The notes beneath the pieces are model-generated. The model had not been told where the DNA came from. It saw only the letters and a list, made by a program, of their open reading frames with translations, and did no database searches. Below are positions 1-64,000 of a DNA stretch of 64,000 nt, in pieces. The stretch's first letter is position 1. Every line of letters starts with the position of its first letter. The position numbers were made by a program, and so were the translations under genes. This DNA comes from Macrolepiota albuminosa (taxonomy: Eukaryota > Basidiomycota > Agaricomycetes > Agaricales > Agaricaceae), in NCBI GenBank assembly GCA_027475525.1, contig JAMWFC010000126.1, positions 806,001-870,000 of the forward strand, written 5' to 3'.

Positions 1-130
1 CAGGGGTGTTGTGTGTCAAATAAAGAAGTAGCGGATGGACAATGGGTGCTTTGACAGTGCGAGTGACGGGGTCGAGGTTGACGGTGCATTGAGGCCATTT
101 TGTGGCCATGTCAGTTATTGAATGCCAACA
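1..130 (-). repeat. 3' LTR of copia-1, partial
   Basis: Bases 1-130 repeat 5375-5504 with a single mismatch. The LTR edge on this strand is ...TGCCAACA at 123-130, the CA-type terminus expected for an LTR whose other end is TGTTAGAA. About 248 bp of this LTR lie left of the window. Confidence 0.9.
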
Positions 131-141
131 CTCCTCCTCAC
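131..141 (-). promoter_or_regulatory. Polypurine tract of copia-1
   Basis: Read on the minus strand, the 11 bases just before the 3' LTR are all purines apart from one T (GTGAGGAGGAG). This is the expected place and composition for the plus-strand primer of reverse transcription. Confidence 0.7.
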
Positions 142-190
142 CGAATACCTCGACGCGATAATGTCTCCTCCTTGCATGGAATGTGGCGTC

Positions 191-3100
191 TCATTGCAGT
201 CTCAGCAGGTCTCGAAGTCGTAGGAAGAGTGGGGTAGCGAGCGCTTTCGTGAATAGGTCCGCGACGTTGTATTTAGTGTTCACATACCGTATGCAAATCT
301 CGCCTGCCTGGACCCGCTCGCGTAAGAAATGATACTTAATGTCGACGTGTTTCACGCACGCGTGGAGTGTGGGGTCCTCGGACAGGTTAATGGCTGCGTT
401 ATTATCACAGAGGATGGGTGTCGGTTTACTCGTAATATCGTAGCCAATCCCCTTGAGCAGGGTGCGTAGCCACACACATTCTTGGGCACTTTTGAAGGCG
501 GCCATGTATTTGGCCTCGCAAGATGATGCAGCGACCGATCTCTGTTTACGCGCCGCCCATGACACAACACCTGAGCCCAGGCTCCATGCGTATCCGCCAA
601 TGCTGCGCCGCGTGTCCAAGCAGTTGGCCCAATCTGAGTCGGTGAAGCCAGTGAGGTTAACAGGATCGATTCTGCCGCCGAGCACGAGCTTAAGGTCCCA
701 TGTTCCCTTGAGATACCTGACGAGCCGCGTTGCTGCCCTCCAGTGAATTGCAGTGTAAGAGTCCATGTACTGGGTCAGCTGTTGGACAGCGTACGCTATG
801 TCAGGGCAGGTGGAGATGGCTAGATATAGGAGACATCCGACCAGGGATCGGTATGGTGTTCGTATAAGGGCGTCGACCTCAGTTTGGGGGAGGGAGGATC
901 TGTCGATCTTGCAGAGCTTCAGGCCCGGTTCCATGGGGAGGGATAGCGGTGCTGCATTTGACTGCCCGAATTGGGATATAATCTTGTCTATGAGTGCGGT
1001 CTGTGATAGCTTTACGAGGTGTCTGTCGTTGTCCCACTCGAGCGCAATACCTATGACAAATCTCAGTAACCCAAGATCCGATATAGTCCAGACAGATCTA
1101 AGTTGGTCCTTGAAGTGTTCGTTCTCTGACTTGCTGCTGGCAACAGACAGGAAGTCGTCGACATGGACAGCCGCTATTATCGTTCCTGTGTCAGTTTTTC
1201 GGTAATATACGCATGATTCGCATGATAAGTGCGTGAATCCCCAGGAAATCATGTTGCTGTTAAGTGTGTGGTTCCATATGCGGCCAGCTTGTTTCATTCC
1301 GTAGAGTCCGCGTAGCAAGCACCATACCCAGTTCTCCTTCCCTGGTTCCTCAAAACCTTCGGGTTGCATCATGTATTGAGTCTCCTCCTCTGGGAGCAGT
1401 CCGTATAGGAAGGCCGTCTTGATGTCGATCTGGGCAGCGTCCCAGTCCTGTGTTGCTGCGAGGTGTAGCAATACCCGCCACGATTCCATGCGTGCCGTTG
1501 GAGAGGTAGTCCTGGCCATATACCTGTTTGTATCCTTTGAAGACAAGACGAACCTTGAACCGGACCGCCTTTCCATTCTCATCGCGTTTGATCTTGAACA
1601 CGGGTCTCCCTTTTTGTACTTTCTGGCCTACAGGTACCTCATCTCTAGGGATAAGCTTGTATACGCCCATGTCTTTTAGTGACTGTAGCTCATTGCGGTA
1701 CCCAGCTTCCCATTCTTTGGCATACGGTGATGCCATCGCCTCTTTCCACGTGCGGGGTTTGTCTCCCAGGTCTATGTAAGCCGGGTCTTCCAGGGACTCA
1801 ATTGCGGCTAGTAGGCGCTCTATGTCTTCCATCGATGCTAAGTTGGCTATGTCTGGTTCGTCGTCATTATTCCCTTCCCCTGCCATCAACTGTTGTGGGG
1901 GGACATGAGGAGGATCCTGTAGTGTCCCTGCTGCCTGATGCTTTTCAGCCCGCATGGCGCGCAATCTGTCAGCAGCTGCACGAGATTCTTGGACAGCCAC
2001 TTGGAGACGAGTAACTGGCGGGTTGTCTGGACTGGCCTTGACGGTCGGAACACGAGCACGGTCTGATCGTCGGAGGGGGGCCTGTGCAGGTGCATCTACC
2101 GGTGGGAGTGGTTCATCTGGAGCAGCAATTGGAGGCGTCGGTAGTGTGTCTTCGTCATCGTCGACTGTAAATGGAGTTTCTGCTGATGCTTCCTTGATTT
2201 CAGCGATCGTCATCGGCTCGCTTATTGTTGTGGGCATTATAGGCACTGTGGGCGTCTTCTCGGCGATTGTTGCAGGGGTCGGGTGGCTGTCGTGACGTTC
2301 TAGGAACTGGACATGGTAAGATTTATAGATTCTGCGAGTTCTGGGGTCATAACACCTGTAAGCCTTTGAGTTCTGTGCGTACCCTACAAGAATACATTCG
2401 ATTCCGCGTGCATTAATCTTTGGGTTATGTTGCCCTTGGATGAGGACAAAAGCTCTGCATCCGATCTCACGCATGTACGAGTAGTCCGGGGTGCGTCCAT
2501 GCCATAGTTCGAATGGTGTCTTACCATTTAGTGATTTTGTTATGGTTTTAGCATGTAGGTGCATAGCTGTCAAATAAAACTCATCCCATAGTGAGTCCGG
2601 ACACTTAGCTGCTAGTCTCATAGTTCTGGCCTTCCCTTGAAGTGTCCTGTGCATGCGTTCTACACGTCCCATGTGTTCAGACGTGTATGGCGCTGCAAAT
2701 TCACGGCCCATTCCGGTTGATGCTATCCATGCTTCCATTTGATGGCTCTTCAATTCGCTGTCGTGACCCGTGCAATAAATACCAACTTTTAGGCCTGTCT
2801 CTAGTTCTCGAGCCCTTTCCCATGCTTTGAGTGCCGCAAAGGCATCAGACTTTGATTTCAATGGAATGGCCCAGGGCATATTTGTGTAATCATCGACGAT
2901 ATCCATAGTGTATTTGTTTCCGGTACGAGATTGTATATTTATCGGTCCGGCTAGATCTATCCAGACTATCTGTAGCTTCCTGACCGCTCTATGCCCTTCC
3001 TCCCATACCTTCCGCACCGGTGTTTTCGTCTGCTTTCCAAGAATACAGACGTCACATTTTGGTTGCGTTAGGAGGGAGGCAGATGGCGTACCTGGGAGCA

Positions 3101-4891
3101 AGCCAGCGCGTGCCATGGTGGCAATGACCTGATAGTTCGCGTGCCCGAGGCGCCAGTGCCAGGTGTCAAGTTTGACAGGGTGCTGTGTGGCAGTTAGGGC
3201 ATGTTTGGTGAATGCGTCTTGGAGTTCTATCGTATATAATCGTCGTCCTGGAATAAGTGGGCCAGCAGCAAGAAGAGTACCACTATTTCCATCGAGGATG
3301 GTGACACCAGTTCGGCTGAAGGTGATCACGGCTTGCATGCCTATGGCTAGTGCAGATATCAAGATGAGTCGGACCGTGGAGTTCGGGATGTAAAGTGCGT
3401 TCTCCAGGTAAATTTCTGCTTTATTCTGTACTTGCAGTCTGATTTGCCCTATGCCGATTGCCTCAATAGAAGTCCCACCTACTCCTTTGACTGATCGCGG
3501 AGGTATAGGGCGTAGCGTGACGAAGTCGGATGCACAGGGGGAGATGTGCACAGTGGCTCCAGAATCCATATAAAATGAGGTATAGGGCGTAGCGTGACGA
3601 AGTCGGATGCACAGGGGGAGATGTGCACAGTGGCTCCAGAATCCATATAAAATGGTTTCTCTGCCAGTGAGACGATGCGTGTGTTGTTGGTTGGGTTGGA
3701 TGGTACAATTGCTGTGGTAGCCAGGATTGTCTCATGACCAGGGATGGCTGGGATGGTATGTGTATCCCAGTTGATACTTGCCCTTGGATTGTCGTCGTTG
3801 TCATCCATGGCCATGAAACCTTGATATTCGAAGTATTCGGTGGTGTTGCTGGTTGAATCGGCAACTGCAGCAAAGTCGGTAGGTTTTGTTTCAAGCTGGA
3901 CTTTTTGGAGATGCGTGATGTCTACAATATAGGCTTGACCGTCGAGACCTTTGACCGCAATACCGTTTTTGCCGCTGGTGTTGTTTGTTTTACTCCCTTT
4001 TTGATCTCCTCCTCGCGCAGCGTGGCGCGCGGCCTTGGACTCGTCAATAGTCTTACCGGACATCCCACCACCCGGCCTTATGCACCATTCCTTGGTATCC
4101 CCACGGCAGGACGCTCCAATAGCATGGCACACGCTGCAGCAGGGAAAACCAGGGCCATGATTGTGTCCTTGATTGGTTTTAGAGGCGCGGGCTAACATGG
4201 CGGTGTCGATGGAGCTTTTGCTGAGTGTGGCGAGGCTATCCACAGTTTGGAAGAGCTTGCGAATCTGCAAAGAAGTGTATGGTGTATCCTTCGTGGAATT
4301 GGCGAGACCTCATGAGACTTGTGTTTGGATTGACTCGAAGGACTTATCATTGATGCAATTGAGCAGGGCGATGCACTTTAAGAGGTCCTTGTCAATGGTT
4401 CCAATGGCAAAGGCACGGTCAATTAATTCGCATATTTTCCTAGCGGTCGTATCAATGGGCTCCGCAATAGGCGCATAGGTTGAGAGAGCTTCCCGAATCA
4501 AGGCTACCTGTTTCACTGGTCCCTCGCGTTGCGCCCTGGCTTTTAGAGCATTGTAACACTCTTTAGCCGTGCCATCCGTTTCCAGGTCTTCCTGCTCCAC
4601 CTCGGAGATCGCTGCGTGAATGACGCCAATGATGAGATCGTTGTTAGCCATCCAGTTAGCATAGGCATTCGGTTCGGTGCTCTGGTCGGGGCTAGTGATC
4701 AGACGGCCGGGGTTCCTTTTGGAAGCGAAGATGTAACGATCTAGGCCGCTCTGCTGGAGGAAGATTTCCAGTTTTGTTGACCATTTCGAAAACTCGCCAG
4801 TAGCACGGTCAAAAGGAGGTTCCGAGGCAGGCCAGTGGGCATTGAGCTTGGCTGGGCGGATGCGAGGGTAGGCGGTGTCGTTGCTTAACAT
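191..4891 (-). pseudogene. copia-1 Gag-Pol polyprotein (interrupted)
   Basis: Domains appear in Ty1/copia order. Gag runs from the ATG at 4891, with a cysteine-rich stretch (CSVCHAIG... then CIRPGG) near 4150-4080. The protease motif YMDSGATVHIS is at about 3570. Integrase has the zinc region HWRLGHANY...CDVC followed by the core with IDLAGP, HDSEL and RVERMHR. Reverse transcriptase has FKVRLVFKGYKQ and the catalytic VHVDD at about 1160. RNase H has TGFTDSDWA, then EAKYMA and VADLFTKAL at the end. Three lesions break the frame: an in-frame TGA at 4310-4312; a 77-bp tandem duplication at 3500-3653, whose removal makes gag and protease continuous; and a frame change near 1510 in RT where a few codons seem lost beside the repeat AGGACTAC. 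Without the 77-bp duplication only two lesions remain, in keeping with a recent copy. Confidence 0.9.
3500..3653. repeat. Exact 77-bp tandem duplication in copia-1
   Basis: Bases 3500-3576 are repeated without change at 3577-3653. The duplication repeats the protease DSG region and shifts the frame (77 is not a multiple of 3). Three other exact duplications with the same period occur at 23530, 44605 and 44941, so this is probably an assembly artefact. Confidence 0.9.
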
Positions 4892-5115
4892 GTGTGCAAG
4901 AAGGGGGGTCTAGCAAGAGTGCAAAGATGGACAAAGAGGTTTGCTTGTTTTTCTTTTTCTGGCGCGGGTACAATAAGGACGCGCCTGGTGGCCTTGGTTA
5001 TGATCGGTACCTGAAGGGTCCGGGGGTGCCAAGAGTGTGATAATGTGAAGAGGTCAGAACGATCGATACGGGGTTCTATGTTGACTGGATACAAATATAG
5101 TTCTCGGTCAGCAAT

Positions 5116-5126
5116 GGCCCATAACC
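5116..5126 (-). promoter_or_regulatory. Primer binding site of copia-1 (internal tRNA-iMet type)
   Basis: GGCCCATAACC directly abuts the LTR start TGTTAGAA at 5127. On the element strand this is GGTTATGGGCC, the type of site known from Drosophila copia, which is complementary to the anticodon arm of initiator Met tRNA rather than to a tRNA 3' CCA end. The decayed copia-2 at 38188-38198 has the same 11 bases in the same position. Confidence 0.75.
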
Positions 5127-5504
5127 TGTTAGAACCCTGTGTGTCTATAGTTCGGTATACCTGACAAGTAAGTTTAAGTCCTCAGTTCAATGTTCAATTG
5201 ACTGATATTCGTAACTACCTGACAAGTAAGTTTAAGTCTATCGTAGTTACGTTAGCGCATGTAATCAGTATATGCGTAGTCCACTCACCCTCAGTTCAAT
5301 GTTCAATTGACTGAGGGTGTGTCATTCTGTATGTCGTATATATATATTCGAGTAACAAAGGAAGGGGTTTGTGTCAGGGGTGTTGTGTGTCAAATAAAGA
5401 AGTAGCGGATGGACAATGGGTGCTTTGACAGTGCGAGTGACGGGGTCGAGGTTGACGGTGCATTGAGGCCATTTTGTGGCCATGTCGGTTATTGAATGCC
5501 AACA
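5127..5504 (-). repeat. 5' LTR of copia-1
   Basis: This 378-bp LTR runs from TGTTAGAA at 5127 to CCAACA at 5504. It holds a block of about 22 bp (ACCTGACAAGTAAGTTTAAG) near 5159 and again near 5216. A second block, CTCAGTTCAATGTTCAATTG, occurs near 5181 and again near 5290, where it forms the stem CCCTCAG...CTGAGGG. The 8649-8918 solo LTR shows the same arrangement with different bases. Confidence 0.9.
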
Positions 5505-5900
5505 TTATGCCATGAATGATGCATCACTCTTGAGCCTGGAAAAGTCCCCAGTCATGCATCACTCTTGAGTGGTAAGGGAGCGGTAAGGTAAATAACGCAT
5601 GGCACTCTCAGGCTCTACCAGTGTAATGCATCATTCTCGAGCTTGGTGGAAGGTCACCGGTCATGCATCACTCGCATGAGACTCTCAGGTTCTACCAGTG
5701 TAATGCATCAGTGATGCATCATTAAACAGGTAAGGAGGTACCGTATCTACCTGCGGAGCAGTAATGTACTATAGGTAGGGAGGTAATGCATTAAGTGCAT
5801 TAAGATATTTACCTGATACATTACAGAAGAAAATGCATTATACACATGTCTAGTTAGACAGTATAATGCATCATTATGGCTGTATGGGCTGGCGGTCGGG
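5505..5900. repeat. Interspersed ATGCATCA-rich tract
   Basis: The octamer ATGCATCA (or TGATGCAT) recurs many times between 5515 and 5880, together with repeated phrases such as CTCTCAGG(C/T)TCTACCAGTG near 5606 and 5684. No ORF, tRNA or terminal repeat explains it. It borders the right end of copia-1, so that element may have inserted at its edge. Confidence 0.6.
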
Positions 5901-8090
5901 GCGCCTCACTCAGAGGGAGACCGCCGTGATACCATGGATATATTAGGGCTGACTTACAACCTTTCAAACGAAGTAAAATTAGCCTTTTCGTAACTTTAGT
6001 ATATTTGACTTCAGTTACCTCGAGTTTTGGCGGTAATGGGTATTAGTAATATTGACACAATTCGGTATACACTGGATAGTCAGACAATGGATTATAAACT
6101 ATGACTTGCAATACAGCGAAACGTCGAGAGGCTAGAAAGGCTGAAAGTCGATGAGCAATAACCCTTCAAGGATAATTCGACGCAATTTTCTTGATTTCTC
6201 TGTTCCTATGTATTCACTAGTTTTGAGGGTCATTAATGCCTAATCCGGTACCTTTCTTAAACGACAGCACGCGCGTGTACAGAAGCTGCGAAATTGAGGC
6301 AATGGCTTTCGACTTATTTGAATCTCACGCGTACCACAATTGTGCTAGTGGAAACGTGTGGCATGTACGTTAGGACCACGGTACACACTACATTCAAGGT
6401 TGGCTCACTAAATATGACGGGTCTCGTCATCCTCGCCTCGCCTGTCTGCTTAGGTTCATCCCCTATGGGTCTCCGATTCAACATCTTCAATTCCAAAATT
6501 TCACGTCCTGTAGCACAGTGAGCGGTCACAATCGATGCGTAACTGTCGTTTCAGAAGTGTATCCAGCCCTTTGCTGTATAATCTGATTCCAATCATACCA
6601 GCCAGGCCGTAAAAATTGGTCCGCTTGGTGATACGAGAGTAAGATCAGGTTACAGCTAGGGATCAATGCGCGGCAAAAGATAATGGAGAAAGATAAGGGT
6701 AGCAAGATAAACCCATAACGAACCTGGAGGAACGATATTTTATGTCATTTGGCGAACTGTTCAGAAAATAGATTTGGCGAGAAAATGAACGCAAAACAAG
6801 GGAGGAAACGATCGTGGATAATCTCCGCGGAATGTATCTCCGAAAGTAAAGACAAGAAAGACGTAAAACAATGATGCAAGGAGTGGGGATGAGATGGAAA
6901 AGGAAATCCAAGGTCATGAAGAAATGAAATCAGCCAGCGCGCTCAGGGGGTGCGATCCTAAAGAGCAGTTTCAACTTTAAAGATGCACTCGGATGATAGA
7001 GCGACAGATGTGATCAACTCGTCAAATTTAGTCTGTCCGTTATTACAAACGAGAGAAGCCAAACGAACTGATTGTTGCGACCATGTCATTCAGGGTATCG
7101 AACTACGTTGATGAGACGTCGTCTATTATGTGAATGGAATCTCAGAATATTTAAGGTCAACAAGACGTAAAGAAATCCAATAAATATTTGTCCCTCCCGG
7201 GTCCGACTGCTTGCTCCTATATTTTTGTTCAGGATTTTCTTTCCCATCATCGAAGCTCGTGAACCGCGTGCCACGTCATCTCCACTGAGCTTTTGTGCAA
7301 GACAGGGATGACGAGATGGCTGGATTCTTCCATAGAATTCCTTACCACCCTCGATTTTTACGTCTTTGTCCAAGGCACTGTTAACCTGACGAACCAGAAT
7401 TGGCATGCAGAGAACTCTAATGAATCCCGGCTTCCCCCTTGTTCTTTTCATTTGTGAGGCTGGAAAAGTAATGTGCCTTCCCGGATGACGCGATCGTCCG
7501 CATCGAGTCCATCTCCCGCTCGCGTTCACTATCACCGACCGGATGTGGGAATGACGGTGTCCATTATCGCGCAATTTCGATGCCTGGATTTCGATGTGCT
7601 TGTGCGATTCAGCAGCGAGAAGCGAACTGTTGTATCTAGCTTTTATTTTGGTTACACAGCATCCTCGATATCATGATGTCCGCACCTGATCGATACCTAC
7701 ACAGATCATCCTCTGCGCGATTCAGTTTCCTTTTTCGCCTTTCCAGAGACGACCCTAAACCGTTCACTATTTCCGGATGGGCTGATCTATGCGGTGAGAC
7801 TATTACCAAGGGCATGACGGCTTTTGAATCGTATACATAGATTTCGATTGTACCTTGGCATTTTAACACACAGCCCTGCTATCGCTCAGTCTTTGTTTAT
7901 GTTTCTTCTCCAAAGAGTTGGCGCGGTTATCATTAGAGGCGCAGACCGTCCGGGGGTTTCCCATTCTGCCCTATCCAGAGAGGACCCGTACGAGGATCCT
8001 TTGCCACCTAGGGGCGTGATGTTCCTAGTATGTCCTTTTTACTCTCATTAACTCTCCCGCCCCCTTGGTGCCTACAATGTGTTTCCAGAG
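5901..8090. other. No supported gene
   Basis: Both strands have only short ORFs without recognisable motifs or convincing splice pairing. The longest (7086-7574, minus, 162 codons) has no domain I recognise and looks like chance. CpG content is like the flanking host DNA, so this is probably unique intergenic sequence. Confidence 0.5.
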
Positions 8091-8149
8091 GGCCCTTCGT
8101 CGATTCAGGTTGTATCCGGAAACGTCGTCGTATGTCTATCTACATGACT

Positions 8150-9012
8150 TTTTCACGTATTCACTAGAAGAGAGTGATTTATGATACGGCCAGTCACGTT
8201 GAAAGCCATCTAAGGCTGGACTAGATCTCGAAACTCCGCACGCGAAATCTCTGACAATGTCTCACACGTCTGACCTTTTTCTTTTTATTACGATGATTGT
8301 CGAATCCAGCCTCTTGTCGAGTGCATGCTTTAAGCTCCTCAGCGGGCGCTCGCGCGCGAGTTGCTCAAAAGATTAGGTAGGTAGAGGTGATGTATGATTT
8401 CTGATCAGACTCCAGGGCTCATCGTCTCAGGTACTCGAGGCTGTGCTTTATATGTATCCGGTCCTAAGCGCCTATCTTCATGCCTTTTTTCACGTATTCA
8501 CTAGAACGAGGGTGATTTATGATACTGCCGGTCACGTTGAAAGCCATCAAAGGCTGGGCTAGATCTCGAAACTCCGCACGGGAAATCTCTGACAACGTCT
8601 CACAGGGCGCTCCTGCGAGAGGTCCTCAAAAGATGCTAGAGGTGATATTGTTAGAATCTGATTCGGTCCCTATAGACAACACGTAAGTTTATCACTCAGA
8701 ACGTGTAAATCGAATTCCTATAGACAACACGTATGTTTATCCTAAGTATTATGCTTTAGTACTATGTTGTAGGTATGCGGTGAATAAAGCGTACCCTCAG
8801 AACGTGTAAATCGAACTGAGGGTACTGTAATGTTGTCTATGGTTCGTTGTCGTGATATTCCTCACCTCGTCACACTATCTATCACATTCGAGCGCGTGGA
8901 GGCCACGACATTCTAACAGATATACTTATGATTTCTAGTCAGACGACAGGGTTCCTCGTCTCAGGTACTCGAGGTTGTGCTTTTTATATGTATCCGGTCC
9001 TACGTGCCTTTT
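8150..9012. repeat. Diverged tandem duplication, about 335 bp per copy
   Basis: The segment beginning TTTTTCACGTATTCACTAGA at about 8150 recurs at about 8486, and TTTTTCACGTAT starts again at about 9007. Shared phrases include GTCACGTTGAAAGCCATC and TCTCAGGTACTCGAGG. The second copy is split by the solo LTR at 8649-8918; without it the two units have similar length. Confidence 0.8.
8649..8918. mobile_element. Solo LTR, 270 bp
   Basis: The termini are inverted (TGTTAGAAT at 8649 and ATTCTAACA at 8918), and the LTR is flanked by the 5-bp target duplication GATAT at 8644-8648 and 8919-8923. There is no internal coding sequence. Inside, a block with ACAACACGTAAGTTTATC (near 8679) recurs near 8730, and CTCAGAACGTGTAAATCGAA occurs twice (near 8695 and 8795), the second copy closing a CCCTCAG...CTGAGGG stem. 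The layout matches the copia-1 LTR, so it probably belongs to a related copia family. Confidence 0.9.
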
Positions 9013-10277
9013 TCACGTATGCCGTAGGTGAACGCTGCACGCGTTTGATCTCTTTACCGCGTAAGGCGTTATTCGATAAATAAAAAGCCAGCAAGTTTGA
9101 CGAAGTCGGATGGACGGCCGTAGGCAGTGCTGTGCAGTGCTGTGTTGTGAAGGGATGGATCATCAAGCACGTCGGAGAGTTTTATAAATTCCGAGGTGGT
9201 CTTGTGATCCTTAGCGCTCCTGCTGAAAAGAGGCGAAAGATAATTCCTGCCGTCGTTTTCGGAGGAATGAATGTCGAGGATTACTTAGAGTCGAGTCTAG
9301 AAGCTTGGTTCTACAGGCACAGTTGCGGCTCTGTGTTCAAGATTGTCCGTAGTCGTCGGTGGTGTCTGAAACGCGAGTCCTCCGTGATCCATTAAGAATA
9401 TATATATAATTTTTTCGACGGTCATGAATTAATTATGTATGAAATGATAGATTGAAGTAACACAATTGATGGGAAAAGAAGATAAAGTACGATAGGTCGG
9501 TCGGCCCCTGAGAGGTAGGGACAGAAGGGAAGGGATCAGAGATTAACGCAAATGGGATGACGCGGGAAATGGTCTAGATCGAGGGGGAGCGAGGGGTGGG
9601 TACTTAAGGAGAGAAAGTTCTAAGTTTGAGTTGACTTGTGTACCCCTGTGCCCTGGGTGGATGGGGAGTTCTCGATGATGAGACACGCAGTTGAATCAAA
9701 ATCAAGGATCTCGGCATAATGATGTGTCAAAAAAGTACTCGGGGCCTGTCGCCCGAGGGATGGCAGGAGGAATGGTGGAGGTGTAAATAACGAGATGAGT
9801 GTCAGGTAGTGTTTTATGGGAGACCGTGGTAAGTGGCGTTGAGGGTGTAGGGAAGGTAGTGAAGGAAGATGAGGTAGGATAACGAAACATGATGACGACG
9901 GGACCGTCTGGTGGAGTAGATTAAAATGGAGTATGGTGCATCAGGGACCACTCGGTGGATGATAGGGCGGAGGAATCGGCAGCGGAGCAGACCTGATGAA
10001 GGAGAGAGCCGTGAAAATAGGCAGCGGAGCAGACGTAATAAGAGCGGGAAGACGAGGTTGAGCTTAAACTTTGGATTGAGAAAGAGAGAGAAGCGAGTGA
10101 TGTTAGCAGTGGGATAGTAAAGTAGAAACGATGTCGAGCAGAGGCACGACGAGGCAGGGGCCGCGACACCGCCACGGAAAGAGTCGGGAGCCGAAAGAAG
10201 AAAGATAGTTGAGACTCCGCTGTGCCTGTGTGTTGATCAGGCACGTATATAGCGTGTGTTTTTGTTTTTGCGGATTC
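9013..10277. other. Intergenic region upstream of the zinc-finger gene
   Basis: No gene is supported. A short phrase, GGCAGCGGAGCAGAC, is repeated near 9976 and 10021. The region probably holds the promoter and 5' UTR of the gene at 10278, but I see no clear TATA box. Confidence 0.45.
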
Positions 10278-12070
10278 ATGGAGCGCAAATCCCCTGGACC
10301 TGGCACAGGCACCTCGATGGCCGCGACTGACCAGGCGCAGGCCCCAAAGCGCTACCGCCCTGCGCCTGCAAAGACTTTCCAGTGTCGTGGCTATGGCGAC
10401 TGCCGCATGGTTTTTTCCCGCAGCGAGCACCTCGCCCGCCACATTCGGTATGTCCCTGCTGCCCCGCCTGTGCCCCGCTGACAAACGACAGCAAACACAC
10501 GGGCGAGCGTCCGTTTGCCTGTCACTGCTCCAAGCAGTTCTCCCGCCTCGACAATCTCCGCCAGCATGCACAGACTGTCCACGCTGACAAGCACGACCAG
10601 AACGAGCGCATGATGCGCGATCTCACCAGTCTCCATGCAACCATGGCTGCCGCCAACAAGCTCTCTGCACGCACCCACCGCCGGCCCGCCCCCGCCCCGT
10701 CGCCCCCCGCCCCGGCCCCCGACGACGCCGCGCCGGCCCCCGTCAAGCAGGAGGACCCCGCACCCGTCCCGTACGAGCTGTACCCTGCCTGGCAGAACGA
10801 CATGGACAACCCCAAGTACTTTTTCTCTGCCCCCGGATCCCGTCCCGCCACTTCCGAGCGTCTTCCCCCGCTGTCCTCCATCGTCCAGCAGCAGCCCGCC
10901 TTTCCTCGCACAGCCACTGCTCCTCGCCCGCCCTCGTCCTCTGCCGCGTTTTACCCCACAAAGCCCTTTTATCCCTACCCCCGCTACGAGCAGCCCCCTT
11001 CCGAGCAGTCCCCCTTCTATTTTGCGCCCCCCGAGTCCCGCAACTCGTCGTCCAACTCTCCCCCCTCCAACCCCCGCAAGCGTGCTTTTTCTGGTCCAGA
11101 CGGCCCCGTACACTCGTACGAAGAGCTCGCTGCCTACAGCACCCCACAGCAGCCCCCAAATCACCCCGCACAGCTCGACTACGACTATGGTTCCGAGTCT
11201 AGGCCCCAGTCTCGTCGTCTCAGCGTCATGGAGCTCTGCAACGACGCCCCCCAGTTTGTCGACGACGCCTTCATCGTCAACGGCGACCGTTCCGGCAACC
11301 ACACCCCACTCGCACTCGGCGCCATGTCCATCAGCGGCCCACAGAGGCGCACTACTCCCTCGAGTGCCAGTGGAAGGAGTGATGAGGGCCATGCAAGGAG
11401 TCGTGGCAGCATCAACGAGATTCATAGTAATGATGCCAGGTTGAACAACGGCGTTCATGGCAGGATCACCGACGCTCATGGCAGGATCACCGACGATCAC
11501 GGCAGGATCAACGACGCTCATGGCAGGATCAGTCCCCCGTCACGCCGCCTCACACCCCACGGCATCGTCAACGGCGACTCGTACCCCCCGCCCCCTCGTC
11601 CACACTCTACCACCTTTTCAGTCTCGTCGACGACCTCCAACTCTCCACCTGTACCCCCCGGCTACTCTGCCTCGCAGCCCCAGACACACTTTGCCTATCC
11701 CCCGCCTCCACCTCCGCCCCAGTCCCAGCCTCAGCACCCTCACCATCATCCAAACCCGCACCCACATCCACACGCCCCGTATGCCCTTGTCGGCGCCATG
11801 CCGTCCCTCCACCACCAGCAGTACACGCCCTCGCCCGCCCCGACCTCTGCAACCTCGTACTACTCGTCTCGCTCCTCCTCCTTCTCCCCAAGGAGCCCCG
11901 GACACGTCGGCGCCCACGGCCATGGCCATCTCGCACATCAGCAGGCACAGGCGTACCACGCTCTGCAGGCCCAGCAGGGTGCCGCTGCTGCTGCTTACTC
12001 GCATCATCACCAGCCTCACCATACTGGATATCCATCGACCTACGAGTATGGCCAGGGCTATAACACCTAG
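10278..12070 (+). CDS. C2H2 zinc-finger transcription factor
   Basis: Two exons (10278-10447 and 10492-12070) give a 582-residue protein. The 44-bp intron starts GTATGT, has a CTGAC branch site and ends CAG. It falls inside the codon for residue 57, between the two fingers, and removing it makes them continuous. Finger 1 uses C36, C42, H55 and H59 ([10 protein letters not shown]); the linker is HTGERPF; finger 2 uses C67, C69, H82 and H87 ([10 protein letters not shown]). This two-finger arrangement is known from fungal nuclear regulators of the yeast Rgm1/Usv1/Com2 type. The rest is low-complexity, rich in Pro, Ser, His and Gln, as in activation or repression regions, with four HGRI[TN/S]-type repeats at 11457-11530. 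The ATG at 10278 is the first in frame. Target genes cannot be told from sequence. Confidence 0.87.
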
Positions 12071-14376
12071 ACCCTCTTGTGTGTCTTTTTTTTTGTCTTT
12101 TTTATTTCGGGTTTTGTGGATATATGTATACCGGACTCGTTTATTCTGCGAGTCGTCATTTCTTGGCCTACTAATAATTCGGCGCGCCCCCCCGCGCGTC
12201 ACTACCTACCTACCTACTGACTATGTGAAAACTTAAAGATCATTTTTGTTTGCTTTATTTCTTTTCGTACATTGTAAAGTTGTTGTTTTGTCGCTTCACC
12301 CCAAACCTTTTTTTCTTGTTGTTGCTACATACGTGTACTTGGTTCCGAGTTTAATGAAAGCTTGCGTTCGTTTTGTTTGGCGAGATTCCCATCATCGACG
12401 TTCAGGGACACCAACCACATGTATATGATGACCCCCCCGGAAATGCGGGGTCCGAGGCGTCAGGAACCTTACCCCCCTTCCCCTCTCCGGGTGAGACGGG
12501 GAATGGCGTCAGAGGTTCCTTATCCTGTGAATCGAGGCCAAAGTGTAAAGGCAGAAGACGGTCTCGTATCCATGGAAAATTTCCTCAACTTGATACGAAG
12601 TCTACATCTTTGACTGGGTAGGGGAAGTCGAATCGATTCTATTGATATACATACATAGATAAACTAGAAATGGGGTGGGCCAGGGGCCCGATCGTGATGC
12701 AGAACAGAGAAGCAGTTAATTTGGGACCTGGTTCAGATGCATAATGTGCATGCATCCAATCGAGATAGAGTTTATGAGTTTTATATAGACTTTTGTGGTC
12801 GGACAAACGCATGCCGAGGTGGGATTCGTACTATACACCGGATTCGTTGTCGTTGTCGGCGTCGGTGAAATCCAGGTAAGTAGCTGACTTTGCGTGGCTC
12901 TAGCAGCCTATTAGTACGCTTTTACAAACCAATGAATCGAATCATTCACGGCTCACCTCTTCTTCTTCATCTCCGCCGTAGATCCTCGTGCATGCCTCGC
13001 AATCTCTGTTTCTCGAGCCTCGTCGCAGTAAATCGGTAGCAATGACTCGTGAAGTCTATACCCTGGCCTGGAAACACTGTCCCAGTTCCGAATCTCGGCG
13101 CTCATACGGCATGGCGGCAACAGAACAGGCGTGCGTCTAAGTCAGTTTTGTACAATGTCTTCAGTCGCGCTGGACCGGAAGTCGACATCAAAGCTTTGTC
13201 CCGCGTCTCACTGGCTGAACTTGCCTTCATCGTGAGAGCCCGTGTCTAGAGATGCAGATCCACGAAGATTCGGGTTATCCATGCTATGAGATTAGGTCCA
13301 TTCGTGCGTGGGATGGAATTATGTACTGCGGAATTTGAACCATGCTGCGGTGCAAAAGGAAACCATGATCAACTTCAATCATATCGCTGATGTTATTGCA
13401 AGGCTGACTTACACTCAGTCGGATGCCAGAATGATACGTATCTGTTGGAGAATCATACTATACGATGATTAATATGGATAACTTGGTATTGGCATAAATA
13501 CATCACATACTTCGACGGCAATTCCGATCATAACTCCAAAGGTCGTGGATAGTTTTTCCAGGCCTCGACCAACACGTCCCACTCCCCTTCTCATCAAGGT
13601 CACGCATCCACGCGTCGCGCGATCCATTCCAAACTGATTTCAGAGAGGTCGTTTCAACCAGTATGGGGATGATTAAAAATGATGATATAGCAAATACGGT
13701 CGGAGTATCTATGACATGACCCATTCTTGAACATTTTCTTGACAGATCATCAAGCAGTCTTCCCTTGAGTACCAAGTCGGTGTGCGGGATATCGCTTTAC
13801 CTCTTTTCGCTGGATGGATAAGAGTCATCAGAGTTATCATCGCCGCTTCGCAATTCGGTATAGCTTTTCGTGACGTTCGACAAACATTGGTCGATCTTCG
13901 CTCATCTTCCATTTGAGATACTGAATAGGGTATATTGAGGTAGCGTCAACGCGACGTAGATGCGGGTCCGGAAATGTTTCATCTCTAAGCACAACTTACC
14001 GATCTACTGGTTCTCAGTTTGGCGCAAGTCATGGGCAATTGGAGGAGCCATCCTTGCTAGCTCCTTGTCTCGTTGAATCTTCGTTTCAGGGCAACATTTG
14101 ACTTTGGGGTACGACAAAGGTGATACACAAACGTCCCAAATCGTGTCGAAGGTTCGAGACTACAACTCGAAGATCTACGCTCCATCTATGGAATGTGGAG
14201 TCGTGGAAGTTGAGGTGTTTTTGCCACTGCCTCCTTTGATTTTCTCTCAACTTCTCGCAACCCCTCAGCGTCAGAGTACATGGCCCCGTTTACCCTGATC
14301 GTCAGTCACTCCATCTCCAAACGGCGTTGTACACTAGCCATGGGTTCATTGGACATACTTTTACACCAGATATTGG
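12071..14376. other. 3' flank of the zinc-finger gene and intergenic DNA
   Basis: Just after the stop are T-rich stretches and a likely 3' UTR to about 12240. Beyond it I see only short ORFs. A minus-strand pair around 13020-12835 reads like acidic C-terminal coding sequence on either side of an intron-like gap, but the phases do not match, so no gene is called. Confidence 0.4.
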
Positions 14377-15719
14377 CAGGGTGATATATCACACACTTGT
14401 GATTAGAAGCTAAGCATGATATATTATGGCTTCTAACTACAAGACCGATCTGATATATGAAAGCCTTGTAGCCTCACGTGTAGCTGAAATCCTTCTCACG
14501 GTTGATGACCTGCTCTCCGGCGACGTCCAAATACCTGCTCACGTTGTGGTAGACAATGCTCAGACTACTCCGATTGCCTCAGCTCATCACTCACCCCATC
14601 ATGGCACACATCCATCAAAGATTGATTCGATCTCAGGCACTTTATCTCTCTCGGCATTATTTCATCTTTCTCTGGTTGGCATTATACGTAAATTGTTGCT
14701 AGAGAATCGCAATGTTGTCACTATCAATTGTAATGTCCACTGTTTATGATAGTTTAGAAAAACATGAAGTTTTCACAACATAGAATAACATAAAAGTTTT
14801 TATGACATAGGATGTTCAACATGATATTGGTCTCTATTTGGCACACCGATGCCAATATTGAGCTGAGAGCTCAGGCCTGCCTATTTTTGTTCACATGTTA
14901 TATATGATCGAGAGCCACCTGTTGTTGGGCATAGCCAACTGCAGTATTGCAATGGACATGAGAATAGGTCTCTTGAAGTATCATGTCCCAACCAATCTTA
15001 CAGAGTGGTGCATGTACCCTAATAACTATTCTGATAGAAATTTTAAATTAAACAGAGTTTTTGAGTTTTCGTCAGACGAAGCTAAATATGTGCCCAAGTC
15101 TGCTCATGATTTTGCTTTAATCTTTACTCCGACCCCCTCCATCTGTGAAAATACATGGCTCAGCCTCCAATATACAACACTTCAGAAGAACAAAGACTTG
15201 CTCAGAATGCCAGAAACAAGCAGAGTTATCACAAGTAAGTATAGTTTTTGCATACATAGTCACCTCAGTGTTGGTAATAATAACAATACTCATACAATTT
15301 CTCTCTTGCATCATTCTCGCTGTCTGTCATCTATTCGGAGAAACTCTTGCATAGCACTACTACTATCTGTATCATCATCCAATGCTGTGCTTGTCATTTT
15401 CTCATGTCATTTGCATTGTAAAACAAAGAATACATATGTTGCGAAGATCTGTGCCCTGTGACCATCTAGAGATTTAGAATGAGATCGACTGATCTGAAAT
15501 GAGATCCAGGAACCGCTGCACGTGAGAAGTGGCGGGAAGGGCGCGCTGTAAGCAGGCGGACATACAAGGAACACCTATATTTGGCCAGAGCGTCGGAAAG
15601 CAGCCGGTGTGCAAGCATGCTATTTGGTCCTGCATGGTCATGTCACGTGTACTTGTAACGACAAGCTGTAATATATCATGGCTTGACTTGTACTTACAAG
15701 ACTTTAATATATCAAACTG
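14377..15719. mobile_element. Putative DNA transposon or MITE relative with long imperfect TIRs
   Basis: The left end (CAGGGTGATATAT at 14377) and the reverse complement of the right end (CAGTTTGATATAT, ending 15719) align for about 65 bp. They share TGATATAT, CTTGT, AAGC, ATGATATATTA and TACAAG in the same order. The 1.3 kb between them has no transposase I can recognise; plus-strand ORFs at 14426-14749 and 14895-15461 have no known motif. No convincing target duplication is visible, so the exact ends and superfamily are uncertain. Confidence 0.5.
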
Positions 15720-16333
15720 ACTATATGGCCTGACTTTTAAAGATCATACAAATCGATGTTTATCGCACGCATCAACTTCCACTCTTGCAAGGCTCACGGT
15801 TATCTTCGAAGCTGCTTTTCCGTCGGAAGAAAACAAAATTTGACAAGGGCCGTACGTGATCATCCAAGGGATCATGATTGACCTGTCCTTATCGAGTATC
15901 TGGATGACGTTTTCGTGCCATTTCGGTTGAGGGTTCATACGGAGGCTGTGGACAAGTCTAGACCATTAGAATTCTTTTACGTCCATCTTTGTCACGGTTT
16001 TCACGGAAGAGAACAGCTTTTGTATGCCTGATCCCTTGGTTACAATGAGCCGCCAACTAAATTGTTTGGCCTTCGAGCTCAACCAATGCTGCTTGATGCA
16101 ATCGCGAGGGCCGCTTGACAAAATTCGATTGAAGATTGCCCTCTAAGCGTTCACTATCATTCAATCCTTGACCGATTTCAAGTACTGTGGTTACAACGTA
16201 ATTCGCCGTGCGGCTGAAATGAATCTTCTCCACGTACAACATGATGTCACGCAAACATTCCTAACGCCTTATAATCGTTCTGAGTGCAACTTATTTATGC
16301 GGACCATTTCAATTCACAAAACTGAACTGCGCA
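15720..16333. other. No supported gene
   Basis: Short ORFs exist on both strands (for example 15744-15938 minus), but none has a recognisable motif or a supporting splice partner. Confidence 0.4.
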
Positions 16334-16814
16334 ATGCCAACGAACACTCCTATTCAAGAGATACCTGCACAGGCTCGGCCTATTTCTAGCGGGCCAGTGC
16401 GCTCAATCGAGTTTGTTCAGCTGCGCGTGCAGCGCTTCCGTCCTTATCAGGTACGCGATGAGGTGAGTTTCTTTGCTTCGTGGATGTCACGTCTTGCCTA
16501 ACATGTCTTGTCAGCCTATCGATCCACACAATGTGGATGTGGATGGCTTTCGAAACTTAAGGGAAGTAATCCATGGCATGCTGAACCCGGGAGAGGAGAC
16601 AAATAACACACGAGCTGGTTATGGAGAACACGACGCCGTGGCATCCAACGAAGCTTCTGTTGTTGCAGCTCAGCCCCTCGTCGATCCAACTATGGAATTG
16701 ACAGGTGGCCAAGATGAAGCTATTGTTGCCAATGAGGCAGCCGTTGTTGAACGTTGGTTTGATTGCATGCTATCCATCGTATGGTGTTTCGTCAATCCAT
16801 TCCTAACTAATTGA
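16334..16814 (+). CDS. Small spliced gene, unknown function (142 aa)
   Basis: Exon 1 (16334-16462) starts MPTNTPIQEIPAQ and ends exactly on a codon. The 52-bp intron has GTGAGT, a CTAAC branch site and CAG. Exon 2 (16515-16814) continues in frame to TGA. The predicted protein is acidic in the middle (two degenerate copies of an ASNEASVV / VANEAAVV phrase) and ends with a hydrophobic, Trp/Cys-rich tail (ERWFDCMLSIVWCF) that could touch a membrane. I do not recognise the family. Support comes from the clean splice signals and matching phase; an alternative is a gene fragment within repeat-rich DNA. Confidence 0.5.
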
Positions 16815-17639
16815 CCTGACTCGCTGGGTCCTCCATTTGCTGTGTATATATACCCTTGTTGCGACATTCGATCATCCATGGATCACTTCATCCAATACAA
16901 GATCGGATACTTTCTACCTTGATCATCTAGTCCAAGCTGCGATAAATATGTAGTCAATTACTATAATGTACATCATACACTTGTACTTACATACTCGGAA
17001 GACAAATACATCTTGTTGATCATTAACAGAACGAACGCGGCTAACCTTGTTAATGATACAGAAACTATGCATCACAGCGTCTGAAGCATTTCGCATTTGC
17101 CATGATAAAGGGCTTGATGCTGCATCAAGCTAGCGCTCTACTAATTGCATTGAGTCCACAGTCAAACTTTATTCTCGTTCCCGGTCAGCGACAAAACTTG
17201 TCTGCAGTATCTTACTAGATCTCATCAACGTGAACTTATTAACCAGATGGATAGAGTAGTTGAATGATCTTGTTTAAAACAGGTCCGCTATACATAATTG
17301 GGATCCAGAAACAAAACAAGTAGACATACCGGTCCTCAATACCCATCTCGTAGAAAAATCCATCATCAGTTTGGGGGACAAGACACAAATGACAACCATA
17401 GTGCCGCTGGGCCGCCTCGACAAAAACGTGTGCTGACGAGTGCCAGAAGACCTTGTCTCAGGGATGCTCAAAGTCCAAGAGTTCTAGGACAGTCTAAATC
17501 CCAGATGACGCCATCGACCTAAATCCTGTCAGCAACTAGTATTAGATTCTTGCCGTTTTATGTGAAAGGCAGCTCAGACTTTCTCCCTAGATTCTGAGCC
17601 AGGACCTATTAGTATGACATAGAAAATCAACTGTTGATT
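16815..17639. other. Intergenic, possible decayed coding remnant
   Basis: The plus strand at about 17300-17410 reads for some 35 codons like real protein ([12 protein letters not shown]...) before a TGA and further stops. No family is recognised. Nothing else is supported. Confidence 0.3.
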
Positions 17640-18195
17640 TTCGTCCTTCAGGGATGAAAGGACAAAAACAACCACGCACGTCACTGGCACTCAGAGAGGG
17701 ACACAGACACTGCTGGGTAAGAGACAAGGATGATGCTGACTAAAAGATGAAAGGACGATGCTGACTAAGGGATGAGGATGAAAGGACAATGCTGACTAAG
17801 GGTCAAAAGGACAAGGACAAGAGGACAACTTCAAGGACAACCTCAGAGACATTCTCAAGGATGATGCTGACCAAGGGACACAAGGACAGTGCTGACTAAG
17901 GGATGCAAGGACAGTGCTGACTAAGGGACAAGGATGATGCTGACTAAGGGTCAAAAGGACAATCTCAAGCATGAGGACAAGAGGATGACTTCAAGGATGA
18001 GAGCAAAAAGACGACCTCAGAAACACTCTCAAGGATGATGCTGACCAAGAGACACAAGGATGGTGCTGAACAAGAGACAAGGACAATGCTGACTAAGGGT
18101 CAAAAGGACGATCTCAAGCATGAGGACAAGAAGACGACTTCAAGAACAAGAGCAAAAGGACGATCTCAGGGACACTCTCAAGGATGACGCTGGGC
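17640..18195. repeat. Degenerate minisatellite
   Basis: A mosaic of short units such as AGGACAATGCTGACTAAGGG, AGGATGATGCTGACCAAG and GACTTCAAGGA repeats across about 550 bp, with a longer order of roughly 100-200 bp. It runs straight into the decayed integrase of gypsy-2 at about 18195 and may have replaced that element's 3' end. Confidence 0.8.
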
Positions 18196-18412
18196 TTATA
18201 CTTGGGGGCCAAAGTTCATTTACAATTATAGTAGCGGGCCATGTCATCCTTTGCCTTAGCTAAAGCAGCCTTGGCTTCCTTCTGTGCTGCCTTCATCTGA
18301 TTTATGAACTTGTTGACAGCTTCATTCTCTGAAGGTCATTTACAAGGCTCAAATTCCATTGAAGATTGTCAACCTATCTTTAAAAGGAAAGAAGACATCT
18401 GAGTAGCAGCGT
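18196..18412 (-). mobile_element. gypsy-2, 3' fragment (integrase C-terminal part)
   Basis: Read on the minus strand from 18412, the sequence encodes a decayed Ty3/gypsy integrase tail (MEFEP..., KFINQMKAAQKEAKAALAKA, DDMARYYN, LAPKYKP) with in-frame stops. It continues the integrase that breaks off at 30634, so the 12.2-kb gypsy-1 has split this element. The expected 3' LTR is not found; the minisatellite starts where the coding match ends. Confidence 0.75.
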
Positions 18413-18677
18413 TAAAACAATGTCAATAGCTTACAGTTACATCATAGAACCAGATCAATGTTCAATTCAGTCCTACAAGTAGTGTAACAAAAAAGCTATC
18501 TTATGTAAGGTAGCAGCAATGAGTATATGTAGTATATTATGTAATTTAGTAATATAGCAATTACAGCAGTACATACTACAAAGTCTAGTCTGGATCTACT
18601 AAACAACATGAAGGTTTTTCAGCAACAACACAGTTAAGGTTAGACCTAGCACTGAGGCTCTAGATTACTCAGTTACA
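18413..18677 (-). repeat. 3' LTR of gypsy-1
   Basis: This 265-bp LTR aligns without gaps to 30365-30629 with roughly 34 differences by eye, nearly all transitions. Its right edge is TTACA; its left edge reads TAAAACAATG where the other copy keeps TGGAACAATG, so the first TG has mutated. The purine-rich GAAAGAGAAACA (minus strand, 18678-18689) beside it is the likely polypurine tract. Confidence 0.88.
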
Positions 18678-19140
18678 TGTTTCTCTTTCAGACTGGTAAC
18701 AGTCTCTAAAAGGGTGGCATCTACAAACTATCAGCTCAACAATAGTCCAACTACTATAATGGGGAAGGGAAGCATGGGAGCTGGCAGAAGTGATGAAATG
18801 AGATCAATTGTGATGATCTAGATTAAGATCAGATCTGACAATGCCCAATTTGATATGACTGAAAGGGAAAAGGAAAAGAAGCATGGAGGGATGTCAAAAG
18901 AAGCATGGAATGCAGGAAAGCACTAAAAGGGGAAAGAAAGATCTATGAATGGGATCATGCTAAATGGAGCTGAAGCAAATGGGGAAGTGGCAATCAGAGA
19001 CATCTAGAAGAATGGTGGAACTTGTGGCACCAAAACATGTCTTTCAAAAGGGAAATTGGACTATCAAATATGTTCTGAAGGCTGGAGAGTTGACAACAAA
19101 GAGTCATGTGTAGATAGTGGTCTGTGCACCAGAAAAACAG

Positions 19141-19330
19141 TATAAATAGCCCAAGTTTAGTAGAGAATAGACAGGCATCTGATAGGCAAAGGCTCAGTGG
19201 TTCCCAGGAAGTGAATCATTTAGGCTAGACTTTATTGAACACCTCTTATTGGAAGTCTATTGGTAGACAAAGGCTTGGTGATTCCTAGGGAGTGAACTAC
19301 TTAGGCTGGAGTTTATTGAGAATCTTCTTC
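19141..19330 (+). promoter_or_regulatory. Possible plus-strand promoter and repeated leader inside gypsy-1
   Basis: TATAAATA lies at about 19142. Downstream, a segment of about 55 bp (AGGCAAAGGCTCAGTGGTTC... ending TTTATTGA) is repeated imperfectly about 80 bp later (AGACAAAGGCTTGGTGATTC...). A 3' splice-like TGCATTGCAG sits at 19331-19340, just ahead of the antisense ORF region. This could be a promoter for the opposite strand, but position and motif are the only evidence. Confidence 0.35.
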
Positions 19331-19340
19331 TGCATTGCAG

Positions 19341-20010
19341 GATATTTATTCTGTGAAGCACTCAATACATAAACCTTATCATCAAGCACCAGTGCATATT
19401 AGAGGTCACTTTCTAAGACTTCAAGAAAGTCCCAGAAATATCAGTACTACTTGCAAAGCACACCATTACCTGAGGTATATCACTGCAATAGCGACACTGG
19501 AGCTGCTTTGCCAGGGTGCTGGCCTTCATTATGGCATGACCTGGATTGTACCATGAGGCTATTGAAGCTCACAATCCAGCTCATCCTAGTCAGCTGTTTG
19601 CACCAATGCCATGGACTGATGTGCAGTTCATGACACTATATTTTGAGGACTCAATATTGGCCAACATCAGTGATGCAAATATACTGAGGGTCCTGTTAGC
19701 AAATCGTGTACCAGCAGAGTGGATAGACCACATCTATACCTTTAGCGTGGTCTATCTCAAGAGCCATTTCAGGACACTGAATGCCTCATTAAATGTCTAT
19801 TGCAACTTCAATAATGAACAGCACTGCAGACTCGATATCTATGGGGAGCCACCAGCAATTCCGCAGTGGGATGGTTGGAGAACTTCTACTGCAAACGATG
19901 TTATTCACCTTTGGGCACTACTTGCACAAGAATTTGCTCAAAGTCATGCATATCTTGAGAAAGGATTCTATTATCCTGTTGGAATAGAGCCTTGTTGCCA
20001 TGATCTGTAG
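19341..20010 (+). pseudogene. Antisense passenger ORF in gypsy-1, unknown function
   Basis: The plus strand carries coding-like sequence in two frames. One runs about 19341-19552 (ILGHFLRL-like region, ending TWIVP). The other, 19546-20010, has 154 codons (EAIEAHNPAHPSQLF, MPWTDVQFMTLYFEDS, DVIHLWALLAQEF). After a TAG the same frame continues with a Pro-rich tail (LLPPPPIAPMPIED). It is opposite to the element's own genes and lies between pol and the 3' LTR. I do not recognise the family. The break between the two parts may be an intron or a decay frameshift; the CpG-poor composition equals that of the rest of gypsy-1. Confidence 0.45.
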
Positions 20011-20589
20011 ATGTGCGGTCCACATCAAAGACTGCTACCACCTCCACCAATTGCTCCTATGCCCATAGAGGACTAGTCAGTGAAGTCTTCTTTTAAGGAA
20101 GTGTCTGGCTTGGCTAACACCAACTTTGATAATGCTACCTTCCTTGAAAATAAACTGCACTGCCCACGTTTTGCATGAACATGGCAAGCAGTACTTAGTT
20201 ATAGTTGGCTAATCTCAACACTTACCAACTACAGCAGATGCCTTACCGTTATTGTGGAGATGAGCTGGTTCCTGCCCTTTGTTCTGTACTGTCTGTGTAT
20301 TTATTGTGGTATTTTTTTTGGAGATATAATTTGTTGAAACTGCTACCAGGAGGCTTACAGTTGTCAGCCTATAATTAATTGTTTATTTTGACTTCTGGTG
20401 CATGTTGTGTCTCTGACTGCTGGTACAGTATCATATCAGTACAGAAGTGAATGCAAAATGCATAGTCTACAGCAATGCCCAAGACCACATTCATCATCCC
20501 AGAGCATGAGAAATAAAGCACATTTTGTGCTAGGCAATCAAGGTCGAAGGTATGGCAGATATCTTCTAAATCAAATCCTGCAAGCATGA

Positions 20590-20720
20590 ACATAGGCTTG
20601 CTTCTCCACCCTTTCCATCAGAGATACCCCTCTAGTGTGGGTAGGACAGCCAGGTCTATTTGATGGTCATTTAAGTTGAGAGGGGGAAGGATCTGTTTGA
20701 ATTCAGAGCCACAAATCAGC
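20590..20720 (+). other. Possible 3' end remnant of a plus-strand retroelement
   Basis: The stretch near 20620-20695 reads FHQRYPSSVG...KLRGG in two adjacent frames and then shows the purine run GAGAGGGGGAAGGA followed by TCTGTTTGAATTC, resembling a gypsy coding end and polypurine tract. No LTR partner is visible, so this is weak. Confidence 0.25.
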
Positions 20721-21074
20721 TTCATAGGGCAATCTCTCCATGGTTGACTAAAATTCATAGAAATACACTAGAATTTGCACAACAGATAGTAGGCTTTAAT
20801 GCAAAGCAAAAGGGTCTTCATTTCATTCTCTACCAGTGCAAGCAATTTGTGCACTTCTTGGGAGTTCATGGGGAACCCTCATAGTGCAATTTTCACCAAT
20901 AACATTGAGGTATGATGATACCTCATCTCTTGTTTCTCCTCCTGCTCCTGGGCCCACAGTGCCTCATCTCCCACAAAGATGGTGTTTGACAATGCAAGTA
21001 ATAAAAATGGTGCTCTAGTGCGCTGCCAAAGAACCAGTTTGAACACTCTGTAGTGTTTCCCTCCTCAAACACTC

Positions 21075-22498
21075 TCAATCCTTTGGGATATGCCCCATGG
21101 CCTGCTTTACTCTATCATGGTCAATCTTGGCCTGCTTGGCAATAGCAGCCTTCTGATGAGAATCTGCCTTGCAGTTGCAATTAAACTGCAAGTTCTTTTG
21201 TGCCACCATCTCTCCTTCTGAAGGGGTATCCTCCACACTCAGTCTATAGTCACTGGCATTGCCATCATTGGCGAGGCCCATAGCAGCCACCTTGTCATTG
21301 GTACGCAAGTCTTTTTGAGATAGCTTTGGCACATATGACACATGTGGGGTTTCAAATTAGATTGTAGGCAGGAAAAATATGATCTCTCCAGCTCCTGAGC
21401 TGATTGGTACATTGTCCAGAAACTGCATCATTGCTGCCTGCAAGGCCATCTTTGGCTTGGTCAGCACCTTTACTGTGCCCAGCGCATGCACTGATGAGCT
21501 TAGTCCCCAGTCCTTGTTGTCCACCATCATTTCATCCTCAATCCGCTCCTCCAAGCAGGGTGGTACCTCACCTGTCTCCTTAGGCTCAGGAGGCGCTACT
21601 GGCACCTTCACCACCTTATAGGTCCTGAGGCGCTTAGCCTCAACGTGCTCCTCTGGCATTGTTGCTTGCTGATTTGCAAACATTTTGATAGTATTATTGT
21701 TATGCTGTTGCAGCATAATGATTTCATCCAACAGGCCCATGATCACCACTTGGGCCACTGGATTCTTTAAAAACTCCAAATCTGAGAAGAGTTGCTGCCT
21801 TGCAGCCACTGGTCACTGCTACACCACCTCACTCTGAAGATCAACCTGATCTGCTGATGCTTTCCCTTTTCCCTTTTCACTAGCCAAAAATCTATGTGGG
21901 GACAAAGACCACTTATGAGCTGAGGGCGACCTTAGTTACAGTGATCTAGATTGTTGTGGACCCTGCACCCTCATTCTACTTTAGTCTTCTCAATACAGAG
22001 GCTCCTCCCATCTCCTGCCTACTGGCTCTCATGTGATGACAGCTCTCCTTGCCAGCTTTTGTGGCAGTGACCGCTCTTCTTGCTTTTTGTCCTCACCTTT
22101 CTTACTAGTGACTGTTCATGATCCTGCTGCAATGACTCCATCTCATTCTGCCTGCTTACTTCCCGCTTCTCATCTACTTCTATGGGGGCCACCTGTTGTG
22201 CCTGTAGCACCATCATTCTCCAAGGAATCTGCATTTGCATAGCCTTCTGCCCAGGTCCACTGAGACCTGGAAAAAACGGCATTGAGTAGTACTGAGGGAA
22301 AAACAGTGGAGCCTGCCCAAATTGAGCAGGGTTCTGCCAAAATTGAGCCATTGCCAGATATGCTGCCATACCTGGCGTTGGTACCACCACACTAACATTA
22401 CTCATCATTTGACATGTTTGCTATTCCTCTTCCCTATCAGAACCCTGCAGGTTCTGTTTCTGCTGAATTAGTGTCTGCCCAGGAAAGGAGAATGACAT
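21075..22498 (-). pseudogene. Accessory ORF of gypsy-1 downstream of the chromodomain
   Basis: A decayed minus-strand reading frame starts MSFSFPGQTLIQQ at 22498 and goes on through an aromatic Gln-rich region (AQFWQNPAQFGQAPLFFPQY) and a charged part (REVSRQNEMESLQQDHEQS). After a frame change near 21810-22018 it continues with KNPVAQVVIMGLLDEIIML and KVVKVPVAPPEPKETGE, ending AMGHIPKD. Two internal stops are TAG/TAA where CAG/CAA would fit, as expected from C-to-T decay. The family is unknown to me. The typical gypsy element has no gene here, so this is an extra gene of the element or a captured one. Confidence 0.5.
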
Positions 22499-23529
22499 CA
22501 CTGTAGCTGATGTGGCAGTCTCCAGAGAAGAAAAAACAAGTTCACGTCTGTCAGGTTATATAATCTGATTTGACTTTGCTAAATCTGATTAATCATCACT
22601 CTTATCATTTCTGATCTGATCTGATACTGGTCTGGCCTAATCTTATCTAAGCATGTGAGCACTTAGATAGCTGCCTTGGCTATCAAACTCCCTACAATTC
22701 CAAATATTAATTCAAAGCTGTCAGCTTTGAATACGTACTGAGCAACTCCCATGTTGTGTCTTCTCCACTCCACTGAACCTCAAACTCAAGGTTCCTCCCC
22801 TCCACCCACTGATGGCCCAGTATATCTTTGACAAACCACTTCTGCTCATCACTTGCTCTGAAGTCATATGCATCAAATGTTACCTGATTTAAAAACAAGG
22901 CATCATTGTTTGCCTTGTAAGGTCTGAGCAGTGACACATCGAACCTGGGCACAATTTTCCTTGCCTGCAATGCTGCAGGCAATTCCAGTACATACTTCGA
23001 GGTATGCAGATCGGCCTCCAGGATCCTATAGGGTCTGATGAATTTTGGGCACAGCTTACTTGCCCTTCCCTTGGAGAGGTTCAAATTCTCCATCAACAAG
23101 TACACTAACACGCCCTGCATTAGTTCTAGATCTGACCTCCACTAAAGAGGCTTTTGGTTACTAGGTTTTGTCCTCTGATATGCAATGCATGTCTGATAAA
23201 ACTTTGTAGCTTCTGTGTACATCTGAGGCCACTAGTACCACTGCCTCAGATACTCCAGCGTCTTGGCAGCTCTAAAATGGCCCACCATCTCATGAGCCTG
23301 CATAAGTATGATGGTGATGAGGGTTTGATCTTGTGGCAGGCAAACAACATCACAGTTGCAAATGTTTTGCATCCACAACAGTCCTTCCACATCTGTCTTG
23401 AAGCATGGATGGTCATCTGAGTGCTCCAAGACCTTGGAGCACAATAGGTCCTTCAGGTACAACCATTTTACCCTGGCTCTAAAGTCATCGGTGACTGCTA
23501 GCAGAGATGCACTGGCACCTTCATGCATA

Positions 23530-23683
23530 TTCAGCATATCAGCAAGGATCATTTCCCAAAATCTTTGTCCTGCTAGCTCCTGCTCCAGAACTTCCAGCTG
23601 TGGACTTTCAGCATATCAGCAAGGATCATTTCCCAAAATCTTTGTCCTGCTAGCTCCTGCTCCAGAACTTCCAGCTGTGGACT
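23530..23683. repeat. Exact 77-bp tandem duplication in gypsy-1 pol
   Basis: Bases 23530-23606 equal 23607-23683, bounded by mismatches on both sides. Collapsing it joins the two integrase reading frames (...GQRFWEMILADMLN...). A perfect copy inside an otherwise heavily mutated element argues for an assembly artefact. Confidence 0.9.
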
Positions 23684-24080
23684 ACTCTGCTGAGCCAGCC
23701 TAAGCTGTTTAGCTTCTATGTCCTGTGCCTCACGCCTTTCCATTATGTGCTGGCTGCACTGTAGCTCACGTATTTGCATTGCCTGGAGCTCTACACATGC
23801 TCTTTAACTTCCTTGTATCAATGATAGGGGAGGTCGTCACCTTGGAGGTCAATGCATATATCCATATTGACATACTCATAGCTATCATAGTACTCCGTAG
23901 CTCTATCGCTCTCGAAGTATCTTGAGAGACAGTCAGCAACTTTATTGAGCTCACTCTTGACATATGTTATGTCAAACTGGTACTGAGACATATAGTCAAT
24001 CCATCGGTGCTGCCTAGAAGATAAGGATGCTTGAGTTTTAAAGAACTCCAGCACTTTATGATTGGTGATGATGTGGATCT

Positions 24081-24286
24081 CACTTCAGAGCATACCAGAA
24101 ATTTCTGGAGAAACATCAATTAGAAACAGGTCAAATAATTTCTAACAAGTATTTCTCTAGAAAATTCTAAAAAAATTGCCTTATTAGGAAATTTTTATAA
24201 AAGTTTCTAGAGAAACACTTATTAAAAATTACATGACCTGTTTTTAATGAATGTTTCTTCAGAAATCTCTGGCATGCCCTGAAGTG
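24081..24286. mobile_element. 206-bp foldback MITE inserted in RNase H of gypsy-1
   Basis: The insert is a near-complete palindrome: CACTTCAGAGCATACCAG at 24081 and its inverted counterpart ending CTGAAGTG at 24286, with arms of about 100 bp. It is flanked by TCT on both sides (24078-24080 and 24287-24289). Taking out the insert and one TCT rejoins GYK to IHIIT, the normal RNase H reading. The CACTT termini and 3-bp duplication fit a CACTA-type (EnSpm) non-autonomous element. Confidence 0.88.
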
Positions 24287-26558
24287 TCTTATACCCCATC
24301 AACTTGTCTTCCCACTTGAGGAGTGCCTCAAGTATCGCTAACGTTTCCACTTCATGCACTGCATAATTCTGCTGAGCTAACATGAACTTTTTTGACATGA
24401 TTCTAGTGGGACGGTATATGAGCCATATAGGCTCAGACCGCCTCGGATCAATGGGATGGATTACAGGAGTTTTTGAGCAGATGCACTTAATCATCTTGAA
24501 GCATTGTTGGTGAATGGGCTGCCATACAAATGGTGCTTTATTCTGTATGATGGACATTGATGGCCCTGTATAAGCAGTAATATCAGGCAAACAATTGCCT
24601 ATATAGTTCACCAAGCCCACAAATCTCTGAACATCATAATACGTTCGAGGCACTCTCTACTCACGTATGTGATCTACCTTATCCTTGTCAGGGTGAATAT
24701 CCTGACTATCAATCTTATATCCAAGACAATTGATTGCATCAGAGTAAAGTTCACATTTCTTTCATTTGAGGTACAGCAAGTTTGATCTCAAGCATTCAAA
24801 AATTATTTAGAGATGCTGCTCATAGTCCTTGATGGTGTTGGAGAAGACAAACATATTGTCTAGGTATATGTGTACAAACCGTCTGATTACATCTTGAAAA
24901 ATAGAGGTTATTAACATCTGAAATGTTGCCGGGGCATTGCAATCTCCAATTTGCATAATATTACTGACATATGTTTCTGTAATCAATGAAAACACTGTCT
25001 TATGGATATTACCCTCTTGGATCCATACTTGTTCATAAGCATCTGTCAGGTCAATCTTTGACCTGAACTTGGTGCATGCAACATCTTCCCAGATTACTTC
25101 CTGATTCAGCAATAGAGTTACATCTTTCACTATATTGTCATTTCCTTGTCAAGCATCCAATGCTGTTTTCAATGACCCATATTTCTTGGGAATACACAAT
25201 AAGGGTGCCACCTGGGAGGCTGGTCTAGCCTTCAAGTACCAGTTAGTCTTGTCTTACAGCTGCTGCTGCAGCACTATCAGGCATTGTGGAAGATAGTACC
25301 AATACACCTTATTCTTATCAATAAGATTGATTTCATGATTCACTTCTTGCCAAGAAGGCAGTTCCTCCTTGGTGCTATTTAGAATATCTGTAAATTTCTT
25401 CTGCCACTGCTGTTGCAGGACAGGAATGTCTTCCAGTGTCAGCCTCTCAGCTTTACTCTTTTTTTTTATCTTGTATTGGCCTTCAGACAAGCACTGTTGC
25501 TTCCTCTTGTGTCCTCAGATGCCCATATTTCTCTCTGAGGGCTGCAATCCTCAGTTCACTTTCATCTGATGTATGTAGACAAGCTACGACTGATAATTTA
25601 TCAAAAATTATCTCGCTTGGCTAAGACACTTCATCATCAGTTGCCTATCAATACTATTCTCCTGTTGCATTCCAGCATAATCCTCTCCATGCATATATGG
25701 ATGACACCAATTTGTTCCATTCTGGGGGCATGTGGGAATCAAACACCTACTCAAATGTTGGGTGTGGTACAGGTCAATCCCAGATTGACCTCTCTGTTAG
25801 CAATGACGACGATGTGTCCACCCTTTTCTCTTTGTCTGTAACAAGGTCCTCGACCTTAACTTTTGACCATGTTAGTTGGCATTTGGCTACCTTCTGAGGC
25901 TCACTGTCCTCAGCTCTCCTACATTTTGTTGCCATCTTACCCTGTATTCTGAGTATCTCAGTTTTTTTGGGCTCCTTCTTCCCCTTCTTCAAAGTGCGCT
26001 TGTACTCTTCAACCTCATGTTTCAGCACCATAAGTGCAGGGCTATCACTTAGCAAGCTTGCTCCAGCTCAACCTCCTCCTCCACAGTAGAAAATTGTTTC
26101 CCATCATCTAGTCATTTCCACCATATTAATGGCTTCTTCTTAATGGCTCTGTGGTGATGGATCCTCTCATCCCTATTATTCAGAGCTACCCATATAGCTG
26201 GAATAGTCTCACTATCTACCATGATCTGATTACTCTCAAAGTCCAGAATAACATTGTATTTATGCATGTATAGTATCTTGACAATCATGTCATAGCAGTC
26301 AAAGTTTGCCACATCAAGATATTTCTGGCTCTTAGTCTTTGCACAAGCTATAGCTGCCTGTGTTCTGAACTGAACAGTAGCAGAACTGCCCACAGTTCCC
26401 AGCTGAAGAAGCAATGGCTCCTTCAGCTCGCTCAAGTAGATGTTGTGTACCTGACAAAACTGAGATGTTGTATCAGTTGCTGTACTCCCAGAGTCCCACA
26501 AGGTTCAAGCCTTGTGCTCATCAACTTCTATATATGACACGAGACACTCTTTGTCCTC

Positions 26559-29500
26559 TCACTTCACTGCTGGTCTAGACAGCTTATCAGGTGATTTGCA
26601 AAAATGTACCTCATACACCTTCACATTGGCTGCTCCTATTGGGTGGTCCATTTCACTGACCAGATAATCTGTCAGTGGTCCTATGAACTCTGTTTCAGAC
26701 TCTTGGCCATAATAGACATTATTATAGACATTATACATGTTTACCTCAACATATTCAGTGTCCAAGTTGTCCTCCTTCTCAGAGACCTTGTCCATCTCTG
26801 TAACCTTAGCATTGAGGTGCTCCACCTTATTATCATTGATGTCAGGCTCATTATCTGAGTCCACTTCATCCTTATCAGAGATAGTAGTCTGTGCTGCACG
26901 CACAAATGTGCATGGTCTCACTCTATACAGACGCTGTGGCTTAGCTGGGCATTTCCTTGCAAAATATCCTGCCTTCCCACAATAGAAGCACTCAGTATCC
27001 TTTCTACAGACAGAGTTGTCTCCCAATTCTGGCTTCCTTCTCATGGGATGGTCTGATGGTCTGCTAGTGTCAGCTGCCTTGCCTGCACCTGCTCCCTCCT
27101 CTGGCTTGCCCTTCACCTTGCACTGCACCAGCAGGCAAGAGCTCCTAAACATCGGCACTTGCCCTGCTATCAGCCATATCACAAGCTAGGGGTCCAGATT
27201 GTCAGCCAGGTCTTGCTGTTTTACCTAAAAGGTGCTGACCTTCCAGAGCTCTAGTCTTTTAACCTGACACACTATAAGCCACGTCTTGGCATGATGCAGA
27301 TTAAAGTGCCATGCCACTTTGTGTGACTATTCATAGTGCAGTGCATGCACAACAAATTCCTCCACAGAATTTACTTTGGAGGAGAGTCTGTCATCACAAA
27401 TCAGAAACTCCCTCATTGCATCTGGAATACCTCTCAAGAATGTTGTGGCAGTGAGTTGGGCTAATTGATGGATCAAAGACAAGGTCAAAAGAGTGAGAAA
27501 ATGAGTGTAGGAGTAGAGGTCAAAATAGGTAGGAAAAAATGTATGAGAGCGAGAAGGCATGAAACATTGCTCATAGTAATGCAATGAAAGCTTGTAGTTC
27601 AGTGACAAATGAATACTAGTAGAAGAGAAAGAGCAGTGCAAGAATAGACAGACTCCAGTGAGAGAGCAATTATAGTACAGCTTCAAGAAAGATGAGTCAA
27701 ACACCAAGAAGAAAGAGGAGAAGCAAAGCAAAGAAAGCCAAGGAGGTTGACTAGCAGAAGATAGCTCAAGACATCAAGATTCCAAGGAGCCGATGAGCTG
27801 GAATGAAAGCAGAGATGCTGTGACAGTTGATCAGTCCAAGAACAGAGCTGAGACAGAGAAGCTAGAACACCAAGAAGTCGAGAGAATCTGAGTATGCTGC
27901 CCAAGACAGCAAGTATGTGATGTTTGACATTGGATCAGATATTGACTAAGCCAGAACAGAGCCAAGCAGACAAGACAGCCAAGAACAGACCAGATAACAA
28001 CAAGGCAAGAGTACAAATGCATGAAACAAGCTCAGCACAAGACCAGAGATTGTAAGGTACAATAACCTATTTATTCATATGTTTCTCCTGCCTTTTATAC
28101 CTATTTTACATGTTCTTAGCATTGACAATCTATTCTAAAATTGTTTTGAATCATTGATTCCTTCCCAATTCTTTTTCTGACCGCTGATCAGTCTCATAAT
28201 CTTAAAACTCTATTCCTTTTCTTACCCTATTTGTATAACTCATTTCCTAATCCGGCTTCATTGTTTACTACCATAGTCTTATCCAGACACTTCTCTCCAT
28301 TTTAGCTTATACTTATTATTTTTATTGTCAAATTCAATTTGCTTGTTTGTTGACTCCTTCAACCTGATTCCATCAGCAACTCTTTTTCTTCTACCACAAC
28401 GTATCTATCATTACCCAGCTATCTGGATATATAGACATATTTTGGGCATGATCAATCAAGATATCATAGAACATAAATGCAGTGTTGACAAATGCTTCCC
28501 TTGCATCTTGCATAATCAATGCACTAACAAAACTGTTATATAGCTTAAAGATAATATTCTTAAACATCTACTGTTATCATGCTCTATTATAGTGGAGAAT
28601 GTGCTGCTAAAACCAATTCTTGGCTGGCCCATCCAAGAACTCTGGCAGCACAAACACGTGTTCTCTGTTCAAGCAGTCCTCTTCATACTGGCACAATGCT
28701 AGGTGATTACATATGTCTATTATTCAATTCTCCAAGTCACTGAACTTGAATTCTCCTTTATATGGCTAGATATGCTTGGCTTCTGCTTTATGCAGCTTGA
28801 TATCTTCTGATAGCCATAAGGGCATGCCTACTGCATCATTGATTATACTGCTGAGGTGCTGGTGCATATTATTATTGTACACCTTGGTCACCTCAGTTAA
28901 CTCTGGTGTCTTATTTCTACTCTCTGCTGGTGGAATAGTAGAGAACACCCACACAAGTCTTTGACCTGCACCATATGCTGGGATTCTACCATTCCATTGC
29001 GGTGGTGACTGCCTACCACTGTCTCCTCCACCTTGTTCAACTGGGTGTGAAGCCAGATCCTCCCATCCTTGCTCTGAGCGCTCCACACATTTAAGATACT
29101 ATTCTTGCATAGCATTTACAGGTGTTTATTCTTCAAATACTATACCTTGATCATCTATCAAGGTATGGCCTTGGCAGGTCAGGTACTGATTCCTCATGCA
29201 CTGATAGGCCACACAATCAGCTAATGACATAGCTATTGGAACACAACTCTGAGACATCCTCTCATCTGACTCGCTTTTGACCTGTGCTGAGGTGGCATCT
29301 TCCACCTCATGCTCCTCTGACTCTGCTCCTGGCCTAGTAGCAGTGGACTCCTCTGTGGACTGAGGTCACACAGTGTGACCTTGGAATGCTTCCTGCCATT
29401 GTGCAGCATGAAATTTTGTGGCAAACTGTTTTTCTGACTCCCCTGGTTGCTGAGGAGCATAAATGTTACTCATTACTTCCTCCAGATGAGGAGAGAGTCT

Positions 29501-30180
29501 TGTCCTCACTGGAATCAATAGAATGAGATTTGCTCCCTCTAGTGTCAAGGCCATTGAGCCTCAATGCATCTTCCTCTGCATGTATGCCTAAGCTTTGAGC
29601 TTCAGGATATGCATATAAAAATCAATATATTCTAATAAGTTTTCAGGAGATACAATTTCACCTCTAGCCTGTACCATATGAATGTGTTTCAGCATGTATA
29701 GTCCTAACCTTGTCCAAGTAGTATCCCTGGCAATTGCAGGGTACTTGCCCCACACCAATGACATCTGCACTTGTAAAATTGACCCATGGTGTCCACTCTC
29801 CTCATTGTTCAATGTTTCCTGATCTTTCCAGTAGACCTCTGATGCCCCCTGCTCTGGGCCATCGGCATTGATTCAATTAGTGCCTGAGTCTGACCCATGT
29901 GTCCTATCTGTAAATTGTGAAGGTCTTTGACCTTCCAAGACATTCCAGCTCACAGTAGCTCTTCCAGGCCTCATAGGCGGGCGACCCCCCCTACTACTTA
30001 ATGCTGGAGTGTCCCATCTTGCTTGTGGGTTGTCATGGCCACCTGCTGCCTGGGCTGGCCATTGCTTGGTCCACTGAGTGCCACCTGGCATTCCTTGTGG
30101 CTACAGAAGAGTACTTTCTGCTGCTGCCTCACCTGATGTTTTGAGGGGCAGCCCTTGACCTTGGTCTGCTGGCGGGACTA
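26559..30180 (-). pseudogene. gypsy-1 Gag, decayed and split by a solo LTR
   Basis: Gag coding segments run from about 30180 (Pro/Gly-rich N-terminal part) through 29812-29366 (ENLLEYIDFYMHILKLKA, PGESEKQFATKFHA) and 28766-28400 (LPEFLDGPAKNWF, MQDARDAFVNTAF, YPDSWVMID). After the nested LTR they resume at 27440 (FLRGIPDAMREFL) and reach a zinc knuckle at about 26990 (CFYCGKAGYFARKC), where the expected His is Tyr. The order matches Ty3/gypsy capsid and nucleocapsid. Stops are numerous, so the gene is dead. Confidence 0.82.
27444..28398. mobile_element. Solo LTR (955 bp) inside gypsy-1 gag
   Basis: The ends are TGTGGCAG (27444) and CTACCACA (28398), a TG...CA pair with a short inverted repeat. 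The flanks ATGT (27440-27443) and ACGT (28399-28402) look like a 4-bp target duplication with one C/T change. Removing the insert and one flank makes gag continuous (VMID to FLRGIP). Inside there is no coding sequence; a T-rich stretch near 28060-28110 could hold the polyadenylation region. No second copy of this LTR is in the window. Confidence 0.75.
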
Positions 30181-30364
30181 TCAGATACATAAACAACTAT
30201 GTGAAAATCTTATTTTTATGGTCAAACTCAGTTTGCTGATGAGTTGACATCCTTGTCAGCATGTCAACTAGAGTTAATGTTCATAATTCCTATCAGTCTA
30301 GACTTAGTTCTAGACTCATAATTCTTTTTGTAGGCTGAAATTGAACCTGAAAGGTTCAAAAAAG

Positions 30365-30629
30365 TGGAACAATGTCAATAGCTTACAGTCACACCACAGA
30401 ACCAGATCAATGTTTGATTCAGTCCTATGAGTAGTGTAACAAAAAAGCTACCTTATATAAGGTAGTAGCAATGAGTGTACATAGTATATTATGTAATTTA
30501 GTAATATAGCAATTATGGCAATATATATTATGAAGTCTCGTCTGGATCTACTGAACAACATGAAGGTTGTTCAGCAACAACACGATTAAGGTTAGACTTA
30601 GTTCTGAGGCTCTAGATCACTTGGTTACA
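30365..30629 (-). repeat. 5' LTR of gypsy-1
   Basis: 265 bp, TGGAACAATG at 30365 to GGTTACA at 30629, followed by the target duplication AGCGT. It preserves the TG terminus lost in the other copy. Confidence 0.9.
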
Positions 30630-30633
30630 AGCG

Positions 30634-32340
30634 TATACACAGTTCTTGTATTGAAACTCTGTCTCTGGTAATAGGTTACTACAGTCATTCTGTTGTTCAT
30701 TGCAGAAGAGCCAGAGATACTGTTCTAGCTCTTGGTTGACACACTTGGTCTAGCCATCAGACTGGGAGTGGTAGGCTGTGAAAGTGTGAAGTTTAACATG
30801 AAGGAGGCAAAACAGTTCTCTGGTAAACTCTGCCACAAACTGAGGTCCATGGTCTGAGATGTAGACATCTGACAACCTATGGAGTTTCCAGACATGCTTC
30901 CAGTACAGATTAGCAGTGTCTATAGCAGAGCAAGTAGTGTGTGTTGGAATAAAATGAGCATGCTTGCTACAGAAATCTACTACCACCATGATCATGTTAT
31001 ATCTATAAGAGTCTGGTAACTTGACAATGAAGTCTACTAAGGCTATACTCCAATGCTCAGCTGGAATGGACAAAAATTGAAGCTGTCTCATAGGAGGCTG
31101 ATAACAAGGCTTAGTCTGAAGGCAGAGATCACAGGTGGAGGTGTAGGAGCCAATATACTGCAACATTTGAGGCCACTAGTAATTCTGGGAGACCAGCTCC
31201 AGTGTTTTCCATCTGTCAGGATAACCTGCAACCAGAGAGTCATGATGCTGCTCTACAATCCACCTCCAGAGGTCTGGCAGGTTGAGAACATAAATGCACT
31301 CCTGAAAAGTGAGAAGACTATTCTCCAAAGACCACTTGTAAACCAGACATAGAGATCCATCCTTCTTCTTAATAAAGAAGACTTGAGAGGCCATCAGAGA
31401 CTTTGAGAGGCAAATGCAATCAGAATCTAACTTTTCTTGCAAAAAGGCATCAAGCTCATCCTGTTTTTTTGGGAGAGATAGGATAGACCTTGCAGCTAGA
31501 GGCTCAGCATTAGGCATGAGCTCAATAGCATGGTTCCACTGCTTATGTTCTGGCAGGGAGTCAAATGATGCCTTAGAGAAAACATCTTCAAAGTCTTGCA
31601 GGTGATGAGGAACTGCATTTTGGAACAACTTAGGAGCAGAGTTAGCAGCAAATGCCTGAGCTAGCTGCTGGAAAGTAGTTTGGCTAGCTCTAATCTCTGC
31701 TACAGTTGGTGGAGGTCATAATGTAGTTGCATAAATTCTATCACCTGTCTCAATAGCCTTGTCTGGAGCACACTCAAATTTACCCTTGCATCTATCTTCC
31801 ATCTGAGCTTCACTTACTATACCTCAAATGTCCTTATAGAAGGCCTCTTTATAAGAAAATGCTAAGGTGGGAGGATCCAGTAGGTCAATGTCTGCAAAGG
31901 GGAAGTGTCCAACTCAGCAAGCCTGGATAGCAGCATGCTCATAGACCAACTCTCTATGCTCCTCTCTAACTTTCTTGGCACATGTGGAACATCATCAAGA
32001 GCAGTGGCTCATACTCACCTTACTCTTGGTCTAGCCAATCTCAGGATTCTGATCATGCAGCCAGGAGAACCCAAGTATTATGTCCTGCTTTCCTAGGCTG
32101 GTGACTGCAAAGACCACACATTCAGAATGAGTCTGATAACAAAGAACTAAATCCACTACTGAGCAGATGGATCTAGCTTTATTAAGCATACCATCAATAT
32201 TATAGACTGAAATAGAATAAGAGAGGGGTCAGATAGTAAGCTGGTGTTGTTCCACATAATTGATGTTCAGAAAGAGTCCAGTAGTACCACTGTCCAAGAG
32301 AGCTATGACACTTTGAGTCTGCTAAATATCAGTTGTCTCA
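30634..32340 (-). pseudogene. gypsy-2 Pol: protease, partial RT, integrase
   Basis: The protease motif ALLDSGTTGLFLN is near 32310, with GKQDIILGFSWL at 32080. The RT N-terminal part (MASQVFFIKKKDGSLCLVYKW) at 31400-31330 stops abruptly, and the frame jumps into the integrase zinc domain (HHDSLVAGYPDRWKTLELV, CDLCLQTK), so most of RT and all of RNase H are deleted. Integrase then shows IALVDFIVKLPDS and YISDHGPQF, and SDG-stop-TKCVNQELEQYL, where the usual catalytic Glu position is Lys. The last codons before the gypsy-1 insertion are at 30640. Confidence 0.85.
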
Positions 32341-32579
32341 ATCTCTACATTCAGACACAGAGAATTGGGAGAAGAAGTGGAGGCAACAACATAGCAATGA
32401 GGAAGGCATTGTTTCCAAGCTGAGACACATGGTTGTCAGACAGGAGAAGGAGAAGAAGAGGAGGTCTTAGCTAAGGCGTGGACCAAGAGGGTATTTTGTA
32501 TGTTGGAGGTGCTTACAGTTTCAGTCAGAGAATCATGAACAGGGAGCAATATATTAGAAGATTCTACTGATAGACATGT

Positions 32580-33791
32580 GAACCAATCAGCACCAAGCAG
32601 CAGAAGCATACAACTTATTCATCACTCTATTGAAAATCCTCTTCTGCAGAACCAAAAGACCCATCCAATGGTTCTGCTACAGCCTCCACAGGACCCAAGG
32701 ACTTCTCCAAAGATTCTGTTTCAGTCTGTACATTTGAGGAGAGGTTTTCATGAAGGTCTTGGGCAGCAAGAAGCTGGAGAAAGGGCTCTTCTTACTCTAA
32801 GACTAAGAGATAGTGCACCTCCAACTCCTGGAGGCAATATCAAGCAAGGTGACCAGGCTTTTCACAGCAATGGCAGAGGAGAGGAAGAGAGGAATGTTGA
32901 CAAGAGATGTCAATATCCATAGGTACTCTGAGAGGGAGAGAGATGCCTATGAGGTAGAGTGAGGGACAGTTCTGCAGTAGAGCTTACATTATAACTTCAT
33001 GAGCTGCCACTGATTATGTGCTACCTGATACCAGGACTCAATACTTGTATTGTCAGATTGTCCCTCAGCCATGCTGTTGATCCAGTCTATGAGAGAGGGA
33101 AGGAGGCCATCTCAGAAGATGAAACAGAGCTGAAAACCATCTGGATAGCAGGCCTGTTCAGCAAAAGCTCTGAAAGAGTCAATATACTAATTTAAGGTCT
33201 GCTTCCCCTGTCCATATCAATGAGGGTCTTGGAGAGTGAGGACTGCTACCTTGGCAGAGTCCAAGGGGAAGAATTCTCTTTGAAACTCCTTTTTAAACTG
33301 ATTCCAACTTCCAAAACTATCTACTCCTCCAGAGCATTAAAAAACTTATAGTATGTTTGTCAAAGCTTGCACTGACTTTATGTAGAAAAGAACCCAGGCA
33401 ATCTTGAGAGCATTGGAGGGGAAAGCCTCACCACTGAGCTAAATATAGGTGACACATAACTGCAGGAAGCACTTGCCTATGCCTTGGTCACCATTAAATG
33501 CACCTAGGAGTGCTGAGCAAGGAATATTGGCATGAACTGGGGAGGAGGCCTGAAAGCAAGGAACTGGAGGTGCCTGGAGAGGAGTAGGAGTGAGAGGGAG
33601 GCACCCTAAGAGGGCCTGAAAGAAATGGGAGATGGTGTCTGTAGCCTGATGTAATCCAGCAAGTTTGGTGGTGGAGAGAGTGAGGAAAGCTTAAGTAGTC
33701 TTAGCCTGAGTCTCCAGAGCAAGCAACTCCAGGCATCATTCTGAGGGGCAGAAGCATCCAGGGGAGCACTTGAGGGGGCTGGTTGGGTCAT
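32580..33791 (-). pseudogene. gypsy-2 Gag, decayed
   Basis: The frame starts MTQPAPSSAPLDASAPQ at 33791 and is recognisable in pieces. The zinc knuckle near 32870 reads CHCCEKPGHLA-stop-YC, a CCHC motif broken by a TGA that would be CGA before C-to-T decay. Order and position upstream of the protease fit gag. Confidence 0.65.
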
Positions 33792-33966
33792 AGAAACAAC
33801 AGAGGAGCAGGGAGTAATCCAGTGGAGGAGTGACCTAAAGAGACAAGAGAGGGCTCAAGCAGGCTGAAGGGGACTACCAGACTAAAATGTAGAGACTTGT
33901 TCTGCTGCAAGAGTGACCTCTGGAGGCTGTGGCTCAGTCACACAGCTGGCAGAGGGAGATCCAAAG

Positions 33967-34423
33967 TGTATTAGAGTATGTACTGACAATATCATAATAA
34001 CTACCCACCTGGCAGAGGGAAATCCAAAGAGAACAAGTCTAAGGATTCTCTATGCTAGATTGGACACTTCTGGGGCCTCTGAAGCATGGGAAACAAATGT
34101 ACAGTACAACAAAACCTTAAAAATTTGAAAATTGCCTAAATAAACAACTATGCAAACAAGGCAGGAAAACTCTGGACTTTGGAAGTCAAAAAGGCAAACT
34201 CCAGCTTATATACGCAGTCTGGAAGCAGTGCTGAAGGGCCACACTTGTCTGAATAATAGCTAAAAAACCAGAGCATTTCAAAGGCTGAGAATAGTACTAA
34301 CAAATAGTGTTGAGAGAATAGAAACAGCAAAATAAGAGAATGATAGAAGAAATAAGAAAATGAATGAAAGTAGAGTAAAGGAATAGGGAGTGAAAGAAGG
34401 AAGAAATAAGGAGTCCTCTGACA
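33967..34423 (-). repeat. Probable 5' LTR of gypsy-2
   Basis: Boundaries are inferred: TGTATTAGAG at 33967 and CTCTGACA at 34423 give TG...CA ends with partly inverted termini. The element strand has a TATA box (GTATATAAGC near 34212). Inside the LTR end the sequence continues CTT then TGGATCTCCCTCTGCC, a plausible tRNA primer site. The partner 3' LTR is not seen, so the inner edge is uncertain. Confidence 0.5.
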
Positions 34424-37361
34424 AGCACATTTTTTCAACTTCATTTGGTGTTTTTGGAGAGTTAGCTTTAGAGAGGCAGACTCCTGGGTTGAGTGGTGTG
34501 GCTACTTCCTTTGAGTCAATTATATTGCATTGTGAGAGGATTTCAATAGCATAGGCCTTTTGATCTATCCAGAGTTTATATTTGGCATGATTGTGAGTCA
34601 TGATGACATCCAGTAGACTAGTAGTGGGTTCTGGATATCTTACCTTGAAATACTGTTGAAGCTTATCAATGACTTTGAGAGTTGCTGAGCAGGACTTAGA
34701 AGTTAAAGTCATGTCATTGACGTGCACTGAAACAATAATATAGATGCCATCTCTGAGGTATACATAAACATATTGATCAGATGTGATGTGAGTGAAACCC
34801 AGCTTAATGAGTACCTCATGTAATTGTTTATTCCAGAGATTTGCACCCTGACATGGATCATAAATTCCCTTCTGCAGTTTGGCACAGGCTTCTCCATTAT
34901 TGGGTTTGCACTAGATATCAGGTAGTATTTACTCTGAAAATCCCTCTCAGAATTTCATATAGAGTTCTGTATCAATGATGCCATAGAAAAAGACAAAAGC
35001 AATATTGACAGATTTTAAGTGCATATTATTCATTGCTGCGAAGGGCAGAACTATATGTACCACTATTCAATGTGCTATTAGCACAAATGTCTCATCAGAG
35101 TCAACTTCAGAGCACTGGCTGAATCTCTGTACTACTATACGTGCTTTAAAACATTCAATTGTGCCATCAGGAAGGTGCTTAACCTTGAATACCCATTGTT
35201 ACTCGATGGCTTTCTGTTCTGCAAATAAGTAGACTGCACATCAGGTGCCATTACTCTTAAGCAAGTTCATTTCTTCAACTATAGTTTTATGCTATTTCAC
35301 AGCATTTTCTTCTGTCATTGCCTCATGAAAAGAACAAGAGTTAGTGTTATGTGCACCAACTTTATATACACATGCCATATTGGCATAGATAGCACTGAAA
35401 CTTGCTGAATCAATACCCTGTTCCATATGAGCTTGGCCAGCTAGAAGTAGGGCCTCATTGGAGTATATGTTGAGGATGAGGTCACTTCCTGCTCACTATA
35501 GCTGTCAATATTCTCTATGGTGATCTTCTACAGTGGCTGCTCAAGTGGCTCTTTCAAGTATAGTGAAGATAGCAGTGGTAGTAGTAGATCATATACAAGT
35601 AATGATTCATAGTTTTTTTGGCATTGAATAGCATCATAGTAGTCTGCATTTAGCTATGTTGGTATTTGTATACATTGGCTGTATTCATAGGGTAGTGGCA
35701 ATAGTTGTGGCTAACATGGTGTGCATATTTAAGGATTGGGTTCTGCTCCCACTGTTGAGTAAGCATCTCCCACTAAATTCAGATCTTCACTGTTACTAGG
35801 AAGAGGTGTGAGTAGCTTGTCAATGTCAAGAAAATCTGTATCTGATGTTTGTTCTTTCTCATTGTGTGCAATGTGTATATCTAAATTGAATTCAAGATCA
35901 TGGCTTGGTAGAATATTCAATAAATATTCCAAATATTGAATGACCTTGCAGTCCTTTTCTTTTATTACAACTCACTAGCATGTATGCAGCACAACCAAAC
36001 ATACAGAGGTGTCCAACACATGGCCTTTTACCCTTGTACACCTCAAAGAGAGTCTGATTGTGTGCAAGTGCTGATGTCAGATAGTAATTATAGACGTGGC
36101 AATATGAGCTTAGAGCATATGTCCAGAAACTTGATGGAAGGTTAGCTTTTGCTAACATTGATGTAATTGCTTTATTAATTGTTCTGTCAAGTTGTTCTGC
36201 AATGCTGTTTAGTTAGAAAGTAGCTGTGTTGATAAATTCAACTCATATCTCCTCTGATCTGCAGAAATCCATGAATTTATTTGAAGTATACTCACCATCT
36301 TTGTCAAGATATATGCATTTGATTTTCTTCTCCATGTACCATTTAGCTTGAGCTTTGAAAGACTTGAAGGCTGCTAGTGCATTGCTTTTCTGTAGCATAT
36401 CATAGACTTCTATTCATTTTGTACTATCATTGGTAAATGTTATTCACCACCTACGATTTGTTTGGTGTCTGCTTATTTGCATCAGCCCATGCACATCACT
36501 GAAAACCCTCCCAAGCACCTCTGTTGCTCTATCTGTTACATGAGAAAAAGAAGCTCAATGTTGTTTTCTTTGCAAGCACAGTTCACAGACATGGGTCAGC
36601 GTAGAGCTTGACAACAGCATGAGATCACTCATGAGCTCTTTCTGAATCAGCTGTTTGAGCCTGTCAGCACCTAGATGACACATGTTTCTGTGCAGCAGCA
36701 GAGATCTGTCTATCTTTGATGAAGATATGGGTCTGAGATAGGATATATTTGCAGTGTGGAATGGTGACAAAACAAGTGTTTCATCATCTAAGTAGTAAAT
36801 CAAAGTGTCATCAATAAAAGCTGTAAAGATTAACTTGTTCTTAATAGAAAAGAAAACTTTGCATCCACAAAAGGTCATAACAAAACCACAGTGTACAGAG
36901 AGTAAAGTGATAGAAAGTAAATTGTTGGCTAACTCAGGTATGAACAGGACATTTGTGAAGACAATGTTATTTAGCAGTTTTTTATCCTGATTCTCTTCTT
37001 TCAGTCTGAACTGTACTCATTCCTTTCCAGCTGAATACAAAGTCACATCATTTGTTAAATGTCTTGGCACTCTCCAGGGTATGAACATGCCTGGAACAAA
37101 CCATTCTCAATGTGGGATCATAGAACTTATGGTGCCAGAGTCTGCATTCCACAGCAAATTAAATGGGGTAGTCAGTGGTAGAAAAGATCTACAAACTGCA
37201 GCTTCTGCCTTGACAGCTGGGCTATTGCAACTTTCCTCAACTTTTGAGGTTTCTGCAGCTTTAGCTGCTGAGTGTTCTTCATGGTGGCCTCCACAATTTT
37301 TGGATTTGGAATTTTCATCCCCTTTTTCATGTGGGTGCGTGCAGACTAAAGAACTAGACAA
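34424..37361 (-). pseudogene. copia-2 Pol, decayed and truncated
   Basis: On the minus strand: protease NADSGTISSMI (about 37120); pre-integrase zinc region LLLHRNMCHLGADRLKQLI...CELCLQRKQ (36720-36560); integrase C-terminal part (MLAKANLPSSFWTYAL, CAAYMLV) at 36150-35990; RT with HVNDMTLTS (34720) and YAIEILSQCNIID (34540). Copia elements normally have a DD pair at the HVND site, so the second Asp-type change is another G-to-A loss. Many stops and frame changes. Confidence 0.83.
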
Positions 37362-37399
37362 TCTATAATTTTATATTCACTATCACAAAGATAACATTT

Positions 37400-38065
37400 G
37401 ATTATTCAAGCAGCGGCAGCGGCTGCTGCTGCTGCTGCTTCTTCAGTTTCAGTTTGCTGCACTTTCTTAGTTCAAAATGCCTCTTCAACCATGTCATTAG
37501 TAAGGTTGTTAAGCATCAGAACTGATGAGATAAATGGCACATAGTTGTCATGAGGTAAGGCACATAGCATTGCCATTGAGCAGAGTTCATCATCAAGCAT
37601 CTCAAAGGTATAGACAGGTTTAAGAATTCTATCAGGCCCAAGAATAGGTGGGGGTCTGAGTATCTGGATGCATTGCATGATCTCTTTAACTCATGTGCAA
37701 AGCTGTGTCAGAGTCTTGTTGTCATGCAGATATATGTTGAAGAGATCACTTAGTGAATTGAAGTGTGCATTGAGTGCCAATTTTGAGTGTACTTCCCTAA
37801 GTTTTGCCCACATTAGTGCAGGCTTGCTTCAGATTGCATCTACATGGATTTTATTTCACTCATGTAGCCACTGGTAAATCTTGCCTCCTGCACTATCACT
37901 TCAGAGCAGGTAAGAGTTCCAAGCATTAATGGAGACAGAGTTGTTCGATTCAAGAAGTGGCTGTACTTCTTTACCAGTCACAATCTGTGCTCCATCAACT
38001 GACATCAGATGTCTGAACATAGCCTTTTCCCACTCTGTGTATTTAATGACCCTGAGTTTTGCCAT
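37400..38065 (-). pseudogene. copia-2 Gag, decayed
   Basis: The ATG at 38065 starts MAKLRVIKYTEWEKAMFRHL, then GGKIYQWLHE, MWAKLREVHSKLALNAHFN and FEMLDDELCSMAMLCALPHDNY, typical of the copia Gag capsid (UBN2-like) fold, with several TAG/TGA stops. The C-terminal part includes a GCT/GCC trinucleotide run (about 37411-37440). Confidence 0.8.
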
Positions 38066-38187
38066 TGGCAATCATGAGATCTGGCTGATATTGTCCATGA
38101 CTGGTGAGAATGTGAAGGTTGATAAGCATGGGAGAAGTTGTTTGTGCATCTGTGTGATAGGAGAGGTTTTTAAATAGCTAGGGCCGG

Positions 38188-38198
38188 GGCCCATAACC
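38188..38198 (-). promoter_or_regulatory. Primer binding site of copia-2 (internal tRNA-iMet type)
   Basis: GGCCCATAACC lies directly next to the LTR start TGTTGCAG at 38199, the same 11 bases and spacing as in copia-1. Confidence 0.7.
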
Positions 38199-38875
38199 TG
38201 TTGCAGTCTAAATAATGCAGTGGTGACAGACTGACATTGGGAGTGCACTAAGCTGATATGCTAGTGTCCTTGTGCTTCAGAATAATTATATTAAATGAAT
38301 AGTTGGATACATACCTAGTGTCCTCGTGCTTCAGAATAAAGAAGACAGAGACACTAGAGAGTGAAAATGAACTACTTGATCATGTGTATATATCAGACAC
38401 CTCCTCAATCCATCACCTTCAACAGCAATACGATGTACTCTGTAAAAGACATGTAGAGGACCTGTCGAGGAAAATGACGACTGACTGTGGAATGTTGCCT
38501 CAAGTTTCCATCATATATGACGTGTTTATGATGTATGTTTCATTTGTTATTCTTTTCTTTTCTTTTTGTTACATCAAGTTAAAATTCTACGAAATTCGAA
38601 ATGTCTCATATTCAGGTATACAATATGTACTAATACCTGAAGTTTGAATCATTCTTGATTTCAAACTTCAGGTGCATTACTAAATAGCTTACTTACTATG
38701 TATACTTATATGTTCTCGATTTTCAACTTCAGTGTACTATATACATGATACGTGAATATATACTTTATTCTGCATTATGCTGCGACAGGACCCCTATGCA
38801 CACCACAACTATCATGACTCAAATACAACATGCATACAATCTTCCAAAGTGGTGCGTGACAGGCTGAATGCAACA
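38199..38875 (-). repeat. 5' LTR of copia-2
   Basis: 677 bp, from TGTTGCAG at 38199 to TGCAACA at 38875, giving 7-bp inverted termini (TGTTGCA/TGCAACA). CTAGTGTCC(T/C)TGTGCTTCAG-type phrases occur twice near 38261 and 38315. The right flank GTCTT would be the target duplication; the left partner is not available. Confidence 0.6.
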
Positions 38876-39096
38876 GTCTTGAGATTCAATATATCCATAT
38901 ATTGTTTCTTAATCATCATCCTTTTTTTTGATTACAACGAGACAACATGTCATTAAATACAATCCAAGGAAGATTTATTGCATGTGACGTCAACATGGAA
39001 TTTGTGATTCTTTTCATTCCATACCTAGTTCCTCGTGAATATTGTGATTCAGACCACAACATGGACTACTATTTGAAGTACAATACATCTAACGAC

Positions 39097-39597
39097 TTAC
39101 TTCACAGCGCTGCCCTTGGTCTTGTGATGTTGGCGCTGAACATGGTTCCACTGCTCAAGTGTGCTGTCGAGGTAGACGTAGTCGGACGAAAAGGGCGTGA
39201 ACTGGGCAGACATGGACATGACATGGCCAACCAGGGTGTACTTGGCGTGCTCAGCTTCGAAAATGTCGATTTCTGAGGTGGCTGACAAAGGTAGAAGGAC
39301 CTGGGTGGTTGGAACAAGGACATGAGCAGGCACTGTAGAATATGAGAGTGGGTGCAAGAGGACAAAAATAGACCTACAAGAGCCGTTGGCCGCTTAGCCA
39401 GCTCAACTTGTTGTTGAACTTGTTCCTGGAGGGGTCCGAGTGTAGTGCGGTGTCTGGTGAGGAAATATACAAATGTCGCACGAGCTATAACTGGTAGTAT
39501 AAATTTCTAACGTGAGAGTGAAAGCGAGTTTGCCTATCTTGTATAATGTAGAGGCTTTACTGGCATATCTGCGCTTACCACAAAATAGCCAGGCCAT
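39097..39597 (-). CDS. Small three-exon gene, unknown function (121 aa)
   Basis: The exons on the minus strand are 39597-39579, 39484-39374 and 39332-39097, with introns of 94 bp (GTAAGC...TAG) and 41 bp (GTCTAT...CAG). Phases match throughout and the stop is TAA. The predicted protein starts MAWLFCARATFVYFL (hydrophobic, possibly a signal or anchor) and has a Gln-rich helix (LGPLQEQVQQQVELAKRP). It ends with a well-formed acidic/aromatic part (EIDIFEAEHAKYTLVGHVM, DYVYLDSTLEQWNHVQ). CpG content is host-like. The frame is also open upstream to an ATG at 39660, an alternative start. The weak second donor is the main doubt; it could be the 3' end of a larger gene. Confidence 0.42.
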
Positions 39598-40013
39598 AAT
39601 GGAAGTGGCTCCGGAGAAAGGACAGACTGTACTGCTGTGAGAGGATAGAATATTTATCATATGGTGTTGAGTCCTCCGATCGCGACGTTTATGTTTCTGA
39701 CCGAGTTTCAGCCACAGTGCTTAGGAAATCGTGCAGCCGGCAGATACACACATTGAATCTTATTGGCTTGTCATTCGTTTTGCAAGTTGACCCGCATTTT
39801 AGTCATTTGCTCACACTTTGTTTAATACCTGGCTGTCACTGATGACAGGAAAGCCTAATGAGGGAGTTGCATCTGGTTTCTCAGGTTGTTGCCTGCCAGT
39901 TACCTCGTAGATCTCCCAGTCTCCTCGCCACAATTCATCAGTTCTATTGACACTGTGCACGACAAAACCAACACTCCAACTTTGTATTTTAACCACCATC
40001 ATCCACCATTGCA
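39598..40013. promoter_or_regulatory. Intergenic region between divergent gene models
   Basis: The 416 bp between the minus-strand model ending at 39597 and the plus-strand ORF at 40014 would contain both promoters. I see no clear TATA box or other element. Confidence 0.3.
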
Positions 40014-41157
40014 ATGTTCTTCTTCACGAAGCAATTCTGCCCTCCTAAACCCTGCCGTGGCTGGTTCTCTACTGTCACAGGCCTAGGCATTGCTATGCAA
40101 TGGCTCGCCTTTGTCTCGTCACTGTGGTGTATCCTGTTCAAGGCTCTGTCCCCCAATACGGAAACCTTCATGCCTTTCACAATTCACCAACTATCCTATG
40201 TATTTTCCTTGTTCACGACCTCTCCGACTCTGCCGAGGAAGGCTGCCAAAGCTATCAAGCCTCCCCGCCGTGAGGAAGAAGTAGAATCCACCCCAAAGCC
40301 TTCAAGCATCGCGTTGTTTGTCTGCTTTGGTACGTGAACGTTCTCCGTACCCCGCCTAGCACAACTTTTTAACCCGCCTTGGTTCAAACGCTCAGCTGTT
40401 GCCCATACACTCGCCTGCCATCACTGACGGACGTGGCATTGAGGAATCCTTGAACGTCTTAAACATCCTTTCTGATGAGAAGTCTCTGAGAAAGCCCGCC
40501 GTGGCCAGCGGACAGGGCATCGAAGAGTCTTTGGACGTCACCGCCACCCTGATTTGCAATTCTATTTCCAACGAGGGCAACGTTAACACCAATGAGAGGG
40601 CCAAACTTTCCACAGTCAAAGATATGAGTGTGACCAACACCGATGATGTCAAGAAATCAGTTGCCCTTGCGGTCTTATATTCCCTTGCTGCTGCCGAGAA
40701 AACAGATGATAAACAACTCCGTAAGTTGGCAAGACGTCTTCAATGGCCCCACACCCGACACGTAACACAAGAAGCCATAACGTAAATGTCGACCGACCTG
40801 GGCAATGTTGAACAAACAGGCGCCCAGACCAGGGCCACCACCGAGACACTAGAGAACATTGAGAACGAGCATGAGGAGCAAGGTGATATTGCAGAGTTTG
40901 AGAAGGATATTAAGGACGACGAAGACGGTGAAGTGCAGTAAGACGTTGAAGTGAAGGAAGACGTTAATGATGAGTGCGCGATGGCCGAAGTGGCGTTGGA
41001 TGCTAACCGCGAGATAAAGTCTGAAGACGCTGAATTGAAGGAAGATGTCGAGGAAACGAAGGATATGGAAGAAGAATCTGAGATGATCAATAATCAAGAC
41101 ACCAAAATCCAAGGATGTTCAGGTAAATGTCATGCCGTCCTTCACTGTCTACCCTAA
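40014..41157 (+). pseudogene. Degenerate acidic-protein gene
   Basis: An ATG at 40014 opens 107 codons with a hydrophobic segment (GIAMQWLAFVSSLWCILFKAL) and then a basic/acidic stretch (PPRREEEVESTPKP). A good donor (GTACGT at 40330) is followed about 65 bp later by an acceptor at 40395. The next frame (LLPIHSPAITDGRGIEESLN..., to about 41120) is long and coding-like, very acidic, but has TAA stops at 40783 and 40939, and the phase does not fit the obvious donor. I read this as a decayed gene of unknown function, related in style to its neighbour at 41166. Confidence 0.35.
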
Positions 41158-41165
41158 CGCTAATA

Positions 41166-41897
41166 ATGTCAACGCAGGTGGCTGCGAAGCCTAAAGAGGA
41201 TGTAGTACAGGATGCCAAGGAAGACGATGACAATGGCGAGTGTTTTACTATCCGCAAAGGCAAAGCTGTCAAGACCTCGGCTCGTGACGCACCGACCCTC
41301 ATCCCTGTGTTGGCCACGGGTGAGGCGGTTGGGAGCGCCACGTCGTCTTCGACCATTACTGCGTCTGAGGAAAACCTTGCTCAAGTCTCCACACCCAAAT
41401 CCCAAAACACCGTCACTGACACGTGCAGCAAAGATAAGGAACGTTACACTGTAAGCCATGCGGAAACGCTGCCAGCTGTCCCATCCAAGCCTCAAGTAAA
41501 ATCATCACAGCGTGTTTCCAGTATTGTTCCCGCTAGCAATCCGAACTGGCTTGAGAATAAGGCTGAATGTTACCGGAAGGAGATGGAGGCGTGGAATGCC
41601 TTTAAAGAGGCGGAGATGGAAGAGCGAAAGACGAGGGAGGTGAAAGAAGTGAAGACAGCCCGTATCGCCAAGTTTGACATGATCATGAGCGGTCTAGACG
41701 GACTCCTCAAGGTTGCGAGGGAAGCAAAGCAGAAGTGGGAGCAACAGAAAAAGGAGAATGAGAAGACGATCAAAGAGATCAGCTCCGCCCAGAACAGGAT
41801 CGGTGAGATTATGGATATGGAGAAGGTCCGGGAACTGGTGACTTATCCAACAATACCAACTTTGGGGCTAGAGCTGATAACAACTCGCTTAGTTTGA
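41166..41897 (+). CDS. Hypothetical coiled-coil protein (243 aa)
   Basis: This is an uninterrupted ORF starting MSTQVAAKPKEDVVQDAKED. The first half is disordered (Ser/Thr/Pro-rich). The second half is a strongly charged helix with heptad character (ECYRKEMEAWNAFKEAEME, EAKQKWEQQKKENEKT, SAQNRIGEIMDMEKV). A segment of the form NPNWLENKAE...MEAWNAFKEAE suggests a tryptophan-marked coiled coil. I do not recognise the family. It may be the 3' exon of the degenerate gene just upstream, since the sequence before its ATG could be an intron, but the phases do not agree. Confidence 0.45.
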   Translation: MSTQVAAKPKEDVVQDAKEDDDNGECFTIRKGKAVKTSARDAPTLIPVLATGEAVGSATSSSTITASEENLAQVSTPKSQNTVTDTCSKDKERYTVSHAETLPAVPSKPQVKSSQRVSSIVPASNPNWLENKAECYRKEMEAWNAFKEAEMEERKTREVKEVKTARIAKFDMIMSGLDGLLKVAREAKQKWEQQKKENEKTIKEISSAQNRIGEIMDMEKVRELVTYPTIPTLGLELITTRLV

Positions 41898-42080
41898 TCC
41901 TGAAGTCCTCAAAACGTCCTCGTTCTCCTCTGTAGTTGGTCCCTCTGTAGTTCAACAGGAAACAGCTATCTTGAGTCGTAGAATTGTTCGGATATTGCGA
42001 TGATAGCTCATATAATTGATAGCCTGAACCTGTGATCGTGCCCTCGTCGTCGTCTGTCAAGCCCACCGACAAGAGCTCTG

Positions 42081-42673
42081 ATGACAACGTCAACACACTG
42101 TAGCGCAGCCAACCGCCCTGGACCTCACCGAGTCCTACCCAGCAATGCTGTTAAACATGGAGCGGCCTGCACAAGCGAGACAGACGTCAAGACCACTACT
42201 GCTGACAGCTCCAGCGCACTGCAGCAGAACGCAGCCGACCGCCCTGGACTTCCCGAGTTCCGCACAGTGCAGGGCATGAAACGGTCCACACAAGCAAGAC
42301 CATTGAGAAAGCCGCCCCTTCTGTTGAGAACTCCAGCGCACTGCAGAACTCAGCCGACCGCGCTGGACCTCCTCGAGTCCTGCCCAGTGCTGCTGGGCAC
42401 GGAGAGGTTCGCACAAGCAAGACCATCGAGAAAACCGCTTCTGTTGACAAATCCAGCGCAGCGAAGGAGAACACAGCAGATCCTGCTGGACCTCCTCGAG
42501 TCCTGCCCAGCAAATGGGGCGTGCGTTATGGGACACTTCGTAAAAGCAAGACAATTGAGAGGCAGCTCCGAAGGCAGCGCAACGGGCTGCGATGCCAGAA
42601 TGCGGAGGCGGACTTATCCTCCAACGGTGATGGTGATGATGGTGAAGAGAGCCCGGAACGAGACGACACTTGA
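42081..42673 (+). pseudogene. Gene with about 40-residue tandem repeats, frameshifted
   Basis: From the ATG at 42081 the frame reads ANRPGPHRVLPS..., then after a 1-base loss near 42250 continues in another frame. There ADRAGPPRVLPS, TSKTIEK and SSAL blocks recur every 100-120 bp (four imperfect copies). It ends with a basic part (RKSKTIERQLRRQRNG) and an acidic tail (NGDGDDGEESPERDDT) at 42673. The clean repeat phase after the shift argues that this was a real protein. Function unknown. Confidence 0.45.
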
Positions 42674-43287
42674 GGACGGGTTCAGAGCAGATTTCGGGCA
42701 CTGCTGACGAGTAGTGGTCGAGCTCCGCTCTGGGCGGGTGTGGTTGGCTTATGAGCTGGCTGCACCGTCGTCCTTGATGTGCCGTTAAGTGAGGGTCTCG
42801 TAGGGGAGCGGAGGTGATGCGAATCGCACAGCATGCAACAACATTTCTCGTGCTTGATTGATGCCTTTTAGTATTTCGAACTTGACTCTTTTAGTATTTC
42901 GAACTCGACTCTTAATAAGCTCGCTCCCTGGGCTCCGCTTGCTTGCATTCAGACAATGCAAACTCGGACTTGTACCACATAAATTGCCTGGTTTGCGACA
43001 TGCACATTAGGACGATGGACTATCTTTTATAATGCGGAATTAATACCTTTACTATGTTAAACAACAGACTCATACAGACTGACTTAATTTAGACTGTAAT
43101 TTGTAGCAGTAATCAGAACGAAAAATCATTGCATAGCACGAAGAGCACTGTACTGTTTATGGAACCTTAAGCTTGAGGTCATATCCGAGTTTTCTTCTTC
43201 CTCAGAGTGAAACTCACTAAAAGGAGTCCTCATGCCGTGCATCATACGAGTTCCTCAAGTCAGAAGTGAGAAAAAGATGCAAGACAG
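42674..43287. other. No supported gene
   Basis: Short ORFs only. A phrase of about 23 bp containing CTTTTAGTATTTCGAACT is repeated back to back near 42866-42910. Confidence 0.4.
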
Positions 43288-43624
43288 TCACAATATCATG
43301 TAAAAGCAAGAGTTCTGGTAGCAATTTCTGCGAGAACATAAAGAACCCAAGTAGATGGCCAATTTATCCTCATCGACTGTGAAAGCAAGAGGTTGAAGCC
43401 AATTATCAAACATGTGTCAATAAACCCTTACACCAAAACTTACCGTCCATGGCGTCTGGCACGCCGCCGTCGTCATCGTCATCGCGAGCGCACTTCTGCC
43501 AGTTCAAAAGGGACTCTGGGGCCGCGCAGCTAGGCGAGTTGAGTCCACGTATTTTGGCTGTTTCTGGCTGAACTTTCAATAGATTCTCAGCAGTTCTCGG
43601 CAAAATGAGCACAGGTGCTAGCAT
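43288..43624 (-). CDS. Small two-exon gene, unknown function (89 aa)
   Basis: Minus-strand exons 43624-43444 and 43376-43288 are joined across a 67-bp intron (GTAAGT...ACAG) with matching phase; the stop is TGA. The protein starts MLAPVLILPRTAENLLK, has an acidic run (CARDDDDDGG) and then DVDEDKLAIYLGSLCSRRNC. The splice signals are good, but the product is short and unlike anything I recognise; it may be the first part of a truncated gene. It is head-to-head with the coiled-coil remnant at 43635. Confidence 0.4.
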
Positions 43625-44604
43625 CTTCTTTTGCTCAAGGTGGTCTCGAAAGACAACTTGCGAGCTTGAAAACAGATAAGAGCGAACTAGAGCGTAAATC
43701 GAAGGAGAAGATTAACCAGGTTGACCGGCTCGAGCAAGGTCGTTGGTGGCTCGCGGATCGAGAGGTGTCAGAGCGCAAGGAGAAAGAAGAAGATGCTGCA
43801 AGATGGGAAGAAGAAAAGGTCTCATTGGTTTCTTCGGTGCTCATAAACGCGATTTCTAATACTTGTTACAGTCCAAAATCCTTTCTTTCTGAGATGCGTG
43901 CACTTCGTACCATGCTCAATGCCATGAAAGAAACCAACGCGGACCTTGAACAAGCCAACGCCTCTCTTGCTTCCTCGGCTGGGGCTATGCAGAAGAGTCA
44001 GCTTTCGAGTCTCACCCGTAGTGCAGAGTTTCTTGAGAAGGAGCTCCAACATGCACAAGATCTTGCAAGCAGTCGCAGGATCAGCTCATTTCACAAAAAC
44101 CCAGTGGCTCCGATAACAAGGAAAACAATGGAGATGATGAGGCGGTGATACAGGCCGAACTATTTCGACAAACAGCGTATCTACAAGAACTGCAACGCAC
44201 TAACACGCGTCTCACAGCAGAAGTGACGCGTCTACGGGAGCGACATACGAGTATTGCGGTCTTGCAAGAGGAGAAACGCGCACTAGAAGCGAAACTTGTG
44301 ACGATGGAAGGACTACGAGTACGTGTTGCAGAACTGGAGCTCCAGTTGCAGTCAAGGTATTTATACATCCTTTGTCTTCTCCTTTTGCATTTTCTCACGT
44401 CCCCTGGAGCGTGTCGTCACCCTCAAAGACCGCTTCCCAAAACAGCGCAGCTACCGCTCATGAACTTTCTTCACTACGGCTAACCCATGCCTCTGAATAT
44501 GGTACACTCAAGGAGGAACTCGCAACCGCGAAGTCTCAGCTGCTAGCAGCTGAGAACTGAAACTTCAAGCTAGTCAGGGCGAGATCAAGTTCCTACAAGA
44601 TCGC

Positions 44605-44758
44605 GTGGTAAGTCTTGATCTCCACTTCTTCGTTCTGTCCTCTTGAAATCTCAAAATATAAATATATTTATTCCCAGGCAAGTGGTAAGTCTTGATCTCC
44701 ACTTCTTCGTTCTGTCCTCTTGAAATCTCAAAATATAAATATATTTATTCCCAGGCAA
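44605..44758. repeat. Exact 77-bp tandem duplication spanning an intron
   Basis: 44605-44681 equals 44682-44758. The unit is mostly an intron (GTAAGTCTTG...TTCCCAG), so the duplication creates a false second intron copy in the Mad1-like gene. Confidence 0.92.
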
Positions 44759-44940
44759 GCTATGTTGCGGAATCCCAGGCTAATCGTGAGACCCTGGGTC
44801 CACGCCAACGCCTGCTCCTGCCCACTTAGAAACGTTACTGACGCAATATCAACCCGTCAAAGAACATGAGGAATGTTAACGGGCTTTACGAGATGGGGAA
44901 GCACTGGAGAAGGGTGAACTTCGACTTCAGGAGGCTGAAA

Positions 44941-45094
44941 GTGCGCTTGAGCGAGAGAGGGAGAATGTCAAAAAGAGTGAGGAACGTAAGTATCATCTAC
45001 CTTTTCTCTCTTTCTCCGTGCGCTTGAGCGAGAGAGGGAGAATGTCAAAAAGAGTGAGGAACGTAAGTATCATCTACCTTTTCTCTCTTTCTCC
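44941..45094. repeat. Exact 77-bp tandem duplication at an exon-intron border
   Basis: 44941-45017 equals 45018-45094, with different bases on both sides. It repeats the exon end ...RERENVKKSEER and its GTAAGT donor. Only 182 bp separate it from the previous 77-bp duplication. Confidence 0.92.
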
Positions 45095-45490
45095 ACAATA
45101 GATCTCATCGTCGCATTACCATTTCAGGGGTCAAGGCACTTACGGACGAGCAAGTAATCCACCTGCGTATACATATGACCAGCCCAACTCATCCCGGCGC
45201 CAAGATCTCATTCGAGCTGGAGCTCATGAATGGCGGCATATCGTCCGAGGCGGTTGAGGAAGCTGGGTGTAGAATGTCTCATCATCAACAAGGTCATCGA
45301 GCAGTCCCAGACCCCGCATACTGCGTCCAAGACAAAACACCCTCACCAACGACGGAGCACAAGGGTGAGTCGGTTCTACAACATCTACAACACCTACGTC
45401 TATAGCTCTAAAGGCGCCTCTCGTCCTGCTAGCCGTGAGCCCGTACTTGGTTCTGCAATATGGAGTCGCGGTCTCCGGCGGGCCTACGTA

Positions 45491-46420
45491 CTACAACTGT
45501 GCCCTGTGAAGCAGTTTCAACTCGATGTAGGCTGCCAGTGAGGGATTTTTGCCAGACGCGTATGGGGCTGGGGGAACGTCAATGTGATGGAGTCTTCTTG
45601 GAAGGGTAGGCGGCGGGCGGCACGTATTGCTCGTGGGTAGCCCACATGAGGAATGTAGTCGGTACGTAGCATCCAATCGTGTAATCACAAATCGAGCATC
45701 AACAGCCGGCACACAGTCTGACAGCCGTTTTCGAGGCGAAAACACAACTCTGTGCTCCTGCTCTGAGTCATCGTCGTCCTCATCAACATCATCAACATCC
45801 TCCTCCCGTCCTTTCTCAGACCCAGACGCCTCATCACAATCCAACTCCCCATCCTCGTCATCGCTACCACTCGCCCTCACACTCGTATTCTTGGCCACTC
45901 ACCCTCACACTCGTATTCTCGGCCAACCACCTCCCCTCTCCACCAACACTCGCAATCATGGACGAGTCTTCATCAAAATATGCCGGGCCAAACCTATTGC
46001 TCCTTCTCCTTATAAGCCCACCACCGCCACCGCTCCCATCCTTTTGTCGTTTGGCATAAACGCATATGGACTTGCACTTGAGAGCAACGTCTTGTTGTCC
46101 CCTCCCTCTGACCCTTCTCATCCTCGTCTCCCTGGTCCTGGTCTTCCTCATTCCCAACAGCACCTTTCCCACCCCGATCTGAGAATCAACCAAACATCCA
46201 AATCCATCGAAAGCCTCGAAGGTCCTCGGCACATACATTCCCGCTCCCACACCAGGCCTCAAGAACCCATAAGACGCACTCACACCCGCACTGGGCTCGT
46301 CGCCCTGCCTCCAGCTCGCAGCACGCCGCTCAGCCGTGATCGTACCCTCCGTCCCTTTCTCCTTGCCTATCCCATTTCCCTGTTCATGGCCATCGCCCTT
46401 GGTGTCGCTCCTACACCCAC
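45491..46420 (-). pseudogene. Possible minus-strand gene with acidic C-terminal part, frameshifted
   Basis: A frame open from about 46420 reads GTEGTITAERRAASWRQ, then GAGMYVPRTFEAFDGFG and KVLLGMRKTRTRETRMRR. A 28-bp direct repeat at 45869-45924 changes the frame. In the new frame a Ser/Asp/Glu-rich run (DDVDEDDDDSEQEHR) and a tail to 45491 follow. The plus strand is also open here, but it is low-complexity Pro/Ser/His sequence that mirrors the GC pattern. The family is not recognised. Confidence 0.3.
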
Positions 46421-46659
46421 CTCTGCCATGGTGCCGCTAGTAATGCCGCAGCACCTCCTCGCTCCGCCGCGTGATATTGATCGTCTCGTCTGTGTTTGTG
46501 CGTGAAAACACAGGCGCAGCAATGCTTGCAGTGGTGGGTGTTGTTGCTGTTGTCATTCTCGGTGCTACCAGCACCGTTCTCGGCTTGTGCTCGTGCTCGT
46601 AGGGGTGGCAGTCGTGGTGGTTGGACTCGTCAATGTGGATGTGGATACACCGCTATGGC

Positions 46660-47010
46660 CTGTCTGTCCCTTCTTGGCACTCGCAAGATGAAGCTGGACA
46701 GACATGCAGTAACATAACGGCGTCCAGTCTCCCTCCCTTCTGAAGGGCCTGAACAATTAACCCGGGCCCCGACGTGACATATGTGTGCCTATGACCTTGG
46801 CTTCGTCTCGGATACCTCTTAAAGGAATACACTGGAAAGGTCGTCCAAGAGTTTTGGCAATGGATTGGCCGAGGGATGTTTTGCCCGTACCAGGGGTCCG
46901 ACGAAGCTGCATGGCATTCAAAAAAATCGTCATAAGTGGTGAAACTGGTACTCACAGTAAAATGGGTCCTTTAACGTGTGTCTGGCCTTGAGGGGCCCGG
47001 ATATCGGGGA
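46660..47010 (-). pseudogene. Lon protease AAA-domain fragment
   Basis: Minus-strand pieces match the ATP-binding core of Lon proteases (mitochondrial or peroxisomal AAA+ proteases). They are LKARHTLK before a 49-bp intron (46955-46907, GTGAGT...CAG), then the Walker A region [30 protein letters not shown] and, one frame over, [20 protein letters not shown]. At least three single-base frame breaks are present, and the N-terminal substrate domain, Walker B and proteolytic domain are absent. It is a short decayed copy, not a working gene. Confidence 0.75.
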
Positions 47011-47359
47011 AGGTTTGAGAGTTTGCTGTTGCTTGCTCTTGTCACAAGTACCTGATCCTATGCTGTTTCGGGATACTGTGAGCATCATGATTAAGTACTT
47101 TGACCATTGAACATTCAATTTCCCAGATCTTCCTGTTTCCAATCGATCCAATCTGCATGTCTTGACGGAAAGCCAGGTGTATAGAATTATTGGGTCTACC
47201 GAGAAGACTGACAAAGGTCTTTTACGCGCAACCGGTGTCGAGGTTTTGGCACTCAATGACTCAGCTGAAGGAAGCCCGAGAAAGATGTCTCTGGTAAGTC
47301 CACATGAGCTTACCGCCACTAGAGTATATTCATCAACATCATACAGAACGCAAGCAATG
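47011..47359. other. Possible plus-strand exon, unassigned
   Basis: 47132-47293 on the plus strand reads as an exon (NRSNLHVLTESQVYRIIG, TDKGLLRATGVEVLALND) between an acceptor-like TTTCCCAG and a donor GTAAGT. Family unknown and no partner exon certain. Confidence 0.25.
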
Positions 47360-48040
47360 TCATTCCTGCATCAGTGGTTCGCTGAACCCTGACGCCTCGC
47401 CATACAGCTCCGCGGCACCCAGAAGCTCGCAGACCCACTTCACCTCTGGGTACCAAAATGCCACGCTATTCGTGGCGTCGAGGAACGTCTCGGGCACTTT
47501 GAAGGGCCCATGGGCATTCAGCAACAGGAAACGCCCTGCGACGGCAAATGACGAGGCGGATATGATGTGCGTGAGTGCAGAGCCCACGGCTCGCCGCCCC
47601 CTACTTAAAAAGGCGAACCGCACGAGGTTGGCCAGTCTGTGCACGTGGGGTTTGAACGAGGAAAGGTTCCGGTTGAAGTTGACAGGACAGGCGTTGTGTA
47701 TGACGTTAAGCAACTAGGGAGAGGAGGAGAAAAAATCCAAATGAGCTTGATAACCTCCACATACACAGACGCACGTACCTCGTACAATTCCTTCTCACCA
47801 ATGTTGAAATCATGTCTGCCCAGGTCTCCGCATAATCCACGACTTTATCCCAGGCTCGAGATGACATGTACGCTCCCGGCTTTGCCATCATGTCCATCTG
47901 CCGCTGATGAGGTGATGCCACCACAACGCTTGTGCTCGTATGTGCACGATTGAGACAGATGACTTTCAACACGCCCGGGTCACCCATGAGGTGCGCTAGG
48001 AAGAAACACCCAAGGCTCCCTGTCGACCCGTCAGAACGAC
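47360..48040 (-). pseudogene. NRPS-like adenylate-forming reductase fragment (thioester-reductase domain)
   Basis: The minus strand encodes the NAD(P)-binding Rossmann start DGSTGSLGCFFLAHLMGDPG, then VLKVICLNRAH and MSSRAWDKVV. After a frame change near 47835 it continues with LGRHDFNIGEKELYE. A good intron follows (donor GTACGT after ...LYE, acceptor CCTAG), then LLNVIHNACPVNFNRNLSSF, HVHRLANLVRFAFLS, GRFLLLNAHGPFKVPETFL and YPEVKWVCELL. These are hallmarks of the reductase domain of fungal NRPS-like enzymes (Lys2-type carboxylic acid reductases), which release an aldehyde from a thioester. The adenylation and carrier domains are missing. It is a truncated relic. Confidence 0.72.
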
Positions 48041-48056
48041 TAACAATTACTGCTCA

Positions 48057-48598
48057 GCAAAACAAACAATCAACAACTGTAGCGGCATCACGCAAGTCAG
48101 CGTACAAGAACTAAGTCTTGGCATCGCAGCAAGCTAAGGATACGGAACTGATTGAACACATCGAAAAGCAAGTTGACTACGAACAAGGTGAATATATTGA
48201 CTATACATTTTTTGACTCTCACACTCGTTTTAGCTGCAGCCTGTCACAGACAATCTGTTGTTATCGATCTGGAAGAAAAAGATACGGAGACCGAATCTGA
48301 GGTGCAAACAATGGAACAAGGTACTAGCGAGCCGGAAGCGGAGGAGATCACTGAAGGTGTGCATCTTAACTAATGTGTCGGACCATTGATTATCTTATTA
48401 ACTGTTTATAGAACACTCGGAGCCTGATGCTGATACAGATATCGAGAGAGAGATCACTGAAGGTGCGTATTCTAATTAATGGGGTGGACAAATGAGTATC
48501 TTCGTCTTCTTCCGAAATTCAGAGTATTGACTTTGTTCCATCTTCTTCTGAGGCTCAGGGTGCTTTATTGGATGAAGATATGTCTGAGGACAATTAGA
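48057..48598 (+). pseudogene. Acidic C-terminal remnant of a multi-exon gene
   Basis: The plus strand reads TTVAASRKSAYKN, a TAA, then VLASQQAKDTELIEHIEKQV. Short exons follow, separated by intron-like gaps (48188-48235, 48357-48410, 48463-48525), each starting GT and ending AG: SVVIDLEEKDTETESEVQTM, EPDADTDIEREITE and finally SIDFVPSSSEAQG to TAG at 48598. The last junction is out of phase and one stop is in frame, so this looks like a decayed gene end. The family is not recognised; such acidic tails are seen on some fungal DDE transposases, but this is a guess. Confidence 0.35.
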
Positions 48599-48849
48599 AT
48601 AGCTGGGACATGTAGCTTAACCATTGACTTGTAGAATTTTTATGATATTTCTTTTTGAATTTTTTTTATTGAGAAAAAAAACAGAAAAGAATATTTTTCT
48701 CATGATCCTGTGAGGTACATGGGGTGTTTTTGAGTGCAAAGGGCATGTATTTTAAGAGGGCTATTCAAAAATAATATTTTCAGATTTTGTAAAATTTATT
48801 TAAATAAAAATAGAACAACTCTCTCACGCAAACCTTCTAGTGAGTGAGG

Positions 48850-50560
48850 CCTGGGATAACGGCCGTTATCCCGTCACTCCTTGTTCTCAAGCTAGCAGTC
48901 TAGGATTTGAGTGGATCACTTAGGTCTAACAGGAAAATATGTTTCTAGACCTATTCCCCTTTTCTACCAACCAACCAATAAGTCACATGACCTCTAGATC
49001 CTTTGCTATGTCCCAATCAATAAGGGGGTCTAAAAGTTGATTTTTTTAAGCAGTAAATTGTAAATATCTCAGGAACTACTATAGTATATGCTGGATCTGT
49101 GGGTTGGTAGAAAACCGGTTTTTCAAGGGCTATCCAAAAATAGCCTGATTTCGAAAATCCACCCAGTAGTCCATGAGATAATCCAGGAACAATCCAAGTT
49201 TTTTGAGGTCTGATATTGTTAAAATAGTATACTCCTTGTTCCTGGGCTAGAAGTCTAGATTTTGAGCAGATCACTTAGGTTTAACATGAAGATATGTTTC
49301 TAGACCTATTTACCTTTTCTACCAACCAACCAATAAGTCACATGACCTCTAGATCATTTGCTATGTCCAAATCAATAAGAGGGTCTAAAAGTTGACTTTT
49401 AAGCAATAAATTGTGAATATCTCAGGAACTACTCTGGTATATGCCAGACCTGTGGGTTGGTAGAAAACCAGTTTTCCAAGGGCTATCCAAAAATACCCTG
49501 ATTATGATAATCCACCCAGTAGTCCATGAGATAATCCAGGAACAATGCAAGTTTTTTGAGGTCTGATATTGTTAACATAGTATACTCCTTGTTCCTGGGC
49601 TAGAAGTCTAGATTTTGAGCAGATCACTTAGGTTTAACAGGGAGGTATATTCCTAGACCTATTTGCCTTTTCTACCAACCAGCCAATAAGTCACATGACC
49701 CCTAGATCATTTGCTATGTCCAAATCAATAAAGGGGTCTAAAAGTTGACTTTTAAGCAAGAAATTGTAACTATCTCAGGAACTACTATGGTATATGCCAG
49801 ACCTGTGGGTTGGTAGTAAACCAGTTCCTCAAGGGCTATCCAGAAATACTCTGATTTTGAGAATCCACCCAGTAGTTCATGAGATAATCCAGGAACAATG
49901 CAAATTTTCTAATATCTTGTATTTTCAAAGCAGAGTAGTACCCCTTGTTCCTGGGATAAAAGACTAGGATTTGAGCAGATCACTTTGATCCAACAAGGAA
50001 ATATGTTCCTAGACCTATTCTGCTGGGCAACCAACCAGCCATCAAGTCACATGACCTCTGGATCCTTTGCTATGGCCCAATCAATAAGGAGGTGTAAAAG
50101 TTGATTTTCCAAATAATAAATTGAAAATATCACAGTGGCTATCATAACATATGCTAGACCTGTGGGATGGTAGAAGTCCAGTTTCTCAAGGGCTATCCAA
50201 TGGTACCCTGCTTTTTTATTTCTGCACAGTAGTTCATGAGATAATACAGGAACATTGCAAATTTATAATATTTTATATTTCAAAATAGTATATTCTTTGT
50301 TTCTGGGCTAGAAGACTCAGATTTGAGCAGATCACTTGGCTCTAAGAAGAAAATATCTTTCTAGACCTACTTTGCTTGCCAACCAACCAATTATCAAGAC
50401 ATATGACTTCTGTATCCTTTGCCACAGCTCTATCAATATGGGAGTCTGGCAGTTGATTTGTTTAGAAGTAAATTGTACATATCTTAGATCTACCCTAGTA
50501 TATGCCAGACCTGTAAGCTAATAAAATTCTCCAAAAGCTATTTAGAGATACTTTGATTAA
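48850..50560. repeat. Satellite array, about 355-bp unit, about 4.7 copies
   Basis: The phrase CTCCTTGTTCCTGGGCTAGA starts units near 48879, 49234, 49587, 49943 and 50295 (spacing 355, 353, 356 and 352 bp). Copies diverge gradually, most at the right end. The units are AT-rich and nearly free of CpG. GTCACATGAC occurs once in each of the first four units (48982, 49337, 49690 and 50046). No ORF is conserved between units. An AT-rich transition continues to about 51200. Confidence 0.92.
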
Positions 50561-52351
50561 GAAATTCTGCTTAGTATTTTCTTGTTTCTCAAAGAGCAGT
50601 CTATTAAACAAATATGAAAGCTCTAAGTTATGCACTATAAGTCAGTTATTTTAAAAGCTAGTCAATATTAAATGAAAGTATAATATGCATGTAAAATACA
50701 AATATTAAGTAATATAATTTTCTATTTTTTAGTTTGTTTATTTTAATTAGAAAATTATATTAATAGAATATATAAATCGGCACTCACATTTGGAGTGCCA
50801 CTTGTATTACATTATAAATTTATTATTTTTCTTCCTGCTAAAACTGTAGCTATAGATATTTATTTTTTTTTTTTGAAACTAACAACTTGAATAAAAATAG
50901 CAAACTAAAAGGCAAAGTACTGTTTACTATAATAAATATATGAGTAGTACTTATTTTCTTGATATTATTAATTTACAAATGCTTTAAAAACAGTTCTCTA
51001 ATTGAGCTAAAACTGCAATTTCTGTAAGTAAATACACAAGTATTTTTATGCTGCAGCAAAATACTTTGCCAGTTATTAAGCAATTCAGTGGCTGCTAATC
51101 AAGTAGCAGTTGGTTTAACAATGTATAATATCATGAATTATACATATACAAGTTGCACAGTGTTATCTAAAACACACCAAGTATTGCTGAGTGATCGCAC
51201 TGAGGGCCACATCTTCCATGAAAATGAGGAACTGTGAGTGGCACAGTAAATGTCTTGGCTAAAATCCGCGCAAAAAAAGAAGCTTACCTAAAAGAAGGCA
51301 ATTTGTTTTCATGCTCAAGTTTGTGGGCCCAAAGAGCTCTAGACGACGTTTGACCTTGGTGTGAGTTAGACCTTTGACGGTGCATTGTAGCAGGATACAG
51401 ACATTGTCAATGGCAATGGTCTCGAGGTCGACCTTTTACTTACCATAATGGTCCTCGACCTTGAGCTCTATCTAATAGTGTAATTGAGGAGAGCGCAGCC
51501 TAGATATCTCGGGCAGAGTCGCACCTTTCAGCCAACTGTGAGCGGGAACGTGCGAACACGGCTTGAGCTGCCGAGTGGGGTGGATATCCACCTGCTTACA
51601 TCAGTCAGTGTGAGAACGCGGCTTGAGCTGCCGGGTGAGGTGGATATCCACCTGCTTACATCAGCCACTTGCAAGCCCGTCGTGCCGCGCCGCCTGAATT
51701 GAATCGTCTCCGAGAAGGGTTGTGAGTAGACACTTGAAGAGGGGCGGTCGGACTTATGTCGAAGAATTCAGCCTCGTGGCGGTGGGGTGCAAGATTTAGG
51801 CAGGCGGGCAGACCAGGCAAATCCGAAGCAAGCTTACGTAGAAAACAAATGTATCATGTGGGCTACAGTCAAGTAGTAGGTGACAAGTTCGTCACTGCCT
51901 TCTTGCTAGGTCTCGTTGGCTGCATCTTGGCAGGAAAGTTATATGTCTGGGATCACGAGTCTCATGGTGTCACGACTTGTTCTCAAGCTTCGAGAAATCT
52001 CTGACAAGGGACCAGTCAAGTAGTTAGGTGCAACATTGTCCGATGACAAGAATCTCCAGGATCAGTCATGCCTCACTGACTCTTAGCGGCCGTGAGTATG
52101 ACTGCAGACGGTTTCATTATACTTTTCGCAGAAATGCAAAGTAGAGATAGACGAAGATCACTTCTTCAATTCCTGTTGCAAAGTGGGATGCTGCTATCAC
52201 TTACGCCTTTGGTTTAGCACGTTTGCGGATTAAGTTATGGCGCCTGTCTGTACTTATTTATGAACTCTTGCGGTGTTTCTCGCGCCAGATCAAATGCAAT
52301 TAAACGATCGTATCGTAGATCAGACGAAGTCATTCAAGGCGTTCACAACAG
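50561..52351. other. AT-rich then ordinary intergenic DNA, no gene
   Basis: 50561-51180 is AT-rich and CpG-poor. From 51200 CpG returns to host level. A 60-bp direct repeat (GCTTGAGCTGCCG...CACCTGCTTACATCAG) lies at about 51555-51665. No gene is supported. Confidence 0.5.
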
Positions 52352-52690
52352 TTAGCTCTTGGATTGTGCCTGAGCTTGTATCTTTTGCTGCAATATATTC
52401 GTCAAGTACGCCATGTTGTCCCTCTTTTTGGTAATGGTATCCTCCAACGTCTCAAGGTTCGTGCGAAGGTACTCGACCTTGTCTGAATAGTGTTTCAAGG
52501 CCTGTGGGCGCGTCTCCAGTGGCTCGATCAGGATTACAGATATGAAAACGAGGTAGAACATACCTTCTCAATATAATAACCAGTACTAACATCTACGATG
52601 ACGTGATCGGGATCCGACAGTTTTCCAGGAATATACAGTGAGTTGATTAGTGGAACGAGGAAGGTAAAGTTCGACGAAATTCACAGTCAC
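52352..52690 (-). pseudogene. PFD5: Prefoldin subunit 5 fragment
   Basis: Minus-strand exon 52690-52564 reads [34 protein letters not shown] 62-bp intron (GTATGT...ACAG) follows, then exon 52501-52352 reads ALKHYSDKVEYLRTNLETLE and DTITKKRDNMAYLTNILQQK to TAA, all in phase. This matches the second half of prefoldin subunit 5 (Gim5), a coiled-coil beta-hairpin subunit of the hexameric co-chaperone that hands actin and tubulin to the chaperonin. The first coiled-coil helix and start codon are not found upstream, so this is a 5'-truncated copy, although the remaining part is undamaged. Confidence 0.78.
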
Positions 52691-53116
52691 CGATCGCGAC
52701 CTTGTTCGGTCCATTACATAGATGGGGAGTCTGGCAAAGGCGAAAGAAAAGATGCATACGATAGCGGCGCGATAGGCAAAGACGATTTTGTTGCGCCGAC
52801 TCCTCGCGCCACTCCTCACATCGAGGGCCCCGGTGTCCAAGACGACGTAGTCCTGCCTCTCCACGTCATTGGGTCCAGCGCGTATGACATGTATGTAGTC
52901 TTGCTAGTTGTTGTTATGCTTTACTGATCCGTGGAGCAGAGCGTACACGATCGATGCTACCGTCGGTGCTGCTGGCCAGAGACTGTCGCTTTAAGTCGAC
53001 ACTGGCTCGTCTGATCTTGTGAGTCTGTCGTCATCGTCGTGTGCGATCACCAGCTCACGCTTTCTCCGGTGGAAGCTTCAAAATCGTGCTTGTCGATGTC
53101 GTGCAAGACCAGCAGC

Positions 53117-53252
53117 CATCCTTATAATCCGTTGAGCTCTGCGCAGACTGGAAAAGTTTTCAGCATCCAGTATTTGCAAGGCAACATCTCTGGCCTGTTG
53201 TTTGGGACAAATTCGACATTGGCAGCTACAGCCTCAACGCTCATGCTCTCGG
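53117..53252 (+). pseudogene. Aspartic protease (pepsin family A1) fragment
   Basis: The plus-strand frame HPYNPLSSAQTGKVFSIQYL then GNISGLLFGTN resembles the flap region of fungal pepsin-like proteases (YNP-SSS...FSI-Y--G--SG). Neither catalytic DTG is visible and no further exon is clear, so this is a small relic. Confidence 0.4.
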
Positions 53253-53539
53253 TGCGTGTCTGAAGTTCTGAATGCTCAATCAGCTTTGCACAAAACTATG
53301 TCCATGCAGGTGATAAGGATCATGCCGTTGGCTCGACGCTGCTCATGAGGGAATTGCAGGGCAGAAAAGTAGCGACAGAGACTTATTTGATGAAGAAATG
53401 TAATCAGAAGAACCATGATCAGAGTTCGTTAGAGTAATTCTTCAATGATTCAGGCGTTGGTGCTAGAAAATAACGCTATGGTGGATATTTCATACATCAA
53501 AACATAAGTAGAATTTGGCAGTCAACTGTCACATTGTAC

Positions 53540-53715
53540 TCATCCCTCGATGCCAGTAGGGAAATCAAAGACATTATGAGGATCATATTTGCGCTTTAAA
53601 GAGAGTAGACGAGCATAGTGAGAGCCGTAGTAACGCTGCCTCCCTGTATGTGACGTTACTCTTATACGGTTTATGAGGTGAGTCAACCGATACATACAGT
53701 CGACAAGTTTGTCAT
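53540..53715 (-). CDS. FAD-dependent oxidoreductase (berberine-bridge type), C-terminal end, interrupted
   Basis: Minus-strand exon 53715-53698 (NDKLVD) joins exon 53643-53540 across a 54-bp intron (GTATGT...ACAG), giving WRQRYYGSHYARLLSLKRKY and DPHNVFDFPTGIEG then TGA. This is the usual C-terminus of secreted FAD-linked oxidases of the berberine-bridge/BBE family (Y-x-N/S-x-x-RL...K-KYDP-NVF-FP-GI). The upstream part should lie to the right, but the sequence is broken exactly at 53716 by the LTR of gypsy-3, so the gene is split by a recent insertion and the rest lies beyond the window. Confidence 0.75.
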
Positions 53716-54634
53716 TGATGCGAAATGTAAGTTTACTTATATTGTAAAGTAGCCTTAACGGAATAAGACTAGACTTTTAAATAAGTCAACTTAACTTCAC
53801 TAAGATCGTGGGGCTTAGTTACGCGCACGCACACTCCGTAAAGTAGTGTTGTTATAATTTTTATTGATTTTAAAATTGTAATGCAAATCAAAATTCACAC
53901 TAAAATTTGGGAATCAAATAGTATTAATTACTAATAAAACCCGAAGTCAACTATTATGCGGCTGGCCTAAGATGTCCGCTCCCTGGGGACTCCGAGCCGT
54001 GGCAAGTGCGTTGCTTGCCCGACTCCCCCAAATTCCCCTCCTCTTTATACTGCCTCCTTCGACGCACGGACCGTCGAATCCCTCGTGTATTTTTATGTTG
54101 TGCGCACGACTGGCGCTCGGCGTAGCGTTGTACCGGGTCTGGACCTCGGTTGCTGTTTGTGCCGGCGCTTGGCGTCGTGGCTAAAGGTTCGTCCATCTTT
54201 TTCTTCGGCTCTTCCTACCCTTCTAACTCTTTGGTTATCCTTCTTCCTTCTTTTGCCAGAGCGGCCTGTCGTGGTTGCGTGGTCGTGGTACAACGTGTCG
54301 AGGTGCTGAGGACGAGGCTCATCGTTGTTTCCAATGGTACGTCGTCACTCGGGGATAGTTCTTTTTGATGGTTGATGCCGGATCTGACTGCCGAGCACCG
54401 CCACTGTCGGCTATCCCCTTTGATCGGATATTCGGCGCATCTCTACTTGGCTGTTTACGTGCTGGGTTCGTCGTTTTTACACGTCGTGAGGCTTTTTTTT
54501 TTTGAGGTGAAGGCTCCCGCGTCTACAGTTTTCGACGCCTGCTTACAGTTTTCAGCAGATAACCGTTTGGTTTGTTTGTTTTTAGGGAGCCTTTCTTGTC
54601 TTTCTTATGCCTCGATTTAGAGGCATTCGTATCA
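53716..54634 (-). repeat. 3' LTR of gypsy-3 (919 bp)
   Basis: The edges are TGATGCGAAATG at 53716 and CATTCGTATCA at 54634, an inverted pair TGATRCGAA(A)TG. A TATA box for the minus strand (AGTATAAAG) is at about 54042-54050. It contains an 80-codon minus-strand ORF (54196-53954, MDEPLATTPSAGTNSN...) repeated in the other LTR; significance unknown. The right edge is inferred from termini and polypurine tract, because the other LTR copy is cut off. Confidence 0.8.
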
Positions 54635-54646
54635 CCTCCCCCACAC
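54635..54646 (-). promoter_or_regulatory. Polypurine tract of gypsy-3
   Basis: GTGTGGGGGAGG on the minus strand directly precedes the LTR start TGATACGAATG, as expected for plus-strand DNA priming. Confidence 0.75.
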
Positions 54647-54851
54647 TATGTAATGACTGTCCTCAGTCATCGTAAACCAGCCTGGTGAGCCCAGCCTTTC
54701 CATTTTCAATTTTCTCCGAGCCAAAGTCTTAAAATTTGTCTTCCGTATCTGCAGTAGATAGAGAATAAAATTTTTCGCTTTTCCCTCTCCTGAGTCGTTC
54801 GATCATACCCGTACCAGCTTAAAACGACGATGCCTGCCCTCATTCCTGAGC

Positions 54852-56131
54852 ATGGCTCCTTCCGGTGTCCCCACTGCTCCTCGCAAGTCTGCAAACGCTA
54901 GACCGCGTCCTCAAGTCGTCATTTCGACCCCTCCAAAGCCACCTGCTCCGCCTCCCCAGCCTGCGCCTGTTCCGACGGATTTTTATGGCTTGTTCCAGCG
55001 CGCTGTCAAGCGCGATGGCAACAAGGTTATAACGTCCGTGTTCAAGTACCCATGGTTCGCAGAGGCTGCAATTGGCCTCTGTGCCACTGCCAGGTCTTTT
55101 CCTGGAACACCTGCCGACCGTGCTCGGTTCTTAGGTGGCGCTGGCTGGGTCTGTTCTTCTTTTTCCCTCTTCCCCCTTCCGTCTGATGCTTTTCACAGCG
55201 TTTTGCTGATGAGAGCACCTTTGGTCGTCTCTCTGAACAGAGAGGTCTTTGCGAGACTCTCTCCGGCATCCTTCCCTTACTTGATCGCAGTGCCGCTGAT
55301 GATTCGGGCGACGTGAAGGCATTCTTTTCCTTCGTTGACGCTTTCCTCGTCGTTGCACAGAACGAAAAACTTAGGAAGGAGCGCGAGGAGGTAAGTTCCC
55401 CTTTCAGTTCCTCTACTTGTAATCCTGATTCTTTTGCTACAGGTACTGCGTCGCGCACAGGACAAAGATGTCGAGATGCTCGGTACGCCTACTCCGCGCC
55501 CCGCAAAACGCCGTGCTAACGTAAGTTCTAGCTCGCAAGCTTGACTTAGTTGTGCGTCGCTTGGACACGCTGACGTTGTCTCTTCCCCCTCCTCAGGTCG
55601 AGCCCGAGGGGAAACCAAGGGCAAAGAAACTCAGGGTGCATCCATCACTTGGTGCGTTCCCTTTGTTATCTTTCGTTGTCCCTTTTCTCATCCTTCTTGT
55701 CACCCAGCTAGCCATGTTCCTGGTAGCGAGGCAGCACTGGCGCTACTTTCCGAGGTGGACCAGGTCTTGGACGCGGTCCAACTGGCTGACGACGACGACT
55801 CCGTTCCTCAAGCTGAACTTCAGAGGCACTGCGACGCGGTCGACGTAGCTGCACAGCTTCAACTTTACCAGCTTGACATCGTGCTGCAGACCTTCAAGAT
55901 GATCTCCGAACGCCGTGCGCGTCTCAGCAAGGTTCTTGGTCCCTCTGAGGTTGACCAAGCTGGCTCGTTGCTCCACGCGCTTCAGGTCTCCTTGCCAGTA
56001 TGTCCTTACTTCTTTTCTATTGTCAGGTCTTATTACTTTTTCTGTTTGTTTCACAGTCCGGTAACGACGACTCCGATATTGAATTTCAGGACCTCCCGCA
56101 GGACGCAACCGAAGACGCCGTGGCGGTATAA
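54852..56131 (+). CDS. Six-exon antisense gene inside gypsy-3, unknown function (328 aa)
   Basis: Exons 54852-55148, 55199-55390, 55443-55520, 55597-55651, 55708-55997 and 56057-56131. All five introns (50, 52, 76, 56 and 59 bp) are GT-AG (donors GTCTGT, GTAAGT, GTAAGT, GTGCGT, GTATGT) and all phases agree from ATG to TAA. The protein has a Pro-rich disordered start (TPPKPPAPPPQPAPVPTDFY) and a compact region (LFQRAVKRDGNKVITSVFKY, PWFAEAAIGLCATARSFPG, FLVVAQNEKLRKEREEVLRR). A basic nuclear-signal-like segment follows (RPAKRRAN, KPRAKKLRVHP), then a helical C-terminal half (LALLSEVDQVLDAVQLAD, LQLYQLDIVLQTFKMISERR) and an acidic end. It is CpG-rich, unlike the pol gene next to it. I do not recognise the family. 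It runs opposite to gag-pol, so its introns would stay in the element's genomic RNA. Confidence 0.82.
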
Positions 56132-56831
56132 AAGACTTCCTCGTTGCAAACACCGATTCTGTGTTTGCCTAGTTTAGTCTCAATATAATCCCCCCCCTTC
56201 CCTCTTTACTTCGTAGTACCCCAATATATTCCTTAAGTCCGAAACGTGCGATGTTTAAGTTTTTGATTGATAACCACACGTTTCGTTCTTTTCTTCGGAA
56301 TTTTATTTTATTCCCCCCCCCTGGGGCTCGAACTCTCGACACACCGTCTCCCCATGCTTTTTCCTCAGTTTCAAACTTGAACGCTCACTATTTTTAGTCA
56401 ACGTTTTTAGTTCTTTGCTGGGTTCGAACTCGCACGTTGGCCTGCTATGCCCATGTCTACGTAGACCTTTTATCCCCTGCCTGGTTTCGAACTCGCGCGT
56501 TGACGTATTGTGTCAACGCTCGACTCTTTCTTAGACCACGGGTTAGGTTCGTACTAGAACGTCGGCGCCTTAAATCCTTATTAAACCATAACCTTTTAGT
56601 TTTTAACTCGCACATTAGCACTTTTGTGCTCATGTCCCATTGTAAACTTAATTAGTTATGGTCTTAAATCAAGGATCTTTTCTGTATTTGAGTGGTAGCC
56701 AGTCTTAGACTAGTACTTTTCTTGAGTGCCTCTTCCTACTGACCACCTTTTTCTCCTTATACTGTTAAATCCTGCCTGGGCCTGAACTATTGTTATTTCT
56801 TTTTAGAAATATAGTTCATCTTTTCTGGATT
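56132..56831. repeat. Region between antisense gene and pol, with imperfect GTTCGAACTC repeats
   Basis: No gene. A motif close to GGTTCGAACTCGCACGTTG recurs about every 50-65 bp (near 56327, 56370, 56421, 56482, 56547 and 56600), becoming weaker to the right. It resembles a tRNA B box but no tRNA fold is seen. The last 230 bp are AT-rich and CpG-poor like pol. Confidence 0.55.
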
Positions 56832-59800
56832 TTAATCAGTTGGAGACAGACCCAACTCCTGGTCAGTGGGCTCATGGAGCCTTACTGTGCCAAAGGAGAT
56901 GTCCTTGGTGATTAGCTCTGTAGGTTTTCGTAGTTCTTCCCTTAGCTCTTTTAGCTTAGCAGGTGTAATATCCACCCACTTCTCTATGCCTTGAGGCAAG
57001 ATCAGCTTTTTACGAGCCTTGTAAGGTACAACTCGAAAAGCAGCTACCCGTGCTTGCCAAACTGACCCATCTAGTTCTGCTACAATGTAGTTACCACCCT
57101 GAGTCTTGGCAATTACTACCATAGGCCCATGGAATCGTGGCAACATCTTAGCACTGAATGAACTTTCTGTAGTCATGTTTTTGACTAGTACCAAGTCTAA
57201 TGGTTTAAAATTGAAGTCTTTGATTGAGCTTTTATGCTCTTCTGCAAACTTCAATGCCCACTGGAGCTTAGCCTTCCCAACTCTCTCTCTCATTTCCTCC
57301 ACATGTTGATGGTGTTTGGCTAGAGCTCTAGCACGATATCCAATCAACTCCCCTGTAGTCAGAGGTCCCTCTGGTAGTTCTACCAACCAGGTGGCCTCTG
57401 CTAGATCCAAGGGTAGAGTAGGATGTGCACCAGTGACCATGAAGTATGGTGAGCATCCAAACCTCTGCCTAATGGTTATCCTGTCACTCCACATTACATG
57501 GTAGAAGAACCAGAACCATTTAGTGCGATCCTCACAGGCCTTGAACAAAGCTTGCCTGACATCCCAATGAGGTCTTTCAATTCTACCATTAGCTGGTGAG
57601 TTGTAAGGGGAGATAGTAATACCTCTAATCCCATACTTCTTTTCCAACCAGGCAGTGACCTGCTTGAACTGTCCAGCATTATCTGTGATGATTTCTGCAA
57701 TGCAGCCCCAGCGGCAAATCACATCTTCAAACAACCATTGACCAATGGTCTTATGGTTCTCCTTCCTCAGGGGTCTACCTTCCATCCAAGAAGACAAGGC
57801 ACACCTGCCATGTACTATGTACTTACAGCCATTGGAGGCTGGTGTCATGTGCATGGTATCAATGTGAATTGTTTGGAAGATGGAAGGAGTATAAGTTACA
57901 GTTGGTTCTCTGTTGACTACTGTCTTTTGTCTGATTTGACAATTGTGACAAGTCCCAACATACCACTGCACATCCCCTTCAATGCCAGGCCACCAGAAGC
58001 GCTCCTGTATAAGCATTTTGGTGGCATAGGCTCCCCTATGTCCTAAGGCATCATGGGCTGATTTAAGCATGAACATTCGTCTATCAATTTGGACTACTAG
58101 TTTATGTTTCTCCTCATGACAGCGCTTATACAATCTCCCTTTCTTGTCAAAGAAGAATTGCCTAGCAAACTTCTTAAACTTCTCTAGATCCCAGCCTTGT
58201 AGATTCTTGGGTTCTGTACCTGGGTCTTGCAACCAACTCTGAACAGTGGGTAGCAGATTATCCCAGTCTTCACCCTCACTACCTTTCCTGTGTTCTAGGT
58301 AGGTTTGTGTGTCCTCTACTCTGACTTCTTGGTCTTCCACTGGTAACAGAGGCATGGTCATAGCTAATACTGCTACTGGGTTCATGCTTGTTCCTGGGGT
58401 TTGACTCAAGATGCCATCCCTAAGCTCCTGCTCTTGGGACCTGGCTCTACAAAGTTCTTGCTCAAAGTCTGATACTTCAGTAGCTACCATGTTTAGATAG
58501 CCACCTCTAGTGTCAATTTGATCTGCAAACTCTTCAAGTTCCAAAGGTTCCCAACCCTCCCAACCAGGTATATTATTGATCTTGTCTGGATACTCATAGT
58601 TCATAGACTTGGGTTCATCCATTAACTCAGGATCAACTGGTGGGTACTCCTCATCTCCTGGTTGTTTAGGCCGTCTTGACAATCCATCCACACTGAATGT
58701 TTTGCCTGGCACATGCCTTAAGGTAAAGTGGTAGAGTAGGACATTCTCAATCCATCTCATGATGGTGGCATTGGGTCCTACTCCAGGATTTCCTAGCATC
58801 CCTTTAAGATACTTGGCATCTGTCTCTATCACTAGTTTTCTACAACCAACTAGCCAATGCTTGTTGGCTAGCAGAGATCTCATGAGACCATACAGCTCTC
58901 TTTTTGGTTGAGAAAATCTAGCTTCTCTCTCATTCAGGGTGATAGATCCTAACTTGGCACAAGTGCGCATTTTAGGATTGTCTGGGTCTTCTTGGAAGAT
59001 TCCAAAACCTACTGCCATCCAGGATGTATCCACTGACAGAACTACTGCACCTCCTGACTCATAGTCAATGGGTTTTAAAGGAGCACTTTCTGCTAGCAAC
59101 TTTTTCATTTGTGCCATTGCAGAGCGCTGTTCTTCTCCCCAAGTAAAAGGTACATTATTCTGAGTAAGTTTATTGATAGGTGCTGCTACCTTAGCATAAT
59201 CCTTGATAAAGGATCTAAAGGTACCACAGGTCCCTAAGAATGACTTTACTTCATGTTTATCCCTGCAGTCACCCCATCCCATCACTATGGCAAATCTCTT
59301 GGTCTCTGGCTTCTGCCCTTCATAAGAGCATCTATGGCCAACAACCACAATCTCATCTGCACATACTACTGACTTCTTTCCAGAGAAAGTCCCTCCTGCA
59401 TATTTGATTCTTTGTAACACTCTATTCACATTGAGTAGGTGTTCCCATACAAATCTCCTAATGCCTGGATTCTCTGGTATGACTTCACAGCTACCATCTG
59501 GCAACTCATATCTATGAGGTGGCCCTCTGACTGGTACATCATCAATGTATGGCCAAGTTACATGTGGTATCTCATCCTTCAAGATGAATGTAATATCATC
59601 ATGGAAGATAGGCACTGAATTTGTCCATCCCATTGGTAAGGTAACCAACCTCAGAGCACCAAATGGTGTCTGGAATGTAGTATAATCTCTAGAGCGCACA
59701 TCTAGTACTCTCTCATCATATCCTACATACAAGTCAAAGATTCCTCCACAAGCCCTGCCTGAGAAGTGACTAGCTAATTCCTCAGTTGCTGGTGGCAACC

Positions 59801-60667
59801 CAGAATGTGCTATGGTCACTTTATTCAAAGGCTCCAAGCTATGGACTATCCTCAAGCTTTCACCATCCTTCTTTAACACTGTAAACCATTGGGAGCGATA
59901 TGAGGAGTTAGAGGGCTCATAGACCCCTGCCTCAATCTTCTGCTTTATCATTTGGCAGATTCTATCCCTAAGGCCTGGGGCAATAGGAATGTTCTTCAAC
60001 ACCCAAGGGGTGTGAGGTATTACTGGCATGATTACTGGAGGGAAGAATTCCTCCTTCAGCCTTCCTCTTTGAGCATCATCCCATGCAAAAGCCTGGTTTT
60101 GCAGCATCATAAGGTGATGTACTGCTTTCATCTCCTCTGGCCAAAGAAAACCATCACCATGGGCTTGGTCAATGACTTCTTTGCACTCAGCTGTGTATCT
60201 CCCTGTGGGTTTGAACTCTGGTGGATTGGGATCCAACTGAGGCATGTCTGCCAGTGGGTCTCCAGTAATGCACCTTTCAATTCTAAACTCCTCAGGTGAG
60301 GTACCTAGTACAGGCTTAACTTTTCTAGCCACAGGTTTGTATTTCTTAGAAAATACTTGGGCAGTCTCCCCCACACCTGCTTTTGACTCTAAGTTTTCCT
60401 CTTGTACTAGCAGCTCCTCAAGACTGTCAGGTATCTGAGCTAAATGCCCATTCAAATATGCTGACAATGTCTTCTGCTCCTTCTCTTCACACTCCTTGCT
60501 TGCTGTAAAAGCATGCAAGTACACATCTCTCAACTCTTCCTGACTGAATTTACTATGTTCCATAGAATATCCAGTCACCACAATCTCCCCTTCCTGAGTC
60601 TCAGCAAGACTTATTGCAATCTCTCCCTGGTCTGTAACCAGTTCCTCGAGACTCAAAATTTTGCTTC
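56832..60667 (-). CDS. gypsy-3 Pol: reverse transcriptase, RNase H, integrase
   Basis: This frame is open for about 1,275 codons. RT: an N-terminal part with VYEPSNSSYRSQWFTVLKKD, motif A FDLYVGYDERVLD, PMGWTNSVPIFHDD and the catalytic YIDD (about residues 360-370). RNase H: LSVDTSWMAVGFGIF, ETDAKYLKGML and FSVDGLSRR. Integrase: zinc domain HDALGHRGAYAT...CHNCQIRQ, and a catalytic core with IHIDTMH, IITDNAGQFK and NGRIERPHWD, so all three acidic residues are present. No chromodomain is recognised at the C-terminus. There is no ATG at the start. The frame opens after a TGA only a few codons upstream of 60656 and lies in -1 relative to the protease ORF, so translation by frameshifting is expected. 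CpG is almost absent (two counted in 58021-58500) although the ORF is intact. Confidence 0.93.
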
Positions 60668-61705
60668 ACTCTCCCTAGCAGCCCCTGCCTTTGGCATTTT
60701 GCCTCTTTCAATAGTAGGCAGGGCAGTTCGACGACCTGTATTAGGGTCTCGAATGGTGATGATGGCGCTGCCATCCTGCAAGTTTTGAATGTTGCTTTCT
60801 GTCAAGGTGTCAAATGGACGACCCAATAAGACAGTATAAGCAGGACTCTCAAAAATATGCACTTGTAGATAGATAGTGAACCCTTCTGCAAAAGTGAATG
60901 GCACATTACGTGCTAAACCAACAGATTCATTCACTTGCTGATTGGCACTCTCCATCCTCAGCCTAATGTCTGGATCCCAAGTCAATCCTAGATTGAGAGC
61001 CTCTCTTAAAGCCATGCAGACTATTTGAGATCCACTATCTAGAATTGCCTCTGCTCTTCCCTTTTGATTGACAACTGGGTTGAGAGATCTCAGAACCTGC
61101 AACTCCCTGGCTACATATACCACTACTGGCTTTTCTCCTGTTGGGATATTTTCCAAGTAAGTGGCAACACAATCCTGGTGCACTACTGCACCAGTAGGCA
61201 AGCCAGATTGTGTTCCATCTGCAATGAAGTAGGTGGCCATAGGTAGATCATTAACATCTACCTTGTTAGGCTCTTTCTCCACTGCTGTCAGGTGTTGAGT
61301 AGCTGTCCTAGGAATATTGGGTTCCTTAGGCCTGGGAGGCTTTGGTACCAACTTTTGTACCATGACCTCCCTCAAACCAGGTGCCACATCCAGAAGTTCT
61401 CTGGTGGTTAGTGGCACTGGTACCTCCCACAGCTTCTCAACCATCTTCTCCAGCTCCTTCCTAGTTCCCTGAATGGAACTCCTACCAGTGTCCTGCACTG
61501 GTACCTCCTGCCTCTCATTCAAAGCTGGCACCTTTTCAAAAGGTAAGTCCAACTTGGGTGCCACTTTGGGTGGAATCCTCAAAGTTAGCTTTTCTTTCCA
61601 GGAATTTTGTGGCTGCCTCTCTGGAAATGTGGGTATCCCTGGTGGAGCTTCCCTCACTTCCTTCCTTGAGCTCCTCAAAAATCCTTGGACCCTCCTTGTT
61701 GTCCT
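60653..61705 (-). CDS. gypsy-3 protease ORF
   Basis: About 341 codons are read after gag in the -1 frame. The N-terminal half is Pro/Lys/Glu-rich (ELLDVAPGLREVMVQKLVPK). The aspartic protease part starts EAILDSGSQIVCMALREALN, with the flap-like region and VLLGRPFDTLTE, the usual retropepsin pair of DSG and hydrophobic-hydrophobic-GR/D motifs. It ends ESEAKF with TGA at 60655-60653. It has no ATG near its start; the frame is open from a TGA about nine codons upstream of the gag stop, so it should be made as a Gag-Pro fusion. Confidence 0.88.
   Translation of the reverse strand, partial: RTTRRVQGFLRSSRKEVREAPPGIPTFPERQPQNSWKEKLTLRIPPKVAPKLDLPFEKVPALNERQEVPVQDTGRSSIQGTRKELEKMVEKLWEVPVPLTTRELLDVAPGLREVMVQKLVPKPPRPKEPNIPRTATQHLTAVEKEPNKVDVNDLPMATYFIADGTQSGLPTGAVVHQDCVATYLENIPTGEKPVVVYVARELQVLRSLNPVVNQKGRAEAILDSGSQIVCMALREALNLGLTWDPDIRLRMESANQQVNESVGLARNVPFTFAEGFTIYLQVHIFESPAYTVLLGRPFDTLTESNIQNLQDGSAIITIRDPNTGRRTALPTIERGKMPKAGAARESEAKF
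60655..60662 (-). promoter_or_regulatory. Candidate pro-pol -1 frameshift site
   Basis: The protease frame ends GCA AAA TTT TGA and pol continues in the -1 frame through the same bases (AAA ATT TTG). An upstream TGA in the pol frame limits the shift to about 12 bases, which contain AAAATTTT. This is not a perfect XXXYYYZ heptamer. Confidence 0.55.
61675..61681 (-). promoter_or_regulatory. Candidate gag-pro -1 frameshift site
   Basis: Gag ends GAT TTT TGA; five T's (61681-61677) let the Phe tRNA re-pair perfectly one base back just before the stop. The protease frame is open in -1 across this point. Confidence 0.55.
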
Positions 61706-63246
61706 TCACCAGGACTAGGAGCATGCCTGGTGTTGACTAAGACTGACATGACTTCTGTCAGTCTTTGAAAGCCTTTTTCCAGTTCCCCTAGCCTGTCTGC
61801 CTCTCCATGCTGGATGCGCTCCAACATGTCATCCCTAGTATCTCTTACAGCATTGGTGTAAGTAGAGTAGGTTGGGATGTCTTGAGCTTCCTCAGCCCAG
61901 CCAAAGTACAACCCCACTTGAGAGTCATGTAACTTCATTACTCTATCATGTGGTGATATGCTTGATGGCTCTCTGGGTAGAGGGGCTCTGTTGGGCATCC
62001 TGGTCCTTCCATCCACTAGTATCACCCATCCCTTTTGAACATCTGATTTCACCTGCTCACACTCAGCTATACGATGACCAGTTCCCCAACAGTAGAAGCA
62101 GTATGTGCTTCCACCAGGGGTTGGCATCATGGCCTGAGCAGGCCTCTCTGTTTGCCCTCCATGGTGGCTTTTGGTAGTTAGGAAGGCATTCCTTATGTCC
62201 AGTTGGCTATTTTGCAGAGCCTGCATAGCACTTTGGATGCTGCCAACCTGCTTCCCAATAGCAACCATGGAGTCTTGCAGATGAGCCATCCTTTCTTCTG
62301 CCTCCTCATTTTTCACTACTACTCCACCCACCTCCCTGTTGGTGGTTTCTCCCCTAGTCTTCCTGACAGTTGTCCCATCTACTAGGGCTGTCACTACTGC
62401 AATCACTTCAGACAAGTCATATTTGTTGTCCTTGTGACGATTACGAGCAGGATCCCTGTAATGGCCATGTTTGTGGATGAGTCTCTCCTCCACTAACTCT
62501 GCCAGGGTGGGTGTAAAACACCCCATAAACTTATCCACCAATACCCCATTCCCTACAACACTGTCCAGCTTTTTGGCTTCAGCCCTGAATTTTCTGATTA
62601 AGGAGTGCAGCTCAGGGGCATCCCCTCTGCTTAGCCTGGCATGCTCCCTACAGATCCTATCCAGGTTTGCCATGCTTCCTGCCTCATCCATAGCTTCAGG
62701 GTATGATTCCTTAACCTCCTTTATAAAGGTGGCCCAAGGATATCTATCCTCAAAACTATCGAAACCTCTCCATTCCTGCTCAGTTTCTGCATCCACATAT
62801 TCTAATAACCTCTTCTTCTTTTCTCCATCCTCCACAATGCCTGCATGATTGAATAGAGACTGCATTCTCTGCAGAAACCTGTGAACCTCAGCAGGCTCAC
62901 TGCTTCTGAACTTAGGTGCATCTCTACTTTCAGGCAATGGCATTTTATAGCGCATGGGTTGCTCCATAATGCTGGTCAACTTAGTTGGCTCAGACAATGA
63001 AGACTTAGGTGTTTGTGGTGTAGGCGTGTACTTCTCAGTCCGAAGTTTTCGTTTACGAAGTACAGCGTCTGGATCCGGGAGACTAGCAACTGTGCCCTTG
63101 GAGGATGCACGAGTTTCTCTTCTCCTGGGAGAAATAATGGTTTTTGCCCTTGGTGTAGTAACCTTAGGCGTGCCGGGCCAAGAACCTGGCGGTGCGAAAC
63201 TAATGTTTCTTTTTGGGTTTTTGGACTCCAAATGGAAGTCCGACAA
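61675..63246 (-). CDS. gypsy-3 Gag
   Basis: An open frame of about 523 codons. The N-terminal part is basic and Pro/Thr-rich (PRAKTIISPRRRETRASS, RKRKLRTEKYTPTPQTPK). The capsid-like part is helical (AEVHRFLQRMQSLFNHAG, LDRICREHARLSRGDAP). The zinc knuckle CFYCWGTGHRIAEC (about residue 400) is intact. A coiled tail follows (RLGELEKGFQRLTEVMSVL). The frame has no ATG until about residue 94 (MEQPMRYKM, codon at 62967-62965). Upstream it stays open through the primer site into the LTR, so either translation starts at 62967 or a spliced leader supplies the start. The stop is TGA at 61677-61675. Confidence 0.88.
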   Translation of the reverse strand: MSDFHLESKNPKRNISFAPPGSWPGTPKVTTPRAKTIISPRRRETRASSKGTVASLPDPDAVLRKRKLRTEKYTPTPQTPKSSLSEPTKLTSIMEQPMRYKMPLPESRDAPKFRSSEPAEVHRFLQRMQSLFNHAGIVEDGEKKKRLLEYVDAETEQEWRGFDSFEDRYPWATFIKEVKESYPEAMDEAGSMANLDRICREHARLSRGDAPELHSLIRKFRAEAKKLDSVVGNGVLVDKFMGCFTPTLAELVEERLIHKHGHYRDPARNRHKDNKYDLSEVIAVVTALVDGTTVRKTRGETTNREVGGVVVKNEEAEERMAHLQDSMVAIGKQVGSIQSAMQALQNSQLDIRNAFLTTKSHHGGQTERPAQAMMPTPGGSTYCFYCWGTGHRIAECEQVKSDVQKGWVILVDGRTRMPNRAPLPREPSSISPHDRVMKLHDSQVGLYFGWAEEAQDIPTYSTYTNAVRDTRDDMLERIQHGEADRLGELEKGFQRLTEVMSVLVNTRHAPSPGEGQQGGSKDF

Positions 63247-63271
63247 AGTGTTTGTTTGTGCAACAAAAGCC

Positions 63272-63289
63272 CCCTCGCGGTGGGCTCCA
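63272..63289 (-). promoter_or_regulatory. Primer binding site of gypsy-3
   Basis: On the minus strand, two bases after the LTR comes TGGAGCCCACCGCGAGGG. It starts TGG as expected for pairing with a tRNA 3' CCA end. Which tRNA cannot be told here. Confidence 0.65.
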
Positions 63290-63291
63290 GA

Positions 63292-64000
63292 TGATGCGAA
63301 ATGTAAGTTTACTTATATTGTAAAGTAGCCTTAACGGAATAAGACTAGACTTTTAAATAAGTCAACTTAACTTCACTAAGATCGTGGGGCTTAGTTACGC
63401 GCACGCACACTCCGTAAAGTAGTGTTGTTATAATTTTTATTGATTTTAAAATTGTAATGCAAATCAAAATTCACACTAAAATTTGGGAATCAAATAGTAT
63501 TAATTACTAATAAAACCCGAAGTCAACTATTATGCGGCTGGCCTAAGATGTCCGCTCCCTGGGGACTCCGAGCCGTGGCAAGTGCGTTGCTTGCCCGACT
63601 CCCCCAAATTCCCCTCCTCTTTATACTGCCTCCTTCGACGCACGGACCGTCGAATCCCTCGTGTATTTTTATGTTGTGCGCACGACTGGCGCTCGGCGTA
63701 GCGTTGTACCGGGTCTGGACCTCGGTTGCTGTTTGTGCCGGCGCTTGGCGTCGTGGCTAAAGGTTCGTCCATCTTTTTCTTCGGCTCTTCCTACCCTTCT
63801 AACTCTTTGGTTATCCTTCTTCCTTCTTTTGCCAGAGCGGCCTGTCGTGGTTGCGTGGTCGTGGTACAACGTGTCGAGGTGCTGAGGACGAGGCTCATCG
63901 TTGTTTCCAATGGTACGTCGTCACTCGGGGATAGTTCTTTTTGATGGTTGATGCCGGATCTGACTGCCGAGCACCGCCACTGTCGGCTATCCCCTTTGAT
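63292..64000 (-). repeat. 5' LTR of gypsy-3, cut by the window end
   Basis: 709 bp matching 53716-54424 with no visible difference. By comparison about 210 bp more should lie to the right, followed by the target-site duplication. Confidence 0.92.

Follow-up and report, generated by a model that had tools for sequence, protein, structure and literature searches.

The window, by which we mean the whole stretch of 64,000 nucleotides analysed here (bases 806001-870000 of contig C27 in a 100.1-Mb genome), carries an antisense gene with five introns between the pol gene and the 3' LTR of an LTR retrotransposon. Comparison of its copies indicates a constrained accessory gene of a fungal Ty3/gypsy-type lineage, in which two conserved, mutually exclusive and in-frame choices are predicted at intron 3. 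The gene probably does a job for the element, because its protein was preserved while the surrounding DNA became very diverse.

The host element has paired TG..CA LTRs, found computationally, and a 4-bp TSD (TCAT) flanking the element, a polypurine tract and a primer-binding-site-like sequence, all read by eye. Minus-strand frames were found for gag, protease and pol, which the first-pass annotation had placed on the strand opposite the gene.

53716..64210 (ending 210 bp beyond the window), minus strand: LTR retrotransposon, Ty3/gypsy type, from the LTR pair, the gag, pro and pol frames and the pol Pfam domains
53716..54634, minus strand: 3' LTR, 919 bp, TG..CA, identical to 63292-64210
54635..54647, minus strand: polypurine tract (PPT), by eye, beside the LTR
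54653..54670, no strand assigned: palindrome ATGACTG-TCCT-CAGTCAT in the interval between PPT and gene, in 28/34 sequences, with pair changes on both sides
56832..60665, minus strand: pol frame, stop to stop, with Pfam RNase H and integrase zinc-binding domains
60653..61705, minus strand: protease frame, stop to stop, with aspartyl protease matches slightly below the Pfam cut-off
61675..63312, minus strand: gag frame, stop to stop, named gag by position
63271..63289, minus strand: primer-binding-site-like TGGAGCCCACCGCGAGGGG, recognised by eye from its position and its TGG start
63292..64210 (window part 63292..64000), minus strand: 5' LTR, 919 bp, from the LTR pair

Pfam placed RNase H at residues 509-641 of pol and the integrase zinc-binding domain at residues 866-914, and the RT region matches proteins with the same order of RT-RNase H before integrase; the assignment to the Ty3/gypsy type thus follows domain order. 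The gag frame matched no family in the Pfam search. The gag, pro and pol frames are separated by two -1 steps (window 60640-61720, minus strand), where G GAT TTT precedes the gag stop and A AAA TTT the pro stop, motifs that we take to be slippery-like.

The first-pass annotation had read the gene from an ATG at 54852 to a stop ending at 56131, in six exons encoding 328 aa, and this model is reproduced here. Its start lies 217 bp inward of the 3' LTR.

54852..56131, plus strand: antisense gene, ATG to stop, five introns, from the copy alignment and codon-level analysis
54852..55148, plus strand: exon 1, from the copy alignment
55199..55390, plus strand: exon 2, from the copy alignment
55443..55482, plus strand: exon 3, the part common to forms A and B, from the copy alignment (the first-pass exon 3, 55443-55520, includes segment A, described below)
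55597..55651, plus strand: exon 4, common part, from the copy alignment
55708..55997, plus strand: exon 5, from the copy alignment
56057..56131, plus strand: exon 6 with stop, from the copy alignment

At least 42 DNA matches to the gene were found in the same genome (40 of 51 candidates scored), and 28 distinct copies, the window and 27 others, were aligned after setting aside four that were identical and another whose gene contains a 1-kb insert; L043 and L044 lie outside the counts. Conservation of the gene and its introns in other element copies, to which the first-pass annotation had pointed as a check, is borne out by intron sites that are fixed across all 28. GT-AG is kept at intron 1 in 28/28 copies, at introns 2 and 4 in 26/28 each (the intron 2 exceptions being one GC-AG and one AT) and at intron 5 in 24/28. 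The GT-AG ends and consistent phases ascribed to the five introns therefore hold, but not the typical donors throughout: the intron 1 donor, GTCTGT, is atypical. Frames are open in 20/28 copies under model A and in 19/28 under model B (defined below), and codon statistics were taken from the 19 copies open in both. Among these, introns 1, 2, 4 and 5 differ by a mean of 42-50% per pair and the common exons by 19-27%, with exon differences of 5-23% at first, 7-16% at second and 42-51% at third codon positions. Introns thus vary as freely as third positions, and the protein is constrained. Pooled pN/pS over the gene is 0.23 and the median omega (dN/dS, a measure also proposed at first pass) is 0.11, from the 158 of 171 pairs with a defined value; such purifying selection implies that the copies that spread mostly had a working protein. 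These data confirm that the antisense gene is real and more than chance. Codon-level constraint, together with the intron phases common to the sister lineage described below, refutes in practice a chance open frame or gene-finder artefact, to which we assign a negligible probability and in favour of which the tests run gave nothing.

The third intron is where the original model needed amendment. The intron 55521-55596 works in frame as the first-pass annotation had it, but it holds coding sequence of its own and is overlapped by a second choice.

55483..55520, plus strand: segment A, basic, GTPTPRPAKRRAN, exon in form A and intron in form B, with pN/pS 0.35 in its own frame and periodicity p 0.0024
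55521..55531, plus strand: 11-base linker GTAAGTTCTAG, common to both introns, donor of A and acceptor of B
55532..55596, plus strand: segment B, leucine-rich helix, intron in form A and exon in form B, with pN/pS 0.23 in its own frame and periodicity reached in 0/20,000 shuffles

In form A the donor at 55521 would be joined to the acceptor at 55596, giving 328 aa; in form B the donor at 55483 would be joined to the acceptor at 55531, removing 55483-55531 and giving 337 aa. The two choices overlap, and both are coding and in frame; the form B intron contains GCTAAC, which we presume to be a branch-point-like motif. The stretch 55521-55596 and the 38 bases preceding it are less variable than the other introns. 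The 19 open copies have no indel in segment A or B, and their linker length varies by one base only (longer in L015, shorter in L042). Against the own-frame values listed above, the other two frames give pN/pS of 1.38 and 1.28 for segment A (13 codons) and 1.25 and 2.17 for segment B (21 codons), while the introns give 0.67-1.00 in any frame and codon-periodicity p values of 0.19-0.83. Since the copies are related, the segment p values are guides and not exact probabilities. Segments A and B are each constrained only in their own frame. Among annotated Termitomyces proteins, which are gene predictions by others, some have A only, some have B only and some are read-through forms. Of the 28 copies, 27 keep donor B and 22 keep donor A, which makes form B the more robust; the six copies that have lost donor A include L020 and L032, otherwise open in form A, and this weighs against a switch model. 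We regard the two exclusive, separately constrained choices as strong sequence-level support for the view that splicing of this fungal transposon gene is regulated.

The first-pass annotation had also argued that the gene moves with the element and keeps its introns, and the copies, with their purifying selection, agree. A pol match adjoins the gene on the opposite strand at 31 of 35 fetched gene loci, the remaining four being CpG-decayed with only ~2.3 kb beyond the gene fetched; conversely, a gene match accompanies pol at 23 of the 25 loci where pol identity reaches 95% or more, from a pol listing in which 36 of 4882 candidates were scored, so that the counts are lower bounds. Most copies thus have a coding gene on the opposite strand in the interval from pol to the 3' LTR. 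Five loci carry the gene at 100% identity with differing flanks outside the LTR and are therefore separate, recent insertions. The refutation that the first-pass annotation had set out, by element copies without the gene and a gene alone at a host locus, has a mixed outcome, as one copy with open pol lacks the gene: on C62 (L045, G000:C62:1331340-1332800), the LTR, PPT and open pol (99% identical) are kept, and the gene is missing through an internal deletion that begins just after, and leaves, the ATG. This gene-less copy weighs against the regulator model set out below. At C114:1727599, exon 6 is the sole remnant of the gene, beside unrelated sequence, and none of the matches fetched was a free-standing gene at a host locus.

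At least 11 loci represent a sister lineage whose pol is 68-69% identical. A search with exon 5 gave antisense matches 1.26-1.35 kb beyond pol at five of the 11, at 29-33% identity and E 0.03-0.23, which are weak alone, and no match at E 1 at the other six. In the one sister copy that was read, L047, a search of that single stretch with the family profile found exon 2 at E 3e-15, exon 5 at 2e-11 and exon 1 at 3e-9. Its five introns have phases 0,0,1,1,0, the same as in the window gene, and each alternative, SVSSPRPAKRKTND for A and KIQIDELFTRFAHFSLSLQ for B, is open and keeps the frame; the exon limits were set by eye, guided by splice signals and homology, and the read stops before the 3' end. 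Protein relatives numbered 19 by single-sequence search and 76 by profile search (each scoring ~8,000 candidates), and all belonged to Termitomyces strains among the matches listed. The 20 copies here form one clade, separate from 58 of these Termitomyces relatives, so that the host is probably a Termitomyces or closely related to it. The pol RT region gave 1658 matches; identity is 62-70% in the 120 listed, which mostly carry no taxon. By these comparisons the gene is old and belongs to the element lineage. A recently captured host gene carried as cargo, an origin that the first-pass annotation had allowed for, is accordingly very improbable: short host-like introns and a CpG content high relative to gag-pol would suit it, but a sister-lineage homologue that occupies the equivalent position beside pol and agrees in its intron phases, relatives listed from Termitomyces throughout and constraint across copies speak against it.

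The element consists of parts of strikingly different diversity. In 16 diverged copies compared with the window, gag-pol is 90-100% identical per 250 bp where comparable, mostly 94-100%, while the LTR and gene are 45-97% identical; four further copies are near-identical to the window throughout, and L024 has unrelated sequence beyond ~60.8 kb. Across 17 copies, mean identity changes abruptly at the pol stop, from 68% at 56800-56849 to 93% at 56850-56899. Their pol differs by 1.2, 0.7 and 6.75% at the three codon positions, with third positions differing by 11% at the C-terminus and 1-3% near the N-terminus. Median distances over the 136 pairs are 0.25 for U5-R, 0.44 for U3, 0.41 for the leader, 0.385 for the intergenic stretch, 0.24 and 0.33 for the 5' and 3' halves of the gene, and 0.022-0.051 for pol. 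Gene and pol distances show no correlation over these pairs (-0.07 to 0.10), nor do the two halves of the gene with each other (0.05), whereas U3 and leader distances correlate at 0.81; L024 and L026, for instance, are 1% apart in the gene 5' half and 4% apart in central pol. The cliff at the pol stop and the lack of distance correlation fit reassorting modules of different age, and the simplest reading would be that co-packaged RNAs recombine often, that gag-pol has spread or been homogenised recently and that the 3' modules were retained from an older time. Gene and U3 distances correlate weakly (0.27 and 0.15 for the two halves of the gene), which counts against strictly matched regulator-operator pairs.

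CpG composition divides the window element in a similar manner, with observed/expected ratios of 1.26 in the LTR, 0.99 in the gene, near 1 in the intergenic stretch, 0.22 in gag and 0.09 in pol (0.09-0.22 over gag, pro and pol; 53716-63312). Six decayed gene copies have ratios of 0.06-0.51. These values would fit an LTR and gene that remain free of methylation in copies that transpose. Of 34 sequences, 28, one of them from the sister lineage, have the palindrome beside the PPT, with a stem of 7-8 pairs in 22, 3-5 pairs in five and a broken first pair in one; the six misses comprise three sequences without that stretch and three decayed copies. At pair 7, 17 sequences have A-T and 11 have C-G, as in a covarying stem, and the palindrome is kept while the surrounding leader has diverged by ~41%.

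The basic patch and long helices attributed to the product at first pass are present, the former in the sequence and the latter in AlphaFold models of homologues. Segment A supplies half of a bipartite-NLS-like patch; with it, the basic residues fit KR-x10-RAKKL, which we take to be a bipartite NLS pattern. Segment B carries Phi-x3-Phi-x2-Phi-x-Phi, presumably an export-signal pattern, in 20/20 copies here and in 26/26 B-like segments of Termitomyces, from a set of 39 proteins with a recognisable segment. Because the same pattern recurs 2-4 more times elsewhere in each product here, an export signal in segment B is only a suggestion. In the homologue models the long helix ends at residue 168 in the A-form P0001 and at 200 in the B-form P0009, with confident helical cores at about residues 31-160 and 41-170, respectively. 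The domain and structure searches envisaged at first pass assigned no family: the products matched no Pfam family, with neither a TRP28 (PF04195) nor a bZIP match up to E 1, and a structure search with the homologue models recognised no known fold. That neither fold nor family points to a function weighs against the regulator model.

We propose that this accessory gene of the element is transcribed from the 3' LTR or leader, and that its product is a regulator whose location is switched by splicing; taken whole, we give this proposal an even chance. Host Pol II would transcribe the gene from the 3' LTR or leader. The genomic RNA is the other strand, so that the introns of the gene escape splicing from the reverse-transcribed template and persist, since LTR elements copy the opposite-strand RNA, in which these introns stay unspliced. 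The splice-switched location is less certain than transcription and intron persistence. Form A would complete the bipartite-NLS-like patch and act in the nucleus on element expression, its target perhaps being the palindrome beside the PPT, while in form B a helix with the export-like pattern would replace the half-patch and the protein would act in, or shuttle to, the cytoplasm. The 3' modules may have diverged because rarity lets a module evade being repressed or silenced by resident copies. Of the evidence for a splice-switched regulator, the two exclusive conserved segments support it best, and it has least support from the U3-gene correlation, which is weak, and from the export pattern, which is not specific. 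In a broader and rather doubtful extension, the family would keep many long-diverged 3' control modules (LTR plus alternatively spliced antisense regulator) that recombine with one shared gag-pol, as in phage immunity; the splice switch would decide whether the regulator enters or leaves the nucleus, each type would control mainly its own kind, and rare types would spread.

The protein might instead serve the element within the particle or the host without regulating it, for example by partnering Gag, counteracting silencing or directing targeting; a confident predicted helical core with no known fold and the purifying selection agree with such a role, which we consider possible but not probable, since the conserved basic patch and the exclusive splice choice point to a location switch, although one that is still compatible with it. 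We think it quite unlikely that antisense RNA is the main agent, pairing with genomic RNA at its 3' end and feeding silencing or copy-number control, with 3' modules diverging to escape mutual silencing. The gene does overlap that end of the genomic RNA, the stretch of high diversity coincides with the part covered on both strands plus the LTR, and antisense non-coding roles are discussed for other elements in the text of PMC7264820; yet codon-level constraint, the median omega of 0.11 and freely varying introns show selection on the protein, and diversity is equally high in the LTR and in the intergenic stretch past the gene.

Antisense accessory genes are already known, and the view taken at first pass, that no described fungal element has this design, was too strong given brtn in Boty and the antisense genes of plant elements and HTLV-1. 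As described in the available text of PMC11963269 and PMC7264820, the plant elements Retand, Grande and RIRE2 have antisense ORFs between pol and the 3' LTR in most copies, and Grande gene23 encodes a nuclear protein with its own promoter. They resemble the window gene in position, orientation and presence in most copies, but they belong to plant lineages and many have a TRP28 domain, which Pfam did not find in the window products; in the main text of these two papers the word 'intron' is absent and an exclusive splice switch was not found. The additional antisense gene brtn of the Boty elements of Botrytis cinerea (Zhao et al. 2011, cited in PMC7264820 and PMC8365987) is, as far as the title of the cited paper indicates, likewise an antisense gene of a fungal LTR element, but of an ascomycete one. 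HTLV-1 hbz is described, in the portions available of PMC1459196 and PMC10186651, as an antisense gene with alternatively spliced transcripts from the 3' LTR and as a nuclear regulator of viral expression; it shares antisense orientation and alternative splicing (predicted from sequence here) with the window gene but belongs to a retrovirus, its splicing alters the N-terminus and does not exchange a middle segment, and it encodes a bZIP protein, for which the window products had no match. Homing-endonuclease genes that lie antisense in group I introns and keep spliceosomal introns (PMC9548176, as far as its available text goes) also place an intron-bearing gene on the strand opposite the element RNA, but in another element class, with one short intron and an endonuclease product. 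We found no report of a five-intron fungal case with a splice switch; among the open-access papers listed, no fungal element had an antisense gene with several introns or a splice switch of the exclusive kind, though one may exist in print. Retroelements normally lose introns, and five introns shared, in matching phases, with a homologue beside a pol only 68-69% identical make the strand argument testable; the fairly uniform gag-pol and very diverse LTR-plus-gene of one genome bear on element recombination, mutual control and escape from silencing.

Several GGTTCGAAC-like motifs, resembling a tRNA B box by eye, lie between the gene and pol at 56320-56560, and by eye they are present in L045 and L046 too. 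Elsewhere in the window, five direct repeats with ~353 bp spacing at 48876-50461 are AT-rich and CpG-poor and decay from one end (100% to 73%). A 20-kb stretch at 18001-38000, with CpG observed/expected mostly <0.2, lies between host-like stretches at ~0.8-1.0 and probably consists of old methylated repeats.
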